Source: Embleya scabrispora (GTDB taxonomy: Bacteria > Actinomycetota > Actinomycetes > Streptomycetales > Streptomycetaceae). From it: a DNA stretch of 64,000 nucleotides. How positions within the stretch are numbered: the stretch's first letter is position 1; the number at the start of each line of letters is the position of its first letter. Below, in pieces: positions 1 through 64,000 of the stretch. Position numbers and translations under genes: made by a program. The notes under the pieces are model-generated. The model did not search any database. It was not told the DNA's origin and worked only from the letters and a program-made list of their open reading frames with translations. Location: NCBI RefSeq assembly GCF_002024165.1, contig NZ_MWQN01000001.1, positions 4,629,501-4,693,500 on the forward strand, written 5' to 3'.

Positions 1-218
1 CCGAGCTGGTCAGGCGGAGCCTCCCGCGCGCCGCCCTCACCGCCCTCGACACCCTGGAGCGGCAGCTACAGCGCGACCCATGGGGCGCCGGGACCCGCAT
101 GTCCGGCGGGCTGAAAGACACGTTGGAGGCGCCGTTCGGCCGCTACGGCTTCGCCACCTACGTCGTGCAGGACGCGCGCGTGCTGGTCAGCGTCATCCAC
201 CTCTCCTGGGCCGGCTGA
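1..218 (+). CDS. Hypothetical protein, 3' end only
   Basis: An open frame enters from the left edge (codons begin at position 3) and stops at TGA 216-218. It encodes about 71 residues with a charged helical start and an ending of short beta-like segments (YGFATYVVQDARVLVSVIHL). The shape loosely recalls small RelE/ParE-like folds, but this is not enough to assign a function. It lies 75 bp before the PP2C gene on the same strand. Confidence 0.55.
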   Translation, partial: ELVRRSLPRAALTALDTLERQLQRDPWGAGTRMSGGLKDTLEAPFGRYGFATYVVQDARVLVSVIHLSWAG

Positions 219-293
219 CCACCCGAACGCCAGCCGCGCCCGCTCTCCGCGTATCGGCCCCGGCGGCACCCACCCACCGACATCCTGGGGACC

Positions 294-986
294 GTGACCA
301 CACCCACCATCGCCATCGCCACCCGCGAGGGAACCAGCGGCCCGATCGCCGACGCCGCCACCGCCTACACGTCCACCACCACCGACCGCACCGCCGTCGC
401 CCTCGTCGACGGCATGGGCCACGACCCGGACATCGTCCGCCTCGCCCCCATGCTCGCCGAGACCGCCGCCCGCGTCGGCGCGGTACGCGGAGGCCTCGCC
501 GGGCTGCTGTCGGCCGGACTGCTACTGCACGACCCCGGACCGGACGCGGTCGCCGTCCTCGCCGTGACCCATCAAGGCGGCGGCGCCGAGATCGTCTGGG
601 CCGGCGACAGCCGCGCCTACCACTGGGACGGCACCGAGCTGCAGCTGCTGACGACCGACCACAACCTCGCGGCGTACCTGTCGCGAGCGGCCCGGGAAGC
701 GGGTGACGTACCCGTCTCCGCCCTGGCCGATTTCGTCGGCATCTCCTTGGGGACCGCGGTGCCGGCGACCGTGCCCTACGTCTCGGTACCCGCCGGCGGC
801 CTGCTGATCCTCACCACCGACGGAGTCCACGACCAAGTCGAGCCCGCCGCAATCGAGGCCCTGGTCCGCAAATATGCCGTCGACCCGCAGGCCCTGGCGG
901 ATGCGCTCGTGGCCGCCGCCGAGCCGGACATCGACGGCTATCGCGACGACGCCACCGCGATGGTGATCCGCGCGGCAGCCGGGTGA
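294..986 (+). CDS. PP2C-family serine/threonine phosphatase-like protein
   Basis: A 230-residue protein with the usual order of PP2C metal-site motifs: a DGMGH turn at about residue 39, GDSRAYHWDG in the middle, LTTDGVHD at about 175 and RDDATAMVI near the C terminus. The family dephosphorylates Ser/Thr residues using two Mn/Mg ions. It has no signal peptide or membrane segment, so it should be cytoplasmic. It begins at GTG after TGGGGACC and its stop overlaps the next gene (GTGA). It is one of a few rightward genes at the left edge of an otherwise leftward prophage, the usual place for lysogenic-conversion cargo. The fold assignment is good; the target and role are unknown. Confidence 0.8.
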   Translation: MTTPTIAIATREGTSGPIADAATAYTSTTTDRTAVALVDGMGHDPDIVRLAPMLAETAARVGAVRGGLAGLLSAGLLLHDPGPDAVAVLAVTHQGGGAEIVWAGDSRAYHWDGTELQLLTTDHNLAAYLSRAAREAGDVPVSALADFVGISLGTAVPATVPYVSVPAGGLLILTTDGVHDQVEPAAIEALVRKYAVDPQALADALVAAAEPDIDGYRDDATAMVIRAAAG

Positions 987-1270
987 TGTCGGACCCGGCG
1001 GGTAGCGTCGCACGGATGCACGACACGCACGACAGCACACCCAGCCTCGCCGACCTCAAGGCCGCACGCGAAGCAGCCACCGCCGCCGTCAAGGAGCACG
1101 CCGCGGCGAGCCTCCCGAACGGCCGGCTGCCCGACGCCGAGGACGCGACCGGGTGGGAGACGTGGCGCGAGGCCCGCGCCGGCTGGGGCGCCGAGTGGCA
1201 GCGGCTTCTCCAGGCCGAGCGGGACGCCGCCGTCGCCGTTCACCAGGCCCGGCAGGCCACGGGCGAGTAG
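983..1270 (+). CDS. Small charged hypothetical protein
   Basis: 95 residues, Ala/Glu/Arg-rich and predicted helical, with no recognised domain. The GTG start overlaps the phosphatase stop by four bases, suggesting translational coupling. An ATG at 1,016 is an alternative start. The pairing with the phosphatase suggests a joint function, but nothing in the sequence shows one. Confidence 0.6.
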   Translation: MMSDPAGSVARMHDTHDSTPSLADLKAAREAATAAVKEHAAASLPNGRLPDAEDATGWETWREARAGWGAEWQRLLQAERDAAVAVHQARQATGE

Positions 1271-1331
1271 CCACCCAGGCCGCCGCCACACTGCCCGCCG
1301 CGCCGACCAGCGCGCACACCAGGTCCCACAT
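1089..1331 (-). CDS. Possible small membrane protein opposite the preceding gene
   Basis: The frame starts MWDLVCALVGAAGSVAAAWV, a good single membrane helix, followed by an Arg/Pro-rich tail of about 50 residues. A GGAGG sequence sits 4 bases before the ATG. Its beginning resembles the N terminus of the 1,770-2,132 protein (helix with ALVGA). Against it, about 180 bp overlap a plus-strand gene and the tail looks like shadow coding. Recorded as a weak candidate. Confidence 0.22.
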   Translation of the reverse strand: MWDLVCALVGAAGSVAAAWVATRPWPAGPGERRRRRPARPGEAAATRRPSRRGPRATSPTRSRPRRRAAGRSGGSPRRAP

Positions 1332-1458
1332 GCCGCCTCCTCCATGGGCCGGGCGGCCCGTGGTGAGAGCGTGGCGGGAGGCAGGGCCCGGCGGGTGGGC
1401 GGCGGCGAACCTGTGGATAAACCGGCGGGCTGTGGGCGGAGTTTGGTAGGCACTTCCC

Positions 1459-1704
1459 ATGACGCGACGCTGGTACGGATCCCGCCCGGGCGACACACCC
1501 CCACCCGACGACACCCCCGCCATCGAACTCATCGGCGGCCCACTCGACGGCGAATGGGTCGTGATCACCGGGAGCGGCGACCCGCCCTACCCCGACGGCC
1601 TCGCCCTGATCGCCACGCACGGCGCTTACGACGGCGGACGCAGCCACTACGAGCACGTCGACCCGCCGGACGGCAGGCTGCACTGGGTCGGCGACAGCGC
1701 CTAA
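1459..1704 (+). CDS. Small conserved-type hypothetical protein
   Basis: 81 residues including IELIGGPLDGEWVVI and SHYEHVDPPDGRLHWVG. This 'GGPLDG' beginning is common in short actinobacterial and phage proteins of unknown function. ATG start; the end faces the leftward lysis genes across a bidirectional hairpin. No membrane segment. Confidence 0.65.
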   Translation: MTRRWYGSRPGDTPPPDDTPAIELIGGPLDGEWVVITGSGDPPYPDGLALIATHGAYDGGRSHYEHVDPPDGRLHWVGDSA

Positions 1705-1725
1705 CCGAGCCCGGACAGCACGAAG

Positions 1726-1761
1726 CGCCCCCGCCGCCGCCCGAAGGCAGCAGCGGGGGCG
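1726..1761. terminator. Hairpin between convergent genes
   Basis: The inverted repeat CGCCCCCGC (1,726-1,734) / GCGGGGGCG (1,753-1,761) lies between the stop of the rightward gene at 1,704 and that of the leftward gene at 1,770. It could end transcription from both sides. There is no long T-run. Confidence 0.5.
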
Positions 1762-1769
1762 GTCGTCGT

Positions 1770-2132
1770 TCACACACCGGTGCGGTTGTACTCCTCCACC
1801 CGAGCAGGCGGCGCCGGAGGCTCCATCCCCTGCTGACGCATCTGCGCGGTGAGCTGCCCCACGTACAAGGCGAACGCCCGCACCAGCGACCGAAGCGACC
1901 GAGCCTCAGCACGCATCTCGTCTATCTCGACCGACTGCTCGGCGCGGATCGCCCTGAACGCCTCCAGGTCCTGGCGTCTTTGCTCCGGCTCCGCCGTGAT
2001 CCGAGCCGCGGCCTGCTGGGCCTCCGCCGTCGCCGCAGCCGCGGCCTTCGTTGCCCTCGCGGTGAACAGGCCGCCCAGCGTCAGCGCGACCGCCCCCACC
2101 AGCGCACCCACGACACCCCATATCTCACTCAC
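1770..2132 (-). CDS. Membrane-anchored coiled-coil protein of the lysis region
   Basis: 120 residues. An N-terminal hydrophobic helix (about residues 4-24) is followed by an Ala/Glu/Gln/Arg-rich coiled coil (about 28-100) and a short Pro-rich end. GTG start overlapping the end of the upstream gene by 8 bp. Last gene of the leftward late operon, after the endolysin and two membrane proteins. The anchor-plus-coil layout suits a spanin-like or holin-accessory function, which is inference from position only. Confidence 0.7.
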   Translation of the reverse strand: MSEIWGVVGALVGAVALTLGGLFTARATKAAAAATAEAQQAAARITAEPEQRRQDLEAFRAIRAEQSVEIDEMRAEARSLRSLVRAFALYVGQLTAQMRQQGMEPPAPPARVEEYNRTGV

Positions 2133-2568
2133 GACCGCTCCCGGGGTCTCTCACCACACGATGGGGCACCGAGTGCTCAGGCACGGTCGCAGCCCACAGA
2201 ATCACGCCGACATGGCTGGTCAAGTACCAGCCCGCCAGCCACGCACCACGCGCATAACCCCCCGACACCGTCGACCACAGATACGCCGACGCCCACACCG
2301 ACGGCGGCACCAGAGCAGCAGAGAACCCGATCGCGTCACGGCCGACCGGCAGCATCGACGCCGCGAACGTCACCGACCCGGCCAGAATCCACACCCACGC
2401 CCAGCAGTGCAGCGGCGCGCGGTCGGTCAGCAGCTCCAAGCCACGGGTGGACGTCGGCGGAGCGGCGAGAAACCCCGCGCCGAGGCAGATCTTTCCGGTG
2501 CCCAGGATCACGAGGATTGCCCCGCGGCGGCCCAGGCGCTGCCGCAACCGGGCCACCGCGAGCCTCAC
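2125..2568 (-). CDS. Multi-pass membrane protein next to holin
   Basis: 147 residues with about four hydrophobic stretches (ILVILGTGKICLGAGFLA; CWAWVWILAGSVTFAASML; the segment around ALVPPSVWASAYLW; a last one around HVGVILWAATV). GTG start overlapping the holin-like gene by 4 bp. This organisation is frequent for small membrane proteins in actinophage lysis cassettes. Exact role unknown; it may be a second holin or a holin regulator. Confidence 0.72.
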   Translation of the reverse strand: MRLAVARLRQRLGRRGAILVILGTGKICLGAGFLAAPPTSTRGLELLTDRAPLHCWAWVWILAGSVTFAASMLPVGRDAIGFSAALVPPSVWASAYLWSTVSGGYARGAWLAGWYLTSHVGVILWAATVPEHSVPHRVVRDPGSGRE

Positions 2569-2810
2569 GCCCTCGGCTCCGCTCCGCTCGGAAGCGCCGC
2601 CGCCGTACCCGGAGTACCCAGCATGCTCGACAACGCGCCCTTCACGACCGCGAGCGCAGCCGGGATCCCCGCGATAGCCGCAGCCTTCGCCACCGACAGG
2701 TCGATGGCCGACGTCGTCGCCGACGCGATCATCAGACCCAGCACGACCTCGACGTAGGTGAACAGGGTGCGCTCGACGAGGTCCAGGAAGAACCGGCCCT
2801 TGATGCTCAC
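2565..2810 (-). CDS. Putative holin
   Basis: 81 residues with two hydrophobic segments (about 14-32 and 42-62) separated by a short polar turn, a basic start (MSIKGRFF) and a polar C-terminal end. This is the layout of small class II holins, which open the membrane for the endolysin. The GTG start overlaps the endolysin stop (GTGA), so both are expected to be translated together. Confidence 0.75.
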   Translation of the reverse strand: MSIKGRFFLDLVERTLFTYVEVVLGLMIASATTSAIDLSVAKAAAIAGIPAALAVVKGALSSMLGTPGTAAALPSGAEPRA

Positions 2811-4246
2811 TTGCCCGCCTCCTTCGCCGGTACGGCCAGCGCGTCGACCTTGGCGGTCAGCGCCGCGAGCGCCTCGGACATCGCCTCGGACAGCGCCACC
2901 ACGTCACCGTGGATCCCGCGCAGATAGTCCGCCGCCGACGGGGCGCCATCGTCGGTCTCGCCGAACTTGTAGTTCCACACGCCCTCCGGCGACGAGTCCT
3001 TCAGCCGCTGCCACGCATCCGGGCCGTCGTTCGGGTTGGCGTAGGACCAGGTCTCGACAGGGGTAGCCATGAATCCTCCAGAGGAGTTGCTGGGAACGGG
3101 AGGCACGGGGCCGCCCGCGAGAACGCGTTGGATGCCGGGCAGGATGACCTCGTCGAACTGCTCCACCCGGGCGTCACCCGGGCACGCGGTGCCGTCCGTC
3201 GACCACTGCCGGAACATGCGGTGATAGCCGATCCCCGGCGCGTCCCACGTCGGCGGCCGGTGGGCGGGGATCCCGTGGGTCTGGCACAGCCACACACCCA
3301 GGCGGATGATCACCGCGACCTGGGCGTCCGTCCACGGATCCGTGTGCTCCAGGTTCGACGCGCTCTCCAGGCTGATCGCTCGCACGTTGGCCTGCGCGCT
3401 GGCGTCCGCGCGGGTCAGCGTCCCGATGAACTGGGCGAGCGAACCGTCGAACCCCAAGCCGAAGTGCGACTCCAAGTTCGTCGAGTCGTGCCAGTATTCG
3501 TAGATCCGCTTCGGTGTCCACGGCGCCGCGATCGAGTGCAGGATGAACTGCGTCGGCTTGATCGCCACCTGATTGTCGGACTCGGGTTGCAGCTCCATGC
3601 GCTGCGCAAACGGGCACCAGGCCATAACTCCTCCAGGCGGGTCGAACCACTGGCCGTAATCCGGCTGGTGGGCGTCGTCGATGTCGATGTCGTAGGACCC
3701 GAGACGCGTACTCGGGACGCGCTGCCACAGGTGAATGCCGGGCACCCGGTAGGTCCCGGACCAGGCGCCCGTCTGCCACCACCAGGCTGCGGCGCCCGAG
3801 GACATCGCCCACTCGATGACGCGACGGCCGCCGTAGACGCCTACGTTCGCCGGGTCGAACACCGACCGGACGCCCCGGAAGTACTCGGCGACAGCCGCCA
3901 GATCGGACGACGAGACGTCGTAGTCGACCGCGAAATAGACCGGCCGCCCCTGGTCGCCCTCCGGCCGCCCGAGCGCGCCCGCCTGCTGGGCCGCGAGCCG
4001 GGCATCACGGCGGCCGCGGTCGTAGCCGCCGCGCCATGCGGTCGTTCGGTCCGGGCCGCCGCCCTGCCACACCGCCACCACACCCAGACCCGCAGCGCGG
4101 TAGGCGGTGATCTCGGGCAAGGTCCACGCCTTGGCCCGGTGGGGGGTGTCCAGGTCGGTCAGGTAGCTGATGGCGAAGGTGTGGCCAGCCGCGCGGGCCG
4201 TGGCGGGCGGGACGCGGCTGAAGCTGAAATCGATGCCGGTCGGCAT
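2807..4246 (-). CDS. Endolysin: DUF1906 glycoside-hydrolase-like domain plus N-acetylmuramoyl-L-alanine amidase
   Basis: 479 residues. Residues about 4-205 match the Rv2525c-like/DUF1906 TIM-barrel family (start GIDFSFSRV; YFAVDYDV; NVGVYGGRRVIEW; LWQRV; DIDIDDA). Residues about 222-385 look like a zinc amidase (Amidase_2/PGRP): FILHS, then GYHRMFRQW and a TACPGD segment providing likely zinc ligands. A flexible Gly/Pro linker and a C-terminal helix (from about 440) follow. The protein would cleave peptidoglycan at lysis. A GAGGAGG ribosome site precedes the ATG, and a hairpin lies between it and the tail genes. Two enzymatic domains in one phage lysin are known but uncommon in this arrangement. 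Confidence 0.88.
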   Translation of the reverse strand: MPTGIDFSFSRVPPATARAAGHTFAISYLTDLDTPHRAKAWTLPEITAYRAAGLGVVAVWQGGGPDRTTAWRGGYDRGRRDARLAAQQAGALGRPEGDQGRPVYFAVDYDVSSSDLAAVAEYFRGVRSVFDPANVGVYGGRRVIEWAMSSGAAAWWWQTGAWSGTYRVPGIHLWQRVPSTRLGSYDIDIDDAHQPDYGQWFDPPGGVMAWCPFAQRMELQPESDNQVAIKPTQFILHSIAAPWTPKRIYEYWHDSTNLESHFGLGFDGSLAQFIGTLTRADASAQANVRAISLESASNLEHTDPWTDAQVAVIIRLGVWLCQTHGIPAHRPPTWDAPGIGYHRMFRQWSTDGTACPGDARVEQFDEVILPGIQRVLAGGPVPPVPSNSSGGFMATPVETWSYANPNDGPDAWQRLKDSSPEGVWNYKFGETDDGAPSAADYLRGIHGDVVALSEAMSEALAALTAKVDALAVPAKEAGK

Positions 4247-4265
4247 GGCGCACCTCCTCGGAGCG

Positions 4266-4294
4266 TGAGAAAGCCCCAGCCAAAGGCTCGGGGC
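4266..4294 (-). terminator. Rho-independent-type terminator between tail and lysis genes
   Basis: On the minus strand GCCCCGAGCC-TTT-GGCTGGGGC forms a stem with one bulged G and is followed by TTTCTC. It lies between the last tail gene (ends 4,313) and the endolysin start (4,246). It would limit read-through from the tail operon into lysis. Confidence 0.6.
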
Positions 4295-4312
4295 GCGGGT
4301 CGACGCTGCGTG

Positions 4313-4774
4313 TCAGTTCGCGGCGAGCAGGAGTCGGCAGTACCGCATGCCCACCCGCACCAGGCCCGTGCCGCTCACGCGCCGAGCCTGGACCTCGACC
4401 ACGAGCGCCGAAACGGACACCCCGTGCGCCGCGACCGGAGGCGACCAGGTCACGGCCGAGAATGCGGCAACGCTCACGGTCGGGCCGAACTGCACGCTGT
4501 TGATCAGAACCCGGGCTTCCGCCGTCGTGCCGGTCTCGGTCGCCACCACACCGCCGATGTCCAGCAGGGGCCCGTCGTTCAGCAGGTAGCCGGCCCACAG
4601 GCTCTCGAACGAGCCCGCCGTCGTGGACAGATAGTCGGCCACACGCGCCGGATACATGCCACTCGCCGGCCGATGCGCCGGACCCGAGTTCGCGTCCGTG
4701 AACAGGCGCCCTGCGGCGGCCGTCTGGCCCGCGATCCAGTCCGCGGCGTCCTGCCGCTGGAGGGGATACGGCAT
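4313..4774 (-). CDS. Minor tail protein of unknown function
   Basis: 153 residues, beta-rich C-terminal two thirds, no recognised family. The ATG overlaps the preceding tail gene stop (ATGA). Placed between the tail-tip protein and the endolysin, where small fibre or tip proteins are usual. Confidence 0.62.
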   Translation of the reverse strand: MPYPLQRQDAADWIAGQTAAAGRLFTDANSGPAHRPASGMYPARVADYLSTTAGSFESLWAGYLLNDGPLLDIGGVVATETGTTAEARVLINSVQFGPTVSVAAFSAVTWSPPVAAHGVSVSALVVEVQARRVSGTGLVRVGMRYCRLLLAAN

Positions 4775-5892
4775 CAGTCGATTCCCTCCAGGTAGATCTC
4801 CATCGACTCGTCGGACTGACCGCGCTCAGGCGGCCGAACCTTGAATCCGATCATGCGCCGGCTGATATCGAGGGCCGGCGTCCACCAGGAATCCGAGATG
4901 CGGATCCGCACCGTGTCGCCAAGATGCTGCGGAGTGACGTCCGTCTCGGACAGGCGCACCGTCACCGACGGCGTCGCCACCGACCCGGACGAGCGGCTCA
5001 TCTCCGCCCGGGCCAGGGCCCGCAGCGTCGCACCGTCGGTGATGTCGCTGTAGTCGCGCACCACATCGACCAGCGGCCATCCCGCGTCCAGATAGTCCTG
5101 GGCGGGTTCGTACACGGTGCCGTCATCGTGCGACGCCGGCCGTGTCTCGTTGCCGACCGGGACGCCACCGCCACGGCAGCGGAAAGAAGTGCCGCCGCGG
5201 GTGCCGTCCTCGTCCCAGGTCCAGGTCAACAGGTTGCCCGGGTCCGACAGTTCGTGCTCGGCCTCGACCCGGCCCAGCCGTGGGGACCCGAGGCGCATGT
5301 GCCGCACCCGATCACCACTGCTGTCGTGGTATGTGTCGATGCCGTACTCGAATCCGCCCTCGACGTCGGCGATCTGGTCGATCGCCGCACCGTAGGACGT
5401 TCCGTTGTTCCAGGGCCACGCCACCGTGATCAGCGTCCCCGAGAGCGTCGCGTCGACGGTGATGCCCAGGTCACCGCCGGGCTCGGCCTGGACCCGATTG
5501 ACGAGGTAGCGGACGACGTCGAACCGGTCCATGTCGACGAACGTCTCCGAATCGCCGATGAACAGCGGGACCTGCCTGTACAGGTACGACTCGAACGACG
5601 CGGCCTGGAGCCGCACCATGTGCGGCCCGCGGCGGGGGCGCTCGATCGTGCGGCGCCACATGATGCCCGCCCACCAGATGTCCCGATCACCCCTGTAGAC
5701 GTACATCGCAGTCCGCTGCGGCTCGCACGGCCGAACGAGGTCGGCGGTGACCGGGTCCGGAATGACGAGCGTGCAGGACAGCGACCCCGGCCGGCCGATC
5801 AGCCGGTCGAACTCGACGCCGGTGGCCTCGACGTCGGCGAGGGTGCGGTCGGTGCGCAGGTCGGCGAGTTCGACCCGCCACGTTGCCGTCAC
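4774..5892 (-). CDS. Tail-tip protein, Gp37-like siphovirus family
   Basis: 372 residues. The start (MTATWRVELADLRT) and the internal 'YRGDRDIWWAGIMWRRTIER' segment are typical of the ReqiPepy6 Gp37-like tail proteins that follow the distal tail protein in actinophages. The GTG start overlaps the previous stop (GTGA). Mostly beta with few charged helices. Presumably part of the baseplate hub; whether it carries a peptidase is not visible. Confidence 0.72.
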   Translation of the reverse strand: MTATWRVELADLRTDRTLADVEATGVEFDRLIGRPGSLSCTLVIPDPVTADLVRPCEPQRTAMYVYRGDRDIWWAGIMWRRTIERPRRGPHMVRLQAASFESYLYRQVPLFIGDSETFVDMDRFDVVRYLVNRVQAEPGGDLGITVDATLSGTLITVAWPWNNGTSYGAAIDQIADVEGGFEYGIDTYHDSSGDRVRHMRLGSPRLGRVEAEHELSDPGNLLTWTWDEDGTRGGTSFRCRGGGVPVGNETRPASHDDGTVYEPAQDYLDAGWPLVDVVRDYSDITDGATLRALARAEMSRSSGSVATPSVTVRLSETDVTPQHLGDTVRIRISDSWWTPALDISRRMIGFKVRPPERGQSDESMEIYLEGID

Positions 5893-6818
5893 GTCGCGCC
5901 CTCGTACGACACCATCAGCGTGCAACTGTCGCCGTTGCCCCAGGTGATCGGGCCGCTGGCCGGACCCCACGGGGTGTCCTCGGCATTGCTGAACGCGATC
6001 ACCACGGCCTCGGCGCTGCCGACCATGGCCACGCCGTGGTGGACCCCGACACCGGCGTCGGTCGCGAGCGCGCTGCCCAGACCGGCCTGGCCCGCTGTGG
6101 TCGTGGCGCCCACGACGGGCACACTGAACGACCAGTAGCCGGAGCCGGCCGAGGTGGTGGACCCGAGGACCAGGGTCGTTCGGACGGTGATGAGGCGACC
6201 GACTCGCATCCATCGGCCGGCGAGGGTGCCGTTGCCCAGGGATGCGCCGCCGCCGGACGCGGTCCACGTCGGCGTGTACGACGTCCACGCCCCCGTGTCG
6301 ATGCGCGACCAGCCCGTGTAGGTGCGGCGGTCGGTGAGCGCACTGCCCCAGACGACGCCGCCGTTGCCCGCGTTCGCGCCGGCGTTGACCCTGACCTCCC
6401 ACAGGGGGATGGCCGAGGTCGGGACGGGCGGCGCGACCGGGGACGCCGCCGCGGTGCCAGCAACCACGTAGATCCGGCCGTCCTGCTGCCCGCTGCTGTC
6501 GTAGGGGTTGTCCCGGACCTGGGCCACGACGAGGTCCTGCCGCGGCAGGGTGGCGTGGCCGTCGGTGATCGTGATTGCCGCCGTCGCGTCGTTGACGAAC
6601 GGGTACGCACTCTGCAGCGAGTTGCTCGTGCCCTGGATGGTCGCCCTGAACGCCGAGATGGTCGCCGTCATCGCGCCGGTCGAGACCAGGGCTCCGCCTG
6701 CGGTGGTGAGTCCCGACGTCGAGGTGAGGGCAGCAGCCGGCGGGATGGCGGTCGACGCGTAGTGCCGGTGGTCCTCCGGCGTGATGCCCGATTTCTGGAA
6801 TCCGACTCGGATGGCCAC
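5889..6818 (-). CDS. Tail fibre / receptor-binding-type protein
   Basis: 309 residues from a GTG preceded by GTAGGAGC. The N-terminal part includes FQKSGITPEDHRHYAS. The C-terminal half has the 'WTSYTPTWTASGG' and 'GRWMRVGRLITVRTTL' pattern common at the tips of actinophage and lactococcal-type tail fibres. Ser/Thr/Gly-rich, no membrane segment. It lies between the Dit-like protein and the Gp37-like protein. Host binding is the likely role, from position and composition. Confidence 0.68.
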   Translation of the reverse strand: MAIRVGFQKSGITPEDHRHYASTAIPPAAALTSTSGLTTAGGALVSTGAMTATISAFRATIQGTSNSLQSAYPFVNDATAAITITDGHATLPRQDLVVAQVRDNPYDSSGQQDGRIYVVAGTAAASPVAPPVPTSAIPLWEVRVNAGANAGNGGVVWGSALTDRRTYTGWSRIDTGAWTSYTPTWTASGGGASLGNGTLAGRWMRVGRLITVRTTLVLGSTTSAGSGYWSFSVPVVGATTTAGQAGLGSALATDAGVGVHHGVAMVGSAEAVVIAFSNAEDTPWGPASGPITWGNGDSCTLMVSYEGAT

Positions 6819-6826
6819 TACAGCTC

Positions 6827-7678
6827 CTACATCCACGCCGCATAGCGGCTCACGGTCATGGTGGCGGTGCCGCTCAGGGCGCGGAATGCGATCTCCTGTG
6901 CGCCCGGCGGCACGGTGAACTGCCGCAGCAGCGCCGAGCGGGAGGTGCGTGTCATCAGCCTCGACGCAACCCCGTTGAGGGTCGCCGTGCCGGCCCGGCA
7001 GTCGACCACCAGGGTGTCGGCGACCGTCAGGGCAATGTCGAATTCGAGCACCATGCCGGTCGACACGACCGTCACCGACGGCGTGTCGCACTCGCCGGCG
7101 AACACGACGATCGGATGACTGTCGGCGTTGCCGCCATTGGTCACGGCCACCGCACCGGACGCGCCCCCAGAGCCGTAACTCAGTGGATACGTGAGGTTGT
7201 ACGTCAGGCCGACCGGCGCCGACGGTAGGCCCGTTCCGGCCGCGACCTCCGTCGGGTCGTACAGCCGGGGATCGGAGGCCTCCCACTGCAGGGCGGCGTA
7301 CACCCGGCCGACCCGGTGCGTCGGTGTGATCGGCAACGCCCGCCGGGTGCAACGCGCCTCGGCGTACAGCGTCTGGCCGTCCAGCCGCACGACCAGCGGC
7401 TGCTCGTCCTGGGCGACGGGCGTCCCCGCCCGGATCGCCGCCACGTTGGCCCCGAGCGGCTCGCGGACGATCACACCCTCGACGGTGATCGTCCGCGGCT
7501 GCGCGTACAGCCGACCCGGCCAGGCGCCGTGCTCGACCGGCCGGGGCGTGGTGCCGCTGTCGAGGCCCGGCATGTCGAGCCAGCCAGCGAGCTGGGTCCA
7601 GCCCGCAGCGCCGCCCTCGCCGAGCAGGAGGTCGCCGTACTGAATGTGGCCGTCCTGGGTGACCAGATCGCCGATCAT
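6827..7678 (-). CDS. Distal tail protein (Dit-like)
   Basis: 283 residues, directly after the tape measure with an ATGA overlap, the standard Dit position. Contains features of siphovirus distal tail proteins: an early 'QLAGWLDMPGLDSGTTPRP' loop, 'RTITVEGVIV', 'ALQWEASDPRLYD' mid-protein and a beta C-terminal domain with VVDCRAGTATLNG. It would form the hexameric ring at the tail end that carries the fibre proteins. The upstream ATG at 7,708 is possible but the coupled start is preferred. Confidence 0.78.
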   Translation of the reverse strand: MIGDLVTQDGHIQYGDLLLGEGGAAGWTQLAGWLDMPGLDSGTTPRPVEHGAWPGRLYAQPRTITVEGVIVREPLGANVAAIRAGTPVAQDEQPLVVRLDGQTLYAEARCTRRALPITPTHRVGRVYAALQWEASDPRLYDPTEVAAGTGLPSAPVGLTYNLTYPLSYGSGGASGAVAVTNGGNADSHPIVVFAGECDTPSVTVVSTGMVLEFDIALTVADTLVVDCRAGTATLNGVASRLMTRTSRSALLRQFTVPPGAQEIAFRALSGTATMTVSRYAAWM

Positions 7679-10600
7679 CAGGCCCCCCGCTTCGTGGCTT
7701 CCCACCACAGAGCCTCGGCGATCCCCTGCTCGCTCTGGCCGTCCGCGTAGTAGTTGTCGATGTGCACGGTGACCGACCTCCCGCCCGCCGATTCACCGGA
7801 TACGCCCGCCGTGGCGGAGGCCGCCGTGGTTCCGATGCCAGCGAGGGCGGGGGCGCCAACGGTCCGCGATGCAGGCATGAGTTCGAAGCCGAACGCGCTG
7901 GCTGTCCTTGCGAGGATCGCCGTCGATCGCGCGCGTTTCGCCAGTGCCCACGGGATGTAGGACTCTTTGTCGGTTTCTTCCTCGGCCCAATAGCGGCCCA
8001 CCGGTGTGCCGTCGGCGATCTGCGCCACGTGCTGCTCGATCCCGCCACCAGCGTACGAGCGGTAACGGCCGGGGGTGATCCCGCCGTTCACGAACGACAG
8101 AATCCCGCCGTCGGCCTGACGCGCCATCGCCAGCGCGGCAGCGGCACCGGCACCGATAGCCGCGCTGATCAGGATCACCTTCTCGTTGGGGATGCGCGCG
8201 AGCGCACCCAAAGCCGAACTGACGCCCCGGAGCGCTCCCGACGGGTCAGCCTCGATGCTGGTGCCGACCTCGCCCGGAATTCGAAAGTACTGCTGGATGA
8301 GGACGGCAATCTGATCCTTCGTGTACCCCATCTGCTCCAGCGTTGCCCGAAGGCGTTCCCTCTGGGTGGCGAGGACTGCGTTGGCCTGCTCGCGGCTGCC
8401 GGTCTCCTGCAGCGTGGCCTCGGACAGCGCGTACGACGCCTCTACCATGTCCCGGATTGCGCCGCGGTTGTTGCGGCCCTTCTCGGTTCCCGCGTCGAGG
8501 GTCCGCCCGTTCTCCTCGATGCTCGCCGTCAGATCGTCGACCGAGGCCTCCAGGTCGTCCTGGGCGGCCATGCTGTCCAAAGCCTTCCCATTCAGGGCGT
8601 CCCAGCTGTCCTTGAGGGCCTTGACGGCCTTCTCTTGATCCTCGGCCGCCCGCGTGACGGCCTGCTGCTGGGCCGCCACCTCCCTGGCCTGCTCGACCGA
8701 CTGCCCCTGAGCCTCGGCCTGCCGCTCCCACTCGGAAGTCCCGTACTTCAAGGCCTCGTTGGTACTCTCCAGCGACCCCAGCACGGTCCAGGCGTCCTTG
8801 GCGGTGTCGCCCCAGAGCCGGTCGCCGATCGCGGCCTTGACTCGTTCCCATGCCGCAGCGTTGCCCGTGGCGGCGTCCGTGACGTCCTGCATCGAGAGCC
8901 CCAGCTTCTGGGCGCTCTGCAGCACGCCCTTCTGGGACAGCTCCCCGCGGACCATCGCCTTCGTCGACTCATCAACCGCCCCGCCGGCCTTCCTGATGCT
9001 GTCGGTGAAGCGGTTGACGTCGTCCGACGATTGCTTCGACGAGTGGCCGAGCAGCGCCATGACCGTGGTGACCGCGACGGCCGCCAAGCCGAGGACGCCC
9101 ATCGACACCTGGAGGACCCGCATTGCCGTACTCGCCACGGTCGCCTGGGCGGACAGCGCCGCGAGCATTGCCTGGTAGGCGCCGACCGCCGCCCGGCCCA
9201 CGCTGAACGCGAGGGTCAGGCCACCGACGACCAGCGTCGCGAGCCCCAGGACCTGGATGACGTCCTTGCCGCCCTCGGGGATGCCCTCCCACATGTTCTT
9301 CGCGAACGATGCCAACTCCAGCAGCCGTGGCAAGACTTCGCCGCCGATGAAGTCGACCAACCCGGCCTGCACGGAGCGCTTGAACTTCTCCATGTTCACG
9401 GCGGCCGAGTCGCGCATCGTCTCGCCCGCGCGCTCGGCGGCACCGGCCAGGTCGCTCATGCCCTTGGTCGCGGTCTTCGGGTCGAGGGCGAACAATGCGG
9501 CCTGGGTGTCCTCCAGTTTGGTGCCGAAGAGCGCGAGCGCCGTGCTGTTGCGGAGCGTCGGGTCCTCAATGCCGCGCAGCGCGTCCAGGACCTGCTGGAG
9601 CGCCGCCCGAGCGGGCGGCCCGCCTTGCGTGAACGCCGCCTGCATTTGGTCGGCGTTCAGGCCGAGTTGCTTGATCGCGGCGGCGGCCGGCGGGGCCATG
9701 CCCTGCATGATGAGCAGGCCCTCTTTGAGGCTGTCCGCGAGGATGTCGGAGTTCCAGGCGCCGCCTTCGAGGCCCTGCTTCAGGATGCCGAGCGATGTCT
9801 GGGCGTCGAGACCGAGCTGCCGAAGGAATGGGCTGTACTCGGCGAAGGTGTCGAGGAGGTCCTCGCCCTTGTTCACGCCCTGCTGCATGCCGACGGTCAG
9901 GACGTCGAGCGCCTCCTCGGCGGTCTTGACCAGGCCGTTCTTCAGCATGCTGGACACGGCCATCGACGTCCGGCCGAAGTCTTCCTCCAGGAGCCCCGAC
10001 ACGTCGGCGACCTTGGTGGCGATGCTCTCCAGTTGGGCGTTCGTGGCGTCCGGCGGCATCAAGCCCTGCTGGACGATGCCCTTGATGACGTCGGCGCCCT
10101 CCTGGACCGTCTCCACGACGGCGTTCTTCCACAGCCTCCCGGCGAGGTCGCCGTATTGCTTGGCGTCCGCGCCGGTAGCGCCGAGTTGCGCGTTGAGGCG
10201 GTCGGTGATCTGCTCCCGCTCCATGACCTCGGCGAACGCCGCGATGAACGCGGCGCCGAGCAGCGCGCCCGACGCGGCGACCGCCTTGGTACCGGCGTCG
10301 AGGCCCTCGGTCAGACTCTCGCCGCCTGCCTCCCCGGCGTCCTGGCCGCCCTGGGCCATCTGGTGGGTCAGTGCCTGACTCGCGTCCTGCCCGGCGGACT
10401 GCCCCGCGTGCTGGGCAATCGCGCCGAGCGTGTGGTCCAGCGCCGCCCCCGCCTGGGTGCCCGCCGCCCGCGCACCGCCGGTGATCCCGGCGAGTCCCTG
10501 CCCGGCCTGGGTCGCCGCCGTCTGCCCGGCCTGCGCCGCGGCCGACCCGAGGGACGCATCGAGTTGCTGCCCGGCCTGCTGCCCCGCCTGCTGGGCGTGC

Positions 10601-10827
10601 TGGGCGATCCCGCCGAGCCCCTGCTGGGCGAGCCGGGCAGCGTCCTGCGCGCCCGACCCGACGCCCTGGGCGAGGTTTTGCCCGGCCTGCTGTCCGGCGC
10701 GCTCGGTCGTCTGGGTGATCTGTCGCCCGGCCTGCTGCATCGTCTGCTCGGCGCGGGCCATGCCCTGCTGCATGCCGCGGTCGTCGATCGTCAGGTAGGC
10801 GACCAGCTCGCCGACGGTGAGCGCCAC
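7678..10827 (-). CDS. Phage tail tape measure protein
   Basis: 1,049 residues, the longest gene of the prophage, GTG start. Residues 1-200 are Ala/Gln/Gly-rich with repeating 'AGQQAGQ' helices. Residues about 200-450 match the TP901-type core (GADVIKGIVQQGLM; DFGRTSMAVSSMLKNGLV; LKQGLEGGAWNSDILADSLK). Two hydrophobic helices occur at about 525-600. It sets tail length and is injected with DNA. The coding length suggests a tail of roughly 150 nm by the usual ratio of about 0.15 nm per residue. Confidence 0.93.
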   Translation of the reverse strand: MALTVGELVAYLTIDDRGMQQGMARAEQTMQQAGRQITQTTERAGQQAGQNLAQGVGSGAQDAARLAQQGLGGIAQHAQQAGQQAGQQLDASLGSAAAQAGQTAATQAGQGLAGITGGARAAGTQAGAALDHTLGAIAQHAGQSAGQDASQALTHQMAQGGQDAGEAGGESLTEGLDAGTKAVAASGALLGAAFIAAFAEVMEREQITDRLNAQLGATGADAKQYGDLAGRLWKNAVVETVQEGADVIKGIVQQGLMPPDATNAQLESIATKVADVSGLLEEDFGRTSMAVSSMLKNGLVKTAEEALDVLTVGMQQGVNKGEDLLDTFAEYSPFLRQLGLDAQTSLGILKQGLEGGAWNSDILADSLKEGLLIMQGMAPPAAAAIKQLGLNADQMQAAFTQGGPPARAALQQVLDALRGIEDPTLRNSTALALFGTKLEDTQAALFALDPKTATKGMSDLAGAAERAGETMRDSAAVNMEKFKRSVQAGLVDFIGGEVLPRLLELASFAKNMWEGIPEGGKDVIQVLGLATLVVGGLTLAFSVGRAAVGAYQAMLAALSAQATVASTAMRVLQVSMGVLGLAAVAVTTVMALLGHSSKQSSDDVNRFTDSIRKAGGAVDESTKAMVRGELSQKGVLQSAQKLGLSMQDVTDAATGNAAAWERVKAAIGDRLWGDTAKDAWTVLGSLESTNEALKYGTSEWERQAEAQGQSVEQAREVAAQQQAVTRAAEDQEKAVKALKDSWDALNGKALDSMAAQDDLEASVDDLTASIEENGRTLDAGTEKGRNNRGAIRDMVEASYALSEATLQETGSREQANAVLATQRERLRATLEQMGYTKDQIAVLIQQYFRIPGEVGTSIEADPSGALRGVSSALGALARIPNEKVILISAAIGAGAAAALAMARQADGGILSFVNGGITPGRYRSYAGGGIEQHVAQIADGTPVGRYWAEEETDKESYIPWALAKRARSTAILARTASAFGFELMPASRTVGAPALAGIGTTAASATAGVSGESAGGRSVTVHIDNYYADGQSEQGIAEALWWEATKRGA

Positions 10828-10830
10828 GGA

Positions 10831-11163
10831 TCACCTCCCGGGTGCTGGGTCCTGACGTGGTGTCAGCGCCCGGTAGAGGCGGCTGTCCGTGGAGAGCAGG
10901 CCGGCGATGCGAACCGCCATCCACCGCCAGGAGCGGCGATCGAGGGCGTCGTCGTAGTCGATGCCGTACACCTGGTGGAGGTCGGCCTCGACGGCGTCCT
11001 CGTGGTCGAGGATCTGCTGCCACTTCACCGGCGCCGTCGATTGCCCCGGCTCCGGGGCCGTCCCGTCCTCGTACTCGTAGTACTCGTAGATGCCGTCCTC
11101 GCAGGTGCCCCGGCCGACGAGTTGCCGCCCGCCGGGGCCCGTCGAGGGTCGGCACCGGTCCAC
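10831..11163 (-). CDS. Tail assembly chaperone, second frame (gpT-like extension)
   Basis: 110 codons in the -1 frame relative to the upstream chaperone gene, overlapping its last 139 bp. The segment is acidic at first (CEDGIYEYYEYEDG) and later reads DLHQVYGIDYDDA and WRWMAVRIAGLL. Almost all long-tailed phages make a fused chaperone by -1 slippage at this place, so this is probably the T part of a G-T fusion. No canonical slippery heptamer is evident. A GTG at 11,163 could instead start a separate protein. Confidence 0.65.
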   Translation of the reverse strand: MDRCRPSTGPGGRQLVGRGTCEDGIYEYYEYEDGTAPEPGQSTAPVKWQQILDHEDAVEADLHQVYGIDYDDALDRRSWRWMAVRIAGLLSTDSRLYRALTPRQDPAPGR

Positions 11164-11468
11164 ACGCGCTCGGCGAGGTCCTTGCCGGCGATCACCCAGG
11201 TCACCAGCACGGTGCAGACGTGCATGAACTCGCGGTCGTCGAGCATGTCGAGGAGCGTCGTGTAGTGCTCTCCGAGGAGCTGCTTGTACTCGGCGGCGGT
11301 CTGGTCATCGCCGAGGAGTTCGCTGTCCATGCGGCCGGTCGATGCGGCCTTGACCAGCGCGCGGCCGAGCCTCGCGTTGACCATCTTGAAGCGGTACCGC
11401 GTTCCCTTGATGGGGAGTTCGAGGTACTCGCCGGTCAGGCCGAGTTGGTCCAGATCGGGAAGGCCCAT
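11025..11468 (-). CDS. Tail assembly chaperone, first frame (gpG-like)
   Basis: 147 residues with an ATGA overlap to the tail tube gene. The beginning (MGLPDLDQLGLTGEYLELPIKGTRYR) is like the actinophage chaperones of the DUF7426 type, lying between tail tube and tape measure. The body is helical (KQLLGEHYTTLLDML). The last 45 residues are Ser/Thr/Arg-rich and low in information, as expected if the functional product continues in the other frame. Confidence 0.75.
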   Translation of the reverse strand: MGLPDLDQLGLTGEYLELPIKGTRYRFKMVNARLGRALVKAASTGRMDSELLGDDQTAAEYKQLLGEHYTTLLDMLDDREFMHVCTVLVTWVIAGKDLAERVWTGADPRRAPAGGNSSAGAPARTASTSTTSTRTGRPRSRGNRRRR

Positions 11469-12196
11469 CACGCCGCCGGGTTCGCGATGGTCGTGCGCTT
11501 GCCCTGCCCGGTGAGGGTGAGGTTGACGGTGTCGAGAGCGGGCGCGTCGCCGCCCTGGGGCTCCCAACCAACGTGCGCAAAGCCGGTGTACGCCTCAGGG
11601 CCCCCGGTGCGGTCGTACCAGCGGAGCTGCACCAGGCCGTCGGGGCCGAACTGGTCGTGCGCGGAGCGGATCTTCTCCTGTCCCGGATCGTAGTTGCCGG
11701 ACGTGGCACCGACCTTGCGGCTGAGCGTCGCCGTAATCGACCACGCAAGCATGGTTTTTGCCTGCGATCCCCAGCCGTCGGAGTCGTAGTCCGAGTCGTC
11801 CTGCATCGTGGGGCTGATCGGCGTAGCCATCGTGGTGATCGCCCGCACCTGGGTCCAGATCGGCGATCCCGCCGTGCCGGTGTTGACGTCGATCCGGAAC
11901 TTGCGCGCGAGTGTGGACGTCAGGACGGCGTCGCTCGTCGGCGCCGCGTAGGTGTACTGAGCGGTGAGGGTGACGGTCGTGCTGCCGTCGCCCAGGACGA
12001 TGTTCGCCGTGCCCGCCGTACCGGGCGGAGTGAGGATCCGGAGGAATTTGGCGTTGAGGATCTCGAAGTCTGGCGCGGCCGTGCCGCCGACGGTCACCGT
12101 GGTCACGGTGTTGAGGTCGGTGCCGGACACGGTGATCGTGTCGCCGCCCAGGGTGGATCCAGTCGCCGGGTATACCCCGGTGATGGTGAGCGCCAT
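11468..12196 (-). CDS. Major tail tube protein with N-terminal IPT/TIG Ig-like domain
   Basis: 242 residues. Residues 3-85 form an IPT/TIG fold (ITGVYPATGSTLGGDTITVS, then VTVGGTAAPDFEIL and ANIVLGDGSTTVTL). Residues about 90-242 look like a siphovirus tail tube subunit (FRIDVNTGTAGSPIW; NYDPGQEKIRSAHDQFGPDG; LTGQGKRTTI). Position between tail terminator and chaperone supports this. Ig-like domains on tubes usually decorate the surface and help adhesion, but they are more often C-terminal. Confidence 0.82.
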   Translation of the reverse strand: MALTITGVYPATGSTLGGDTITVSGTDLNTVTTVTVGGTAAPDFEILNAKFLRILTPPGTAGTANIVLGDGSTTVTLTAQYTYAAPTSDAVLTSTLARKFRIDVNTGTAGSPIWTQVRAITTMATPISPTMQDDSDYDSDGWGSQAKTMLAWSITATLSRKVGATSGNYDPGQEKIRSAHDQFGPDGLVQLRWYDRTGGPEAYTGFAHVGWEPQGGDAPALDTVNLTLTGQGKRTTIANPAA

Positions 12197-12210
12197 GTGC
12201 TGACTCCCTG

Positions 12211-12654
12211 TCAGTCGGGGTAATGCGTGGTCGGCCGCTCGGCCGTGATCGCGAAGTTGTCGGTGCGGCCCGGGCGGTTGCTGCCGTCAAGGCCGAGCAC
12301 TCCAGGGCCGGAGGCATGGAGGATCTGCGAGATGCGGATCCCGCCGACCGTGACGGCCCTGTATCCGTCGAGGTAGTCCCGGATCGGGTCGGCCACGTAG
12401 TCCGCCGAACGCGAGTCACCCGCAGGCCCGCGGGCGCGCCCCTGGATGGAGACTCGGACGTCGGCGAGCCCAGATGGTCGGACGGTGCCGTAGAGCGAGA
12501 GGCAGTAGACACGGTCAGGCATCGGCGGCAATACGCCCGCAACCACCGCGATATCGGCTGCGGCATACGTACCGGTCGGCCGGTAGACCCCGAGCCCGGC
12601 GTCGTGCAGGAGCTGCGCGAGGCCGTCGATCAGGCTGGTGGTCCAGGTGCTCAC
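12211..12654 (-). CDS. Tail terminator-type protein
   Basis: 147 residues. The MSTWTTSLIDGLAQLLHDAG start, 'SIQGRARGPAGDSRSADYVAD' and 'IRDYLDGY' are typical of the minor tail/terminator proteins before the tail tube gene in HK97-like phages. The start overlaps the preceding gene by four bases. It would cap the tail and join it to the head. Confidence 0.68.
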   Translation of the reverse strand: MSTWTTSLIDGLAQLLHDAGLGVYRPTGTYAAADIAVVAGVLPPMPDRVYCLSLYGTVRPSGLADVRVSIQGRARGPAGDSRSADYVADPIRDYLDGYRAVTVGGIRISQILHASGPGVLGLDGSNRPGRTDNFAITAERPTTHYPD

Positions 12655-12998
12655 CGCAGCGCCCGCCGAATCTCCGCCGCCACCAGGTCCAGGACGGTCG
12701 GCGTCTCCTCGGCCATCGGCAACTCGAGGTATTTCGCGGTGCGGCCCGGCAGATGGTTGTACGTCATGTTCTCGTGCTGGTCCTCGGCATACGGGGTGTC
12801 ATAGGACACGGCGCCCACGAGCCGCCCCTCGTCCACGCTTGCGGTACCGCTCCTGTCCAAGGGGCCTTCGTCCAGGGGGACGACCTTCTTGCTCTCACCG
12901 AGGACGTGCTCCATGCCGAGCAGCAGCCCGCGGGCCGCGCCGTCGTGGGCGAGCCCGGCGGCGACGTTCCCGGTCCAGGTCACCGTGGCTCGGGTCAT
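12651..12998 (-). CDS. HK97 gp10-like neck protein
   Basis: 115 residues with an alpha-beta layout and the 'VPLDEGPLDRSGTASVDEG' and 'VSYDTPYAEDQHENM' segments characteristic of the gp10/minor capsid protein family. Four-base overlaps on both sides place it in the adaptor - stopper - gp10 - terminator block. Confidence 0.7.
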   Translation of the reverse strand: MTRATVTWTGNVAAGLAHDGAARGLLLGMEHVLGESKKVVPLDEGPLDRSGTASVDEGRLVGAVSYDTPYAEDQHENMTYNHLPGRTAKYLELPMAEETPTVLDLVAAEIRRALR

Positions 12999-13312
12999 CG
13001 CATCATCACCTCCGAGTTGGCGGGCAGCGGCGGAATGTCGACGCCCTCACGGCGGACCGTGATGACGGTCGTCACTCGTCCGTCGGGCAGGGTCACCCGG
13101 GATCCTGGCGGCGGGTCATGCACTGGGTGCGTGATGTACGAAGCGGACGAGGTGACCTCGCGGCCGTCGGGCGCCCGGACGAGCTGCGTCACTTGTGACA
13201 GCAGGCACGAGACTGGCGCTGGCGGCCCGTAGACCGATCCGTGTGAGCCCTCGCCCGCGTAGGTCTCGACCGTCACCACGTGGGCGAGGAGCATCCCCGG
13301 CAGGCTCACCAT
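12995..13312 (-). CDS. Head closure (stopper) protein
   Basis: 105 residues, beta-rich, with 'PDGREVTSSASYITHPVHDPPPGSRVTLPDGR' type strands (residues about 48-80) seen in head-closure proteins. The ATG at 13,312 lies 7 bp inside the upstream gene, with GGGGG before it; a longer frame upstream is shadow coding. Closes the capsid after packaging. Confidence 0.66.
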   Translation of the reverse strand: MVSLPGMLLAHVVTVETYAGEGSHGSVYGPPAPVSCLLSQVTQLVRAPDGREVTSSASYITHPVHDPPPGSRVTLPDGRVTTVITVRREGVDIPPLPANSEVMMR

Positions 13313-13725
13313 CGACAGCCCCCGGCGGCAACGGCGCCCAGGCGGAACACTTCCGTGGGGAGCACCGCTAGGACATCGATTGCGGACTGCGGCAGCTCGG
13401 CCGCCGCCGCGACCGGGTCCGCCGCCGCCCGGGACATGGCCACCGACCCGGCGGACACCGACGTCCAAGTGCCGCCGCTCCCGGCGTCGTCGTCGCCGTT
13501 CGTCAGCCGGTACTCGACGATTGCGCACGTCGCGTCGCGGAACGCCGCCGATACCTCGGCGTCGGTCGGCAGCCCGGATGGGCCGACGTCGTAGACGGCC
13601 GTCAGCAGTGCCCGCCGCAGCCGCGCCGACGCCCGCAGGAGCCGCCGCTCGGCGTCGTCGGGGACGTCGAGCGTGGGCGGGAGCCATGCCGTCAGGTCGT
13701 CGACCGTGGCGTAGACGAGAGGCAT
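13306..13725 (-). CDS. Head-tail connector (adaptor) protein, gp6-like
   Basis: 139 residues: MPLVYATVDDLTAWLP start, then helices (RLLRASARLRRALL; EVSAAFRDATCAIVEYRL) typical of gp6/gp15-like adaptors that bind the portal. Located right after the coat and accessory head genes, in the usual place. Confidence 0.72.
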   Translation of the reverse strand: MPLVYATVDDLTAWLPPTLDVPDDAERRLLRASARLRRALLTAVYDVGPSGLPTDAEVSAAFRDATCAIVEYRLTNGDDDAGSGGTWTSVSAGSVAMSRAAADPVAAAAELPQSAIDVLAVLPTEVFRLGAVAAGGCRW

Positions 13726-13735
13726 GGCCGCTCCC

Positions 13736-14212
13736 CTACTTCTTCGCGGACTTGCGCGCCGGCCTGCGCTCCGTGGCGGCTTCGTCGGACGCCCCGTAGC
13801 GGTCGATCAGTTCGTCGCGGGTCATGCCCTCGATGTCCGACTGCGCCTCGGGGTTGTCCTCGACGAGACGGGCATAGTTCTGCCACTCGACCGTGGTGGC
13901 CGATCTGGCGGGCGCCCTCGTTTCGGAGGGAACGCCGTCCTCGGTGGTCGCGAGCCCCTCCTGTTCGACATCCGCTTCCTGGTCGGGTCGGTTCTCGCGG
14001 ATCGCCTGGTTGGTGACCAACTCCGCACCGGACAGGTCGTGCACGCCCGGTGCGGTGAGCGTCGGCCGGGACAGCACGCCGTCGTTGACAAGCGGCGGCA
14101 GGGGCTCGCCGTCCTTGATGCGCTCCCAGTTCGGGAGCGCTTCCAGGCGCGGGTTCGGCGCCTCGTAGCGAGCGATGTCACCGGTGTTGGTGTTGCGGTA
14201 GGAGACGCTCAT
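13736..14212 (-). CDS. Head-region hypothetical protein
   Basis: 158 residues, acidic and mostly disordered-looking, ending in a basic ARKSAKK tail. The start MSVSYRNTNTGDIARYE resembles short proteins often found between coat and connector in actinophages. Coupled to the upstream gene by ATGA. Contains a 'MTRDELIDRYGAS' motif near the end, like small SAP/HeH-like segments at actinophage head genes. Function unknown. Confidence 0.62.
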   Translation of the reverse strand: MSVSYRNTNTGDIARYEAPNPRLEALPNWERIKDGEPLPPLVNDGVLSRPTLTAPGVHDLSGAELVTNQAIRENRPDQEADVEQEGLATTEDGVPSETRAPARSATTVEWQNYARLVEDNPEAQSDIEGMTRDELIDRYGASDEAATERRPARKSAKK

Positions 14213-14592
14213 GCCGGGACCGCCGTTCGCATGTCGACCTGGACGAGGATCTCCGTGGGCGAGCCCGCAGGGGCGGCGAGGACGACGCTGATGTTGTCGC
14301 CCGCCGCGCACGACGCGTTCTGGACGGTGGTGTTGCCTGCCCAAGAGTCGGTGGCGGTGGCCAGGGCGGAGGCGAGAACGTCACTCCCGCCCTTCTTCAC
14401 CTGGACCGTTCCGCCGGTGCCGCCGGTGCGGTATGCGCGCACCGCGATGACGCTGGCAGCGGCGGGGACCTTGAAGAGCTGGTAGGTGCCTGCCGTGCCG
14501 GAGGCGACGCGGACTTCCTTCGAGTAGGTGCGGGCGGTGGAGAGGTCGATCTCGCCGCCCTTGCCGTCCACGGAATGGACCTTGTAGCCCAT
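14209..14592 (-). CDS. Possible capsid decoration/fibre protein
   Basis: 127 residues, entirely beta-rich with short Gly/Thr loops (ASGTAGTYQLFKVPAAASVIAVRAYR; DNISVVLAAPAGS) and no membrane segment. It directly follows the coat protein gene, where decoration or head-fibre proteins are encoded. Assignment rests on position and composition. Confidence 0.58.
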   Translation of the reverse strand: MGYKVHSVDGKGGEIDLSTARTYSKEVRVASGTAGTYQLFKVPAAASVIAVRAYRTGGTGGTVQVKKGGSDVLASALATATDSWAGNTTVQNASCAAGDNISVVLAAPAGSPTEILVQVDMRTAVPA

Positions 14593-14646
14593 GAGGTGTC
14601 CTTCCTTCGATCAGGGGGTGGGTCCGGCTGTACCTGGCCGGTTGGG

Positions 14647-15561
14647 CTACGGGACGTCGGCGCCCTTGATGAGAACGGCGCGGTTGGCGTCCAAGGTCTT
14701 GGTGCCGTAGAGGCAGTCCACGCTGACGACCATCTGCTTCTTGTCCATGTCGTAGTCGTAGACCACCCTCAGACCGAAGCCCTTGTAGTTGGAGATGGCC
14801 GCGTCCCGCGCACCCATCGGCAGCTCCAGCGGCCGGAAGGCCAGGGCGAACGCCGACTTGTGGAAGGCGAGCCCTTCCTCGGTGGTGCTGTTGCCGCTGG
14901 TCTGTGCGGGCTTGGCGATGTTCTGCGTCATGTACGGGTCGAACCCGAACACTCGGCGGCCGAGGGACGCCTCGGTAAGGCCCTCGGTGGTGCCGCGCTT
15001 GTCCGCCTCGTGGAACAGCGGATCGCCGAGCCACTTCGCGGCGATGTTCGGGCCCACGACGGCGCGACGCTCGGTGGCCGGAACCTTCTGGGTGTTCAGG
15101 ACGCGGCCCGCGTCGATGAGGACGCGCGGGTTGTCCCACGCCCACTCGTTGTCCCCGGCGACGACGCCGACCTCCTGCACGATGTCGGTGCGCAGGGCGA
15201 GGATGTCCCGGTCGATCTTCTGGGCGATGGCCTCCATCGCCGGGGTGAGGAGTTGCTCGTCGAAGTCCTGGATCTTCAGCGTCATGTCCTCGGACGTGAC
15301 GGCGAAGGAGACGTCCGCGAAGTGGTTCAGCGTCATGTTGATGCTGTTCTCGGTCGCGTCCTGGACCGTGATGCCCGCCGCGCGGTTGTACTCGTTGGCC
15401 ACGAACGTCGTGGGCTTGCGAATGGTGATCGCGTCGCCTTGCTTGCGCGCGAACTCTGCCTCGTAGTCGCGGTGTACGAGCGACGCCATGACGGTCGTCT
15501 CGTACAGGTTCGCCAGTGCCTGCTGGGCGATGACCTGCGAGGTCAGGAAGGTGTTGGCCAT
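14647..15561 (-). CDS. Major capsid protein, P22 coat-like
   Basis: 304 residues. The start MANTFLTSQVIAQQALANL, followed by 'RKPTTFVANEYNRAAGITVQ' and 'IQDFDEQLLTPAMEAIAQK', belongs to the P22 coat protein group of the HK97 fold. Preceded by a scaffold and portal. It assembles into the icosahedral head. ATG with a GGAGG-type site before it. Confidence 0.9.
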   Translation of the reverse strand: MANTFLTSQVIAQQALANLYETTVMASLVHRDYEAEFARKQGDAITIRKPTTFVANEYNRAAGITVQDATENSINMTLNHFADVSFAVTSEDMTLKIQDFDEQLLTPAMEAIAQKIDRDILALRTDIVQEVGVVAGDNEWAWDNPRVLIDAGRVLNTQKVPATERRAVVGPNIAAKWLGDPLFHEADKRGTTEGLTEASLGRRVFGFDPYMTQNIAKPAQTSGNSTTEEGLAFHKSAFALAFRPLELPMGARDAAISNYKGFGLRVVYDYDMDKKQMVVSVDCLYGTKTLDANRAVLIKGADVP

Positions 15562-15573
15562 GGTTGAGTCCTC

Positions 15574-16380
15574 CTATCCGGCGCGGCGCTTGCGGCGCTC
15601 GGCCCGGATGTCGTCGATGCTGCGGGTACCTGATGGAGGCTCGTCGCCGGTCCCGCCGGAGAACTCGCCGGATGCGCGCGCCGGGGCCTGCCCGGCGGCG
15701 GAGAGCTTGGGGTTGTCCTTGACCGCCTGCTCGATGGCCTTGCCGACGGCCTTGGTGAAGCCGTCGGCGGCCGGGTCGAGCTTGGCCAGGGTGTTGAGGA
15801 ACGCGCGGCTGTCGGTCAGCGCGTCCGGGTCGGCGCCGTGCGCGGCGGCCCCCTTGTAGACGGCGAGTTCGACGGCGGTGTCGCGGTGCGCCGCCTGGGC
15901 GCGTTCGATCTCCGCCATGAGCTTGGCCGGGTCGGGCGGCGGCGCCTTCTCGTCCTTGATCAGCCCGAGGGCTTTGCCGAGTTCCTGCACCATGGCGGCG
16001 CGCGCTTCCGTGGCGGCGGCTTCCTTTGCCGACACGCGCTCCTTGGCGGCCTCGCCGCGGGCGCCCTTGAGTTCCTTTTCCAGGCGGGCAATGGTCGCCG
16101 CCGGATCTTCGTCCTTGCCGGCGGACGACTTGGTGACATCCTTCGGTGTCGGCTTCGCGTCGCCCTTGGCGCTGTCGGCAGCGCTGCCTGCCGCCTCCGC
16201 TTCGGCGCCGGCATCGGTGCTTGCGTCGGCGTCCCCGTCGCCGGCGGACTCGCCAGCATCGCCGGCGTCCTCGGAGCCGCCCTTGATTGGCCAGAAGGCG
16301 CGGCCGGTCCGCGGCGACACGTACACGGCAGTCAGGCCGGTGCCCGGGTGCACGGGCATGACGAGGTCGGGGGTCTCCAT
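15574..16380 (-). CDS. Capsid scaffold protein
   Basis: 268 residues, highly charged and Ala/Asp/Glu-rich, with a long predicted coiled coil (about 95-185) and a basic C-terminal end (DDIRAERRKRRAG). It stands directly upstream of the coat gene. Scaffolds of this type guide coat assembly through their basic C-terminal helix-loop-helix. Confidence 0.82.
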   Translation of the reverse strand: METPDLVMPVHPGTGLTAVYVSPRTGRAFWPIKGGSEDAGDAGESAGDGDADASTDAGAEAEAAGSAADSAKGDAKPTPKDVTKSSAGKDEDPAATIARLEKELKGARGEAAKERVSAKEAAATEARAAMVQELGKALGLIKDEKAPPPDPAKLMAEIERAQAAHRDTAVELAVYKGAAAHGADPDALTDSRAFLNTLAKLDPAADGFTKAVGKAIEQAVKDNPKLSAAGQAPARASGEFSGGTGDEPPSGTRSIDDIRAERRKRRAG

Positions 16381-16430
16381 AGTTTGCCCTCCTGGGGCTG
16401 GTGGGGATCCGCGCCCGGCGGATCGGGTGA

Positions 16431-18335
16431 TCAGCTACCACTTGAGAAGTCGTCCCCGAGCTGGGCCCGGAGCCGCGCGAGCGAGAGGGCCTTCATGCGC
16501 TTGTCCGCAGCGGCGGCAACACCCGGCGTCTTCGCCTTGAGTTGGCCCCTGCGATACAGCCATTCGGCATCCAGCTCACGCCAGTTCATCAACGCCGGGT
16601 CCTCGTACCGGCGGCCCATCCTCGGCGGGCGTGCCGGGGGCGGCGGGTCGACATCGGGGATGGGCTTGTGCATGCTGTGCCGCTCGCTGTAAGCCAGCGC
16701 CTGAGCGCGCCCGGCGTCGGTGACGACACCGACTTCGTCGATCCACCCGCGGGCGTACAGCGCATCGAGCGCCTGATCACGGGCCCGGCCGTGGATCCCG
16801 ACGGTGCGGTACGGCAGCCTCTCGCCCGACTTGGTGCGCACCAGTTCGCGCGCATCGGGAGTGAGTGGTGGGACCTTCGTCAATGCTGCGCGGCGCGGAA
16901 GATCCTCGGTGCGCACCGACACCGCGAACTCTCCGGCCGGCCTCCTGTTGGACGCCGGGTCGTCGACTGCGTGCGCGGGCGCCGATGGTGTCGCCGTTGG
17001 TGCGGTAGCGGCGTGTGGCGTCGGGGTTGGCCTCGGCTGTGGCGTGATCGCCGCCGGGGGTGACGTTTGAGGTCGTGGTTGTGGCCGCGGCATCGGGGTC
17101 GGGGCCGCCGTCGGGCGGGGCGCCTGTACTGGCGGTCGGGCTGCCGGTGCAGACGGGGGCGCGGGAGGGCGTGGCGTCGGGTCAGCAGGACGCGCGGATG
17201 GACCGCCCCGCCCGGGGCGGCCCGCCGACGGCTTCTCTCGCTCCGGCTTTCGCTTCAGGCCCTTCGCGCCGGTCAGCTCCCTGAGCTTGGTCTGGCTCTC
17301 CGCCACCTTCCGCCGTGCGACCTTGGCAGTGTCCTCGTCGAGCGCCGCCGCTTCCCGCTTGCGCCACTTGCGGACTTGGCGCTCCAGGGCACGCTGGCGT
17401 TGCGTATCGGCATACGTCGCACCGGCCGGGTGCGGCACCGATTCGGGCGGAGTGGAGACGCCCGGCAGGTAGGCGGCGATCGAGCACCGGCAGTTCGGGT
17501 GCAGCAGGCCGGCGGCGCGGGCTTCGGGGAGGGATCCGGCTACTTTCACCGTGGCCCACTTGCCGTCCTCGGTGGCGTGCTCGACCATCACCGTGCCCGC
17601 CGTCGCGGCACCCGAGCGCCACAGGATCTTGCCCGCCCATTTGTCGCAGCGCGGGCAATGCAGGGGCTGGTCGGACACCATGACCATCGGTACGCGAGCC
17701 GCGCCCAGGCGATCCGAGTGGGCCTCGATCGCCGCCCGGCCTACTGCGGTGCGGAGCGCCATCTCGGCGTACTCGGCCATGCCCCACGCGCGCCCGCGGG
17801 TATCGACGAAGTTCACGATGCCCCGGTCGACGAACGCATCGAGCGCCCGCTGCGTGGCCTGCCTGCGGGTCTCCGCGCCCAGGGCCGGAGCCGCCGCGGC
17901 CTGGGCAATCACGCTGCGGTACACGTCCTGCGTCTGCCGCAGGATCGCGGTCCGCACCGGCGTCAGCGTGTCCAGGACGCTTGCGGCGAGGCGGTCGACG
18001 ACCGGCGCGGTGGGCAGCACCGACGCCACGACCGCAGCCTGCCCGACCGCGACCGCGCTGAGTTCCGCGACGGCCGCCTGCTGCCCGCGGTCGTAGGCCG
18101 TGGACAATGCCTCGCCGACCGTGCCAGCGGTCTCTCCGGCAAGGGCCTCGGCGATGCCCGCGAGTGCGCTGGACAGGTCTCCGAGCGCAGCCAATTTGCT
18201 CTCCGCCCAGTTGGGCAGCGACATGCCGGTCGCCAGGGTGCGCTTGATCGTGTCGATCAACACGTACTCGGCGGCCCGGTACAGGTCGCCGAGCACGCTG
18301 GCCAGGCCCTCGGCCAAGGCGGGGGACACCGGCAT
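16431..18335 (-). CDS. Minor capsid protein 2-like with Pro-rich linker and extra C-terminal domain
   Basis: 634 residues. Residues 1-300 are like the phage minor capsid protein (Phage_min_cap2) family, with the paired motifs CPRC (227-230) and HPNCRC (279-284) that probably bind metal. A Pro/Ala-rich linker of roughly 130 residues (about 370-490) separates this from a separate C-terminal module (about 500-634) containing TKSGERLPYRTVGIHGRARD and RARDQALDALYARGW. The family normally ends near residue 300-350, so this is an unusually long fusion. It lies between portal and scaffold. Confidence 0.82.
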   Translation of the reverse strand: MPVSPALAEGLASVLGDLYRAAEYVLIDTIKRTLATGMSLPNWAESKLAALGDLSSALAGIAEALAGETAGTVGEALSTAYDRGQQAAVAELSAVAVGQAAVVASVLPTAPVVDRLAASVLDTLTPVRTAILRQTQDVYRSVIAQAAAAPALGAETRRQATQRALDAFVDRGIVNFVDTRGRAWGMAEYAEMALRTAVGRAAIEAHSDRLGAARVPMVMVSDQPLHCPRCDKWAGKILWRSGAATAGTVMVEHATEDGKWATVKVAGSLPEARAAGLLHPNCRCSIAAYLPGVSTPPESVPHPAGATYADTQRQRALERQVRKWRKREAAALDEDTAKVARRKVAESQTKLRELTGAKGLKRKPEREKPSAGRPGRGGPSARPADPTPRPPAPPSAPAARPPVQAPRPTAAPTPMPRPQPRPQTSPPAAITPQPRPTPTPHAATAPTATPSAPAHAVDDPASNRRPAGEFAVSVRTEDLPRRAALTKVPPLTPDARELVRTKSGERLPYRTVGIHGRARDQALDALYARGWIDEVGVVTDAGRAQALAYSERHSMHKPIPDVDPPPPARPPRMGRRYEDPALMNWRELDAEWLYRRGQLKAKTPGVAAAADKRMKALSLARLRAQLGDDFSSGS

Positions 18336-18338
18336 GCG

Positions 18339-19904
18339 TCACCCCTCGATCGGATCCGACTCCTGCCCGAAGTCGTCGCCCGGCGGCAGCTCGTCGGCGC
18401 CGAACGCTGTCGGGTCCTCCGTTGCCATGCCGGTCTCGGCCAGGATGCGCGCCACCTCGGCGCTCACCTGCGACGGGTCCCAGTCCGGATGGACGATCTC
18501 GACGAGCGTCTGTGTCGAAGCGGCCTGGGCGCGACGGAGCGCGTCGACCGTGTTCGCCAGTGTCAGCATGTCCTCGCGGATACCGTCCGCGAATGCCACG
18601 GCGGGCGGCTCGGTCGAGACCTTCGCGCCGAAAACTTCGCGGTACGTCGCCAGCCAGTTGCCGAGCGCGTGCGACAGCTCCGGGCGCCACGTGAGGACTT
18701 TGTCCGCCTTGGTCAGGCCAGTCAGCCGCTCCTTGCTGTCGACCTCCGTGGCGGTGATGGCGACCTGGTCACTCGCGCCGAACGTCTGCGTGCTGTACCC
18801 CGCCGACGTCAGGATGCGCTCGACGAGGTCGTCCACCGTGGCCTTGTGCTCGGCCGCGCGGATCGCGAACTGCGTGACCGCCAGGGTGAGTGAATTGCCC
18901 GGCCGCTGGAGGGCGTTGAGGGTTGCGTACACCTCGCGGTCAACGTCGAATCGCGAGCCGCGCCCTGGGCCGTTCGAGTCGAGCATCGATTCGGGGACGT
19001 GGACGCGGCCTTTGGCCAGACGGATGTCACGCATCCAACTGCCGTACGCCTCGTCCAGGTTGTCCATCAGCGACACGACGCCGTCCAGGTCGGAACGCCC
19101 GAGGTGCTCCAGACCGGGCATGCTCCGCCACCTGCGACTCATGCGGTTGGCAACGTACGTCGGCCCGAGCCCTTTGATGTTCGTGGCGATGCGGCCCTCG
19201 GAGTCGACCTCACGGGCCAAACCCGCCAGCGCGGGCATGTCCTCCAGCGGCACGGGCATGCCGAGCTGGTCCCGTGTGCCCTGGTAGAGGCCGTGCATGA
19301 CCCACCCGGGCTCATGCCGTTCCAGGTGCCGCCAGACCTGCCCGTCGTCCTCGGCCATGATCCGCCAGAATGTGACCGCGCGGAGCATGCCCCAGGTGAA
19401 CTCGGGAACGGCGCGGTCGGCGTGGACGGTGTCGATCCACGGCCGGTCCGAGATGTCGGTGTCGTGGACCGTGCGCAGGTAGACGCCGCCGAGCATGGCG
19501 GACACCTCGGCTGCGTTCTTGAGGCGGGCGTGCGCCCGGTCGTCCAGGTACTCCGTGAGCTGGTCCTGGGTGCCACGGTCCGCCGCCGTGATCTTCGGGG
19601 GCTCGGCAAACAGCAGCCGGGCGGACATGGCGCAGATGTCGCCCGCGATCGGCACGTGGATGTGCGAGCGCTCTTCTCCGGCCGGTGTGGGCTGCCCCCA
19701 CCACCAGCGGGACAGGCGGCCGACGAGCCCGCCCGCGTACTGGCCCCGCTTGGGGTCGAATCCGCTGGTGACGCCACCGCCGTACAGGCTGGTCAGCCGG
19801 TCGGGGTCGCCCGCCCACCAGGTGTCCCAGATGTGCATGTCGGTGAGCGCCGGCTTGAGGTATCGCGGCGGCCATGGCATGTTCCCGCCCTCGGGCAGAG
19901 GCAT
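18339..19904 (-). CDS. Phage portal protein
   Basis: 521 residues with an ATGA overlap to the large terminase. Features of SPP1/gp6-type actinophage portals: IHVPIAGDICAMSARLLFAEPP near residue 85, helical centre, SNGPGRGSRFDVDREVY, and a C-terminal acidic part. Forms the dodecameric DNA gate at one head vertex. Start MPLPEGG chosen because of coupling; the longer frame upstream is shadow. Confidence 0.87.
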   Translation of the reverse strand: MPLPEGGNMPWPPRYLKPALTDMHIWDTWWAGDPDRLTSLYGGGVTSGFDPKRGQYAGGLVGRLSRWWWGQPTPAGEERSHIHVPIAGDICAMSARLLFAEPPKITAADRGTQDQLTEYLDDRAHARLKNAAEVSAMLGGVYLRTVHDTDISDRPWIDTVHADRAVPEFTWGMLRAVTFWRIMAEDDGQVWRHLERHEPGWVMHGLYQGTRDQLGMPVPLEDMPALAGLAREVDSEGRIATNIKGLGPTYVANRMSRRWRSMPGLEHLGRSDLDGVVSLMDNLDEAYGSWMRDIRLAKGRVHVPESMLDSNGPGRGSRFDVDREVYATLNALQRPGNSLTLAVTQFAIRAAEHKATVDDLVERILTSAGYSTQTFGASDQVAITATEVDSKERLTGLTKADKVLTWRPELSHALGNWLATYREVFGAKVSTEPPAVAFADGIREDMLTLANTVDALRRAQAASTQTLVEIVHPDWDPSQVSAEVARILAETGMATEDPTAFGADELPPGDDFGQESDPIEG

Positions 19905-21184
19905 CAGGCAGCCACCTCCAGGTGGGTCGGGATGTAGGGGCGCCACAGCGCCTCGGTGGTACGGATGCCGTAGCGGAGCGCGTCGCAGGAGTGGTCGTTC
20001 TCCTTGAGCGGTTCGTCCCGACCGGCCTCCGCCGCCGCGTCGTCCCAGGCGTAGCCCGGGAGTTCGTCGATCAGGCCGACCGCCGACTCGTGCACCACCA
20101 GGCGCCCGGCGGCGAACAGGCTGGACACCGTGCGGATGCCGTCGAGGACGGCGTTGTCGGCCTGGGACACGCCGGTCACGCCGTCCCGGTGGAGTTGCTC
20201 GATGTAGGACGACGCCGACGGGTCGACGATCGTCCACTCGGGCTGCACGCCGAGCACGTTGGACCCGGGATGCGGCACTGCGGCGAGCCATCGCCGCCGG
20301 GCCTGGCTGTACTCGGCGTCCGTGAGCTGGCGCCGGGCGAGCCGCGAGTCGTGCCGGTACTCGGACACGACGTAGAGCCGGCGGTCGACGCCGAGGCCGA
20401 TCAGCACGTCGCTGTAGGGGTTGACGGTGCCGTAGTCGATCGCGTCGCACAGCCACCGGTCGATGCGCGGCAGGTCACGGACGACGTGGCGTTCGACGTC
20501 GAACATGTCGTAGATCGAACCCTCGGACTGCGTCCACTGGCCCTGGATGAACCGCCTGTACCAGAGGCCCACGTACTCGGCCTTGAGCGCCCGGACGTAG
20601 GCCGGGTCCAACGAGGGGTTGTCGTCCAGGGTGAAGTGCCATGACCTCAAATCGAGTTCGCCCTCGCGCTGGAGGAACTCCCGCTTGAGCCAGTGCCCCG
20701 GGTTGTCGGGGTTTGTCGTGGCCAGGAGTCGGGCGCCCGCAATGGACAGGCGCGCGAGCATCTGCCTGAAGAAGTCCTTCGGCAGGAGCGACGCTTCGTC
20801 GATGTACGCGAGGCAGACCGTTGCCCCGCGGATCTTGCCCTCGGACCGCCTGTCGTTCGCCCCGATCAGGTGCACCGTGCGGCCCATGATCACGGCCGTC
20901 GACGCGCCCGGTGTCCACCTGATCAGCCTGGACAGTGGCCCGAACAGGGCCTGGTCGACGAGGGGTTCCATGATGTTGCGGCCGATGGTGTCGAGTGTCC
21001 GGCCGGTGATGATGATCAGGCCCCGGGGCGGGGCCGCCGCCACGGCCGCCAGGAACGCGATCAAGCTCGCGATGGTCTTGCCCGATCGGACCGCGCCGTG
21101 CCAGATGCAGATGCGGGCGTTCGCCTCGACGATGCTCTGGATCTGCCGCGGCGACAACAGCCGCCGGATCTCCTCGGGGAGCAT
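19904..21184 (-). CDS. Terminase large subunit
   Basis: 426 residues. ATPase motor: Walker A GAVRSGKT (30-37), Walker B CLAYIDEA with D129-E130. Nuclease half: DAIDYGTVNPYSD, WTIVDPSASS and a C-terminal NDHSCDALRYG supplying acidic metal ligands, as in Terminase_6/PBSX-type enzymes. It cuts and pumps phage DNA into the head. Coupled to the small subunit (ATGA). Confidence 0.93.
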   Translation of the reverse strand: MLPEEIRRLLSPRQIQSIVEANARICIWHGAVRSGKTIASLIAFLAAVAAAPPRGLIIITGRTLDTIGRNIMEPLVDQALFGPLSRLIRWTPGASTAVIMGRTVHLIGANDRRSEGKIRGATVCLAYIDEASLLPKDFFRQMLARLSIAGARLLATTNPDNPGHWLKREFLQREGELDLRSWHFTLDDNPSLDPAYVRALKAEYVGLWYRRFIQGQWTQSEGSIYDMFDVERHVVRDLPRIDRWLCDAIDYGTVNPYSDVLIGLGVDRRLYVVSEYRHDSRLARRQLTDAEYSQARRRWLAAVPHPGSNVLGVQPEWTIVDPSASSYIEQLHRDGVTGVSQADNAVLDGIRTVSSLFAAGRLVVHESAVGLIDELPGYAWDDAAAEAGRDEPLKENDHSCDALRYGIRTTEALWRPYIPTHLEVAA

Positions 21185-21720
21185 CAGGCCCCCTCGTCTG
21201 TGGCCTCCTGCTGATCGCGGTGGATCGCGGTGAGCCCGGCCATGAGGCTGGTGATGAGGTCGCGGCCGGCCTGCTCGTCGCTGGACCCGGCGTCGGGCGG
21301 GCACAGCTTGAGACTGCGGTCGTAGAGCATGCTCGCCGCAGAGGCGAGGGCCCGCTTGTCGGAGGCGGGCGGTTCGTCGACCGCACGCTCCTCGTAGGTA
21401 TTGTCCTTGCCGCCGAAGCTGAAGACCACGGCCGGCTGGCTCATCTGCTCGCGTATGCGCATCGCGTCCAACAGGCAGAAGTAGGCCTCGCGGGTGCGCA
21501 GTCCCTCCAGGTCGGCCTTGCGAGCGGCGGTCGCCGCCTCGACCTCCGGGCCTCGGGCGAACGTGAACCCGGCATCGGCGACGGTCAGCGAAACCGTGCC
21601 CGAAGACCGGCGGGTCTCCCGGCAAATCTCGTTGCGGGTCATGCCCTGCGCGTGAAGGGCGAGGATGTGCTGCCGTTCCTCGTCGGTGACCGGGACCTGG
21701 CGGACGCCGCGTGGGGTCAC
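21184..21720 (-). CDS. Terminase small subunit (HTH)
   Basis: 178 residues. The N-terminal helix-turn-helix (DEERQHILALHAQGMTRNEI..TRRSSGTVSLTV, residues about 12-52) should bind the packaging site, with a helical oligomerisation part behind. Directly upstream of the large terminase. Confidence 0.75.
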   Translation of the reverse strand: MTPRGVRQVPVTDEERQHILALHAQGMTRNEICRETRRSSGTVSLTVADAGFTFARGPEVEAATAARKADLEGLRTREAYFCLLDAMRIREQMSQPAVVFSFGGKDNTYEERAVDEPPASDKRALASAASMLYDRSLKLCPPDAGSSDEQAGRDLITSLMAGLTAIHRDQQEATDEGA

Positions 21721-21730
21721 GATGCACCTC

Positions 21731-22012
21731 CTACCGGATGGTCAGCGTGCCGGACCGCAGGATCACGGTTTCCGGGTCGGCTGCGACGCGGACGTGGACG
21801 CTGTACCGGCCGGGCGTGAGGTCGACGCCGCCCGGGCCAACAAGTAGCTGCGCGCCGCCCGTGGTCAGTTCGGCCGGGTGCCATGTCGGCAAGTCCGGCA
21901 GGGGCAGCCCGAGGGCGGTGAACGCCAGGTCGATCGCGGTCGGTGACTCGCCCGCGGCGGAGGTGACAGGCACCTCGACGTACTGGGTGGAGTCGTCGTA
22001 CAGCACAGCCAC
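21731..22012 (-). CDS. Small hypothetical protein before terminase
   Basis: 93 residues from GTG 22,012, preceded by GGGAG. Beta-rich with a closing 'GRYSVHVRVAADPETVILRSGTLTIR' Ig-like strand pattern. Similar proteins accompany fibre genes in actinophages. Function not known. Confidence 0.6.
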   Translation of the reverse strand: MAVLYDDSTQYVEVPVTSAAGESPTAIDLAFTALGLPLPDLPTWHPAELTTGGAQLLVGPGGVDLTPGRYSVHVRVAADPETVILRSGTLTIR

Positions 22013-22022
22013 GGCGGTCTCC

Positions 22023-23057
22023 CTACGTCGTCGGCGGCCCGGCGGCCCAGGTCGTGCGTGGCGGGCCGACGCGGATGTGGTGCGGCCCCGGTGGCGTGCC
22101 GGTGGCGCCGACTGCGGCATCGACGAGGCCGATGGTGTCGACGATCGTGGCGGTCAGGACGCGGTCGAGGGTGGCGGTCACCGTGTCGGTGAGGCCCAGT
22201 AGTTCGCCTGCCGAGCGGGCGCCGTCGAGCGTTGCCGCAGGGGCGTCGGTGAGCCCGAGGAGGTCACCCGGCCCGCGGGCCCCCGCCTGCGTGGCGTCGA
22301 CCGCGTCCGTGAGCCCGAGCGGGTCGATGATGTCGCGCGGCCGATCGAGTCCGGCGGTGGCCTGGTCGGTCAGCCCGAGGGGATCGACCGCTGCCCTGTC
22401 GGCGTTGATCACCGCGTTGGCCTGGTCAATGAGCCCCAGTGGATCGGCGGGGCCGCGGTCGAGGGCCTGCGTCGCTGCGGCCAGGTCGGTGAGGCCGAGC
22501 GGTTCGCCGGGCGAAGCTGTGTAGTCCGTGCCGCCGGGGTTGACGTCGGCGATCGTTGCGTCGCCCCAGTAGCAGCCACCGTTGAATGTGGAGGCGGGCG
22601 CGGCAATTGCGCCGGCCTCGTCGAAGCGGCCGTTGCCGACGGGCGCGGTGGTAACGGCGCTCGCCGCAGGGGCGGTGATGATGCCGTTGCTGATGCCGCT
22701 GGCGCCGGGGCCGCTGGCGAAGTACCCGCCGGTGCCGGCGTACCTGTCGGTGTGCCGAATGACGATGACGTACCTGGTGCCCGCCGACAGTTGCACAGGA
22801 GCGGCGAGCGTGGCGGTATGCCAGCCGGTGCCGCTCAAGGTGAACGTGACGGCGGTGCCGGTGACCTGGGTTGCGGTGGTGACGTTGTAGATGGCCCCAC
22901 TGACAGGGCCGAGTTCGCTGAGTGTTGCGCGCCAGAAGTGGAGCGCGGTGACCCACCCGGTAGCGCTGAGGATGATTTCGGTGCCGAGGTTGATCGGGTT
23001 GGTGGCCTCGTCGGTCGGGCTGCCGTTGGTGGCGGGCCAGAGGCGGTACGTGGCCAC
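22023..23057 (-). CDS. DUF4082-domain protein with seven 20-residue repeats (fibre-like)
   Basis: 344 residues. Residues about 10-165 form a DUF4082 jelly-roll-like domain (ALHFWRATLSELGPVSGAIY; GTRYVIVIRHTDRYAG). Residues about 183-320 consist of seven imperfect repeats of about 20 residues around D/E-P-L-G-L-T-D. It closes with a Pro-rich end. GTG start after GAGGAGG. It would suit an extended fibre or head decoration that binds glycans. Its place upstream of the terminase, away from other tail genes, is unusual. Confidence 0.72.
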   Translation of the reverse strand: MATYRLWPATNGSPTDEATNPINLGTEIILSATGWVTALHFWRATLSELGPVSGAIYNVTTATQVTGTAVTFTLSGTGWHTATLAAPVQLSAGTRYVIVIRHTDRYAGTGGYFASGPGASGISNGIITAPAASAVTTAPVGNGRFDEAGAIAAPASTFNGGCYWGDATIADVNPGGTDYTASPGEPLGLTDLAAATQALDRGPADPLGLIDQANAVINADRAAVDPLGLTDQATAGLDRPRDIIDPLGLTDAVDATQAGARGPGDLLGLTDAPAATLDGARSAGELLGLTDTVTATLDRVLTATIVDTIGLVDAAVGATGTPPGPHHIRVGPPRTTWAAGPPTT

Positions 23058-23070
23058 TGTGGCCTCCTCG

Positions 23071-23583
23071 TCAGGCGCCGAGCAGGTCGTGGCTCCAGGT
23101 CACAGTGAGCGTGTCGCCGGAGCCCTTCGACCCGATGCCGGTGAGGAGCGCGCGGGCGATGGTTGCTGCGGCGAGGCTGGTGGCATCGGTCAAGGTCTCG
23201 TTGACGAGGACCACCTCGGTGATCGGGCTCGCGGTGGTGGCCTTGCCTGCGGCCCACACGGCGCGCCAGGTGATGCGGCGGGACGCGGTGGCGAGGGACG
23301 ACTGCGGGTAAGTCGCGGCGATGGCCTGGTGGGAGTCGGTCAGGTAGGTGGCGAGCGCGGCGCCGCCGCCGGTTTTGGCCGGGGTGGTCGAGCCGGTGCC
23401 GAGCTTCATGCCGGTGACCTGGGCGGGCGGGCTGGAGATGGCTGCCGCGCGCTCCATGTAGTACTGGTCGCCGACCTGGGTCACCAGGTTCGTGGTCTCG
23501 CAGCGGCCGATGATCCGGCCGGCCGGGTCGACGAGTTCGGCGATGACGAGGCTGTGGATACGGACGAGGGATCGGGGGTCCAT
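23071..23583 (-). CDS. Phage structural (minor tail-type) protein
   Basis: 170 residues, beta-rich. 'CETTNLVTQVGDQYYMERAA' and 'MKLGTGSTTPAKTGGGAAL' are typical of small tail proteins found next to fibres in many prophages. It immediately precedes the repeat-containing fibre-like gene and is probably part of the same structure. Confidence 0.65.
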   Translation of the reverse strand: MDPRSLVRIHSLVIAELVDPAGRIIGRCETTNLVTQVGDQYYMERAAAISSPPAQVTGMKLGTGSTTPAKTGGGAALATYLTDSHQAIAATYPQSSLATASRRITWRAVWAAGKATTASPITEVVLVNETLTDATSLAAATIARALLTGIGSKGSGDTLTVTWSHDLLGA

Positions 23584-23608
23584 GGCGCCCTCCTCCGGGC
23601 ATGAGTAA

Positions 23609-23630
23609 GGCCCCGCACGACGGCGGGGCC
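23609..23630 (-). terminator. Hairpin upstream of the structural operon
   Basis: GGCCCCGC (23,609-23,616) / GCGGGGCC (23,623-23,630) with a closing A-T pair and a 6-nt loop; on the minus strand followed by CCTTACTC. It follows the membrane protein gene 23,644-24,213 and would end its transcript. Confidence 0.6.
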
Positions 23631-23643
23631 TCGGGTGGGCCGG

Positions 23644-24213
23644 CTACGGCAGAGCGGGCGTGCCGGGTGACGGCCCGTCCGGGTCGGGGCAGTTCATGCG
23701 GATGGCCGGCCAGCGGTCGGCCGTGAAGTCGCCGCCGGTGTACAACTCCGAGGCACGCCCGTCCTTGAGCCATCGGCCGCTGCAGACGTACACCTTGCTG
23801 GTCTCGGAGCGAACGACGGTGATGTCGACCTTCTCCATGCCTTCGCCGCGGTTGAACAGCTTCGAGTACGAGCGGATCACGTCCTGGGCGCCGGGGATCG
23901 TGGCGTCGGGCACGAGGAGTTCGACGTTGCCCGTCCTGGCCTTGAGGTCCTTGATTAGGACGGTGTAGTGCGGAACGGGGCCGCTCGGATCGGTCAGGTC
24001 GGGTGCGTCGCCGCTGTCGCTGCTGCGAACGACCGCGAAGCCGATGGCGAGCGCCAGGACGACGACCACGAGGACGCCGATCCACACGCCTGTCTGTGCG
24101 CTGCGGCGCGGAGGCGGCGGCGGGGGATGGTAGCCCGGCGGCGGTTGCTGGTAGGGCTGTTGCGGACCCCATTGGCCCGGCTGTCCGGGCTGTTGCGGCG
24201 GCTGGTAGCTCAT
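23644..24213 (-). CDS. Membrane protein with Pro/Gln-rich N terminus
   Basis: 189 residues. Residues 1-36 are Pro/Gln/Tyr-rich (cytoplasmic), 42-64 form a membrane helix (GVWIGVLVVVVLALAIGFAV), and the rest would be outside, with Cys pair C-S-G-R / N-C-P. This design is very common among Streptomyces cell-envelope proteins. It stands isolated between hairpins and could be expressed in the lysogen; that is inference. Confidence 0.7.
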   Translation of the reverse strand: MSYQPPQQPGQPGQWGPQQPYQQPPPGYHPPPPPPRRSAQTGVWIGVLVVVVLALAIGFAVVRSSDSGDAPDLTDPSGPVPHYTVLIKDLKARTGNVELLVPDATIPGAQDVIRSYSKLFNRGEGMEKVDITVVRSETSKVYVCSGRWLKDGRASELYTGGDFTADRWPAIRMNCPDPDGPSPGTPALP

Positions 24214-24305
24214 GATCCCCCCACGGGTCAGGTCCCGGGGAGGCTACGCCCACCAGCCGTCGGAGGGCGGGTGCTTGGCCGAGTCGTAACCGATTGCCGC
24301 CGAGG

Positions 24306-24587
24306 TCAGGTCCGTTCGGGCCAGTGCCAGGTGCCGCCGGCGTGTTCGGTCTCGTCCTGGATGATGTCGCGGTTGAAGAACATCCCGGTTGGGTTCAGGA
24401 CGCACAGGCCGACCGCCCAACATCCGGTGCCGCCGTCGTTGGGGCAGCCGTCGTGCGGTTCGTCGGTGCGGTAGGCGGGAACTTCGGTGACGATGGCCGC
24501 GCGGCACTGTGAGGTGTACTCGCCGCCGGGGGTGCCGTAGCTGACGTAGTGGACGATCCGCCCGACGGTGGGCGCGGGTTCGGTCAT
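24306..24587 (-). CDS. Conserved-type small hypothetical protein
   Basis: 93 residues with 'GRIVHYVSYGTPGGEYTSQCRAA', 'HDGCPNDGGTGCWAVGLCVLNPTGMFF' and 'GGTWHWPE'. The same pattern (HY.S.GTP.GEY...CRAA...V.NP.G.FF....HDE) recurs in actinophage and prophage proteins near the terminase. Function unknown. Bases 24,214-24,305 after it hold no convincing gene. Confidence 0.65.
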   Translation of the reverse strand: MTEPAPTVGRIVHYVSYGTPGGEYTSQCRAAIVTEVPAYRTDEPHDGCPNDGGTGCWAVGLCVLNPTGMFFNRDIIQDETEHAGGTWHWPERT

Positions 24588-24628
24588 GGCGGCCTCCAGC
24601 CACTCGGGGACAGGGGCATCGGATGTGC

Positions 24629-24665
24629 CGAGAGCCCCGGGCCGGTGCGGCTCTCGGGGCTCTCG
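24629..24665 (-). terminator. Strong hairpin separating early and late regions
   Basis: Perfect 11-bp inverted repeat CGAGAGCCCCG (24,629-24,639) / CGGGGCTCTCG (24,655-24,665), with a nested alternative AGAGCC/GGCTCT. It lies downstream of the HTH gene 24,738-24,950 and is a likely end of early transcription, or an antitermination control point. Confidence 0.62.
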
Positions 24666-24737
24666 AAGTGCGTTCGGGCACGACTCGCCTGTGCGGTTAT
24701 CGTGCGCGCTCAGGATGCACGACCGGTGATCACCCGG

Positions 24738-24950
24738 TCAAGCAGGCTGTTTCCGCTGCTCACGCTGCTGCATCGCGGCCCGCAGGTCGCCGACGTAGTA
24801 CAGCGGGTACCGCTCGGTCCCGCCCCAGCGGCGGAGTTGGCCTCGGCGGACCATGCCGCGCAGTGCGGCCGGGCTGAGCCCGGTGATCTCGGCGGCGAGG
24901 TCGGCTCGCATGATGCCTGGCGGGAGCATCGGCCGGGGTTTCGGTCGCAT
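24738..24950 (-). CDS. Small HTH protein, excisionase/MerR-like
   Basis: 70 residues. 'ADLAAEITGLSPAALRGMVRRGQLRRWGG' followed by 'YPLYYVGDLRAAMQQR' is the winged-helix pattern of MerR/Xis-type proteins (residue-type and wing 'RYPLYYVGDL'). These bind DNA to control genes or excision. Its location far from the integrase makes a regulatory role as likely as excision. Confidence 0.62.
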   Translation of the reverse strand: MRPKPRPMLPPGIMRADLAAEITGLSPAALRGMVRRGQLRRWGGTERYPLYYVGDLRAAMQQREQRKQPA

Positions 24951-25004
24951 CCTCCGATGATCGCACCGGGCCGGGCTACGGGCGCCATTCCTCGCGGTCG
25001 TCGG

Positions 25005-25157
25005 TCACGCTCCACCTCCGGCGAGCACTCGTGCCGCCACGACGACGGTGACGATCGGCGTGCTGATCATGGCGCTGAGGATGACGCTCTCCCGGTAGGC
25101 GGGGTCAGACCACCAGTCGCGCAGCGTGTCGGTGATGCGGTGCGCGAGCCAGGTCAT
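25005..25157 (-). CDS. Very small membrane protein
   Basis: 50 residues: an amphipathic start (MTWLAHRITDTLRDWW) followed by one membrane helix (AMISTPIVTVVVAARVLAGG). Coupled to the upstream gene by ATGA. Such small proteins accompany plasmid transfer (Spd-like) or phage early regions. Role unknown. Confidence 0.5.
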   Translation of the reverse strand: MTWLAHRITDTLRDWWSDPAYRESVILSAMISTPIVTVVVAARVLAGGGA

Positions 25158-25540
25158 GCGTTCTCCTCGACTGCGGGCGGGCGGACGCCGTCGGGTGCTA
25201 CCGCCACCTCCGTCAGCGCGCGGGCACCGTCGTTGAGCAGCCTGCCGACGTGGGCCAGGTACTCGTCGCGCAGAACACCCTCGGGTAGGTGCGGGGCGGT
25301 TGCGGTCGCCAGGCTGGACATCTCGGTCAGCAGGGTCACGGCGATCTCGGCGAGCCGAGCAGCCATTGCCCGGGGCGCAGTCCACAGTTCGGTGACCGCT
25401 GCCTGCACCTCGGGCGACGGCTGACCGGCGGCCGCTCGGGCGACCTCGCGTCGCGCACGGCTGTGGCCGAGGGTCGGTGCGAGGCGGGTGGTGAGGGCGT
25501 TCCGGAGGTCGGGGCTCAGCGGGACGGCGATGGTGTCCAT
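25154..25540 (-). CDS. Hypothetical helical protein
   Basis: 128 residues, almost wholly helical and Ala/Leu/Arg-rich, no known domain. ATG start with GGGGAGG 8 bases before. The end overlaps the small membrane protein gene by four bases, so the pair is probably co-translated. Confidence 0.58.
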   Translation of the reverse strand: MDTIAVPLSPDLRNALTTRLAPTLGHSRARREVARAAAGQPSPEVQAAVTELWTAPRAMAARLAEIAVTLLTEMSSLATATAPHLPEGVLRDEYLAHVGRLLNDGARALTEVAVAPDGVRPPAVEENA

Positions 25541-25569
25541 GGACAGATCCTCCCCTATCGGGCCGACGC

Positions 25570-25782
25570 TCACAGGGCGTTCCGCTCGAGCGAGAAGTGG
25601 AGCGTGGTGGCTTTGTTGGTGCGGATCTCGCGGAGGGCGTGGGCGAGGATCGTCTGATACGCCGTCTCGCGGGTGTCGTTGGGCGTGGGGCTGTATGTCC
25701 CCTGGTCGGTGTAGGTCCCCATCCCGCCGTCGGGCAGGGTCCATTGCAGGGTGATCACGTAGTGGTACGTGCCGTCGGCCAT
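25570..25782 (-). CDS. Small hypothetical protein
   Basis: 70 residues: 'GTYHYVITLQWTLPDGG..TYTDQGTYSPTPNDTRETAYQTIL' and 'LHFSLERNAL'. This sequence style is found in small proteins of Streptomyces integrative elements and plasmids. ATG after GGGAGA. Its leader contains the CTGACGC repeat cluster. Confidence 0.62.
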   Translation of the reverse strand: MADGTYHYVITLQWTLPDGGMGTYTDQGTYSPTPNDTRETAYQTILAHALREIRTNKATTLHFSLERNAL

Positions 25783-25810
25783 GTTGGTCTCCCGTGTGGT
25801 GTCGAATGAG

Positions 25811-25907
25811 GCGTCAGGTGGTGGCGTCTGACGCGTCAGGTCGTCGCGCGCATGCGCACGCATAGGGCCCGGATCGCCCTGACGCCTGACGCGTCTGACG
25901 CGTCAGG
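25811..25907. repeat. Iterated CTGACGC / GCGTCAG repeat cluster (clt-like or operator)
   Basis: A 17-bp direct repeat GCGTCTGACGCGTCAGG occurs at 25,824-25,840 and 25,891-25,907 (67 bp apart). Each contains the palindrome CTGACGCGTCAG. Further half sites are GCGTCAG at 25,811 and CTGACGC at 25,879 and 25,886. GCCCTGACGC (25,876-25,885) also pairs with GCGTCAGGGC (25,900-25,909). The cluster begins 3 bp after the FtsK-like gene's stop region and ends 29 bp before the next gene start. It may be a recognition site for the FtsK-like protein, an operator, or a terminator. Confidence 0.8.
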
Positions 25908-25912
25908 GCAGG

Positions 25913-27856
25913 TCAGGCGGGGACGAGGTCGCGGATGCGGTAGTTGCCGCGGCCGTCGTCCTCCAGCAGGCCCGCTTTGACGAGGGCTTGGAGTTCGCCG
26001 GTGACCCAGGTGCGGGCGCGGCCGACCCGCGCGCGGACGTCCCGAAGATCGTGCGGCCGGAACTCGGTGCGGCCGGCGCGGTTCATCTCCACGATTGTCT
26101 CCCGCAGCAGCGCGACGGCCTGTTCACGGGGCATTTCTTGAGTGGCCGGCCGGGCGAAGGTGATCGACGGCGTGGTGGGCACCTCGATCGGCGCGTCGAC
26201 GTCGGGCTCGGGCAAGTCGGGCTCGTGGTTGACGGGCAGGTCAAGGCGATCGGTGTCACGAACGATCACAGCGGGCCCCTGGCGGGGGGCGGGCATGGTC
26301 GTTGTCGTGGCGTCCCGGTGCCGGTTTGCGTAGGCGCCGCCCGCGGCGGCGGCGGACACGGCGTCCAAGCTCGCGCGGATCTCGGCGTACCCCTCGACGG
26401 CCTCGGCGAGCTGCTCGGCGGTGATGCGGTAGGCCCGCATGGGCGTGGCGTACCGCTCCTCGTCCACGCCGGGTGCCACGAGGTAGGCGTAGCCGGCCCG
26501 GCGGTTCGCCCACGCTTCGGGGGCGGCGCCCGCGGCGCGAACCTCCGGCGGGAGGGCCATCTTCGCCGTCGTGCTGCCCTTGACGCCGAAGCACCAGGTG
26601 GCGCCGATCTGTTCGCGGTCGTCGCCGGACATGATGCCGACCGAGGGCCGCTGGAGGGAGATCACGATGAACACGCCGGCGGAGCGCGCGGTCTCCAGGA
26701 GGCCGGTGATGTCCTCGCCGATTTCGTCGCGGAAGAGCTTGGCGGCCTCTTCCCACCACACCACGAGGGCCGGCATGTCGTGGGTCTCGAAGACGTCGGG
26801 GGTCCACTGCTTGTGGCCCCACCGGCCGAGCTGGTCGGCGCGGGCGGCGATGACGTCGGGGAGGGCGCGGATCTGGTCTCGGCATCCGGCGGTGTCGGTG
26901 ACGACCCAGTCGCCGCCGGCCCGTACCGCGCCGAGGGTTTGTTCGCCTTTGACGGGGTCGCCGAGCCACAGGCAGGCGTCGCGGCGGGTGAGGAGGTCGG
27001 CCCAGGTGACTTCCCCGCCGGAGGATTTGCCGCTGCCGTTCATGCCGAACACGCCCAGGTGGGTGGCGTTGCGGCCTGCTTCGGGGTCGCCGTTGAGCCA
27101 GAACACGGCGGGGATGCCGTCCTCGTACAGGCCGACAGCGAAGCCGTCGCCGATGCTGCCGCCGGGGGCTGATGGGCCGGGCCAGGGGATGGTGTGTTTG
27201 AGGTGGTCGCGCGGGACGACGATCAGTTCGGCGCGGCCCGCGTCGTCGGGGTCGGCTTGGACGCGGACGCTGTTGCGGCCGACGCCCAGGGCCGCTGCGA
27301 TGGTGCGGGTGGCGTCCTGTACGCGCTCGATGTCGCCTTCGGGCGAGACCACGTGGAGTGGTGCCTTCACCCGGCCGCCTTCGACGGCGGGCGGGCCGAT
27401 TTCGACGCCCTTGAGGGCGCGGACCTGGGCGGCGAGGCCGCTGTCTCCGGCCGTGAGGGCTTTCGGGCCGTCCGAAGTGGTGCCGCCGTTGCGGGTGATG
27501 CGGCGGATCGTCCACGACAGGGGCGTGGCGATGCCCAGGATGGCCCAGGCGGACAGGGCGCCGGGGCTGGTGGGGTCGATGGCGGCGGAGAGGGCGATGC
27601 CGCCGGTGGCGAGGCCGACGGTGGCGGTGGCGTGCGCGCGCCACAGCGGTGCGGACGTGGGGGTGATGTGGCTGGTGCCCCAGGTGACGGCGGCGGCGAG
27701 GAGCGCGCTGGCCATGGCGGGGCCGGGCTGGTCGTGCCATGCGGTGTGCGCGGCGTGGGCGAGGCCGTAGGTGGCGGGGGTGGCGAGCCAGGCGGGGACG
27801 TAGGGGGCGACGGTCGAGAGGGCGCGTTCTGCGGCGCGTTGCTGGAGGGCGGCCAT
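25913..27856 (-). CDS. FtsK/TraB-like DNA translocase
   Basis: 647 residues. Two or three membrane helices within residues 48-116, then a RecA-like motor: Walker A GMNGSGKSS (271-279), Walker B ALVVWWEEA (363-371), and 'SAGVFIVISLQRPS' behind it. The last 70 residues (about 575-647) form a winged helix (LRDVRARVGRARTWVTGELQALVKAGLLEDD). This is the layout of Streptomyces plasmid TraB and AICE transfer ATPases, which pump double-stranded DNA between hyphae after binding short repeats. Coupled to the upstream small gene (TAATG). Inside a complete phage genome it is unexpected. Confidence 0.85.
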   Translation of the reverse strand: MAALQQRAAERALSTVAPYVPAWLATPATYGLAHAAHTAWHDQPGPAMASALLAAAVTWGTSHITPTSAPLWRAHATATVGLATGGIALSAAIDPTSPGALSAWAILGIATPLSWTIRRITRNGGTTSDGPKALTAGDSGLAAQVRALKGVEIGPPAVEGGRVKAPLHVVSPEGDIERVQDATRTIAAALGVGRNSVRVQADPDDAGRAELIVVPRDHLKHTIPWPGPSAPGGSIGDGFAVGLYEDGIPAVFWLNGDPEAGRNATHLGVFGMNGSGKSSGGEVTWADLLTRRDACLWLGDPVKGEQTLGAVRAGGDWVVTDTAGCRDQIRALPDVIAARADQLGRWGHKQWTPDVFETHDMPALVVWWEEAAKLFRDEIGEDITGLLETARSAGVFIVISLQRPSVGIMSGDDREQIGATWCFGVKGSTTAKMALPPEVRAAGAAPEAWANRRAGYAYLVAPGVDEERYATPMRAYRITAEQLAEAVEGYAEIRASLDAVSAAAAGGAYANRHRDATTTTMPAPRQGPAVIVRDTDRLDLPVNHEPDLPEPDVDAPIEVPTTPSITFARPATQEMPREQAVALLRETIVEMNRAGRTEFRPHDLRDVRARVGRARTWVTGELQALVKAGLLEDDGRGNYRIRDLVPA

Positions 27857-28233
27857 TACTTCTTGCCCCCGATCTTGAAGTCGGGCTTTTTGGCGGCCTT
27901 GGGCCTGGTGGTGCCGTAGGCGTCGTCGAGTTCGGGGGCCATGTGCTTGGAGAAACTCGACTTGGCGCGTGCCGCGCAGACGGCGGCGGTGTTGAACGCG
28001 TCGGCGGCGGACTGGATGTGGCCCGCGATCAGGGACGCGCGTTTTTTCGACGAGTGATCGGCGTCGGGGTGTTCGGGGAGTTCGGACAGGAGTCCGCGGA
28101 TTTCGTCGGCGAGGTAGGAGATGTGGGTGGCGCCTTCGCGTCCGATTTTGCGGATGCGTTCGCAGAGTTCGTTGAAGGCGATGTCGTCGGTGACGTCCTG
28201 GTCGCCGATTGCTTCGACGATGGAGCGAGCCAT
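27856..28233 (-). CDS. Small protein coupled to the FtsK-like gene
   Basis: 125 residues, helical with a basic Lys-rich end (AAKKPDFKIGGKK). The stop overlaps the FtsK-like ATG (TAATG), so they are likely translated together. In Streptomyces integrative elements a small helical gene frequently stands in this position; function unknown. ATG start with GACAGGA before it. Confidence 0.62.
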   Translation of the reverse strand: MARSIVEAIGDQDVTDDIAFNELCERIRKIGREGATHISYLADEIRGLLSELPEHPDADHSSKKRASLIAGHIQSAADAFNTAAVCAARAKSSFSKHMAPELDDAYGTTRPKAAKKPDFKIGGKK

Positions 28234-28298
28234 GGTGGGGTCCTGTCGTGGGCCCGGGGGCGGCGCGCGGCGCCTGCTCGCCCGGGGTGTGGTGAAGG

Positions 28299-29231
28299 CT
28301 AGTTGGCCGAGCTGACGAGCTTTTCGACGTCGGCGCGGGCGTACATCTTCCAGCCGAGTTCGTTGCGCCCGGCGAGCGGGACGATGCCGTTGGCGGCCCA
28401 GTCGCGGAAGGTTGCCGGGTGGACGCCGAGCATTCCGGCGGCCTGGCTCGCGGTGATGCGTGCGGGCTCGGGCTCCGCGCTCGCGGGTCGCATCTCGGGC
28501 TCGCCGGTCGCGTCGTCCGCCCGGTCGTGGGTGTCGGTGTCCTCGCCGGCCGGCGCCTCGGCCGCCACCTCGAGGGCCTGCGGCTCGGGGGTGGGCGCGG
28601 CCTTCGCGTGCTTGCGCTCGACCTTCGCGGTTTTGGGCGCGCGGGTCGCGCGTTGGGCGAGCCACACGTCGAGGAGGCCGCGTACGCGCTGGAGCATCAC
28701 GGCGACGAGGTGCGCGCCGAGGGCGATGCACAGGTTCGGCGCGGCTGCGGCGAGCGTGACGTGCGCCCAGGTCATCGACGCGGACTCGTGGGTCACGCGC
28801 GCCGCTTCGAGGCCGTGCGCGACGTTGAGGACCGTTGACACCGCGGTCAGACCGACGACGGTGCCCATGGCGGCGCGGTAGCCGGCGCGGCCGTAGAGGG
28901 TGATAGCAGCGATGATCGCGACGCCGTCGAGTCCGTCGATCGCCAGGGGATACCACCGGCGGACCTCGCCCAGGCCCACGTCGACGGCGGTGTCGCGCAG
29001 CGGTACCCAGGACACGCGCATGCCGACGATCACGGTGAGGACCAGGAGGCCGGCCACGATCGTGAACGCGAGCATGGCGGCCGAGACGTGCCAGCCGGTG
29101 ACGCGGGGCTCGGGGGTCGAGCGGGGTGGGCGCGTGGGTCGCGGGGGTGCCGCGTGGGGGTGATGTGTGGGCGTGTCCTGGGGGGTGATCACCCGGGAGC
29201 GCCCACGTTGGATAACGTGCGTCGCAGCCAT
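28299..29231 (-). CDS. DUF2637 membrane protein fused to C-terminal HTH domain
   Basis: 310 residues. Residues 1-45 are Pro/His-rich; about 48-180 hold four membrane helices (MLAFTIVAGLLVLTVIVGM; LDGVAIIAAITLYGR; GTVVGLTAVSTVLNV; HVTLAAAAPNLCIALGAHLVAVML) of the DUF2637 family, common in Streptomyces plasmids and integrative elements (Spd-type proteins). After an acidic linker the last 60 residues read 'ITASQAAGMLGVHPATFRDWAANGIVPLAGR', an excisionase/MerR-like HTH. It may tie DNA or regulation to the membrane. Upstream in the FtsK-like operon. Confidence 0.8.
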   Translation of the reverse strand: MAATHVIQRGRSRVITPQDTPTHHPHAAPPRPTRPPRSTPEPRVTGWHVSAAMLAFTIVAGLLVLTVIVGMRVSWVPLRDTAVDVGLGEVRRWYPLAIDGLDGVAIIAAITLYGRAGYRAAMGTVVGLTAVSTVLNVAHGLEAARVTHESASMTWAHVTLAAAAPNLCIALGAHLVAVMLQRVRGLLDVWLAQRATRAPKTAKVERKHAKAAPTPEPQALEVAAEAPAGEDTDTHDRADDATGEPEMRPASAEPEPARITASQAAGMLGVHPATFRDWAANGIVPLAGRNELGWKMYARADVEKLVSSAN

Positions 29232-29268
29232 GACGAGGTCCGTTCTCGTTCGTGGTCAGGTCCTGCGT

Positions 29269-29295
29269 CCGGTGCTACCAACACCGGCCAGGGCC
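29269..29295. promoter_or_regulatory. Leader hairpin before the DUF2637 gene
   Basis: CCGGTG (29,269) / CACCGG (29,282-29,287) with a 7-nt loop, directly followed by the GGCCAGGGCC self-complementary element, then AAAAACGG on the minus strand. It stands 40-65 bp before the DUF2637 start. The 281-bp region 29,232-29,512 is the least GC-rich part of this area (ATATCACGGATTATGAT at 29,319) and probably holds the promoter. Confidence 0.3.
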
Positions 29296-29512
29296 GTTTT
29301 TCTGTTCTCGTCCCGTCGTTATATCACGGATTATGATGGTCTGTTGCGATTCTTTCGAGGGTCGCGTAATGATCAAGTAGCGGGCGCGGCCCGCGAGTTC
29401 GACGGTGCGCAGGTCGAGCGGTCGCGGACGGCGGTTGTCGGTCCGGAGAAATGCGAAGCGCCCGCAGCCCGCCCTCCGGCGCGAGGGTCGAGTTGCGGAC
29501 GCGAGGGTCGCG

Positions 29513-29761
29513 TCAGGTCGCGCGCTTGCGCTCGACCCGCGAGTAGTCCTCGCCCGGCAGGCGCTCGACCCGCGCGCCGGGGACCCTCATCACGAGGGTG
29601 TGTTCCTCGCCGTTGACCCAGCCCTGGTACTCGATCAGGGCCCACCACGCGCCGGTCGCGTCCCGCTGCCACCAGCGGATGCGGGCGTCGAGCCGGCCGC
29701 CGCCGGGTTGGGCCACCCGAACTGGCGGGTGGTGCGCGGCAGTCGGCGGGCGCGTGTCCAT
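29513..29761 (-). CDS. Small hypothetical protein
   Basis: 82 residues with a beta-hairpin-like core (RIRWWQRDATGAWWALIEY, VNGEEHTLVMRVPG). ATG start. Similar short Trp-rich proteins occur next to replication or transfer genes of actinobacterial elements. Function unknown. Confidence 0.62.
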   Translation of the reverse strand: MDTRPPTAAHHPPVRVAQPGGGRLDARIRWWQRDATGAWWALIEYQGWVNGEEHTLVMRVPGARVERLPGEDYSRVERKRAT

Positions 29762-29765
29762 GGCG

Positions 29766-30062
29766 TCATCGTGGCCGGTTCGGTCCCCAGATGTCTCGCT
29801 CCCCGGGGATGACGCAGTCGGAGTCGTACACCCAGTCGTCGGCGTAGTGGCGGCGGTCGTCGCCGGTCCACTCGGTGTGGATGATCACGGCGCCGGATCG
29901 GAGCTGGGTCCAGCCGGCGATGCAGCCGTGGCGCCAGGCGCCGTCGATGGCGAGGAGGGCGTAGGGCCAGGGGTGGGGGTGGCCGCCGTGGCGGATGGTG
30001 TCGTAGTCGCGGGTCGGGGGCCAGGCGAGGCTGCGTGCGGGGGCGGGGTGGTCGGTGTCCAC
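29766..30062 (-). CDS. Small Trp/His-rich hypothetical protein
   Basis: About 98 residues from GTG 30,062 (another GTG at 30,080 is possible). Contains 'ALLAIDGAWRHGCIAGWTQL', 'VIIHTEWTGDD' and 'WVYDSDCVIPGE'. No known domain. Tail-to-head with the following small gene. Confidence 0.6.
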   Translation of the reverse strand: MDTDHPAPARSLAWPPTRDYDTIRHGGHPHPWPYALLAIDGAWRHGCIAGWTQLRSGAVIIHTEWTGDDRRHYADDWVYDSDCVIPGERDIWGPNRPR

Positions 30063-30093
30063 CCCGCCATGATCTCGCACATGTGTTCGGGTA

Positions 30094-30285
30094 TCAGTCG
30101 GCGTTGCGGACGATCGGACGCCGGCAGGTGCTGCACTCGTTGGGGACGATGCCGGCGACGATGTCGTGGCCGGAGTGCGTGGTGTCGCCGTCCTGCGGTT
30201 CGCCGTAGCAGAGCAGGCACAGCAGGCGGCTGTTTCGGTTGATTGCGGCGAGGCCGTCAAGGCCGCGCGGGTACGGGTTCGGCAT
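30094..30285 (-). CDS. Small zinc-finger-like protein
   Basis: 63 residues with CLLC and CSTC pairs about 27 residues apart and a His (HSGHD) between them, a likely zinc ribbon. ATG preceded by GGGAG in a leader that begins GAGCAGCAGGGAG, shared with the gene at 30,611. Confidence 0.6.
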   Translation of the reverse strand: MPNPYPRGLDGLAAINRNSRLLCLLCYGEPQDGDTTHSGHDIVAGIVPNECSTCRRPIVRNAD

Positions 30286-30330
30286 AGCGGTGCTCCCTGC
30301 TGCTCGCGGCCGGCTGGTCCGGCGCACTCT

Positions 30331-30358
30331 CCGACCCCGGGCGTGTGTCCGGGGTCGG
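30331..30358 (-). terminator. Hairpin between two small early genes
   Basis: Perfect 10-bp inverted repeat CCGACCCCGG (30,331) / CCGGGGTCGG (30,349-30,358) with an 8-nt loop, downstream of the 30,417 stop. Confidence 0.6.
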
Positions 30359-30416
30359 CGAGCGGGACGGCGTCAGGCGGGGTGGAGGGCGGCGATACGG
30401 CCGTCGGCCTCGACGG

Positions 30417-30611
30417 TCAGATCGATGAGCGCTGCCCGGCGAGGACGCGGTAGGCGCGAGCGGCGGCCTCGTAGTACTCGGCGGCGGCGGCGTAGTGCCG
30501 GAGCCGGGCGTCGGGGTCGGCGTCACTGGCGGCGATGCAGTCGGCGGCTGCCGCGATGTGCTCGGCGGCCACGTCTTTGAGGATGCGGACTCGGCGGTTG
30601 GTGTCGGTCAT
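30417..30611 (-). CDS. Small helical hypothetical protein
   Basis: 64 residues, two helices, Ala/Asp/Tyr-rich (ADCIAASDADPDARLRHYAA). ATG after GGGAG. Lies between two hairpins, so it may be an independent transcript or a processed one. Function unknown. Confidence 0.58.
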   Translation of the reverse strand: MTDTNRRVRILKDVAAEHIAAAADCIAASDADPDARLRHYAAAAEYYEAAARAYRVLAGQRSSI

Positions 30612-30650
30612 GATGGGTCTCCCTGCTGCTCGTTGTGGGTGGATGTGGGG

Positions 30651-30694
30651 CCCGGGGTGGCCAGCTTGCTGCCAGGCGGTGCGGCCATCCCGGG
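30651..30694 (-). terminator. Hairpin upstream of small gene
   Basis: CCCGGGGTGGCC (30,651-30,662) pairs with GGCCATCCCGGG (30,683-30,694) except for one position. It follows the stop of the gene at 30,701. Confidence 0.55.
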
Positions 30695-30700
30695 GCGGGG

Positions 30701-31057
30701 CTACGCGGCGAGGCGGTACGCGAGGCGCTCGAACGTGGCGGCGGCGGTGCGGTCCTTCGGCCGGTAGACCAGCGCGCGGGCCACGAAGGCCGGCAGGTCG
30801 TACAGCTTGACCGTGACGCGCTTGGTGACGCGGCCCCGGAGCTTGATGCGGCCGGCGGTGGTGGCGGTGGGCTCGACGCCCCGGGAGAACGCTCCGGCGA
30901 ACCGCTTGGCGGAGGCGGGCTCGATGCCGGCGGCGGTGAGGTGGTCGGCGGCGGTGGCGAGACCGGTGGCGACCGCGCGGGTGGCGGTGCGGCGGGCGCG
31001 GTTGGTGCGGATGGCCTGGCGGGTGTGGTGGCGGGCGGCGCGGGCGGTGGCGTTCAC
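30701..31057 (-). CDS. Basic hypothetical protein
   Basis: 118 residues, very basic first half (RAARHHTRQAIRTNRARRTATR), with a beta-like end (LRGRVTKRVTVKLYDLPAFVARALVYR). GTG preceded by GGGGAG. Likely a nucleic-acid-binding protein by charge, without a known family. Transcribed from the promoter at 31,096-31,124. Confidence 0.58.
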   Translation of the reverse strand: MNATARAARHHTRQAIRTNRARRTATRAVATGLATAADHLTAAGIEPASAKRFAGAFSRGVEPTATTAGRIKLRGRVTKRVTVKLYDLPAFVARALVYRPKDRTAAATFERLAYRLAA

Positions 31058-31095
31058 GGTGGACTCCCCTGTTGAAGCGGTGTTTCTGTGTCCAC

Positions 31096-31124
31096 ATAAA
31101 AGCATTCTCCCGGTGAGTACGCAA
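31096..31124 (-). promoter_or_regulatory. Sigma-70-type promoter, leftward
   Basis: On the minus strand: -35 TTGCGT (31,124-31,119), 17-bp spacer, -10 TTTTAT (31,101-31,096). The best promoter match seen in the early region, in the divergent gap between 30,701-31,057 and the RHH gene. A possible rightward -10 TAGAAT lies at 31,147-31,152. Confidence 0.5.
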
Positions 31125-31181
31125 CCCCTTCTCCGCATGTCACCCTTAGAATCTGTGACCACGGAAACTCAAGGAGGACTC

Positions 31182-31367
31182 ATGGCCAAGCTCGGCAGAC
31201 CCGCAACGGGCGAGACGCCCATCCGCCGCTTCCGATCCGGCGCGATCTGGGACGCCGCGAAAGCGAAGGCCGACATCGAGGGGCGGACGATGACCGACGT
31301 CCTCAACGACGCACTGCGCAAGTACGCGGCGACGCCACCGAAGCCGCCGACCCCGCCCGCCAACTGA
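31182..31367 (+). CDS. Ribbon-helix-helix-like DNA-binding protein
   Basis: 61 residues: a beta strand (ETPIRRFRSG) followed by two helices (AIWDAAKAKADIEGRTMTDVLNDALRKY), the Arc/CopG layout, and a Pro-rich end. Perfect AAGGAGG 7 bases before the ATG. It is one of the few rightward genes in the prophage and faces a leftward promoter, so it probably represses its neighbour or itself. Confidence 0.7.
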   Translation: MAKLGRPATGETPIRRFRSGAIWDAAKAKADIEGRTMTDVLNDALRKYAATPPKPPTPPAN

Positions 31368-31369
31368 CC

Positions 31370-32119
31370 TCACGCCGCCGACCACCCAGCCCGCAGCCGC
31401 TGTTCGTGCTCGTCGATCAGCGGCGGCCGGGTGTCGACGCGCTCGGGCGGTGCGGCGGCGGTCAGCATCCACCAGTCGTCCCGACCGCGCGCCTCCCTGC
31501 ACCGGCCGCAGGTGATCACGTCGTCCCCGGGTGCGACGGTCAGCGTCGACCCGCACGGGCACCGGCCCGCGTACCGCTCCTCCTGGCCGTCGATCGCCGC
31601 GTACACGCCGCGCAGCACGCTCGCCGCCGTGGACGTGACGTCGTCCTCCAGCAGCGCGGGGAGCCCGCGTTCGACCGCGCCGAGGAGCCACAGGCAGGCC
31701 CAGGGGGCGCCGTGCCGCCACGTGTAGTCCCACCTGTTCGGGTCGGCGCCGGTCAGTTCCGTGTACGTCCGGGCCGGGACGCCGCGGACGAGGCTGTGCC
31801 GAAGCCGCCGGAGCACGCGCGACGGCGGCGCCGCGGGCTGCACGGCCTGGGCGATGCGGTCGGCGAGGGAGCACAGGTCGGCGGTGAGGCGGTGGGCGGC
31901 GAGGAGCTGGTCGAGGTCGCACGGTGCGGGTGAGGCGCCGCGGCCGTGGATGCCGAGTTCGACTTCGCGGCGTTCGGCGACCCACTCGACGTAGCGGTCG
32001 AGCTGTTCGGCGGGGGTGAGTTCGCGGCGGGGCGGGCGGGGCCTGCGGGTGCCGGGCTCGCCGGTGAGGAGGGGCCAGGTGTTGAGGATGCGGGTGAGGT
32101 CTCGGATCGCGTCGTGCAT
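31370..32119 (-). CDS. Hypothetical protein with zinc ribbon
   Basis: 249 residues, helical body and a C-terminal CPC...CGRC zinc-ribbon (about 187-207) beside a Trp pair (DDWWML). The family 'DAIRDLTRILNTWPLL' start is often met in actinophage genomes among early genes of unknown function. Ends 2 bp from the convergent RHH gene. Confidence 0.66.
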   Translation of the reverse strand: MHDAIRDLTRILNTWPLLTGEPGTRRPRPPRRELTPAEQLDRYVEWVAERREVELGIHGRGASPAPCDLDQLLAAHRLTADLCSLADRIAQAVQPAAPPSRVLRRLRHSLVRGVPARTYTELTGADPNRWDYTWRHGAPWACLWLLGAVERGLPALLEDDVTSTAASVLRGVYAAIDGQEERYAGRCPCGSTLTVAPGDDVITCGRCREARGRDDWWMLTAAAPPERVDTRPPLIDEHEQRLRAGWSAA

Positions 32120-32203
32120 GGTCGCTCCCTGGGCGGTACGGTCCGGGGTGTGAGGCGGGACCGTGCGGCCCTCGGGTGACCGGGGGCCGCCGCCGCGTCC
32201 GGG

Positions 32204-32491
32204 TCAGCCGGCCGACCGACCGAACGGGAAGCCGCGCTCGTACTCCTCCCGCGTCATCGAGGGCACCTCGGGCGCGGGGTCGATCCAGGTGATGACGGTG
32301 GCGCCGCCGTGGCCGTGGACGTGCTCGGCGTCGTGGATGCTGGCCCAGTTGACGGTGCTGGGTCGGGCGCCGCGCCAGCGGACGGTGACGGTGCCGTCGG
32401 GCCACATCACGCCGTCGGCGACCCGTCCGGTGCCGGAGGCTCCGGTGACGTCCGTCCGGCGGTCGAGGTAGAACCTGCGGGGCTCGGTCAT
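32204..32491 (-). CDS. Small hypothetical protein
   Basis: 95 residues, beta-rich (DGVMWPDGTVTVRWRG, STVNWASIHDAEHVHGHGG). The pattern 'FYL.R..D.TG.SGTG.VADGV..PDGTV..RW' is typical of actinophage early proteins of unknown role. AAGGAG before the ATG. Confidence 0.66.
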   Translation of the reverse strand: MTEPRRFYLDRRTDVTGASGTGRVADGVMWPDGTVTVRWRGARPSTVNWASIHDAEHVHGHGGATVITWIDPAPEVPSMTREEYERGFPFGRSAG

Positions 32492-32610
32492 GTTCGTGCT
32501 CCTTGGTGTGTCTGTCCGGTTTCGTTCCGGTCTCGAAACGATCTACGTATGGCGGTCGTTGCAGGTCGGGCGTACCGTCCCTGGTCCGGCCCACCCCCCC
32601 GGCCGGTGTA

Positions 32611-32649
32611 GGGCCCGTGCTCTCGGAGCCGCCGATCGAGCGCGGGCCC
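32611..32649 (-). terminator. Hairpin between early genes
   Basis: GGGCCCGTGCTC (32,611-32,622) pairs with GAGCGCGGGCCC (32,638-32,649) apart from one position. Directly after the stop at 32,658. Confidence 0.6.
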
Positions 32650-32657
32650 TCGGCGCG

Positions 32658-32870
32658 TCAGGGCGACCAGCGCCGGTCGCAGCGAGCGCAGTACGGCCAG
32701 CCCGCGTATCCGGAGACGGTGCCGTCGGTGCGGAGCGTCAGCGCGCCGTGCTCGGGGCAGCGTTCGTGGTTGGAGCGGAGGACCCAGTACCAGGAGCCGC
32801 AGGGGCAGATGGCGGGTTCGTCGCCGGCGGGGGGTCGGCGGTCGGCGAGGTTGATCACGGGGCCGGTCAC
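32658..32870 (-). CDS. Small zinc-binding protein
   Basis: 70 residues with CPCGSWYW, HERCPEHG and CARC: two metal-binding Cys/His groups. The GTG start overlaps the previous gene (GTGA). Confidence 0.6.
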   Translation of the reverse strand: MTGPVINLADRRPPAGDEPAICPCGSWYWVLRSNHERCPEHGALTLRTDGTVSGYAGWPYCARCDRRWSP

Positions 32871-33166
32871 TTCGGCCCCCGGTTGTCGAGGGCGGCGATG
32901 ATCCGGTCGGCGCATCCGGCCGCAGTGAGGCCGTGGCCGGCGGGTCGGGCCTTGAGGCCGTTGGCGTAGTCCCGCACGCGCTGGTCGGCTTCCTCGGCTC
33001 GTTCGGCGCGCTGGTAGTGGTGGTCGTAGCCGCGCCGCCACCGGTCGCGTTCGGTGGTGAGGCGGGCGATGCCGGCGCGGAGGCGGTCGGTTTCGGCGCG
33101 GGTGAGGGCGTGGCGTTCGGCGCGGTCGAGGAGGTTGTCGAGCTGCTCGGCGGTGGGCTCGGTCAT
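32867..33166 (-). CDS. Coiled-coil hypothetical protein
   Basis: 99 residues, highly charged coiled coil (about 5-65) with a small C-terminal helical part. Begins MTEPTAEQLD; several neighbouring genes start with MTEP, an N-terminal beginning repeated in this early block. Four-base overlaps on both sides. Confidence 0.6.
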   Translation of the reverse strand: MTEPTAEQLDNLLDRAERHALTRAETDRLRAGIARLTTERDRWRRGYDHHYQRAERAEEADQRVRDYANGLKARPAGHGLTAAGCADRIIAALDNRGPK

Positions 33167-33495
33167 GTCGGGTCGGCCTCCTCGGCTTGGGCGAGCGCTT
33201 CGGCAACGGTGTGGCCATTGACGGTGACGTGTGGGGCGGCGGCGCGGGCGAGTTCGAGCGCGGTGTCGAGGTCGAAGCGGTGCTCGCGGAGCCAGTCGTC
33301 CTCGCGTTCGGACGGCCGCATCTCGTAGTCCCAGGTGCCGTCTCGGCCGAGGCACCGGCTGTGGCGGGTGACGGCCCAGAGATCGCGGCCCCGGTACTCG
33401 ACGTCGATCGTGTAGGACGGTTCGTTGATGTCGCCCTCGGGGAGCGCGCACACCTGGTAGCGGGTAGGGCGGACGTGGATGCGGGGCTCGGTCAT
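33163..33495 (-). CDS. Hypothetical protein
   Basis: 110 residues, alpha-beta: 'YTIDVEYRGRDLWAVTRHSRCLGRDG' and 'FDLDTALELARAAAPHVTVNG'. Common in actinophages; unknown function. Coupled on both sides by ATGA. Confidence 0.62.
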   Translation of the reverse strand: MTEPRIHVRPTRYQVCALPEGDINEPSYTIDVEYRGRDLWAVTRHSRCLGRDGTWDYEMRPSEREDDWLREHRFDLDTALELARAAAPHVTVNGHTVAEALAQAEEADPT

Positions 33496-33833
33496 CGCTG
33501 CGGCTCCCGTGTGTGGGTGGCGGGGGTGCGTGTGCCGCACGTGTTGCACGTCATCCCGGCGGGCGGCGTGCCGGTGCAGGTCGGGCAGTCGGCGGCGGCG
33601 AGGAGGCTGTCGGCGGTGACGCCGAAGACCGCTGCGAGGACGGCGAGTTGGTCGGCGCTGACGTGGACGGGTGCGCCGTCGCTCATGCCGCGTTCGATCT
33701 TGCTGATGGTCGCGCGGTGAACCGCGAGGCCGTGTTCGGTGCAGCGGTCGGCGAGTTGCTGCATGGTCCAGCCGACCTGCTTGCGGAGGGCGCGGGTGTT
33801 GAGGCCGACGGCGCGGGAGGCGGTGGCGGTCAT
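33492..33833 (-). CDS. XRE-family HTH regulator with zinc-ribbon end
   Basis: 113 residues. Residues 10-80 are a Cro/CI-type HTH (LRKQVGWTMQQLADRC..VHRATISKIERG..VSADQLAVLAAVFGV). The tail carries CPTC and CNTC, a zinc ribbon. It could regulate early genes. Sits within a coupled run of small genes. Confidence 0.72.
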   Translation of the reverse strand: MTATASRAVGLNTRALRKQVGWTMQQLADRCTEHGLAVHRATISKIERGMSDGAPVHVSADQLAVLAAVFGVTADSLLAAADCPTCTGTPPAGMTCNTCGTRTPATHTREPQR

Positions 33834-34066
33834 CGCTTCGGTTCCTCGCCGATGAACCCGGCGCGCTGCGGGGGCTGGTCTGCCCGGTAGCCGATGACGA
33901 TGACGTCGTCGTCGATGGTCACGAGGACGGAGCTGTCCGCGTTGGGGTCGTTGTCGCGGGCGACGACTGCGGCGTTGATGGCGTCGGCGACGTCGGTGTA
34001 GTGCGCGGGGGTTTGGAGTGTCCATTCGTGGTGGACGACGGTGCGGGTGCGGCGGTCGGCGAGCAT
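33830..34066 (-). CDS. Small hypothetical protein
   Basis: 78 residues, an alpha-beta unit with 'DVADAINAAVVARDND' and 'SSVLVTIDDDVIVIGYR'. Coupled to the XRE gene by ATGA. Function unknown. Confidence 0.6.
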   Translation of the reverse strand: MLADRRTRTVVHHEWTLQTPAHYTDVADAINAAVVARDNDPNADSSVLVTIDDDVIVIGYRADQPPQRAGFIGEEPKR

Positions 34067-34118
34067 GGTGGTCTCCGGTGGTGGGGCCGGGGCGCGTGGC
34101 CCCGGCCGGGCGGGTGGT

Positions 34119-34433
34119 TCAGGTGCTGCGGGTGGCGAGTTGGTGCTCCAGGTCGGCGACGCGACCGCGCAGCGCGTCGATCTCGGCCCGTGCGGCGATG
34201 AGTTCGGTCTCCGGGTCGACCGGCATGCGGATGCCGTGGTCGGCGAACGCGGCGACGACGTCGGGGTCGTCGAGGAACAGCTCCAGCGACTCGTCTTCGG
34301 TGTCCCAGTCGCCGTCCTGGAGCCTCCTGATCAGGTCGCCGAGGACCTTGCGCTTGGTGGGTCCGTCGACTCCGGCGTCGATGAGCGCGCGGGCGACGGG
34401 GTCGAAGATGTGGCCGGCTGATGCCCAACCCAT
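34119..34433 (-). CDS. Conserved-type actinophage hypothetical protein
   Basis: 104 residues: MGWASAGHIFDPVARALIDAG, then 'VLGDLIRRLQDGDWDTEDESLELFLDDPDVVAAFADHGI' (parts shown separately in many actinophages), and a C-terminal coiled coil. AGGAGA before ATG. Frequent in Streptomyces phages and prophages; role unknown. Confidence 0.68.
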   Translation of the reverse strand: MGWASAGHIFDPVARALIDAGVDGPTKRKVLGDLIRRLQDGDWDTEDESLELFLDDPDVVAAFADHGIRMPVDPETELIAARAEIDALRGRVADLEHQLATRST

Positions 34434-34473
34434 GGGTCTCTCCTGGGGGTGGTGGTGGGTACGGTCTGTGCGG

Positions 34474-34504
34474 GCCCGCCCCTCGGTTCGCGCGAGGGGC
34501 GGGC
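34474..34504 (-). terminator. Hairpin between early genes
   Basis: GCCCGCCCCTCG (34,474-34,485) pairs perfectly with CGAGGGGCGGGC (34,493-34,504). It lies 12 bases after the stop at 34,516. Confidence 0.65.
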
Positions 34505-34515
34505 TGTTGCGTGGG

Positions 34516-34743
34516 TCAGGACGGGTCGGGCAGGAAGTAGGCCCGGTCGAGAGCTGCCATGGCCTGGCGTGCGTTGTCGCAGGCCAGGGAGCCGTCGCAT
34601 TGGTTGCTGGCCGCCTGGCAGGCCGGGCAGTCGTCCCAACCGCCGAGGACGCTGATCTGGTGGGCAACGAGTGCCTTCGCGGCGCCGAGGCCGGATCGGA
34701 GGACGCGGATGGTCTCGGCGTCGGATCGCGCGGCGGGGGTCAT
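34516..34743 (-). CDS. Small Cys-containing hypothetical protein
   Basis: 75 residues, helical, with CPAC and a second Cys pair (CDGSLACDNA). Possibly binds a metal. ATG start. Confidence 0.55.
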   Translation of the reverse strand: MTPAARSDAETIRVLRSGLGAAKALVAHQISVLGGWDDCPACQAASNQCDGSLACDNARQAMAALDRAYFLPDPS

Positions 34744-34812
34744 CGGTGGTGTCTCCTGTCGTCGGCCGGGCTCGGATGGCCCGTGCGCGCGGCTGTGTGC
34801 CCGTCTGCGGGC

Positions 34813-35970
34813 TCAGCGGGTGTCGGGTGTCTCTTTGGATGCGGGCGCGCCTGCGGGGCTCTCAGGGGCGCGTGGGGCGTCGAGCCAATGCGTCGACTCC
34901 ACCCGGAGCACCCGCACCTCCGACGCCCCCGGCCGTGCACGCCGCCGGGCAGCCCGGGCATGGGCGTCCTCGCGGCGCGCATACGGCCCCCAGTCGTCCA
35001 CCCAGCCATCCGCCGCCGCCCCCGGCTGCCACGGCTCGCGGGCTTGGACGACCCACTCGACGCGCGGCGGGTACAGCGGCGGCTCGGCGGCCGGCGAACG
35101 GTCCGTCACCCGCATCCAGCCCAGGGCTCCCCGGTGGGCGTAGGTCTCGGCAAGCGCCCACCGGGCCACGGCCACGGCGTCACGGTGCTCGACCCGCAGC
35201 TCGTGCCGGCCCCGCCAGGCGGACCGCCACGCCGACCGCAGCCGGGCAGCGTCGTCCCGCGCCTCGTCCCGCTCGGCCTCCAGCCGCTCGGCCGCGTGCT
35301 CGGCCGCCCATGTCCGGTCCCGCGCCAGCCGCCAGTCGCCCCGCGTGGGCATCCCACGCCCGGGATTCGCGTCCGCCTCGTCTCGGCGCCCGATCTCCGC
35401 CGCCATGCGTCCGGCGAGGTCCGCCGTCAGGGCGCCCAGGCCGGGGCCGATCGCGACGGCGGTGGTCCGCAGGCGCTGGATCTCGGCGGCCTGTTCGGCG
35501 ACGACCGCCTCCAGCCGGTCGCGCTCCGCGTCCGTCGCCGCGATCGTCTCGATCAGCGCCTCCCGGGTCGGCTCGCCGTCGTCGTCCTCGTCGGCATCGC
35601 GGGTGACCTCGATGAGCGCGGTGTCGTAGCGGGCGATCGTGGCGTCCCGCTCGGCGAGTGCGGCCAGCAGCGCGGCCACGTAGTCGGGCGCCCGCTCGGT
35701 GAACCGGGCGACCGCGTTGTCGATACCGCCCGCCTCGTCGACCAGTTCGGTGCCGGAGAACATGCTGCGGCCGTCGCGGACCTCGTGGAACAGCACCTCG
35801 ACGTCGCAGCCGTCGGGGTCGGGTTCGTGGTCGGTCGCGATGACCACCGTGCGGCCGGCGACGAGCACCGTGTGGCCGTCGACCTTCCATCGCCAGGGCG
35901 GGGCGGGGACGGCTGCCAGGTCGGCCCGGATCGCGTCGAGGTCGAGCGGCGCCGCGGTGGGCTCGGTCAT
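34813..35970 (-). CDS. Long coiled-coil protein, Ead/Ea22-like
   Basis: 385 residues. N-terminal part (about 10-110) has 'IRADLAAVPAPPWRW' and 'DNAVARFTERAPDYVAALLAAL', a pattern found in phage Ead/Ea22-type early proteins. The centre (110-260) is a coiled coil and the C-terminal third reads GALGWMRVTDRSP and EWVVQAREPW. Function is not known. Confidence 0.65.
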   Translation of the reverse strand: MTEPTAAPLDLDAIRADLAAVPAPPWRWKVDGHTVLVAGRTVVIATDHEPDPDGCDVEVLFHEVRDGRSMFSGTELVDEAGGIDNAVARFTERAPDYVAALLAALAERDATIARYDTALIEVTRDADEDDDGEPTREALIETIAATDAERDRLEAVVAEQAAEIQRLRTTAVAIGPGLGALTADLAGRMAAEIGRRDEADANPGRGMPTRGDWRLARDRTWAAEHAAERLEAERDEARDDAARLRSAWRSAWRGRHELRVEHRDAVAVARWALAETYAHRGALGWMRVTDRSPAAEPPLYPPRVEWVVQAREPWQPGAAADGWVDDWGPYARREDAHARAARRRARPGASEVRVLRVESTHWLDAPRAPESPAGAPASKETPDTR

Positions 35971-36317
35971 CGGGGCGTCTCCGTCGGGTGGTCGGCCGGG
36001 CTGCGGCCGTGTGTGGTGGTCGCGGCGGCGTCGCGGACCATGCGGGCGGCGTCGTGGTAGGCGTCGCGGATCTCGCGGCTGGACAGCTCGCCGCCGGACT
36101 CGCGGAGTTCGTCGCCCCGAGCCTGGATGGCGTCGGCGATGCGCTCCTGGGTGGTGGGTGGTGTCCAGCCCTGGTCTACGGCAGCCCGGACGACGGCGAC
36201 GGCGAGCCAGGCCGGTTCACGGCTGGTGAGGTCCTCGATGGCCGCGGTGATTGCATCGGCCAGGTCGAGTTCGGCCGGGGTGGGTGGCCGGCGGTGGCTG
36301 TCGGGCGTGCGGGGCAT
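35967..36317 (-). CDS. Helical hypothetical protein
   Basis: 116 residues, mostly helical (LADAITAAIEDLTSREPAWLAVAVVRAAVDQGW in two helices). ATG shared in an overlap with the neighbouring genes. Function unknown. Confidence 0.58.
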   Translation of the reverse strand: MPRTPDSHRRPPTPAELDLADAITAAIEDLTSREPAWLAVAVVRAAVDQGWTPPTTQERIADAIQARGDELRESGGELSSREIRDAYHDAARMVRDAAATTTHGRSPADHPTETPR

Positions 36318-36628
36318 CAGGTGCTCCTGGTGGCGGGGTCGGTGGGTCGTCCGGTCGTGGCGGCGAGCCGGAGGCCGGGGACGCCGTGGCCGTAGAGGGT
36401 GATGCGGTAGTCGCCGAATCCGCCCTTGCCGTAGGTGAAGGACTCGTTCTTCGTGGTGATCGTCTGGGCGTCGACCGCGACGAGGTCGCACCATTGCTGC
36501 CACTGGCCCATCGAGGCCGGGCGGGTGTGGACGGAGGCGTGTCCGTCGGAGCAGTCGACTGCGTGCGGGAGGACGAGGCCGGCTGCGGTGGCGGCGTCGG
36601 CGAGGTGGTTGGCGAGGGGCTCGGTCAT
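36317..36628 (-). CDS. Hypothetical protein
   Basis: 103 residues, alpha-beta, with 'DLVAVDAQTITTKNESFTYGKGGFGDYRITLYG'-type strands (about 50-85). Begins MTEPLAN as do other genes in this run. No known domain. Confidence 0.58.
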   Translation of the reverse strand: MTEPLANHLADAATAAGLVLPHAVDCSDGHASVHTRPASMGQWQQWCDLVAVDAQTITTKNESFTYGKGGFGDYRITLYGHGVPGLRLAATTGRPTDPATRST

Positions 36629-36686
36629 GTCGGGTCCTGGGTGTTGGGGTCGGGCAGGAGGCGGTAGCTGGCCCTGGCGGGGTGGG

Positions 36687-37136
36687 TCAGAAGGGGGCTT
36701 CGTTGCTGGAGTTGGGCGGGTTGCCCCAGCCGCTCTGCCGGGTCTGCTGCCGTGCGTTGCCGCCGCCACCGCGGCTGGCCTTGGTGACCGTGGCGGTGGC
36801 CCACTTGAGGCTCGGGCCGATCTCGTCGATCTCGAGCTCCACGACGGTGCGTTTCTCGCCCTCTTTGGTCTCGTAGGACCGCTGCTTCAGCCGGCCCTGG
36901 ACGATGACGCCCGTGCCGCGCTGGAGGGATTCGGCCACGTTCTCGGCGAGTTGCTTCCAGGCGGAGCAGCGCATGAACAGCGGTTCGCCGTCTTTCCATT
37001 CGTTGGTCTGCTTGTCGAAGGCGCGGGGTGTGGACGCGACGGTGAAGTTGGCGACGGCGGCGCCGCTGGGGGTCCATCGGAGTTCGGGGTCGGCGGTGAG
37101 GTTGCCGACGATGCAGATGGTGGTGTCTCCGGCCAT
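36687..37136 (-). CDS. ssb: Single-stranded DNA-binding protein
   Basis: 149 residues. OB fold (about 4-105): [44 protein letters not shown], '[16 protein letters not shown]'. After a Gly/Gln-rich linker it ends NEAPF, a short form of the acidic SSB tail that recruits replication proteins. It protects single strands during phage replication and lies beside the iteron array and helicase. Confidence 0.92.
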
Positions 37137-37142
37137 GTGGGT

Positions 37143-37388
37143 TCAGTGCTCCAGGGGTTCGATGTAGCCGCGGCTGAGGGCGATGGCGACGGCATGGGTG
37201 CGGTCGTTGGCGCGGAGGCGGATGGAGGTGCGGCGGATGTGGCATTTGACGGATGCCGGAGCGAGGTAGAGGGCGCGCCCGATTTCGGCGTTGCTGTGGC
37301 CGAGGGCGGCGAGGGCGAGGACTTCGCGTTCGCGGGCGGTTGGTGGGGTGTCGGGGCGGGGGTCTCCGCGTTGGGTTCGGGTCGGCAT
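37143..37388 (-). CDS. LuxR/GerE-type HTH-only regulator
   Basis: 81 residues. Almost all of it is a GerE helix-turn-helix: 'TAREREVLALAALGHSNAEIGRALYLAPASVKCHIRRTSIRL'-type core (residues 17-58). There is no receiver or sensor domain. Its start is 40 bp from the first copy of the iteron, so it may bind there; this is inference. Confidence 0.8.
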   Translation of the reverse strand: MPTRTQRGDPRPDTPPTAREREVLALAALGHSNAEIGRALYLAPASVKCHIRRTSIRLRANDRTHAVAIALSRGYIEPLEH

Positions 37389-37427
37389 CGGGCCGGGTGT
37401 CCTTTCGAGAAATTCACCAGCCCCACG

Positions 37428-37727
37428 ACCTCGCCCCTCCCTATAGGGGAGGGGGCGGGGCGAGGTCGTTTTCGGGTGCTGGCCGGTGATCGGGGGCGAG
37501 GTGGGGGCGAGGTCGGGGCGAGGTGTGATCGTTTAGGTGTTTATGCAGGTCAGAGGTGGTTTTGACCTCGCCCCTGATCATGGAAGTTCAAAGCTGACGA
37601 TCCGTCAGAATCGCGCCGGTTATGTCCGATTCGACCTCGCCCCCACCTCGCCCCTCGGCGGGGCGAGGTCGCGGATGTCCGAACTGTCGGAGTAGGGACC
37701 AAGATCAGGGGCGAGGTGGGGCGAGGT
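37428..37727. repeat. Iteron array, 11 copies of GGGCGAGGT; candidate replication origin
   Basis: The 9-mer GGGCGAGGT appears on the plus strand at 37,458, 37,494, 37,505, 37,516, 37,661, 37,709 and 37,719. Its complement ACCTCGCCC appears at 37,428, 37,565, 37,634 and 37,645. Copies at 37,494/505/516 are 11 bp apart, one helical turn. Two are arranged as a large inverted repeat around CCTATAGGGG (37,439-37,448). The inner part (37,530-37,630) is less GC-rich and holds CTGACG-ATC-CGTCAG (37,594-37,608). No gene is seen in this gap of 342 bp. Confidence 0.88.
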
Positions 37728-37730
37728 CGT

Positions 37731-39257
37731 TCAGGACGCATCCGGAGCCTCCCGGTAGGGCCTCGCAGACCGGTGGACGAGCGCGTTCCGCTCACCCTTC
37801 TCGACCACCACGAAGCCTTCGCGAACGAGCAACTCCATTGCCGCGCGGACGGCCTCTCGCTTGCCGCCGGTCAGCGCCTCCAACGACGCCTTCGACAAGC
37901 CCGGGGTCTCCTCGACGATGCGGCTGACCTTCTCCATGAGGGCCGTCGGCCGGTGCGTACCGCCCGCAGACCCGGGAGGGCCGTCGTAGGGCCGCGGCGA
38001 CCGCAACTCGACCCGCACGCTCCGGTCCTCGGACGAGAACATCTGCAGGTCGCCGATCACCGCGCCGACCGCGTGTTCCCGAACCCGGCCCGGCCGGTCC
38101 TTCGCCACACGCACCCGACTGATGCCGTGCGCGCCGTACCCGAACGGCTTGATCGGCTCGACCAGGTAGGCGGCGCCGTCGATGCCGGCGAGCTTGTGCT
38201 GGGCGCCCATGGCGTACCGACCACGCTTCTCCGCGTCCTTGACGACGTGGTCGATCATCGCCACGGCCGGGCCCTTGCGGGCGACGAACCGCGGAACCGC
38301 CTCGTAGAACTGGGCGGCGCCCTTGTTGTCGAGCGGGTCCAGGCCGTGAAGGTTCATGGCCTCGGTGACGCCGTCCACGACGCACAGGCCGGGCCGGTCC
38401 CGCTCGATGACGGCGCCGATGACGGACCGGGCCGCGTCATCGATCGGGATGTCGGGTCGGCAGTACCGCAGGCCTTGCAGGATGAGGTCGGCGGGGATGC
38501 CGAGCGCCATGAGGCGCCCGACGATGCCCTCGGCGGAGTCCTCGAAGTCGAGGTACAGAACGACGCCGCCGGCGCCGATGAGCTGGGCGCAGGCCAGCAG
38601 CAGCAGCCAGGTCTTGCCGGATTCCGACTCCCCCGACACCGAGTGGATCTTGCCCGCGTACAGGAGGGACTCGCCGTCGTCGCGCTGCAGGAACTCGGGT
38701 GCGGCGTTGAGCTGTTTGCCCGCGACTACGTCGGTCAGGTCGAGCGGCGCCCAGGGGTGGGCGACGTCCAGGGTGGCGGCCGTCCGCTTCTCGACGAAGC
38801 TGGTGATGAGCTTCCCGGCGAGTTCGCGATCGTGGTCGGGCGAGTGGCCGTTCTGCATGAGTCGGGTGCCCAGGGCGATCTCGGAGCGGATCTCCGCGTG
38901 TTCGTGGATGATCGCCGCGTAGTACTCGGCTTGGCCAACGACTGCGGCCTGGGAGTACACGGTGTGGAGGTAGGGCGCGCCGCCGACGCGTTTGATGTCG
39001 CCGCTGCGGGTCAACTCGTGGTTGAGAGCGATCGGATCGGTGGGCGTGCCTTCCGCATGGAGGCGGGACAGCGCCCGCCACAAAGTCTCGTGGGCCGCCC
39101 GATAGAAATCACCCGGGTCCATGAGCGCAGCGGCGCGAGCGTGCTCCGCGGGGTCGTACATGGACAGTCCGAGGATGCGCATCTCGGCGTCGATGTCGTG
39201 GGGCGGCAGGCGCGTCAGGGGTCCCTCGTCCTCGCGCAGGTAATGGACGTTGTCCAC
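37731..39257 (-). CDS. DnaB/RepA-type replicative helicase
   Basis: 508 residues. Residues 15-140 are like the DnaB N-terminal domain (LPPHDIDAEMRILG; AHETLWRALSRLHAEG). The RecA/AAA_25-type motor has Walker A GESESGKT (209-216) and Walker B LCVVDG (291-296). A winged-helix end (about 430-490, SLEALTGGKREAVRAAMELLVREGF) follows. It probably unwinds DNA at phage replication. The iteron array begins 4 bp after its stop codon. GTG start. Confidence 0.85.
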   Translation of the reverse strand: MDNVHYLREDEGPLTRLPPHDIDAEMRILGLSMYDPAEHARAAALMDPGDFYRAAHETLWRALSRLHAEGTPTDPIALNHELTRSGDIKRVGGAPYLHTVYSQAAVVGQAEYYAAIIHEHAEIRSEIALGTRLMQNGHSPDHDRELAGKLITSFVEKRTAATLDVAHPWAPLDLTDVVAGKQLNAAPEFLQRDDGESLLYAGKIHSVSGESESGKTWLLLLACAQLIGAGGVVLYLDFEDSAEGIVGRLMALGIPADLILQGLRYCRPDIPIDDAARSVIGAVIERDRPGLCVVDGVTEAMNLHGLDPLDNKGAAQFYEAVPRFVARKGPAVAMIDHVVKDAEKRGRYAMGAQHKLAGIDGAAYLVEPIKPFGYGAHGISRVRVAKDRPGRVREHAVGAVIGDLQMFSSEDRSVRVELRSPRPYDGPPGSAGGTHRPTALMEKVSRIVEETPGLSKASLEALTGGKREAVRAAMELLVREGFVVVEKGERNALVHRSARPYREAPDAS

Positions 39258-39269
39258 GGGACTCCTCGG

Positions 39270-39515
39270 TCAGATGAGCGTGAGCTGCGTGCAGGTGGGC
39301 GGCGGACACATGTGTCGTCGGTGGCCGGCCGGGGTGCCGGTCGAGAGTGCGTCGAGGGCCTGGTCGGTGGTGATGGACCCGCCGCCGGGGAGGTATGGGC
39401 CGTATAGGTGCGGGTCGGCGTCGAGATGCCCGTCGGTGGGGCTGTGGAGGACCGGGGCCGAGCACCGGGGGCAGGCGTGCGGCCCGCCCCCGGTGTCCTG
39501 GTGACGGTTCGTCAC
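39270..39515 (-). CDS. Small zinc-finger-like protein
   Basis: 81 residues with CPRC near the start and C-PPPTC near the end, His residues between. The GTG start overlaps the upstream stop (GTGA). Directly upstream of the helicase gene. Confidence 0.6.
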   Translation of the reverse strand: MTNRHQDTGGGPHACPRCSAPVLHSPTDGHLDADPHLYGPYLPGGGSITTDQALDALSTGTPAGHRRHMCPPPTCTQLTLI

Positions 39516-39916
39516 GCGTCCATGCGGGCCCGGAACTCGGCCTCGGACGGCAGGCGTTCGGTCATCTCGTCCAGGTACAGGCTCGGGTCGCGCGGGCCGG
39601 GTCCGACCTCGTCGAGGGTGCCGTCGAGCTTGCGCCGCCGGAACATCGCCCGCATTGCCTCGCGCAGCCCACGTTCCTCGTCGGGGGTTCGGGCGGTCTC
39701 GGCGAACGTGACGCGGACGACGACCTGTGGCGCCTTCTCCTCGCTCGCGGCGGTGCCGCTGTACTTCTTCGCGGTGAGTTCGACGACGGCCATGACGGTG
39801 GAGTCGGGTGCCTCGAAGAGTTCCCGCCGCTGGTCGCGGGTCAGGCTGATCTCAACAGCGCCGCCGGAGGAGTCGAGCTTGACCTCGGGGACGGCGTCCT
39901 TGGGGAGTCGGGGCAT
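39512..39916 (-). CDS. Early hypothetical protein
   Basis: 134 residues, beta-rich first half (VKLDSSGGAVEISLTRDQR; STVMAVVELTAKKYSG) and helical charged end (LREAMRAMFRRRKLDG). Genes with this beginning (LPKDAVPEVKLD) and position next to recombination genes occur in several actinophages; unknown role. Confidence 0.64.
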   Translation of the reverse strand: MPRLPKDAVPEVKLDSSGGAVEISLTRDQRRELFEAPDSTVMAVVELTAKKYSGTAASEEKAPQVVVRVTFAETARTPDEERGLREAMRAMFRRRKLDGTLDEVGPGPRDPSLYLDEMTERLPSEAEFRARMDA

Positions 39917-39949
39917 GGTGGGTCCTTTCGGTGGAGGTGCTTGGGTGGG

Positions 39950-40318
39950 TCAGGTGGTGTGCGGCTTGTGTCGGCCACAGGCGGGCCACCAGGCGCGGAC
40001 GTCGGTTGCCGCGCCGTGGGTGAGGTAGGCGGCTCCGTAGGCGTCGCACTTGGGCCACGTCTTGCCGTGGCCGCTTTGGAAGATCCGGTGGACGCAGGAG
40101 CCGCAGCGCAGCCCGACGGCTTGCTTGTCGCGGGCGTCCGCGGGCGCTTTCGGGTTGAGGCCGCCGCCGGTGAGCGGGTGGCGTCCGGCGGCGACGTCGG
40201 CGATCTGCCGCTTGGTGCGGCGGACGCCGGCGCTGTCGTCGGAGACGGGTGGGCGCGTACCGGCGAGGACGGTGGGGGTAACGGCGCCGCCGAACAGGTT
40301 GTCCTGGTGGGCGCTCAT
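39950..40318 (-). CDS. Cys-rich hypothetical protein
   Basis: 122 residues. The C-terminal half has CGSCVHR, KCDAYG and ACGRH, four Cys that may bind zinc or an Fe-S cluster. Overlaps the RusA-like gene by ATGA and is probably part of the recombination module. Confidence 0.65.
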   Translation of the reverse strand: MSAHQDNLFGGAVTPTVLAGTRPPVSDDSAGVRRTKRQIADVAAGRHPLTGGGLNPKAPADARDKQAVGLRCGSCVHRIFQSGHGKTWPKCDAYGAAYLTHGAATDVRAWWPACGRHKPHTT

Positions 40319-40833
40319 GACAGGGCCACCGCGACCCGTTGCCCGATCCGCCATACGCGGATGACGGCCCCCGGGCGCCGCAGGGCGTCGACGCCCTCCT
40401 CCGGGTAGACCTTCGTGGCGGTGACCTCAACGACCCGTGAGTCGTCCTCGATCGCGCCGCTGTCGGTGAGCGCGTCGAAGGTGGCCCGGACGAGCTTGTC
40501 CAGGTCGCCGCTGTACCGGGTGATCGGCCATGTGGTGCGTCGCTTGGGCGCGGAGGCGGGCTTGACGACGGTGAGCACGATCTCGACCGCGAGCGGCCCG
40601 CCGAGGGGGTCTGCCCCCGTACCGTCGAGCACCTCGCGGACGGCCAGGCAGACGGCTTCACGCCACGGCTTGACCCGCTTGGAGGACTCGATCAGGCGTC
40701 CGCCGCCGACGTGGCGCTTGCTGCCCTGGGGTGCCGGGATGCCGTAGGCCACGACCTCGAGGTCGGGCCGCACGGCGTGGAGCGTGCGGGCCATTGCGGC
40801 GCGGGCCCGGGCGATGTCGTCGATGGCGGTCAT
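40315..40833 (-). CDS. RusA-like Holliday junction resolvase
   Basis: 172 residues. Matches the RusA fold: 'VVAYGIPAPQGSKRHVGGG' start, 'PLAVEIVLTVVKP', then 'YSGDLDKLVRATFDALTDSGAIEDDSRVVEV', which carries the conserved Asp residues (DLDK, DALT, EDDS) that bind catalytic metal. Cuts four-way junctions during phage recombination. Encoded with ERF and YqaJ proteins. Confidence 0.88.
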   Translation of the reverse strand: MTAIDDIARARAAMARTLHAVRPDLEVVAYGIPAPQGSKRHVGGGRLIESSKRVKPWREAVCLAVREVLDGTGADPLGGPLAVEIVLTVVKPASAPKRRTTWPITRYSGDLDKLVRATFDALTDSGAIEDDSRVVEVTATKVYPEEGVDALRRPGAVIRVWRIGQRVAVALS

Positions 40834-41324
40834 GCGACACCTCGCCGGGCGAGCGCGGGCAGCACGACCGGCTGGCCGCTGGCGGGCGTCCACTTGCGGC
40901 CGGGGATGCCGTGCTCACGGGCCGCCTTGATCATGTTGGCGGTGCCCCATGCCCCTGGCCCGGCGAACGCCACGAACTCCTTGGCGCCGCGCTGGGCGAG
41001 CGCCAGGTTGCGGCGGGGACCGGCGCCGGGGCAGTAGGTCGGCAAGCTGCCCGGGTGGTGCACGTCTCCCGCCTTGCGCGGTTTGCGGTGCGGCCTGCGC
41101 GGGCAGGTCGGCGCGCAGTGGTCCCAGTACGCGGGGAACGGGTCGCGGGCGATGCCGAATTCGGCGGCGATCGAGTCGGCGAGGGCGTCCGCGCCGGTGG
41201 GGCAGGCGCCGTGGGCGATGACCAGGTTGCGGCCGTGCTCGTCGTGGAGATCCCCGATGACGGCCCGGATGATGATGGGCTTCGCCCACCAGCGGGAGCC
41301 GGTGAGAATGACGCGGTATGTCAT
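40830..41324 (-). CDS. YspA/SLOG-family nucleotide-binding-type protein
   Basis: 164 residues: 'RVILTGSRWWAKPIIIRAVI' start, 'NLVIAHGACPTGADALAD' and 'FVAFAGPGAWGTANMIKAARE', the glycine-rich loops of the cpYpsA-related SLOG fold (DUF2493), which binds nucleotides or nucleic-acid derivatives. Many phages carry it near replication genes. A Cys/His-rich insert (CAPTCPRRPHR) is seen at about 70-95. Confidence 0.8.
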   Translation of the reverse strand: MTYRVILTGSRWWAKPIIIRAVIGDLHDEHGRNLVIAHGACPTGADALADSIAAEFGIARDPFPAYWDHCAPTCPRRPHRKPRKAGDVHHPGSLPTYCPGAGPRRNLALAQRGAKEFVAFAGPGAWGTANMIKAAREHGIPGRKWTPASGQPVVLPALARRGVA

Positions 41325-41716
41325 GCCGCAGTCCTTTCGATGTGCCAGCGGCACGCACCGCTCGCGCAGCTCCTGCACAGCGGCGGCGTCAGGTGCAGGT
41401 GGCGGCGGGCGCGGGTGACCGTGCGGGAGGCGACGCGCAGATGCTCGGCGATGTCGCGGTAGCTCAGGCGGCGTTCGGTGAGGATGCGGACGGCCTCGCG
41501 GCACTCGGCGGGGTTGAGCTTGCCGGGGTTACCGGCGACCGCGCGTTCGACGGCCATCGGGTCGACTTCGTCGGGTCGGCGGCCGGTGCCGCGGGTGAGT
41601 TCGCTGCAGGTCGTGCAGATGCCGCGGAAGCCGTCGGGCAGCCGGGCGTCGCGCCAAAACTTGCTGACGGTCCTGTTCCGGTGGCAGCGGTTGCATTGCT
41701 TGGTCGCGAGGGACAT
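41321..41716 (-). CDS. HTH protein with two zinc-binding groups
   Basis: 131 residues. N-terminal CNRCH..CTTC zinc ribbon (residues 8-38), a central helix-turn-helix (LNPAECREAVRILTERRLSYRDIAEHLRVASRTVTRARR) and a C-terminal CRSCASGACRWH. A DNA-binding role is likely. Coupled to the SLOG gene by ATGA. Confidence 0.72.
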   Translation of the reverse strand: MSLATKQCNRCHRNRTVSKFWRDARLPDGFRGICTTCSELTRGTGRRPDEVDPMAVERAVAGNPGKLNPAECREAVRILTERRLSYRDIAEHLRVASRTVTRARRHLHLTPPLCRSCASGACRWHIERTAA

Positions 41717-41837
41717 CGGATCCTCCGGTTCCGTGTGGCGGGGTGTGTTCGGCGCGGTTGCGGGCTTTGGCCTCGCGCAGGACCGCGACGGTGCAGACGA
41801 TGAACGCGAGGTAGGCGAGGACGGCGTCGACGATCAC
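41529..41837 (-). CDS. Possible small membrane protein overlapping the HTH gene
   Basis: 102 codons from a GTG that overlaps the upstream stop (GTGA). Residues 1-20 are a membrane helix (IVDAVLAYLAFIVCTVAVLREA). The second half overlaps the HTH gene out of frame for 188 bp and looks like shadow coding. The coupled start and the helix favour a real gene that may have a simple long overlap. Confidence 0.42.
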   Translation of the reverse strand: MIVDAVLAYLAFIVCTVAVLREAKARNRAEHTPPHGTGGSDVPRDQAMQPLPPEQDRQQVLARRPAARRLPRHLHDLQRTHPRHRPPTRRSRPDGRRTRGRR

Positions 41838-42058
41838 CCGGGCCTCCGGTGGCGGCCGGTCGGTACCGGCTCCCACATGGAGCCGGGCGCGACGTACCAG
41901 TCCTCATCGGCGAGGGTTTGGCCCGGGGCGCGGTGTGGCCGAGGCGGGATCGTCACGGTGGTGACGACGTGCGCGCCGTTGCAGACCGGGGCTGCGGTGC
42001 GAGGGCCCCGCCGGGCCGGAACGACCCGGCCCAGCAGGGTGGCAATGCGGCCCGTCAC
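41834..42058 (-). CDS. Small hypothetical protein
   Basis: 74 residues, Pro/Arg-rich, with 'LADEDWYVAPGSMWEPVPTG'. GTG overlapping the exonuclease stop by GTGA. No recognised family. Confidence 0.55.
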   Translation of the reverse strand: MTGRIATLLGRVVPARRGPRTAAPVCNGAHVVTTVTIPPRPHRAPGQTLADEDWYVAPGSMWEPVPTGRHRRPG

Positions 42059-42798
42059 GAGACGCCGCCCGCGTAGGGCACCACCGGCCACGACCGATCG
42101 ATCGCCGCCGTCGGGTCCTTGCGCCGCAGGTACTCCTCGAACGACGCAGCCCAACGGGCATGCCACACCACCTGCCACGCGTGCAGCTGCGCGGCCGGCA
42201 CCTGCAACTCGGTGAACTTCTCGGCGATGCGGACCGCAACGTCGAGAGCGGCCTGCGCGTCGGCGTCGGCGGCGTGCGCCCGATCGAACTTGACGCCGTA
42301 GTGCGCTGCGAGGGCATCCAGCTTGCGGGAGCCCTTGCGCCACTTGTCCGCCGCCCGATCCAGCACGAGCGGGTCGACGACGTGCGGCTCTTGGCCTTCG
42401 AGGCGATCCACCAGGGTGGGCAGGTCGTGTCGGCGGCACTCGCGGTCGAGGACCGTCAGGTCGTAGGGCGCGTTCATAATGATCAACACCGAGCGGGTGG
42501 CGACCTCGTCCGCGAGACGTTCGCAGATGTCGTCGATCACCAGGGCGGCCGGTTGGCCGTGCTCGCGGGCGTGCTCCGTCGATACGCCGTGGACTGCGGC
42601 GGCCTCGTCCGGGATGTCGATCCCGGGGTCGGCCAGCCACAGGACCGGTTCCCGGCCCGGGACTACGAGCGCCGCGGTGACGATCCGCGCGGTGTCCACG
42701 TCCACCCCGGTCGTCTCGCAGTCGTACGAGGCCAGGCAACCCGTGTGCCAGGGCGCGCTCGCGACGCCGCCCAGGTGCGGTTGCACGAAGTCGCTCAC
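42055..42798 (-). CDS. DnaQ-like DEDDh 3'-5' exonuclease
   Basis: 247 residues. Exo I motif DCETTG with VD nearby (about 25-33), Exo II NAPYDLTVLDRE (about 108), Exo III HAADADAQAAL (about 174), so D, E, D and H-D ligands are in place. Found in the polymerase epsilon/RNase T group. In phages it trims 3' ends in replication and recombination. Confidence 0.87.
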   Translation of the reverse strand: MSDFVQPHLGGVASAPWHTGCLASYDCETTGVDVDTARIVTAALVVPGREPVLWLADPGIDIPDEAAAVHGVSTEHAREHGQPAALVIDDICERLADEVATRSVLIIMNAPYDLTVLDRECRRHDLPTLVDRLEGQEPHVVDPLVLDRAADKWRKGSRKLDALAAHYGVKFDRAHAADADAQAALDVAVRIAEKFTELQVPAAQLHAWQVVWHARWAASFEEYLRRKDPTAAIDRSWPVVPYAGGVS

Positions 42799-43586
42799 GA
42801 GGCATCAGCCCCGACGCGTTCCTTGCCGATGCGCACGACCATCGGCCCGATCGCTTCCTCGTCGCCGACCTCGTTGGTGACCCGCGCGTCGAGCAGGCGG
42901 GCCTGCTTCAGCTCGTAGTGGATCTGCCGCAACCGGCCGGGAGAGGTCCGCGGTTCGCAGATCTCCTCGACGTAACTGGCCGCGGACCGTGCCGGAGCCT
43001 CGCCGCGCTCGATGTACGAGCTGTCCGGGTCCGGATCCTGCGTCGGCACCATGCCGCCCTTGGTGAGCAGTTCGCGCAGTGCGACCGACTGGGCTTTCGC
43101 CGTGGCCTTGTCCGCCGAGTCGAGCGCCTCGCCGCACGTCTGCAACAGGGGCAACGAGTCGCCCATGGGGCCCATGACCTGCCACGTGCAGGTGACGGTG
43201 CACTCGTGCATGCGGTTGTTCTTGCTGCTGACCGTGTCGCGGTACACGGCGACGGTGCGGACCGGAAGGATGTTCACGCCGTGCTTGAGCGTGATGGGGC
43301 TGTACACGTTGACGACGGTGTCGACGCCGCGGAACGCGAAGCGCGTGCCGCCGCCGTTGTACTGCTCGCCCTTGCCGATGAAGCGGATGTCGCGGCGGAC
43401 CCGCAGCCACGCGAGGTGGACCGGGATCATCTCCGGGTCCTGGTCGCCGACTTCGTAGGTGCTCATGTCGATCTCGGGTGCCGGGGCGCCGGTGAACTGC
43501 GTGGTGGACGAGTCGGCTTCGGTGTCGGCCGGGGTGTCGCTGCTGCGGCCGGCCGCAGCGGCCGCGCGCTCGGCGAGGGACGTCAT
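42795..43586 (-). CDS. ERF-family single-strand annealing protein
   Basis: 263 residues. Central ERF signature: 'DIRFIGKGEQYNGGGTRFAFRGVDTVVNVYSPITLKHGVNI' type segment (about 70-110), then 'CTVTCTWQVMGPMGDSLPL' and 'GEALDSADKATAKAQSVALRELL'. These proteins anneal complementary strands after exonuclease resection. The next gene upstream is the partner exonuclease YqaJ. Confidence 0.85.
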   Translation of the reverse strand: MTSLAERAAAAAGRSSDTPADTEADSSTTQFTGAPAPEIDMSTYEVGDQDPEMIPVHLAWLRVRRDIRFIGKGEQYNGGGTRFAFRGVDTVVNVYSPITLKHGVNILPVRTVAVYRDTVSSKNNRMHECTVTCTWQVMGPMGDSLPLLQTCGEALDSADKATAKAQSVALRELLTKGGMVPTQDPDPDSSYIERGEAPARSAASYVEEICEPRTSPGRLRQIHYELKQARLLDARVTNEVGDEEAIGPMVVRIGKERVGADAS

Positions 43587-44605
43587 CGGGCATACTCCTT
43601 GCGCACCGCATCCGGGATGCTCAGACGGTCGTGGGTCTTCTCGACGACGCACGCGGCGTACGCCTCGGGGAACTCCTCGCGGAGCCGCGCCAGGTCCGGC
43701 GTCGACTTCGAGGACTGCTCGATCGAGTACGCGGGCTTGTCGCCCAGCACCGCCATGTACGCGCCACCGAGGTGACCGAGCAGCCTGGCGTGCGCCTGCT
43801 TCTTGGCCTTCTTCGCGGCGGACTCGTCAGCTGCGGCCTCGCAGTAGTCCCCAAGTGCATTCTGGGCGTCGCCGTCACGGTCGATCCGGACGAGGCCCTG
43901 GCGGTCGGGGTGCAGCCGCCGATACAGGTCGATCAGCGGGTCCGGGTCGGCGTCGCGGTCGAGCACGGGGGGCCGACCCGCCTGGATCTGCTCCCACAGG
44001 TGGGCGCCGGCCGCGCGCAGGTCGTCGATCGTCGCCTCGTAGTCGGCCACGCGGATGACGAACTGGCGGTAGTCGTTGCCTCCGATCAGGCAGGCGGCGT
44101 GGACGTGGTCGAAGCCGGTGACGTCGGCCTGCCACAGCACCTGCGCGAGGACGTCGTCCGGGATCCCGGCCCGCCACTGCCCGGCTTTGAACGCCGACCG
44201 GCATTTGATCTCCAGCGCGCACGCTTCACGCTCGGCCGACAGGGGGCACTCGACGATCCGCCGGTCCAACGTGCAGCGCTGCCAGGGGCGTTCGGTGTGG
44301 GCGACCAGGCCGACGCGGCGGCCGAAGGAGCGGTTCCGCCGGCACCACTCGCGGGCGACGGTGTCCTCGATCGCGCGCCCCCACAGTGCGGGTTCGGAGT
44401 CGTCGCCTTCCAGCGGCAGGCTGCCGCGCTTGTCGTGGTAGACCGACAGGGCGTTGCCGTACTTCGACAGGCCCAGGACGGCGGCGATGTCGGAGGAGCC
44501 GATGCCGCCGCGGCGTGCGGTCAGCCACACGTCGTGGTCGGCGTCGGCGGGGGTGATCAGTCGGGCGGTCGGGGTGACCCGGCGTCCGCTCAGCGTGGTG
44601 GTCAC
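43583..44605 (-). CDS. YqaJ-type viral recombinase exonuclease
   Basis: 340 residues of the PD-(D/E)XK fold: 'WLTARRGGIGSSDIAAVLGLSKYG' (GIGGSD-type motif), 'ALWGRAIEDTVAREW', then 'ACALEIKCRSAFKAGQW' (the E-I-K catalytic step) and 'VLAQVLWQADVTG'. This is a lambda Exo-like 5'-3' exonuclease. Together with the ERF protein it gives a complete two-component recombination system. Confidence 0.88.
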   Translation of the reverse strand: MTTTLSGRRVTPTARLITPADADHDVWLTARRGGIGSSDIAAVLGLSKYGNALSVYHDKRGSLPLEGDDSEPALWGRAIEDTVAREWCRRNRSFGRRVGLVAHTERPWQRCTLDRRIVECPLSAEREACALEIKCRSAFKAGQWRAGIPDDVLAQVLWQADVTGFDHVHAACLIGGNDYRQFVIRVADYEATIDDLRAAGAHLWEQIQAGRPPVLDRDADPDPLIDLYRRLHPDRQGLVRIDRDGDAQNALGDYCEAAADESAAKKAKKQAHARLLGHLGGAYMAVLGDKPAYSIEQSSKSTPDLARLREEFPEAYAACVVEKTHDRLSIPDAVRKEYAR

Positions 44606-44778
44606 GGTTCACCTCGGTAGGTGTCGTCGGCGGAGCCCTCGATGCCGGTCCCGCCGCAGCCCCAGCAGCATTGGGCGGGGTCGGTGGGCTCGACGGCGGA
44701 TCCGCCGCAGCGCGCGCAGCGGATGTCGGTGGGGGCCGCCGCCCGGAGCCTCGGGGCGGCGGCGGTCGGGGTGCTCAC
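44602..44778 (-). CDS. Small zinc-ribbon protein (DnaJ-like CxxCxG pairs)
   Basis: 58 residues. CARCGGS and CWGCGGTG are paired CxxCxG motifs as in a DnaJ zinc centre. The GTG start overlaps the upstream stop and the end overlaps YqaJ. Often met beside phage recombination genes; role unknown. Confidence 0.6.
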   Translation of the reverse strand: MSTPTAAAPRLRAAAPTDIRCARCGGSAVEPTDPAQCCWGCGGTGIEGSADDTYRGEP

Positions 44779-45326
44779 TCGTCCAGCCCTCCGTTGGCGG
44801 CGCACGCGTTGAGGTCCGCGCACACCCACGCGCCCGGAGTCGCCTGCAACTGCTGGCCCGGCCGCCCGCAGCAGTCGCACGTACCGACGCACACGAGGTC
44901 CGCGGGCGGCATGCCGCGCTGGATGCGGTCGAGCCGGATGGTCAGCGCGACCTGCCGCACGGTCCACCCGGCCGGCGCCGCCCGCATTGTCTGCAGCCGC
45001 TGCCACACGTTCTCTGCGGCGGCGAGTTCGGCGAGCGTGAGCGGTGGGTCGATCGCCGCATCCTGCTCGCGCTGTTCGCGCTGCACGACCGGGTCCCGTT
45101 CGATCTGGTACATCGGGCGGCCGGTCTCGGTCATCAGGTCGTGGATGCGCTGCCACTCGCCGGCCGAGCACGCCGCACCGACCGAGGAGTAGTTGTTGTC
45201 GGGCAGGGTGTTGCGCTCCCAGGCGCGGACGCCGCGCAGGCGCTTGGCGATCTCTTTGAGCCGGAGACCGTGCGCCTGCCGACGGACGTGGGCGTCCCAT
45301 TTGGCGCGGGTGGCGGGGTCGATCAT
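44775..45326 (-). CDS. Hypothetical protein with HTH-like start and Cys-rich end
   Basis: 183 residues. N-terminal 'RRQAHGLRLKEIAKRLRGV', helical centre, and a C-terminal 'VCVGTCDCCGRPGQQL..CADLNACAANGG' with six Cys. GGAGG 5 bases before ATG. Function unknown. Confidence 0.62.
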   Translation of the reverse strand: MIDPATRAKWDAHVRRQAHGLRLKEIAKRLRGVRAWERNTLPDNNYSSVGAACSAGEWQRIHDLMTETGRPMYQIERDPVVQREQREQDAAIDPPLTLAELAAAENVWQRLQTMRAAPAGWTVRQVALTIRLDRIQRGMPPADLVCVGTCDCCGRPGQQLQATPGAWVCADLNACAANGGLDE

Positions 45327-45366
45327 CGAGTCCTCCGGGCGATGGGTGTGGGCGTCGTCTGCGGGG

Positions 45367-45401
45367 GCCGCCGCCGCCCTGGGGGGCAGGGCAGCGGCGG
45401 C
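45367..45401 (-). terminator. Long hairpin inside the early operon
   Basis: The 15-nt arms at 45,367-45,381 and 45,387-45,401 pair with one mismatch around a GGGGG loop. There is no T-run, so it may be an attenuator or an RNA processing/stability element. It separates the recombination genes from the three genes before them. Confidence 0.55.
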
Positions 45402-45415
45402 AGTCGAGGGGGCGG

Positions 45416-45937
45416 TCACGCGAGGGCCTCGCTCGGATGCGAGACGGCCGGCCCGCCGGGGAAGCTGCCCGCGAGGTAGTCGTGCGCCAGGCACACGTCG
45501 GCCTGGCACGCGTACATCTCGGCCTCGGTCACACCCGGGTCGCCGCAACGGCACATGACCGGCGTGGACGCCAGCACCCGGTGCCCGGTGTACGGTTCGC
45601 GCGGCAACAGCACGCCCTGGCCGGGCGGGTCCGGGATCGGCCGCGGCGTCGGGTCCGGGCCGTCGTCCTCGTCCCGGTACTCGGTGCACACGTACTGTGT
45701 GGCGATCGAGAACAGGCCCGTCTCGCCGCGCGGCCCGTCGAGCCACTGCACCGGCCGCTTGCCGATCATCGCGATCAGCAGCAGCGGGCAGCCCGGACCG
45801 GAGTCGTCCCGGATCGGCTTGTCGTGCACGCAGGTGTCGCAGTTCGCCGCCATCCAGCCGTAGCCCTCGGTGCCGTTGCTGAACGTGGGCTCGTCGAGCG
45901 CCTCCGCCTCCAGCGCGTCGTAGTCGTCGGGGGTCAC
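45416..45937 (-). CDS. Early hypothetical protein, Cys-containing
   Basis: 173 residues: 'WMAANCDTCVHDKPIRDDSGPGCPLL' in the first half resembles proteins that bind zinc, and 'TPVMCRCGDPG' follows. GTG overlapping the previous stop. A common actinophage early-gene type of unknown function. Confidence 0.63.
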   Translation of the reverse strand: MTPDDYDALEAEALDEPTFSNGTEGYGWMAANCDTCVHDKPIRDDSGPGCPLLLIAMIGKRPVQWLDGPRGETGLFSIATQYVCTEYRDEDDGPDPTPRPIPDPPGQGVLLPREPYTGHRVLASTPVMCRCGDPGVTEAEMYACQADVCLAHDYLAGSFPGGPAVSHPSEALA

Positions 45938-46503
45938 TTGGCACCGCCCGACTCTGTGCCCGAGAGATAGTTGTGGTTCCGGATCACGGCGTCGGCACCC
46001 ACCGTCGGCACGGCGTCGGAAGCCACGAGGAACCGGCCGCCCTCGAACGGGCCCGGCCCGTACAGGAACCAGCCAGCCCCGGGATCGTCCGGGCCGATCT
46101 CCGTCTCGTCGCACTCCTCCAACGCCCACATCACGCCGTCGACGCGGCGCTCGTACCGCTCGACGTGGATCTGACGCCACCCGCACAAGCCGGTGGTGCA
46201 GGTGCTGTTGTGAGAGGTGCCGCGCGCTTCGGCGTCGTCCAGCATCTTGCTGAACCACTCGCCGTAGGACTGCGGCTGCCCACCGGCGGCCTTGACGATC
46301 TCGTCCCATACGAGCGGCAGGACGATCGCGAACGCGCTCGTGTCCCAGTACCCGGGCTTGTACGGGCTGCCGAAGGTCTCGGCCGTGTGGCAGGACTGCG
46401 GCCAGGTGCGGCATCCGCACAGGTCGGCGTGGTAGTGGTTGTTGAGCGCCGCGTTCATCGCGTCGGCGAGCGCATCGAACTCCTGCGGTGTCGGCGGCTT
46501 CAT
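45934..46503 (-). CDS. Early hypothetical protein
   Basis: 189 residues: a helix with 'FDALADAMNAALNNHYHADLCGC', then 'CHTAETF' and 'CTTGLCGWRQIHVERYERRVDGVMW'. Four-base overlaps on both sides. No known domain. Confidence 0.6.
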   Translation of the reverse strand: MKPPTPQEFDALADAMNAALNNHYHADLCGCRTWPQSCHTAETFGSPYKPGYWDTSAFAIVLPLVWDEIVKAAGGQPQSYGEWFSKMLDDAEARGTSHNSTCTTGLCGWRQIHVERYERRVDGVMWALEECDETEIGPDDPGAGWFLYGPGPFEGGRFLVASDAVPTVGADAVIRNHNYLSGTESGGAK

Positions 46504-46970
46504 GCGGCACCACCCGACTCGGCCGGAACACCGACCGGGTGAGCGGCGATCCACCGCTCCGCGTACACCCGCGCCATCTGGGGCCACGACCCCAGCCACT
46601 CGCCCGACGTGCCCGGCCCAACCAGGTACCAGCCCGGCCGCTCACACGTCAGGCGGTGCTCCATCGCGTACCGCTGGTCCGACGTCTCGCAGTGGCAGTC
46701 GTCTCGCCACACCCACGCCAGGCTCGGCGGCAGCACCTCGTCCGGCGACGGGTCGCACGGGTTCGGCTGCGCGAGCAACTCCTCGACCGACACCCGGCGC
46801 AGACCGGGGATCGTCGGGCAGGCCGGGTCGCAGGCGAACACCTGGCCCCGACCGGGAATGATCCCCACCGGCGTCGAGACTCGCGGGTACGCGACACCGC
46901 AGAGCACGCACGCAAGGCCGTCGAGCTGAGCCTCCGTCAGTCCCTCCGCGCGAAACACGTGGACGTTCAT
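46500..46970 (-). CDS. Early hypothetical protein with zinc-like Cys pairs
   Basis: 156 residues. 'GLACVLCGVAYPRVSTPVG' near the start matches a small Cys-pair motif often seen in Streptomyces phage proteins; later 'FACDPACP' and 'CHCET'. Coupled to both neighbours. Confidence 0.62.
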   Translation of the reverse strand: MNVHVFRAEGLTEAQLDGLACVLCGVAYPRVSTPVGIIPGRGQVFACDPACPTIPGLRRVSVEELLAQPNPCDPSPDEVLPPSLAWVWRDDCHCETSDQRYAMEHRLTCERPGWYLVGPGTSGEWLGSWPQMARVYAERWIAAHPVGVPAESGGAA

Positions 46971-47437
46971 GCCGCCACCGCCGTCGCGTACCGGTTACGG
47001 CCAGCCAGCACCAGCGACTCCCACGACGAGCGGGCCGCGACCAGGTCGCCCGCGAGCGTGCCCGCGACCTCCTCCGGCCGGTCCTCAACCTCCCGGGCCT
47101 CCTGCTCGGCGACCTCACGCAGGTGCGTCGCCGTGTACCGCATCAACTCGACGACCTCGGCCGCGTCCTCGGCGGCGTTGTCGGCCCAGCAGTCCAGCGA
47201 CCCGCACAGGACCTGCGCGCACATTTCGATCGCGGTGTGTACCAGCGGCGGCATCGGGCGGACGTACACGCGGCCGGTCGCGGCCACGCAGATCGCGGTC
47301 TCCGCGCCGAGCGGGCCGTCCTCGTGCCGGTCGGTCCAGGCCTCGTGCCGCAGCAGGCCCTGGGTGTCGATCAGGTCGGCCGCCCTGTCGAGCAGGTCGG
47401 CGACGGTCTCCGGGGGGATCGGATCGGTAGAGTTCAT
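46967..47437 (-). CDS. Helical early protein
   Basis: 156 residues from ATG 47,437 (GTG 47,449 is the alternative; the AAGGAG site at about 47,450 is too near for that start). Helical with a few Cys (VLCGSLDCWADNAAEDAAEVV). First member of the tightly coupled run of early genes. Function unknown. Confidence 0.6.
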   Translation of the reverse strand: MNSTDPIPPETVADLLDRAADLIDTQGLLRHEAWTDRHEDGPLGAETAICVAATGRVYVRPMPPLVHTAIEMCAQVLCGSLDCWADNAAEDAAEVVELMRYTATHLREVAEQEAREVEDRPEEVAGTLAGDLVAARSSWESLVLAGRNRYATAVAA

Positions 47438-47533
47438 CTGTCCTGCCACTCCTTCGGATCAACGCTTCGGTGGTGGTGGGTCAGCGGGTCGCGCCGTGCC
47501 ATCGGTCGCGGCCCGCACTGGTTCAGGTGAGGC

Positions 47534-47719
47534 TCAAGCCGCGGCGGTCTGCTCGGCCGGGCGAGCCACCTGGGCCTCCGCGAACACGCGGCGGAGAGTG
47601 TCGAGTTGCTCCGGGCCGAGCGGCGGGGCCGCGTCGACGAGCCGATCGATCTCGGCCATAACTGCAGGCCCGAGACGGGCTGTGAATGCCTCGCGGCTGT
47701 AGTCCTTGGCGGGGCTCAT
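47534..47719 (-). CDS. Small protein coupled to the XRE regulator
   Basis: 61 residues, helical: 'YSREAFTARLGPAVMAEIDRLVDAAPPLGPEQLDTLRRVF'-like body (residues 7-46). Small proteins of this type follow phage/plasmid regulators in actinobacteria; may be a partner or antirepressor. The ATG overlaps the regulator stop (ATGA). Confidence 0.6.
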   Translation of the reverse strand: MSPAKDYSREAFTARLGPAVMAEIDRLVDAAPPLGPEQLDTLRRVFAEAQVARPAEQTAAA

Positions 47720-48003
47720 GCGGCGCACGTGGCTTCAGCGTGAGCCGTCTTGTCTCTCGACGGAGACGCCGGGGGCGTGAAAAGCACCAGAAGGGCGACG
47801 CCGACGGCCTCCGCGATGCGATGCGCCGTGTCGGCCCTGCAGGACTCCCGCTCGCCGGTGAGGAGATGGCCGATGGTGGAGTGGTGGCAGCCCACGGATT
47901 CAGCCAGTTCTCGAACGCTGTACTCCTGGCCGCGCCCGGGGTTCAGCATGATGGTGCGGAGCAGGCCCGGGTCTCGAAGCCTGTAGAGCCGGGGGGTATT
48001 CAT
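47716..48003 (-). CDS. XRE-family regulator, Cro-like, leftward
   Basis: 95 residues. HTH: 'EYSVRELAESVGCHHSTIGHLLTGERESC' (residues 27-55) in the middle of the protein. It starts the leftward early operon, facing the rightward HTH gene over the operator cluster. By position it plays the Cro-like part of the immunity switch. Confidence 0.78.
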   Translation of the reverse strand: MNTPRLYRLRDPGLLRTIMLNPGRGQEYSVRELAESVGCHHSTIGHLLTGERESCRADTAHRIAEAVGVALLVLFTPPASPSRDKTAHAEATCAA

Positions 48004-48018
48004 GGATCACCTCTTCTC

Positions 48019-48216
48019 GTAGACGAATCGTCTCTCGATGGAGACAGTCAATCATGCTGTAGACGGACTGTCTACAGATGGAGACGATCCGGATCGGAAA
48101 CTTGCCAAATCATGCGCCCGTCGACTCAATCCGTAGACGAGTTGGGTCATGTGCATGTATTCACGAGGTGCCCAAGCTGTACGTATGCGAGCGTCTCGTG
48201 AGCCCATCTGTAGACA
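48019..48216. promoter_or_regulatory. Operator cluster of the immunity region
   Basis: At least three TAGAC-type palindromic or half sites are clear: AGACGA-A-TCGTCT (48,021-48,033), the perfect CTGTAGAC-N5-GTCTACAG (48,057-48,077) and single sites GTAGACGAG (48,133), GCGTCTCGTG (48,191) and CTGTAGACAC (48,208). GGAGACAGTC (48,040) and GGAGACGATC (48,080) are related. They fill the gap between the divergent HTH genes, so they should bind one or both of them. Confidence 0.75.
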
Positions 48217-48250
48217 CCCGCCGCTGTCACCCGCCCAGGGGGAGTGCATC

Positions 48251-48634
48251 ATGATCCGTGTGGCCACTGAACGAGACGACCTCTCGCGCCTGGTGCGCGA
48301 GGCCCACGACGCCGGGGCGTCCTACGGTGAGATTGCACAGAGGGCGGTTGACCCGGAGTCGGGTGAGACATTGTCGAAGCCCTACATTGCTCGGCTTGCG
48401 CACGGACAGGTCGACAATCCGCCTCGTGCGTCGATGCTGCGAGCGTTGGCTGCCGGCCTGCGATTGCCCGTTTCCGTGGTGAAAGCCGCTGCGGCGGCCC
48501 AGTGGATGGAGTACGTCGCCACGGGTCTAACGGGCTACGGGGATGATGTCCGAATCATCGTGGCTCACCTGGGCGACATGTCGGAGGATGAGGTCGCGCG
48601 TTTCCGAAGGCTCGTGGAGTCTTGGCGCGAGTAG
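48251..48634 (+). CDS. HTH regulator, candidate lysogeny repressor, rightward
   Basis: 127 residues. N-terminal HTH (LVREAHDAGASYGEIAQRA..LSKPYIARLAHGQVDNPP..MLRALAAGLRLPVSVVKAAAAAQW), then a short C-terminal part (DMSEDEVARFRRLVESWRE). GGGGGAG precedes the ATG. One of the few rightward genes of the phage, as expected for a gene active in the lysogen. No peptidase (LexA-like) domain, so induction would not follow the lambda CI route. Confidence 0.75.
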   Translation: MIRVATERDDLSRLVREAHDAGASYGEIAQRAVDPESGETLSKPYIARLAHGQVDNPPRASMLRALAAGLRLPVSVVKAAAAAQWMEYVATGLTGYGDDVRIIVAHLGDMSEDEVARFRRLVESWRE

Positions 48635-48775
48635 CCCTTGTGACCTGCGGTGATTGAATGATCGCTTACCGTCGATCTTCGATAGTGGCCGAGCGGCATT
48701 AGTGTGACGGACAGCGTTTTTCAGCCCATCCGTGGTGCAAACCAGGCGTACGCTAGGTCTCCCTTCCCCAAGGTG

Positions 48776-48793
48776 TTCGAATGTTCGTTCGAA
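48776..48793. promoter_or_regulatory. TTCGAA-N6-TTCGAA inverted repeat at a gene start
   Basis: TTCGAA at 48,776-48,781 and 48,788-48,793, spaced by TGTTCG. It covers the first possible ATG of the following gene. If the real start is GTG 48,817 it would lie in the leader as an operator. The gap 48,635-48,775 shows no other clear signal. Confidence 0.45.
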
Positions 48794-49041
48794 TAATGGC
48801 GAAAGGGGGCGGCCAGGTGGGGCTCGACGAACAGGAGTACCAGTACGCCGTCGTAGAGGAGCCCGGGCTCACGACCACGGACCCGGTGGTGATCGCCGAG
48901 TGGCGGTCCGGGAGGCTGGTCATCGGGTGCGCTCCGGGGGAGACGACTCCGCAGTTCCGCGCGGCACTTGCCGCAGCACTCAAGCGTTGGCGCCCGGGCC
49001 GGAAAGTGGACCGGGACGCCGACGAGGAGCCCCAGGCGTAA
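48781..49041 (+). CDS. Small hypothetical protein next to integrase
   Basis: 86 residues from ATG 48,781; ATG 48,796 and GTG 48,817 (with GGGGG before it) are shorter choices. Core 'YQYAVVEEPGLTTTDPVVIAEWRSGRLVIG' then a helix 'QFRAALAAALKRW'. Its end overlaps the convergent integrase end by about 60 bp. Function unknown; could modulate the integrase. Confidence 0.55.
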   Translation: MFVRIMAKGGGQVGLDEQEYQYAVVEEPGLTTTDPVVIAEWRSGRLVIGCAPGETTPQFRAALAAALKRWRPGRKVDRDADEEPQA

Positions 49042-50524
49042 GCCAATCGAGGGTCACGCGACCAGGGCGAATCGACCTCGCCCCCTTGCCGGTCGGATTG
49101 ACGGTGACCGTGACGATCGCCCGGAGTGCCTGACGGCGCTCCGGGATCGTCAACCCACCCCAGACCTCGCGAGCGTTCGGACCCACCAGCTGCTCCAGCA
49201 CAGGCGGAATACTCGATCTCCGAGCCCGCTCACGCGCCGCCTCGATCTCCGGCATCCAGGCCGCCTCCATCGCCGCCAGCGACGTCAACGACAAGGTGCC
49301 CTTCGTCGCGAGTGCCCGCGCCTCCTCCAACTTCGCCTGCTTTTCCGAGATTTCGGCAAGCGCCGCCTGAACCACATCGTCATCATTGGAGGCGTTCAGG
49401 AACGCGTCCGCGGCGTCCGGCCGTTCCAGACGCTCCAAGACCGCAGCCTCGACGTAGTCGTCCAACAGATGCTCGGCCATGGCCACATGGAAAGCGGCAA
49501 TACACGTGTAGCAGAACGCATTTCGCGGGTGACGCATGCGCAGATACTCGCCACAGCCCGGGGCACCACAAAACGCCAGGCCGCTGAGAAGGTGCTTCAC
49601 CGCGTTGTCCCGATGCGTTTTACGCGTCGGATCGGCGATGATCGCGGACGCCTGCCACCAAGCGGTGACGTCGTCGTCCTTCAGCAGCGGCTCCCACGTG
49701 GCCTTGCCAATGACCTTGCCCTGATGGACGCGCATCCCGATGTAGGCGGGGTTGCTCGCGGTTCGAACCACCTGGATGATGTCCCATCCTCGAGCGTTGC
49801 GAAAGGGCGTAGGAATGCCGCGCCGGTTGAGATCCTGCGCGATCGAGTACGCCGATTGACGTGCGGCGATACGCCGGACGATCTCCCGCACGATCGGCGC
49901 CTTCGGATTCGCCAGCGCCTCGAAGGCGAACTCGGCCGTCGGCAGGGCATCATCCGGGATCTGCGCGATCAACTTCCCGGTGTCCGAGTGGTAGATCCTT
50001 CGGTACCCGAACGGGATGCGGCCATGAGGTTCGCCGCGCTCGGCGCGCTGACGCACGGTGCGCAACACGCCTTCCCTGATGCCCTCGCCGGCGTCCTCGT
50101 CACGGACGGCGTCCAGGGCGGTGCGATTGCGGTGCGACCGCAGGGTGAGGTCGTACAGCTCTCCCGTGTACCACCAGAGCGTTTTCGTGTCATGGCACAA
50201 ATCCCGGAGCGCGACATAGACGGCAAGGTCGCGTTGCGCGCGCGCCGACTCCCATGTCATCAGGACATCGCCCGCCCCTGAGCGGACGGCTTCCATCATT
50301 GCCGCGAACTCGTCGCGGGGCTTGCGGGCATGCCGGGTTGCAGACATGCCGACGTCGCGGAACTCGCCGACGATGGGCCACATTTCCCGGGCGGCGACAG
50401 GACGCATTTCCGCGAACTGGTCGTTGACGGAGATACCTCTTCGGGTGCGGTCGTGGGAGTTTCGGGCGTAGAGGATGGCGCGCAGGCCCGGTCGCCGAAA
50501 CTGCGTGTCGTCGATGCCGCTCAT
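48980..50524 (-). CDS. int: Large serine recombinase (phage integrase)
   Basis: 514 residues from ATG 50,524. Resolvase-type catalytic domain: 'LRAILYARNSHDRTRRGISVNDQ' with nucleophile Ser23, then 'WESARAQRDLAVYVALRDLC'. Recombinase domain with 'HGRIPFGYRR' and 'RRIAARQSAYSIAQDLNRRGIPTP'. Zinc ribbon (FCGAPGCGEYLRMR..CYTC) and coiled coil (about 370-430). It joins attP and attB without host factors; excision needs a directionality factor. The longer upstream frame crosses comEC and is excluded. Confidence 0.93.
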   Translation of the reverse strand: MSGIDDTQFRRPGLRAILYARNSHDRTRRGISVNDQFAEMRPVAAREMWPIVGEFRDVGMSATRHARKPRDEFAAMMEAVRSGAGDVLMTWESARAQRDLAVYVALRDLCHDTKTLWWYTGELYDLTLRSHRNRTALDAVRDEDAGEGIREGVLRTVRQRAERGEPHGRIPFGYRRIYHSDTGKLIAQIPDDALPTAEFAFEALANPKAPIVREIVRRIAARQSAYSIAQDLNRRGIPTPFRNARGWDIIQVVRTASNPAYIGMRVHQGKVIGKATWEPLLKDDDVTAWWQASAIIADPTRKTHRDNAVKHLLSGLAFCGAPGCGEYLRMRHPRNAFCYTCIAAFHVAMAEHLLDDYVEAAVLERLERPDAADAFLNASNDDDVVQAALAEISEKQAKLEEARALATKGTLSLTSLAAMEAAWMPEIEAARERARRSSIPPVLEQLVGPNAREVWGGLTIPERRQALRAIVTVTVNPTGKGARSIRPGRVTLDWLTPGAPRRRPGPLSGPGANA

Positions 50525-52919
50525 GGCGGGAATGTACTCCCGGAACTCACATGTCTGTACTACCTTCGCAGGAACCAACATCACAATTTTGTTGGGTTTC
50601 GTACTGTTCGTGCTCCGTCGTGTGGGAGTCCACGGACGTACGCTGCCGATTGCCGGCGCCGCCGCCGTGGCGTGCTTCGTGGTCGTCGCCCGTCCCGAGC
50701 CCAGCGTGCTGCGGGCCGCCGCGATGGGCCTGGTCACCGTGGTCGCGCTGTATACCGGCCGGCCCCGGCGAGGGCTTCCGGCGCTCGCGGTTGCCGTACT
50801 CGGCCTGGTCCTGCTCGATCCGACCCTGGCCCGCTCCTACGGTTTCGCGTTGTCCGCGCTGGCCACCGGCGCGCTGCTCCTGCTCGCCCCGCACTGGACG
50901 AAGCGCCTCCGGGCCCGGGGCTGGCCGACGTGGGCCGCGGTCCTGGTGGCCGTACCGCTCGCCGCGCAGGCGGTATGCGGACCGCTCGTGGTGACCTTCG
51001 CCGGCCGGATCAGCCTGATGGCCGTCCCGTGCAACCTGCTCGCCGAGTTCGCGGTCGCACCGGCCACGATCCTCGGCTTCGTCACCCTGCTCCTCGCCCC
51101 GATCTGCCTCCCGCTCGCCCGGCTCACCGCCTGGCTCGGCTCGTGGCCGATCGCCTGGATCGCGGCCGTGGCCCGCACCGGCGCCGACCTGCCCGGCGCC
51201 GCCGTCACCTGGCCGACCGGCCTCTTCGGCGGCGCGGCACTCGCGGCGATCACGATCGCGGCCGTCCCGACCCTGCGGCTGCTCCGCCGCACGCCGCGAC
51301 CCGAGCGGTCCGGGCGTGGGCGGGCGATGTCGACGGCCCTGCTCGCGACCCTCGTGGTGGTCCTCCTGCTGCGTCCGCCGATCCTGGTGCGCCCCTTGAC
51401 CGGCTGGCCGCCCCCGGGCTGGCACTTGGTGATGTGCGACGTCGGCCAGGGCGACGCCCTCGTCCTGAACGCGGGCGCCGGTGCGGGCGTCCTGATCGAC
51501 GCCGGCCCCGACCCGGATGCGGTCGACGGCTGCCTACGCGACCTCGGCATCCGCCGGCTGCCGCTGATCGTGCTGAGCCACTATCACGCCGACCACGTGG
51601 AGGGACTCCCCGGAGCACTGCGCGGCCGAGGGGTGGGGCTCATCCAGGGCACCCCGATCCTCGATCCTGCGGGCGAAGTGGTGCGAGTCCGCCGTTGGGC
51701 CGCCGGAGCCGGTGCCTCCTTGAGCACCCCCGCCGGCGCCGTTGAGCAGCGCACATTGGGGTCGCTGACGTGGCGAACGTTTACTCCGTCGAACCTGGAA
51801 GCCCTCTCCGCCCATCCGGCGGATCGGCAAGTGCCGTCGCGTGCCGCGTCGACCTTCATACCTGCGGATCCATTCGGGTGTGCCCGATGTGACGCGGCAG
51901 CGGGTGCGGTCGACTTGCCGGTGCTGGGTGTGGGTGGGAGCGGGACGTCGGGGCGGGCTGTGGGTGGGTCGGTGGCCAACAACGCGAGCCTGGTGGTACT
52001 CGCGGAACGGCACGGGGTTCGGATGCTGCTCACCGGTGACGCCGAAGTCGAGGCGCAGGAAGCGCTGCGGGGGCGGCTGGCCGGTGTTCGGGTGGACGTC
52101 CTGAAGGTTGCGCATCACGGCTCGGCTCGACAGGACCCCGCTCTCGTTCTCGGGCTGCGCCCCAGGCTGGCCCTGGTCTCGGTGGGCAAGGACAACCCCT
52201 ACGGCCACCCGTCGCCGTCCGCCCGTGCCTTGGTCGCCGCGTCCGGCGCCCGCCTCCTACGCACCGACACCGATGGGCCCATCGCGGTGACCGGCTCCCC
52301 GGCTCACCTCGAGGCGGTGGCCCGAGGACCGGCCACCCGGCATGCCCATCGCCCTTTGGTGGATGGCGGTCGGCCCGCCGTTGTGGTCGAACGTAGTTCC
52401 CGGCGAGGGTGGGGTGTTGGGTGGCGGAGCGGGCGCCGCCGGGTCGGGGGGCGTTGCCGCTGCGCGGCGCCTGGAGGTTCCGGCTCCGCTGCGCTCCACC
52501 GCTGCCTGGATCGCACCCGGGGCCGGGTCGGGCCGGGTCGCGGCGGGGCGGAGTCGGTGGAGGCGGTTTGCGCGGCCGGAGCCGGATGTCTGCGCGCGGT
52601 ATGGCACGAAGCAGGTGCCCGAGGGCTGGTTTCCGGCATTCGCGCCCGGAGTGCCCGTGTCGGTCCCGAGGGGCCCAGAGGGCGGCGGAACCGGAGCCCA
52701 GGGCGGCTCTCCTGCCTTCTCGCTCGTGCCGACCTGCGGTTGCACCTCCCAGTCGCGGCGCAGGCCCCGTGCGATTCGGTTTCGTCGATGGCGCCGGTCG
52801 GTCGATGCCAACTTTCGGTGTGGGTGGCTCGGGATGTGGGTGGGTTGGGGTGTCTGTCGGGCGTGGGATGCTTGGTCGGGTGGCCAGACGAATGCAGGAT
52901 GATCCGCTCGCGCCGGTGA
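50475..52919 (+). CDS. comEC: ComEC/Rec2 DNA-uptake protein, 3' part, split by the prophage
   Basis: Real ComEC sequence starts near 50,571 (SGTNIT-like 'AGTNITILLGFVLFVLRRVG') and goes on through several membrane helices to a metallo-beta-lactamase-like domain: CDVGQGDALVL, LSHYHADHVEGLPG, LTGDAEVEAQE, KVAHHGSARQDP, SVGKDNPYGHPSP. In intact proteins an N-terminal domain and further helices come before; they are absent here. The open frame upstream of 50,571 is phage DNA. The last 190 codons after GSPAHLEAVARG are unlike the family and overlap holA by 40 bp. As it stands the gene is broken, though phage excision would restore it. Confidence 0.85.
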   Translation: MARRPGRRNCVSSMPLMAGMYSRNSHVCTTFAGTNITILLGFVLFVLRRVGVHGRTLPIAGAAAVACFVVVARPEPSVLRAAAMGLVTVVALYTGRPRRGLPALAVAVLGLVLLDPTLARSYGFALSALATGALLLLAPHWTKRLRARGWPTWAAVLVAVPLAAQAVCGPLVVTFAGRISLMAVPCNLLAEFAVAPATILGFVTLLLAPICLPLARLTAWLGSWPIAWIAAVARTGADLPGAAVTWPTGLFGGAALAAITIAAVPTLRLLRRTPRPERSGRGRAMSTALLATLVVVLLLRPPILVRPLTGWPPPGWHLVMCDVGQGDALVLNAGAGAGVLIDAGPDPDAVDGCLRDLGIRRLPLIVLSHYHADHVEGLPGALRGRGVGLIQGTPILDPAGEVVRVRRWAAGAGASLSTPAGAVEQRTLGSLTWRTFTPSNLEALSAHPADRQVPSRAASTFIPADPFGCARCDAAAGAVDLPVLGVGGSGTSGRAVGGSVANNASLVVLAERHGVRMLLTGDAEVEAQEALRGRLAGVRVDVLKVAHHGSARQDPALVLGLRPRLALVSVGKDNPYGHPSPSARALVAASGARLLRTDTDGPIAVTGSPAHLEAVARGPATRHAHRPLVDGGRPAVVVERSSRRGWGVGWRSGRRRVGGRCRCAAPGGSGSAALHRCLDRTRGRVGPGRGGAESVEAVCAAGAGCLRAVWHEAGARGLVSGIRARSARVGPEGPRGRRNRSPGRLSCLLARADLRLHLPVAAQAPCDSVSSMAPVGRCQLSVWVARDVGGLGCLSGVGCLVGWPDECRMIRSRR
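50545..50590. other. attR: Phage-chromosome junction (attR region)
   Basis: Between the integrase start (50,524) and the first ComEC-like codons (about 50,571) the DNA changes from phage to host. The host reading frame contains GGAACCAACATC, fitting the conserved Gly-Thr-Asn of ComEC helix region. The core is probably within TTCGCAGGAACC (50,565-50,576). The exact crossover dinucleotide cannot be set without attL. Confidence 0.65.
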
Positions 52920-53857
52920 CGCTTGTCGTCGGGGCCGAGGAGTTGCTCGTGGATCGGGCGATCGGGGATGTGGTCCGTGCCGTTCGGGCGCAGGATCCCG
53001 AGGCGGATGTTCGGGACGTGGCGCCGGGGGCGTTGCAGGCCGGGATGTTGTCCGAGTTGGCCAGTCCCTCTTTGTTCGGTGAGCGCAAGGTCATCGTGAT
53101 CCGGTCCGCGCAGGATCTGGGGACGGATCTGGTCGGCGAGGTCACGCGGTTGATCGCCGATCCTGCCGAGGAGATCGTGCTGGTGCTCGCGCATCTGGGC
53201 GGGCCCAAGGGCAAAAAGCTGTTGGACGCGGTGCGCAAGGTGGGTGTGCGCGAGGTCGCGTGTCCCAAGGTGACCAAGGTCGGGGATCGCATCGCGTTCG
53301 CGCGGGCGGAGTTTCGGGTGGCCGGGCGCTCGCTCACCGAGGACGCCTGTCGCACGTTGGTCGAGGCGATCGGCAACGATCTGCGGGAGTTGGCCTCCGC
53401 GTGCAGCCAGTTGATGGCGGATGTCGACGGTGTGGTCGACGAGGAAGTGGTCTCGCGCTACTACAGCGGCGTTGCCGAGGCGTCCAGCTTCACCGTCGCC
53501 GACAAGACCGTCGAGGGGCGTACCGCCGAGGCGCTGGAGCAGTTGCGCTGGGCGTTGTCCGTGGGTGTTGCGCCGGTCATGGTCACGAGCGCGCTCGCGC
53601 AGAGCGTGCGGCAGATCGCCCGGGTCGGCGCCGCCCCCCGGAACGCCCGGCCGAACGATTTGGCGCGCGACCTCGGCATGCCGCCGTGGAAGGTCGACCG
53701 GGTTCGACAGCAACTGCGTGGCTGGACTCCGGACGGCATCGTCCGAGCCCTCACCGCCGTCGCCGACGCCGACGCGGCGGTCAAGGGCGGCGGTATGGAT
53801 CCCGCGTATGCACTGGAAAAGGCCGTGGTGACGATCTCCACCGCCCGCAACGCCTGA
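52880..53857 (+). CDS. holA: DNA polymerase III subunit delta
   Basis: 325 residues from GTG, matching the streptomycete form (start ARR..DDPLAPVTLVVGAEELL). Further family marks: 'SPSLFGERKVIVIRSAQDL', 'LVLAHLGGPKGKKLLDAVRK', 'GNDLRELASACSQLMAD', 'DLGMPPWKVDRVRQQLRGW'. It opens the beta clamp in the clamp loader. Follows comEC directly, as in other streptomycetes. Upstream ATGs at 52,868 and 52,892 are alternatives. Confidence 0.92.
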   Translation: MARRMQDDPLAPVTLVVGAEELLVDRAIGDVVRAVRAQDPEADVRDVAPGALQAGMLSELASPSLFGERKVIVIRSAQDLGTDLVGEVTRLIADPAEEIVLVLAHLGGPKGKKLLDAVRKVGVREVACPKVTKVGDRIAFARAEFRVAGRSLTEDACRTLVEAIGNDLRELASACSQLMADVDGVVDEEVVSRYYSGVAEASSFTVADKTVEGRTAEALEQLRWALSVGVAPVMVTSALAQSVRQIARVGAAPRNARPNDLARDLGMPPWKVDRVRQQLRGWTPDGIVRALTAVADADAAVKGGGMDPAYALEKAVVTISTARNA

Positions 53858-54037
53858 CCGCCGCGACCACCACCCCGGTGGCGGGCCGAATCGCTCGTCG
53901 CTTCGCCTCCGGACGACCCGACCGTCCAACTCCACCGCCCCACCCCGAGGCACGACCCCGCCTACCGGCGGCCCAGAAACCAACCCGCCACCCCAAGGCC
54001 GGATCCACCCGCCGCCCCAGGGCCGGACGCCACCTGG

Positions 54038-54451
54038 GCGCGGATCGCGGGGGTCGCCGACGTCCCACAGCCGGGTGCCGCCGTCCTCGCTCCCGGTGAC
54101 CAGGACGCGCCCGTCCGGGCCGAAGGCGACGGTGCCCACCGTCGCGGTATGGCCGGCCGGCGCGGACAGCCGGGTCGGGGTGCGACGGTCCGAGATGTCC
54201 CACAGGCGCACCACACCCCCCGCGCCCGCCGTGACCAAAAGGCGCGCGTCGGGACCGGGCACGGCCCGGAACACCGCCTCGTCGTGCGCCGCGAAGTGGG
54301 TGATCAGCACCGGAGCGCGGGGATCGGACACGTCCCACAGACGCACCGTGCCGTCATAGTTCGCGCTGACCAGCAGTCGGCCCCCGGCATCGACGGTCAG
54401 CGATTCCACGTCCTCGGGCCGGCCGGGCAACTCCGCGAGCACGGTCGCATG
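54038..54451 (-). pseudogene. WD40-repeat gene remnant
   Basis: Three beta-propeller blades in one frame: 'VDAGGRLLVSANYDGTVRLW', 'GPDARLLVTAGAGGVVRLWD' and 'GPDGRVLVTGSEDGGTRLWD', each followed by S/G-DPR/DRR. A closed propeller needs about seven. Upstream the frame runs into the 174-bp repeat, downstream it falls into low-complexity Gly/Pro/Arg codons and shadows holA. It is therefore a fragment, probably left by repeat-driven deletion. Confidence 0.7.
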
Positions 54452-54798
54452 CCGGGGGCAGATCCCATCCACCGCTCCGGGCCCGATCCACCCGCCGCTC
54501 CCGGGGGCCGGACCGACCCGCCACTCCGGCGGCCGGACCCACCCGTCACTCAGGCGGCCGGACCCCATCTCCCGCTCCGGGCCGGATTCACTCGCCACCC
54601 CGAGGGTTGGACCGATCCGCAGATGCCGGGGGCGGACCCCACCCACCGCTCCGGGCCCGATCCACCCGCCGCTCCCGGGGGCCGGACTGACCCGCCACTC
54701 CGGCGGCCGGACCCACCCGTCACTCAGGCGGCCGGACCCCATCTCCCGCTCCGGGCCGGATTCACTCGCCACCCCGAGGGTTGGACCGATCCGCAGAT
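54451..54798. repeat. 174-bp tandem duplication
   Basis: Copies start with GCCGGGGGC at 54,451 and 54,625 and are almost identical; a diverged third copy begins at 54,799. The unit equals about seven degenerate 25-bp elements, so it is a higher-order form of the neighbouring minisatellite. 174 is a multiple of three, so a frame stays open through it. Confidence 0.85.
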
Positions 54799-54925
54799 GC
54801 CGGGGGCGGATCCCATCACCCCTCTGGAGCCTGATCCACCCGCCGATCCCGAGGTTGGATTGATCCGCCGATGCCGGGGGGCGGACCCCACCCACCGCTC
54901 CGGGGCCCGATCCACCCGCCAATCC

Positions 54926-55225
54926 CGGGGGCCGGACTGACCCGCCACCGCGGCGGCGGACCCATCCGTCACCTTGGCGGCCGGATCCACCTGTCACCTT
55001 GGCGGCCGGACCCGCCTGTCACCTTGGCGGCCGGATCCACCTGTCACCTTGGCGGCCGGATCCACCTGTCACCTTGGCGGCCGGACCCACCCGCCACCCC
55101 GACGGCCGGACCCGCCTGTCACCTTGGCGGCCGGACCCACCCGCCACCCCGACGGCCGGATCCACCTGCCACCCTGGCGGCCGGACCCACCCGCCACCCC
55201 GGCGGCCGGACCCGTCCGGCGATGC
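54926..55225. repeat. 25-bp minisatellite, about 11-12 units
   Basis: Units starting GGCGGCCGGA (or GACGGCCGGA) lie exactly 25 bp apart at 54,976, 55,001, 55,026, 55,051, 55,076, 55,101, 55,126, 55,151, 55,176 and 55,201, with degenerate units before. Two variants alternate: second halves with TGTCACCTT and with CCGCCACCCC. All long open frames across it are by-products of the repeat. It lies between holA/WD40 remnant and rpsT. Confidence 0.92.
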
Positions 55226-55264
55226 CGGCCCGTTTTGCCACCGCCGCCCACCTCCGCACACCAC

Positions 55265-55297
55265 AAAAGCGCCGCCCCCCGAGATGGGGAGCGGCGC
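55265..55297 (-). terminator. rpsT terminator
   Basis: On the minus strand a GC-rich stem (GCGCCGC at 55,291-55,297 with its partner at 55,269-55,275, extended by four G-C pairs past one mismatch) is followed by TTTT (55,268-55,265). It lies 62 bp after the rpsT stop. Confidence 0.8.
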
Positions 55298-55358
55298 CCT
55301 TGTAGTGCGCTGAGCGGAGTGCGCTCGGGTGTCACGCCATGGTGATCGGTGTTGCGAG

Positions 55359-55625
55359 TCAGGCCTTGGCCGTCGCGACACGCTTCGCCAGGGCCGACTT
55401 CTTGTTGGCGGCCTGGTTCTTGTGGATGACACCCTTGCTGACGGCCTTGTCGAGCTTGCGGGCCGCGAGGCGGGTCAGCGCCTCGGCCTGCTCGACGTTG
55501 CCGGCCTCGGCGGCCTCGCGCGCCTTGCGCACGAAGGTCTTCAGCTCCGACTTGACGGCCTTGTTGCGCTGGCGCGCAATCTCGTTCGTCTTGTTGCGCT
55601 TGATCTGGGACTTGATGTTCGCCAC
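55359..55625 (-). CDS. rpsT: 30S ribosomal protein S20
   Basis: 88 residues, very basic helical bundle: [14 protein letters not shown], '[15 protein letters not shown]', '[20 protein letters not shown]'. Full family length. GTG start preceded by AGAAGG. Binds 16S rRNA early in small-subunit assembly. Divergent from lepA and convergent with holA, the usual streptomycete order. Confidence 0.97.
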
Positions 55626-55684
55626 GAAAGAGCCTTCTGAGTACTAGGTCGGGATCCGATCCAGGGAGAGGGCCCGTTCGGACG

Positions 55685-55713
55685 TTGACTTGCGTGGCAG
55701 AGACACGTACGCC
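55685..55713 (+). promoter_or_regulatory. Possible lepA-direction promoter
   Basis: TTGACT (55,685-55,690), a 17-bp spacer and TACGCC (55,708-55,713). The -10 is weak. The 364-bp gap 55,626-55,989 between rpsT and lepA also has the direct repeat TTGACCTTTGC at about 55,925 and 55,936 and a short upstream frame at 55,829. Confidence 0.3.
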
Positions 55714-55828
55714 ACACGCGATCCATCAGATTACCAGCAGCCGGCGGCCGGTAAGGACACGGCCCACATTCCGACCCCGCCCCGGCCCGCCGAACACCCC
55801 CGATCCCCGCCGCCAACGCGGCGTACCC

Positions 55829-55882
55829 ATGCCGCATGGGACGATAAGGAGGACACCTGTGCTCCGGCGCGTGATCCGATAA
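55829..55882 (+). promoter_or_regulatory. Possible leader ORF before lepA
   Basis: A frame of 17 codons ([17 protein letters not shown]) or, from the GTG at 55,859, of 7 codons (VLRRVIR). The latter is placed 6 bases after a perfect AAGGAGG, a better ribosome site than that of lepA itself. Arg-rich, ends at TAA. It could act as a translated leader. Confidence 0.3.
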
Positions 55883-55989
55883 CGATCGCCCGCGGCCCGC
55901 ACAGGGCACTCGCAGCATCCGAGCTTGACCTTTGCTTGACCTTTGCCCGACCCTCGCCAGTCCACCCGATCGAGAATCTGGAAGCCCGC

Positions 55990-57843
<1,854 letters not shown>

Positions 57844-58183
57844 TACCGAGTAGGGCCGGCGGTCAGGGCCGCGGTAGAACTGCGGTCAGAGCCGAGGTAG
57901 GGCTGAAACAGGACATTCGGGCGGCTTCGGTCGCTCGGGAGGAGAATCGATTACTCGATTCAGCAACTGATCCGAGAAAGCTACTACCGCGTAGCCGTCG
58001 AGCAGCGTACGTTGCGGGTGCATCGGGCAGAATCGATGCACCCGCTTCGCGTTTTGTCCGCGCCGTACCGAAGCCACAAAGGCCGAGCCGCGCACCGAAC
58101 CAACCATGCTCCATCCTCTGATCACTTCATCGGCTTCTTCCGCAGACCGGTTGGTCGGTTTCACTGCTCGCCCCGGGCACGCG

Positions 58184-58207
58184 CATACCGGTATCGATAC
58201 GGGTATG
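58184..58207 (+). promoter_or_regulatory. 24-bp palindrome upstream of the acyl-CoA synthetase gene
   Basis: The left half CATACCGGTATC is followed by GATACGGGTATG, its reverse complement apart from a single base pair. It is centred about 75 bp before the GTG of the following gene. The 428-bp gap 57,844-58,271 has no other clear feature. Size and place suit a TetR-type operator. Confidence 0.6.
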
Positions 58208-58271
58208 TGATCGCGACACCGCTCGGCACCACCACCACACCCGGAAATCCGCCCTGGACACGGAGGCCGAA

Positions 58272-60140
<1,869 letters not shown>

Positions 60141-60189
60141 CGGCGGTTGCCGTCGGCGGGTCGGTCGTGTGCTCGTGGACAATGGGGGG

Positions 60190-61410
60190 ATGCCCTCCGC
60201 ACCCCCCGACGGTCTGCCCGTGCCCGAAGACGGCTCGCTGCCCGCGTCCGCGCTCGCCGAGTTCGCCGGCGCGAGCCGTCCGTTCGGCTTCTATGTGCAT
60301 GTGCCCTACTGCGCGTCGCGCTGCGGCTACTGCGACTTCAACACCTACACCGCGACCGAACTGGGCGGGTCGGCCTCGCAGGGGTCCTACGCGGACGACG
60401 CGATCGCCGAGATCCGGCTGGCCCGGCGGTTGCTGGGGGACGCGGACCGGCCGGTGGAGACGGTGTTCTTCGGCGGCGGCACCCCCACGCTGCTGCCGGC
60501 CGCCGACCTGGCCCGGATCCTGGGGGCGATCCGGGACGAGTTCGGGCTCGCGGCCGGGGCCGAGGTCACCACCGAGGCCAATCCCGAGTCGGTGGACCCG
60601 GCCTATCTGGACACGCTGCTCGCGGGCGGGTTCAACCGGCTGTCGTTCGGCATGCAGAGTGCGCGCGAGCACGTGCTGCGGGTCCTGGACCGGCGGCACA
60701 CCCCGGGGCGGCCCGAGCGGTGTGTGGCCGAGGCGCGCGCGGCCGGGTTCGAGCACGTCAACCTGGACCTGATCTACGGGACGCCGGGGGAGTCCGACGA
60801 CGACTGGCGGGCCTCGCTGGACGCGGTGCTCGGTGCGGGGCCGGACCACGTCTCGGCGTACGCGCTGATCGTCGAGGACGGTACGCGCCTGGCCGGGCGG
60901 GTGCGGCGGGGCGAACTGCCGATGCCGGACGACGACGTGCTTGCCGACCGCTACCTGATGGCGGACGAGGCGTTCGAGGCGGCCGGGCTCGGGTGGTACG
61001 AGGTGTCCAACTGGGCGACCGACGCGGCGGCGCGCTGCCGGCACAACGAGCTGTACTGGACCGGGGCCGACTGGTGGGGGGCGGGGCCGGGGGCGCACAG
61101 CCATGTGGGGGGTGTGCGGTGGTGGAACGTGCGGCATCCCGCCGCGTATGCGAAGCGTTTGGCGGCGGGTTCGTCTCCTGGGCAGGGGCGGGAGTTGCTG
61201 GGTGCGGAGGATCGGCGGGTCGAGCGGATCCTGCTGGAGCTGCGGCTGGTGGAGGGGGTTCCGCGCTCGCTCCTCACGGAGGTGGGGAGGAAGGCGGCGG
61301 ATCGGGCGGTGGGGGATGGCCTGCTTGTCCGCGACGCGGGGGATCGGGTCGTGTTGACGTTGCGGGGGCGGTTGTTGGCCGACGCGGTCGTGCGGGATCT
61401 GGTCGACTAG
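60190..61410 (+). CDS. hemW: Radical SAM heme chaperone HemW
   Basis: 406 residues. Radical-SAM Cys triad CASRCGYC (Cys 41, 45, 48), then 'FFGGGTPTLLP', 'TTEANPESVDP', 'FNRLSFGMQSA', 'NLDLIYGTPGESDDDW' and the HemW C-terminal domain. It binds heme and passes it to respiratory enzymes; older name oxygen-independent coproporphyrinogen oxidase-like. ATG after GGGGGG; GTG at 60,169 is an alternative. Confidence 0.93.
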   Translation: MPSAPPDGLPVPEDGSLPASALAEFAGASRPFGFYVHVPYCASRCGYCDFNTYTATELGGSASQGSYADDAIAEIRLARRLLGDADRPVETVFFGGGTPTLLPAADLARILGAIRDEFGLAAGAEVTTEANPESVDPAYLDTLLAGGFNRLSFGMQSAREHVLRVLDRRHTPGRPERCVAEARAAGFEHVNLDLIYGTPGESDDDWRASLDAVLGAGPDHVSAYALIVEDGTRLAGRVRRGELPMPDDDVLADRYLMADEAFEAAGLGWYEVSNWATDAAARCRHNELYWTGADWWGAGPGAHSHVGGVRWWNVRHPAAYAKRLAAGSSPGQGRELLGAEDRRVERILLELRLVEGVPRSLLTEVGRKAADRAVGDGLLVRDAGDRVVLTLRGRLLADAVVRDLVD

Positions 61411-61432
61411 CCGGCCGTCCTCGGCCTGTCGG

Positions 61433-61479
61433 CCTCAAGCGCCGGCCGGGCTGTTTCGCCTCAAGCGCCGGCGGGGCTG
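61433..61479. repeat. Two copies of a CCTCAAGCGCCGGC element
   Basis: CCTCAAGCGCCGGC followed by CGGGCTG (61,433-61,453) and by GGGGCTG (61,459-61,479), 26 bp apart. The element, whose complement contains GCCGGCGCTTGAGG, is a frequent intergenic repeat in Streptomyces genomes. Nothing else is seen in the gap 61,411-61,581. Confidence 0.7.
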
Positions 61480-61581
61480 ATTGGTTGGTGGCTTTGAGTG
61501 TTGATGGCCTGCGGGATCTTGTGTGTTGGTGCGGCCGGCCGGGCCGGCTTTGCTCGGCCGGGCTCGAAGGGTTCGGGGGGT

Positions 61582-63555
61582 TTACATTGCTACGTCCATG
61601 ATCAAGTCGGCCAAGGATTCGTCGACTCGGTTTAGTTCCTGGGCGTAGCGGCGCATTTCTGTGCTTTCGCGCTTTGCGTCGGATTCGCCCTGTTCCTTCG
61701 TGCGCAGGGCTGCGCCTACCTCGTCGCGGATGGATTTGATCTCCGCGTCCAGGCCCTGGGCGATCGCGTCGCGCATCTTGCGGAGTTGTTTGACGACCTC
61801 TTCGCCCAGGTTGGTGACATCGGTGTCGGCCTGCTTGCGCAGTTCCAGCTGGACCTGCTCGGCCACCTGCTCCTTGAGCCGGCGGTTGGCCTTGTTCAGT
61901 TGCAGGGCGCCCTTGAACACGGTCGAGCCCAGTACCGCGCCCAGGATCACGAACGGCCCGAGGCCGACCAGAAAAGCCGCCGTGCCGACCGCGATCTGCG
62001 GGAGCAGGGCGGTGAGCATCGAGCGCAGGTTGAACTTGCCGCCGGAGACCGCCGTCGCCGGGTCGAGTACGAAGCTGACCGCGTCCGCGAGCAGTCGCTC
62101 GATCGGCGTCGAGGGTTTGCCGTCCTCCTCCGTGCCCACCGGCCCGGCGGTGAGCGAGGCGCGGATCTCGTCGATGCGCGTGACGAACTGCTTCACGTCG
62201 TCGTCGATCATCCGCTCCATGTCCTCGACACGGCGCGCGACGAGCGGCTTGAGCTCGTTCTCCTGCCACTGCGCGAACTCGACCTGGACCCGCCCGGAGA
62301 GATGGTCGGTGATCTCCTTGACCGCCGCCTCCATCTTCTCCCGGGCGTTGAACGGGTTGGCGCCGATGGTGTTGCTCGGGTCGTATTCCTGCGCCCAGGT
62401 CGGGATGTTCGCGGCGACCCGGTCCATGAACCGCCGGGTCGCGCCCTCGACCTCGCCGCGGGTCTCGCGCAGGTGCTCCTCCATCTGCGCGACGATCACC
62501 CGTCGGTTCTGCTCCAGGCGGGTCAGCGGACCCTGGACCCGCTCGTAGGTGGCGCGCAACTCCTCCACGTCCTGGGTGAGCAGCGCCTCCTTGCGGTCGA
62601 TCTGCTCGCGCGCCTCGATCAGCAGGTACTTGAGCTCCCGGGCGGGGGACAGGATCTTGGCCCGGCCGCGCTCGCGGGTCAGGAACTCCTCCAGGCCGCG
62701 TTCGAGTTCGGGCATCCCGGACCCGGCCAGCAGGTCCGGGTCGCCCTTTTGCCGACCGGTCAACGCGGCCCGGGCGTTGACGAAGAAGACCCGGTCCGGG
62801 CGGGAGAGGTACGGCGACAGGCGCTTGCGGATCTCCCGCTGCACGTCCTCGCGTTCCTCCTCCTCGACGAGGTTGATCTTGTTGCCGACGTAGAAGACGT
62901 CCTCGTGGCCGCGCGCCTTGACGTGCACGTCCAGGAACAGCTGTTCGCTGCGCGACATCGCGGCCTGACAGTCCACCACGAACACGAGCACGTCGGCCTG
63001 TTCGAGATAGTTGAGGGTGACCTTCTCCCGCTCCGGCGCCTCGTTCAGGCCGGGGGAGTCGACCACCACCACGCCGTTGCGGCACAGTTCGAGCGGCCAG
63101 CGCACGACCGCCCGCTCGTACGGGTTCGGGGTGTTGTCGTCGTCCGCGCCGATGGTGACGTAGTCGGCGATCTCGTCCACGCCGACGGTCAGCGGCTCAC
63201 CGGCACTGCCGTCCGCCTCCAGCGGATAGATCAGCGCCGAGCGGGTGTCGCCCCACGTCACCTCGTTGATGATCGCGGTGCACGGTCGGGCGAAGGAGGG
63301 CAGCACCTTCTCGCCGAGCATCGAGTTGATCACGGTGCTCTTGCCGCGCTTGAACTCGCCGACGATCATCACCTTGAACGCCTCGGACGCGGCGCGCTGC
63401 TTCAGCGAGTCCAGCTTCTTGACGCCCGCGCCGATGCGCAGCCCGGCCACGATCGGCGTGAGCCGATCGATCAGGCCGACCAGGGTCTCCTGCCGTGCCC
63501 GCCACGCGCCGTAGCCCGCGTAGGCCCCATCGGCCGCCCCGTGACCCGTGTCCAC
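61582..63555 (-). CDS. Dynamin-like GTPase
   Basis: 657 residues from GTG 63,555 (GAGGAGGGGAG before it). GTPase: GEFKRGKS (66-73), VVVVDSPGLNE (G3), 'VFYVGNKINLV' (G4). Long helical stalk, and a hydrophobic hairpin (LLPQIAVGTAAFLVGLGPFVILGA) at about 500-525 that would insert in membranes. C-terminal coiled coil. Bacterial dynamins remodel membranes; in Streptomyces a pair supports septation. The next upstream gene appears to be its partner. Confidence 0.87.
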   Translation of the reverse strand: MDTGHGAADGAYAGYGAWRARQETLVGLIDRLTPIVAGLRIGAGVKKLDSLKQRAASEAFKVMIVGEFKRGKSTVINSMLGEKVLPSFARPCTAIINEVTWGDTRSALIYPLEADGSAGEPLTVGVDEIADYVTIGADDDNTPNPYERAVVRWPLELCRNGVVVVDSPGLNEAPEREKVTLNYLEQADVLVFVVDCQAAMSRSEQLFLDVHVKARGHEDVFYVGNKINLVEEEEREDVQREIRKRLSPYLSRPDRVFFVNARAALTGRQKGDPDLLAGSGMPELERGLEEFLTRERGRAKILSPARELKYLLIEAREQIDRKEALLTQDVEELRATYERVQGPLTRLEQNRRVIVAQMEEHLRETRGEVEGATRRFMDRVAANIPTWAQEYDPSNTIGANPFNAREKMEAAVKEITDHLSGRVQVEFAQWQENELKPLVARRVEDMERMIDDDVKQFVTRIDEIRASLTAGPVGTEEDGKPSTPIERLLADAVSFVLDPATAVSGGKFNLRSMLTALLPQIAVGTAAFLVGLGPFVILGAVLGSTVFKGALQLNKANRRLKEQVAEQVQLELRKQADTDVTNLGEEVVKQLRKMRDAIAQGLDAEIKSIRDEVGAALRTKEQGESDAKRESTEMRRYAQELNRVDESLADLIMDVAM

Positions 63556-63582
63556 CTGACCGCTCCCCTCCTCGACGGCTGC

Positions 63583-63616
63583 CCGATGCCGGGACCTGCT
63601 CCGGTCCCGGCATCGG
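63583..63616 (-). terminator. Perfect 14-bp hairpin between the dynamin genes
   Basis: CCGATGCCGGGACC (63,583-63,596) and GGTCCCGGCATCGG (63,603-63,616) with a 6-nt loop. It lies between the stop at 63,626 and the GTG at 63,555. No T-run; may partly end transcription or stabilise the upstream mRNA. Confidence 0.6.
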
Positions 63617-63625
63617 CGTCCGGCA

Positions 63626-64000
63626 CTAGCCTCTGGCGCCCAGCATGGTGTTGAGCTGGACCGCCAGCTGCTCGCTGCGCGAGACCAGATCCTGCCATGC
63701 GGGCCCATCGGCGCCGACCTTGGCCAGCGCGGTCTGCCGATCGGTGCGCCAGGCCCGCTGGCCGCGCACCGCCTCGTCCATCACTCCGGCGTACAGCGTG
63801 TGCAGCCGCTTGGAGACCTCCTCGGAGAAGCCGCCGAGGACCTCCTCGACCACCGGCTCCAGGGCCTTCATCGCCTGCGCGCGCTGTGCCTCGGTCAGCG
63901 AGGTCGACTTGACCTCGCCGAGCACCATGCCTCCGGCCGACGCCGCCATGCTCGCGCCCATCGGCAGCGCGGAGACGCCGCCGGTGAGCGGGATCAGCAG
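63626..64000 (-). CDS. C-terminal part of a second dynamin-like protein (cut by window edge)
   Basis: The frame is open from 64,000 to TAG at 63,626 (about 124 residues). It has Gly/Ala-rich hydrophobic sequence (LLIPLTGGVSALPMGASMAA) followed by a helical region (LTEAQRAQAMKALEPVVEEVLGG; KRLHTLYAGVMDEAVRGQR). This resembles the end of a dynamin-like protein and fits a two-gene dynamin operon. The GTPase domain lies outside the window, so the assignment is an inference. Confidence 0.6.
   Translation of the reverse strand: MLIPLTGGVSALPMGASMAASAGGMVLGEVKSTSLTEAQRAQAMKALEPVVEEVLGGFSEEVSKRLHTLYAGVMDEAVRGQRAWRTDRQTALAKVGADGPAWQDLVSRSEQLAVQLNTMLGARG

Follow-up and report, generated by a model that had tools for sequence, protein, structure and literature searches.

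Three adjoining genes and a cluster of short repeats, found in a 64,000-bp stretch of Embleya scabrispora DNA (the window, below), probably form a cassette for double-stranded DNA transfer of the Streptomyces type, carried as part of a temperate phage. We arrived at this reading because the ATPase matches TraB over its full length and takes a place in the TraB tree, because it has a TraA-like neighbour, and because the repeats behind it are found family-wide. The support is sequence-based and consists of TraB and TraA homology, the Walker A motif, the motor fold, a predicted winged helix, a motif in the position of clt and the bounds of the prophage. The parts of the cassette are as follows:

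25913-27856, minus strand: traB, FtsK/TraB-type double-stranded DNA translocase of 647 aa (NF041214 match, FtsK fold, place in the tree)
27856-28233, minus strand: traA-like gene, 125 aa, overlapping the traB start (NF041213 plasmid_TraA, E 7.7e-10)
28299-29231, minus strand: membrane protein with four hydrophobic segments and a C-terminal MerR-like helix-turn-helix (hydrophobicity and Pfam)
29330-29358, minus strand: sigma-70-like promoter match before the three-gene operon (consensus match only)
25811-25906, both strands: putative clt with seven CTGACGC (repeat counts and family-wide motif)
25824-25840, plus strand: 17-bp unit GCGTCTGACGCGTCAGG, copy 1 (exact match)
25891-25907, plus strand: 17-bp unit GCGTCTGACGCGTCAGG, copy 2 (exact match)

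The initial annotation had described the ATPase as TraB-like, with membrane helices, a Walker A motif and a winged helix, and our results agree with this description. The protein matched NF041214 (Streptomyces TraB) with E 1.6e-182, residues 13-642 falling on model positions 3-633. Since its score of 608 bits lies below the curated equivalog cut-off of 800, we class it, judging by sequence, as a homologue of TraB with a place inside the TraB tree and not as an NF041214 equivalog; a Pfam scan of the protein found no family. The N-terminus carries three weakly hydrophobic segments (Kyte-Doolittle 1.1-1.3), the reading frame and Walker A (GMNGSGKS, residues 271-278) are intact, and the best matches of the AlphaFold2 model were FtsK motor domains (6t8o, E 2.2e-17). 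The last 70 residues of the predicted model follow the order H-H-H-E-E, which is that of a winged helix. This C-terminal domain alone gave no PDB match at E <= 0.001, and many of its weak matches, though not all, were winged-helix proteins. As modelled, the architecture comprises membrane segments, an FtsK motor and a C-terminal winged helix, the last of these being a prediction.

An FtsK-like ATPase could also act in phage replication or packaging and not in transfer. Such ATPases occur in some phages (matches to phrog_1358 and phrog_3551; Bacillus phages), our protein weakly matches the terminase family phrog_2666 (E 2e-4), and its best PHROGs match, phrog_24831 (E 4e-86), is a family without known function. 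We nevertheless regard such a role as very unlikely, as the phage possesses its own terminase large subunit and DnaB helicase, a TraA-like gene and clt-type repeats adjoin the ATPase, and the likeness to TraB extends along the entire protein, whereas phage FtsKs match its motor part only (0 of 68 records cover 80%). No isolated-phage record matched window TraB at 80% coverage. An ordinary FtsK packaging or segregation ATPase was rejected as the best reading on account of the terminase and the full-length TraB likeness.

The product of 27856-28233 scored 39 bits against NF041213, for which the curated cut-off is 80, and its name was therefore limited to TraA-like. Neither this gene nor a GntR-UTRA regulator gene, located in the left arm of the prophage beyond the window edge, had figured in the initial annotation. 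The neighbouring protein of 28299-29231 had been labelled DUF2637, a homology that we rejected because no Pfam match to DUF2637 (PF10935) was present at E <= 0.1 and a comparison of its profile with the neighbours of other TraBs found nothing; in IMG/VR, no relatives were confirmed. Its C-terminus scored 21.0 bits against Pfam MerR_1, just under the cut-off of 21.6, and the protein scored 19.1 bits against HTH_17 (cut-off 27). Between 24000 and 30000, one sigma-70-like promoter match was found against 0.1 expected.

In position and architecture, the membrane/HTH protein resembles membrane proteins of the spread type. This analogy would suit a cassette that serves for spread inside one mycelium only: in a lysogen or a freshly infected hypha, phage DNA would move through cross-walls and more compartments would be infected, with no mating. 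We consider this restriction possible but doubtful, given that the role known for TraB and clt, in excerpts of PMC3583192 and PMC3218068, is transfer between mycelia. Spread within a mycelium and transfer between mycelia are not mutually exclusive, and the present data do not tell one from the other.

The seven CTGACGC copies (minus strand: 25811, 25833 and 25900; plus strand: 25828, 25879, 25886 and 25895) lie 7-102 bp behind traB, and the 17-bp unit occurs exactly twice; a cluster of 7-bp repeats right behind the gene and the duplicated unit had been noted in the initial annotation. The cluster also holds two copies of the palindrome CTGACGCGTCAG, and a compound pattern of it has a single occurrence in the 10.96-Mb genome; in IMG/VR, no match was found to the exact 21-bp repeat string. 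Over the whole window CTGACGC is not enriched (22 found, 20.8 expected). In a Markov-1 simulation of 4000 stretches of 150 bp, no 7-mer exceeded 4 copies, and among 2554 segments of 150 bp from the real window both of those with 7 copies overlap the CTGACGC cluster. Elsewhere, other 7-mers reach 6 copies in six 150-bp segments (37426, 54976-55076), and 13 of 1594 segments of 240 bp reach 7 copies. The clustering taken alone is only moderately rare and insufficient as proof of clt, and we rejected it as such since other 7-mers also cluster in the window; the argument for clt is consequently carried by the motif that the family shares.

Of 40 sampled TraB-family loci, 27 have three or more copies of CTGAC(A/G)C in the 250 bp behind traB (0-0.21 expected), and in 21 of the 40 the motif occurred there at least 4 times, exceeding every other segment of the locus. 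The CTGACGC variant itself was found behind traB in L058 (8 copies) and L062 (5 copies). In pWTY27, according to part of PMC3583192, the Tra protein gives DNase footprints on TGACACC repeats that lie where the tra gene ends, within a region required for transfer. Because of this family-wide recurrence, and because the pWTY27 repeats are footprinted at the same place, the CTGACGC repeats very probably represent clt, the transfer locus, which lends good support to the earlier proposal; we keep the name as putative. The remaining 13 of the 40 loci do not have three CTGACRC copies behind traB, and several of them have other repeats instead (CGTGCGC, GTGACAC, CTGTCAC, CTGACAG). The three loci with CGTGCGC (L028, L030 and L065) have WVSR in the helix in common; since they form one clade and count as one event, we did not take this as evidence that recognition helix and repeat type are linked.

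Alternatively, the repeats could be operators of a regulator and not docking sites for TraB. With the motif placed behind the gene and not at a promoter in those 27 loci, and with its match to the footprinted transfer locus of pWTY27, we hold this to be distinctly improbable, although the two palindromes together with the GntR-UTRA regulator on the prophage would fit it, as would a second CTGACRC cluster at the traB start in 7 phage loci.

The element that carries the putative cassette was delimited as a prophage with the following features in the window:

1-50571, strand not applicable: prophage part inside the window (comEC split; junctions against the uninterrupted site in two genus relatives)
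2807-4246, minus strand: endolysin (phrog_13480, E 8.4e-37)
7678-10827, minus strand: tail tape measure protein (phrog_1272, E 6.8e-28, and other tape measure families)
14647-15561, minus strand: major head protein (phrog_283, E 3.2e-70)
16431-18335, minus strand: head morphogenesis protein (phrog_12049, E 9.2e-108)
18339-19904, minus strand: portal protein (phrog_533, E 1.6e-102)
19904-21184, minus strand: terminase large subunit (phrog_2, E 6.4e-45)
37731-39257, minus strand: DnaB-like helicase (PF00772, E 1.1e-21; phrog_19)
42055-44605, minus strand: three genes, for an exonuclease, an Erf-like annealing protein and a YqaJ/RecE-like exonuclease
48980-50524, minus strand: large serine integrase (PF00239 and PF07508 on the longer ORF 48980-50737; the ATG start inside the prophage was picked by reading)

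The prophage measures 54,606 bp and splits comEC; the site is uninterrupted in the two genus relatives aligned across it, and a third relative likewise gave a comEC match that is in two pieces. We found genes for head, packaging, tail, lysis, replication and recombination, and the tailed-phage (Caudoviricetes) markers, namely terminase, portal, major capsid and tape measure, are all present. The phage had been called complete, and so it appears, with its left end 4,035 bp before window base 1. The tra cassette sits between the replication and packaging genes, and a tandem arrangement of a phage and an AICE was rejected because the comEC junctions bound one 54.6-kb element enclosing tra. Among the Pfam-scanned subset of prophage proteins, no AICE-type Rep (RepSA, DUF3631, Prim-Pol) was found; DnaB was present. 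The idea of a conjugation unit inside a phage is supported for the TraB-like and TraA-like genes and the repeats, which lie in one bounded prophage, and fails for its DUF2637 component.

If the cassette functions as a transfer unit, the serine integrase would excise the prophage as a circle and TraB would form a ring in the membrane. The C-terminal winged helix would dock on this circle at the CTGACGC repeats, the FtsK-type motor would drive intact double-stranded DNA through a septum or into an adjacent hypha, and in the recipient the phage would re-insert in comEC. What we infer here is repeat binding, excision and transfer, together with its control and its direction, be it from one mycelium to another or inside a single one.

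Phage elements hold 16 of the 40 sampled TraB loci, including pCQ3 and pCQ4, both plasmids, as well as 10 of the 11 loci from IMG/VR. Window TraB, on a long branch (1.59), is sister to the main phage/AICE clade of 20 rows (starred, 97/92), of which the only two NCBIfam-scanned rows, L045 and L038, both pass the curated TraB cut-off. Seven changes between phage and other contexts are needed in the tree, and the phage-rich clade includes L037 and L041, AICE-type loci with integrase or DUF3631 genes, which indicates that the module moves between element types. Among the best 80 of 288 terminase relatives (37 of the 80 with at least 7 kb of upstream DNA) tblastn with TraB gave no match, and the TraB profile gave one weak match (L152, E 9e-6), so phages of this type can do without the cassette. 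Both the mobility of the module and the close terminase relatives without it would be expected of a functionless passenger, a tra module that entered the phage by recombination from an AICE or a plasmid. Such an origin without function seems unlikely to us, considering that frame and Walker A are intact, that a winged helix is predicted, that the cluster retains the family motif and that TraA-TraB recurs in many phages.

The phage cassettes accompany several unrelated terminase types (phrog_2, phrog_9 and phrog_38); the order of cassette and terminase is not universal, as the terminase is on the opposite strand in 3 of the 16 phage loci (L050, L053 and L054). We tentatively suggest, with about as much doubt as confidence, that in Streptomycetaceae temperate phages able to conjugate form a recurrent class. 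It would comprise unrelated tailed phages, plasmid or integrated, that carry TraA-TraB-clt, usually upstream of the packaging genes, have a second, particle-free route from one hypha to the next, possibly move chromosomal DNA along, and are missed by plaque isolation.

Mating may offer the prophage a means of spread in addition to virus particles. If the cassette works, one element would have two independent ways of infection, virions and double-stranded DNA transfer via cell contact; the line between phages and conjugative elements would be blurred for integrated prophages, beyond the plasmid-phages, a phage could bypass receptor loss, and prophages could become chromosome-mobilising agents in antibiotic producers. 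TraB-type transfer systems need no relaxase, and the CTGAC(A/G)C motif may make them recognisable from sequence where relaxase searches fail.

The combination is less new than initially implied, as conjugating, virion-forming Streptomyces plasmid-phages are already known. In PMC3583192 and PMC4170104, pZL12 is cited as conjugating, and plasmid-phages are described as conjugating and forming phage particles, with the pFP4 paper cited; pZL12 and pFP4 maintain lysogeny as plasmids, unlike the window prophage. What is new here, as far as genes tell, is that an intact TraA-TraB-clt cassette occurs in a prophage integrated in the chromosome. Excerpts of PMC4260502 report a streptococcal 52-kb prophage, Phi1207.3, that conjugates, has serine recombinases and is inserted in comEC. 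It shares with our element the link to conjugation, the serine recombinase and the site, but belongs to another phylum, and FtsK appears nowhere in that text. AICEs, defined by int, rep and tra modules in part of PMC3218068, are likewise chromosomal with a site-specific recombinase and Tra, and some of their TraBs fall in the same clade (L037, L041), whereas the window element has capsid, tail and terminase genes. The TraB/clt systems of pSVH1 and pWTY27 also combine a single translocase with short repeats at clt, and winged-helix recognition is reported for pSVH1 in part of PMC3583192; these systems are plasmid-borne, and the window repeat is CTGACGC.

In the Streptomyces plasmid-phages pCQ3 and pCQ4 (NC_013449, NC_019307), as in the window, a membrane-type protein, traA and traB are followed by phage structural genes, and their TraBs are about 41% identical to ours. 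They are circular 85-kb plasmids, in contrast to the window element, which sits in comEC and has a serine integrase; their counterparts of the window terminase, portal and capsid gave no match at E 1e-4. The window prophage shares with both a GntR-type regulator: theirs (GntR-UTRA in pCQ4, GntR-family in pCQ3) lies upstream of tra, its own in the left arm. The annotation of pCQ4 includes ParB and, adjoining it, an AAA ATPase, for which tblastn of the prophage gave nothing significant (ParB E 0.74; ATPase no match). In two linear plasmids with distant TraBs, no phage gene was named in the stretches shown. Two ORFs taken by eye for integrases (one in L033, the other G117:C3:416893-417957) were rejected, as neither had a Pfam match. 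In some plasmids, Nudix and Pycsar-effector-like genes lie 3' of traB.

The element is a TraB-type transfer cassette within an integrated prophage of 54,606 bp (window at C1:4629501-4693500 of the 10.96-Mb genome). Around the tra cassette we found genes for the large terminase, portal, head morphogenesis, scaffold-type, major head, tape measure and endolysin proteins, as well as replication and recombination genes (DnaB, SSB, RusA, exonuclease, Erf-like and YqaJ), and a large serine integrase is encoded at the right end. The comEC gene is split, with its 3' part starting from about 50571 and its 5' part ending 4,035 bases outside the window on the left side, and the site is uninterrupted in two genus relatives aligned across the insertion point. 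The comEC junctions delimit a single element with capsid, tail, terminase, replication and integrase genes, in agreement with the initial annotation, which had placed the transfer unit within a phage. According to excerpts of PMC4260502, the conjugative streptococcal prophage Phi1207.3 is also located in comEC; the window element has a serine integrase and the transfer cassette. The common site may be a coincidence, or comEC may be suited to such elements. The left arm (window 1-1704 and 4,035 bases further left) holds rightward cargo including a GntR-UTRA regulator and, judged by eye, a long HTH-like protein and what may be a toxin-antitoxin pair.

Features of the tra cassette and the left arm (window positions)
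28299-29231, minus strand, membrane/HTH gene, first of three consecutive genes
27856-28233, minus strand, TraA-like gene (NCBIfam plasmid_TraA, E 7.7e-10, 39 bits, cut-off 80)
25913-27856, minus strand, TraB gene (NCBIfam plasmid_TraB, full length, E 1.6e-182, 608 bits, cut-off 800)
294-986, rightward, SpoIIE-type phosphatase, cargo of the prophage left arm

The proposed TraB-like ATPase was borne out by the plasmid_TraB profile match over the entire length and by the AlphaFold2 model (24-row alignment, mean pLDDT 77), which folds like an FtsK motor (6t8o, E 2.2e-17), with the conjugation protein TcpA further down the structure-match list. The Pfam scan of this protein returned no family, and the PHROG family that it matches best, phrog_24831 (E 4.2e-86), carries no functional annotation. 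The C-terminal winged helix that had also been proposed was recovered in the order of helices and strands when the domain was modelled separately (pLDDT 82), but the PDB matches were at E > 0.03, with winged-helix proteins among various others, so that this assignment is weakly supported. The DUF2637 label earlier given to 28299-29231 found no support in the Pfam scan or in profile comparison. A DUF2637 match does exist for L082:1695-3068, the protein at the corresponding place in one phage.

Behind the ATPase gene, the described cluster of 7-bp repeats and duplicated 17-bp unit were both present: CTGACGC occurs seven times at 25811-25906, 7-102 bp behind the TraB stop, and the exact 17-bp unit lies at 25824 and 25891. 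The compound pattern of repeats has a single occurrence in the whole genome. Across the entire window CTGACGC showed no overall excess (22 found vs 20.8 expected). Simulated 150-bp stretches (n=4000) contained a maximum of four copies of any 7-mer, and seven copies of one 7-mer were seen in 2 of 2554 real 150-bp windows, both over the 25811-25906 cluster. Elsewhere in the window, six real 150-bp windows held six copies of other 7-mers, and seven or more copies of a 7-mer were found in 13/1594 real 240-bp windows. Since dense clusters of other 7-mers exist elsewhere, the density of the CTGACGC cluster by itself is only suggestive, and the motif common to the TraB family weighs more.

Our TraB sample consisted of 41 genes: the window, 4 of 54 plasmid records, 13 loci, 11 IMG/VR loci, 10 places drawn from a survey of family genomes (n=101), and two single rows, one from the window's own genome and one from a genus relative; 40 rows remained after L063 was removed as a duplicate of L037. 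Repeats behind traB are a family feature. At least three copies of CTGAC(A/G)C were present within 250 bp behind traB in 27/40 rows (expected 0.0-0.21), and in 21/40 rows there were at least four, exceeding every other 250-bp window of the locus; for the 16 phage rows, the corresponding counts were 13 and 9. The commonest form was CTGACAC, with CTGACGC in the window and L058 and both forms in L062. In plasmid pWTY27, as excerpts of PMC3583192 report, the transfer locus (clt) covers 16 bp inside the tra gene and the 159 bp that follow it; its TGACACC repeats are footprinted by the Tra protein, and a 129-bp clt deletion lowered transfer about 1000-fold. Judged from the sequence, the window's cassette most likely works in the transfer of double-stranded DNA. 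Seven phage loci (L035, L038, L046, L047, L049, L051 and L052) had a second CTGACRC cluster at the traB start, about 2 kb before the stop. CGTGCGC repeats were found in a clade of three TraBs, among them the second TraB relative of the window's genome (L030, G000:C1:2639229-2641229), with five copies behind the gene; thus the host may carry two transfer systems that dock on different motifs.

A terminase was present in the same element in 16/40 TraB rows, including 10/11 IMG/VR loci: the window, the Streptomyces plasmid-phages pCQ3 and pCQ4, L035, L038, all of L045 to L054 (L053 being a partial TraB reading) and L064. phrog_2 matched in just 3/11 IMG/VR records, the rest being detected through other terminase families. 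No phage genes were detected in the available stretch of the other 24 rows, some contigs being too short to tell; several of these are plasmids or like AICEs (actinomycete integrative conjugative elements). In 13/16 phage rows the terminase shared the strand of TraB and followed it at a distance of about 4 to 18 kb (coordinates read by eye), and it was on the opposite strand in L050, L053 and L054. The L038 element of S. olivoverticillatus (G117:C3, about 420-482 kb; L193-L195) carries TraA, TraB and the repeats, with terminase and portal downstream of them. As it is embedded in a contig of 758 kb and flanked on either side by non-phage genes (by eye), it is likely a second chromosomally integrated prophage with a tra cassette. 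None of the isolated-phage records (n=50,697) had TraB over 80% of its length (0/1 and 0/68 matching records). At E <= 1e-60, TraB was found in 13/101 family genomes vs 0/14 control genomes; 9/14 controls matched at the looser threshold of E <= 0.001.

Plasmid-phages that conjugate and form particles have been reported (excerpts of PMC4170104, citing Chen 2012), and the integrated prophage with the cassette is a novel variation on this Streptomyces theme. The phage-plasmid papers PMC10879196 and PMC12977533, in the portions available, concern relaxase/oriT mobilisation, with the word "Streptomyces" absent from their main text. Among the matches listed, which covered few subscription papers, we recognised no report of TraB and clt in an integrated actinobacterial prophage.

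On the tree of 40 rows, the TraB of the window formed a long branch, sister to a 20-row clade of which 13 are phage rows (support 97/92), with L064 branching below both at weak support (82/69). Phage context required 7 changes on this tree. Because AICE-type loci, L041 (DUF3631 and integrase) and L037 (integrase), are nested in the phage-rich clade, phages and AICEs seem to exchange the cassette. Among the best 80 of 288 terminase relatives of the window phage, 37 of them with at least 7 kb upstream present, tblastn gave no TraB match, and the TraB profile gave one weak match (L152); the cassette is thus an acquired option. The locus with the nearest terminase (L092, 89% identical) has membrane-protein genes at the tra position, without the ATPase (by eye). 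Two of these membrane proteins had no Pfam match; within this region (L092:2527-9492), L092:5107-6093 has a possible C-terminal winged helix, also by eye.
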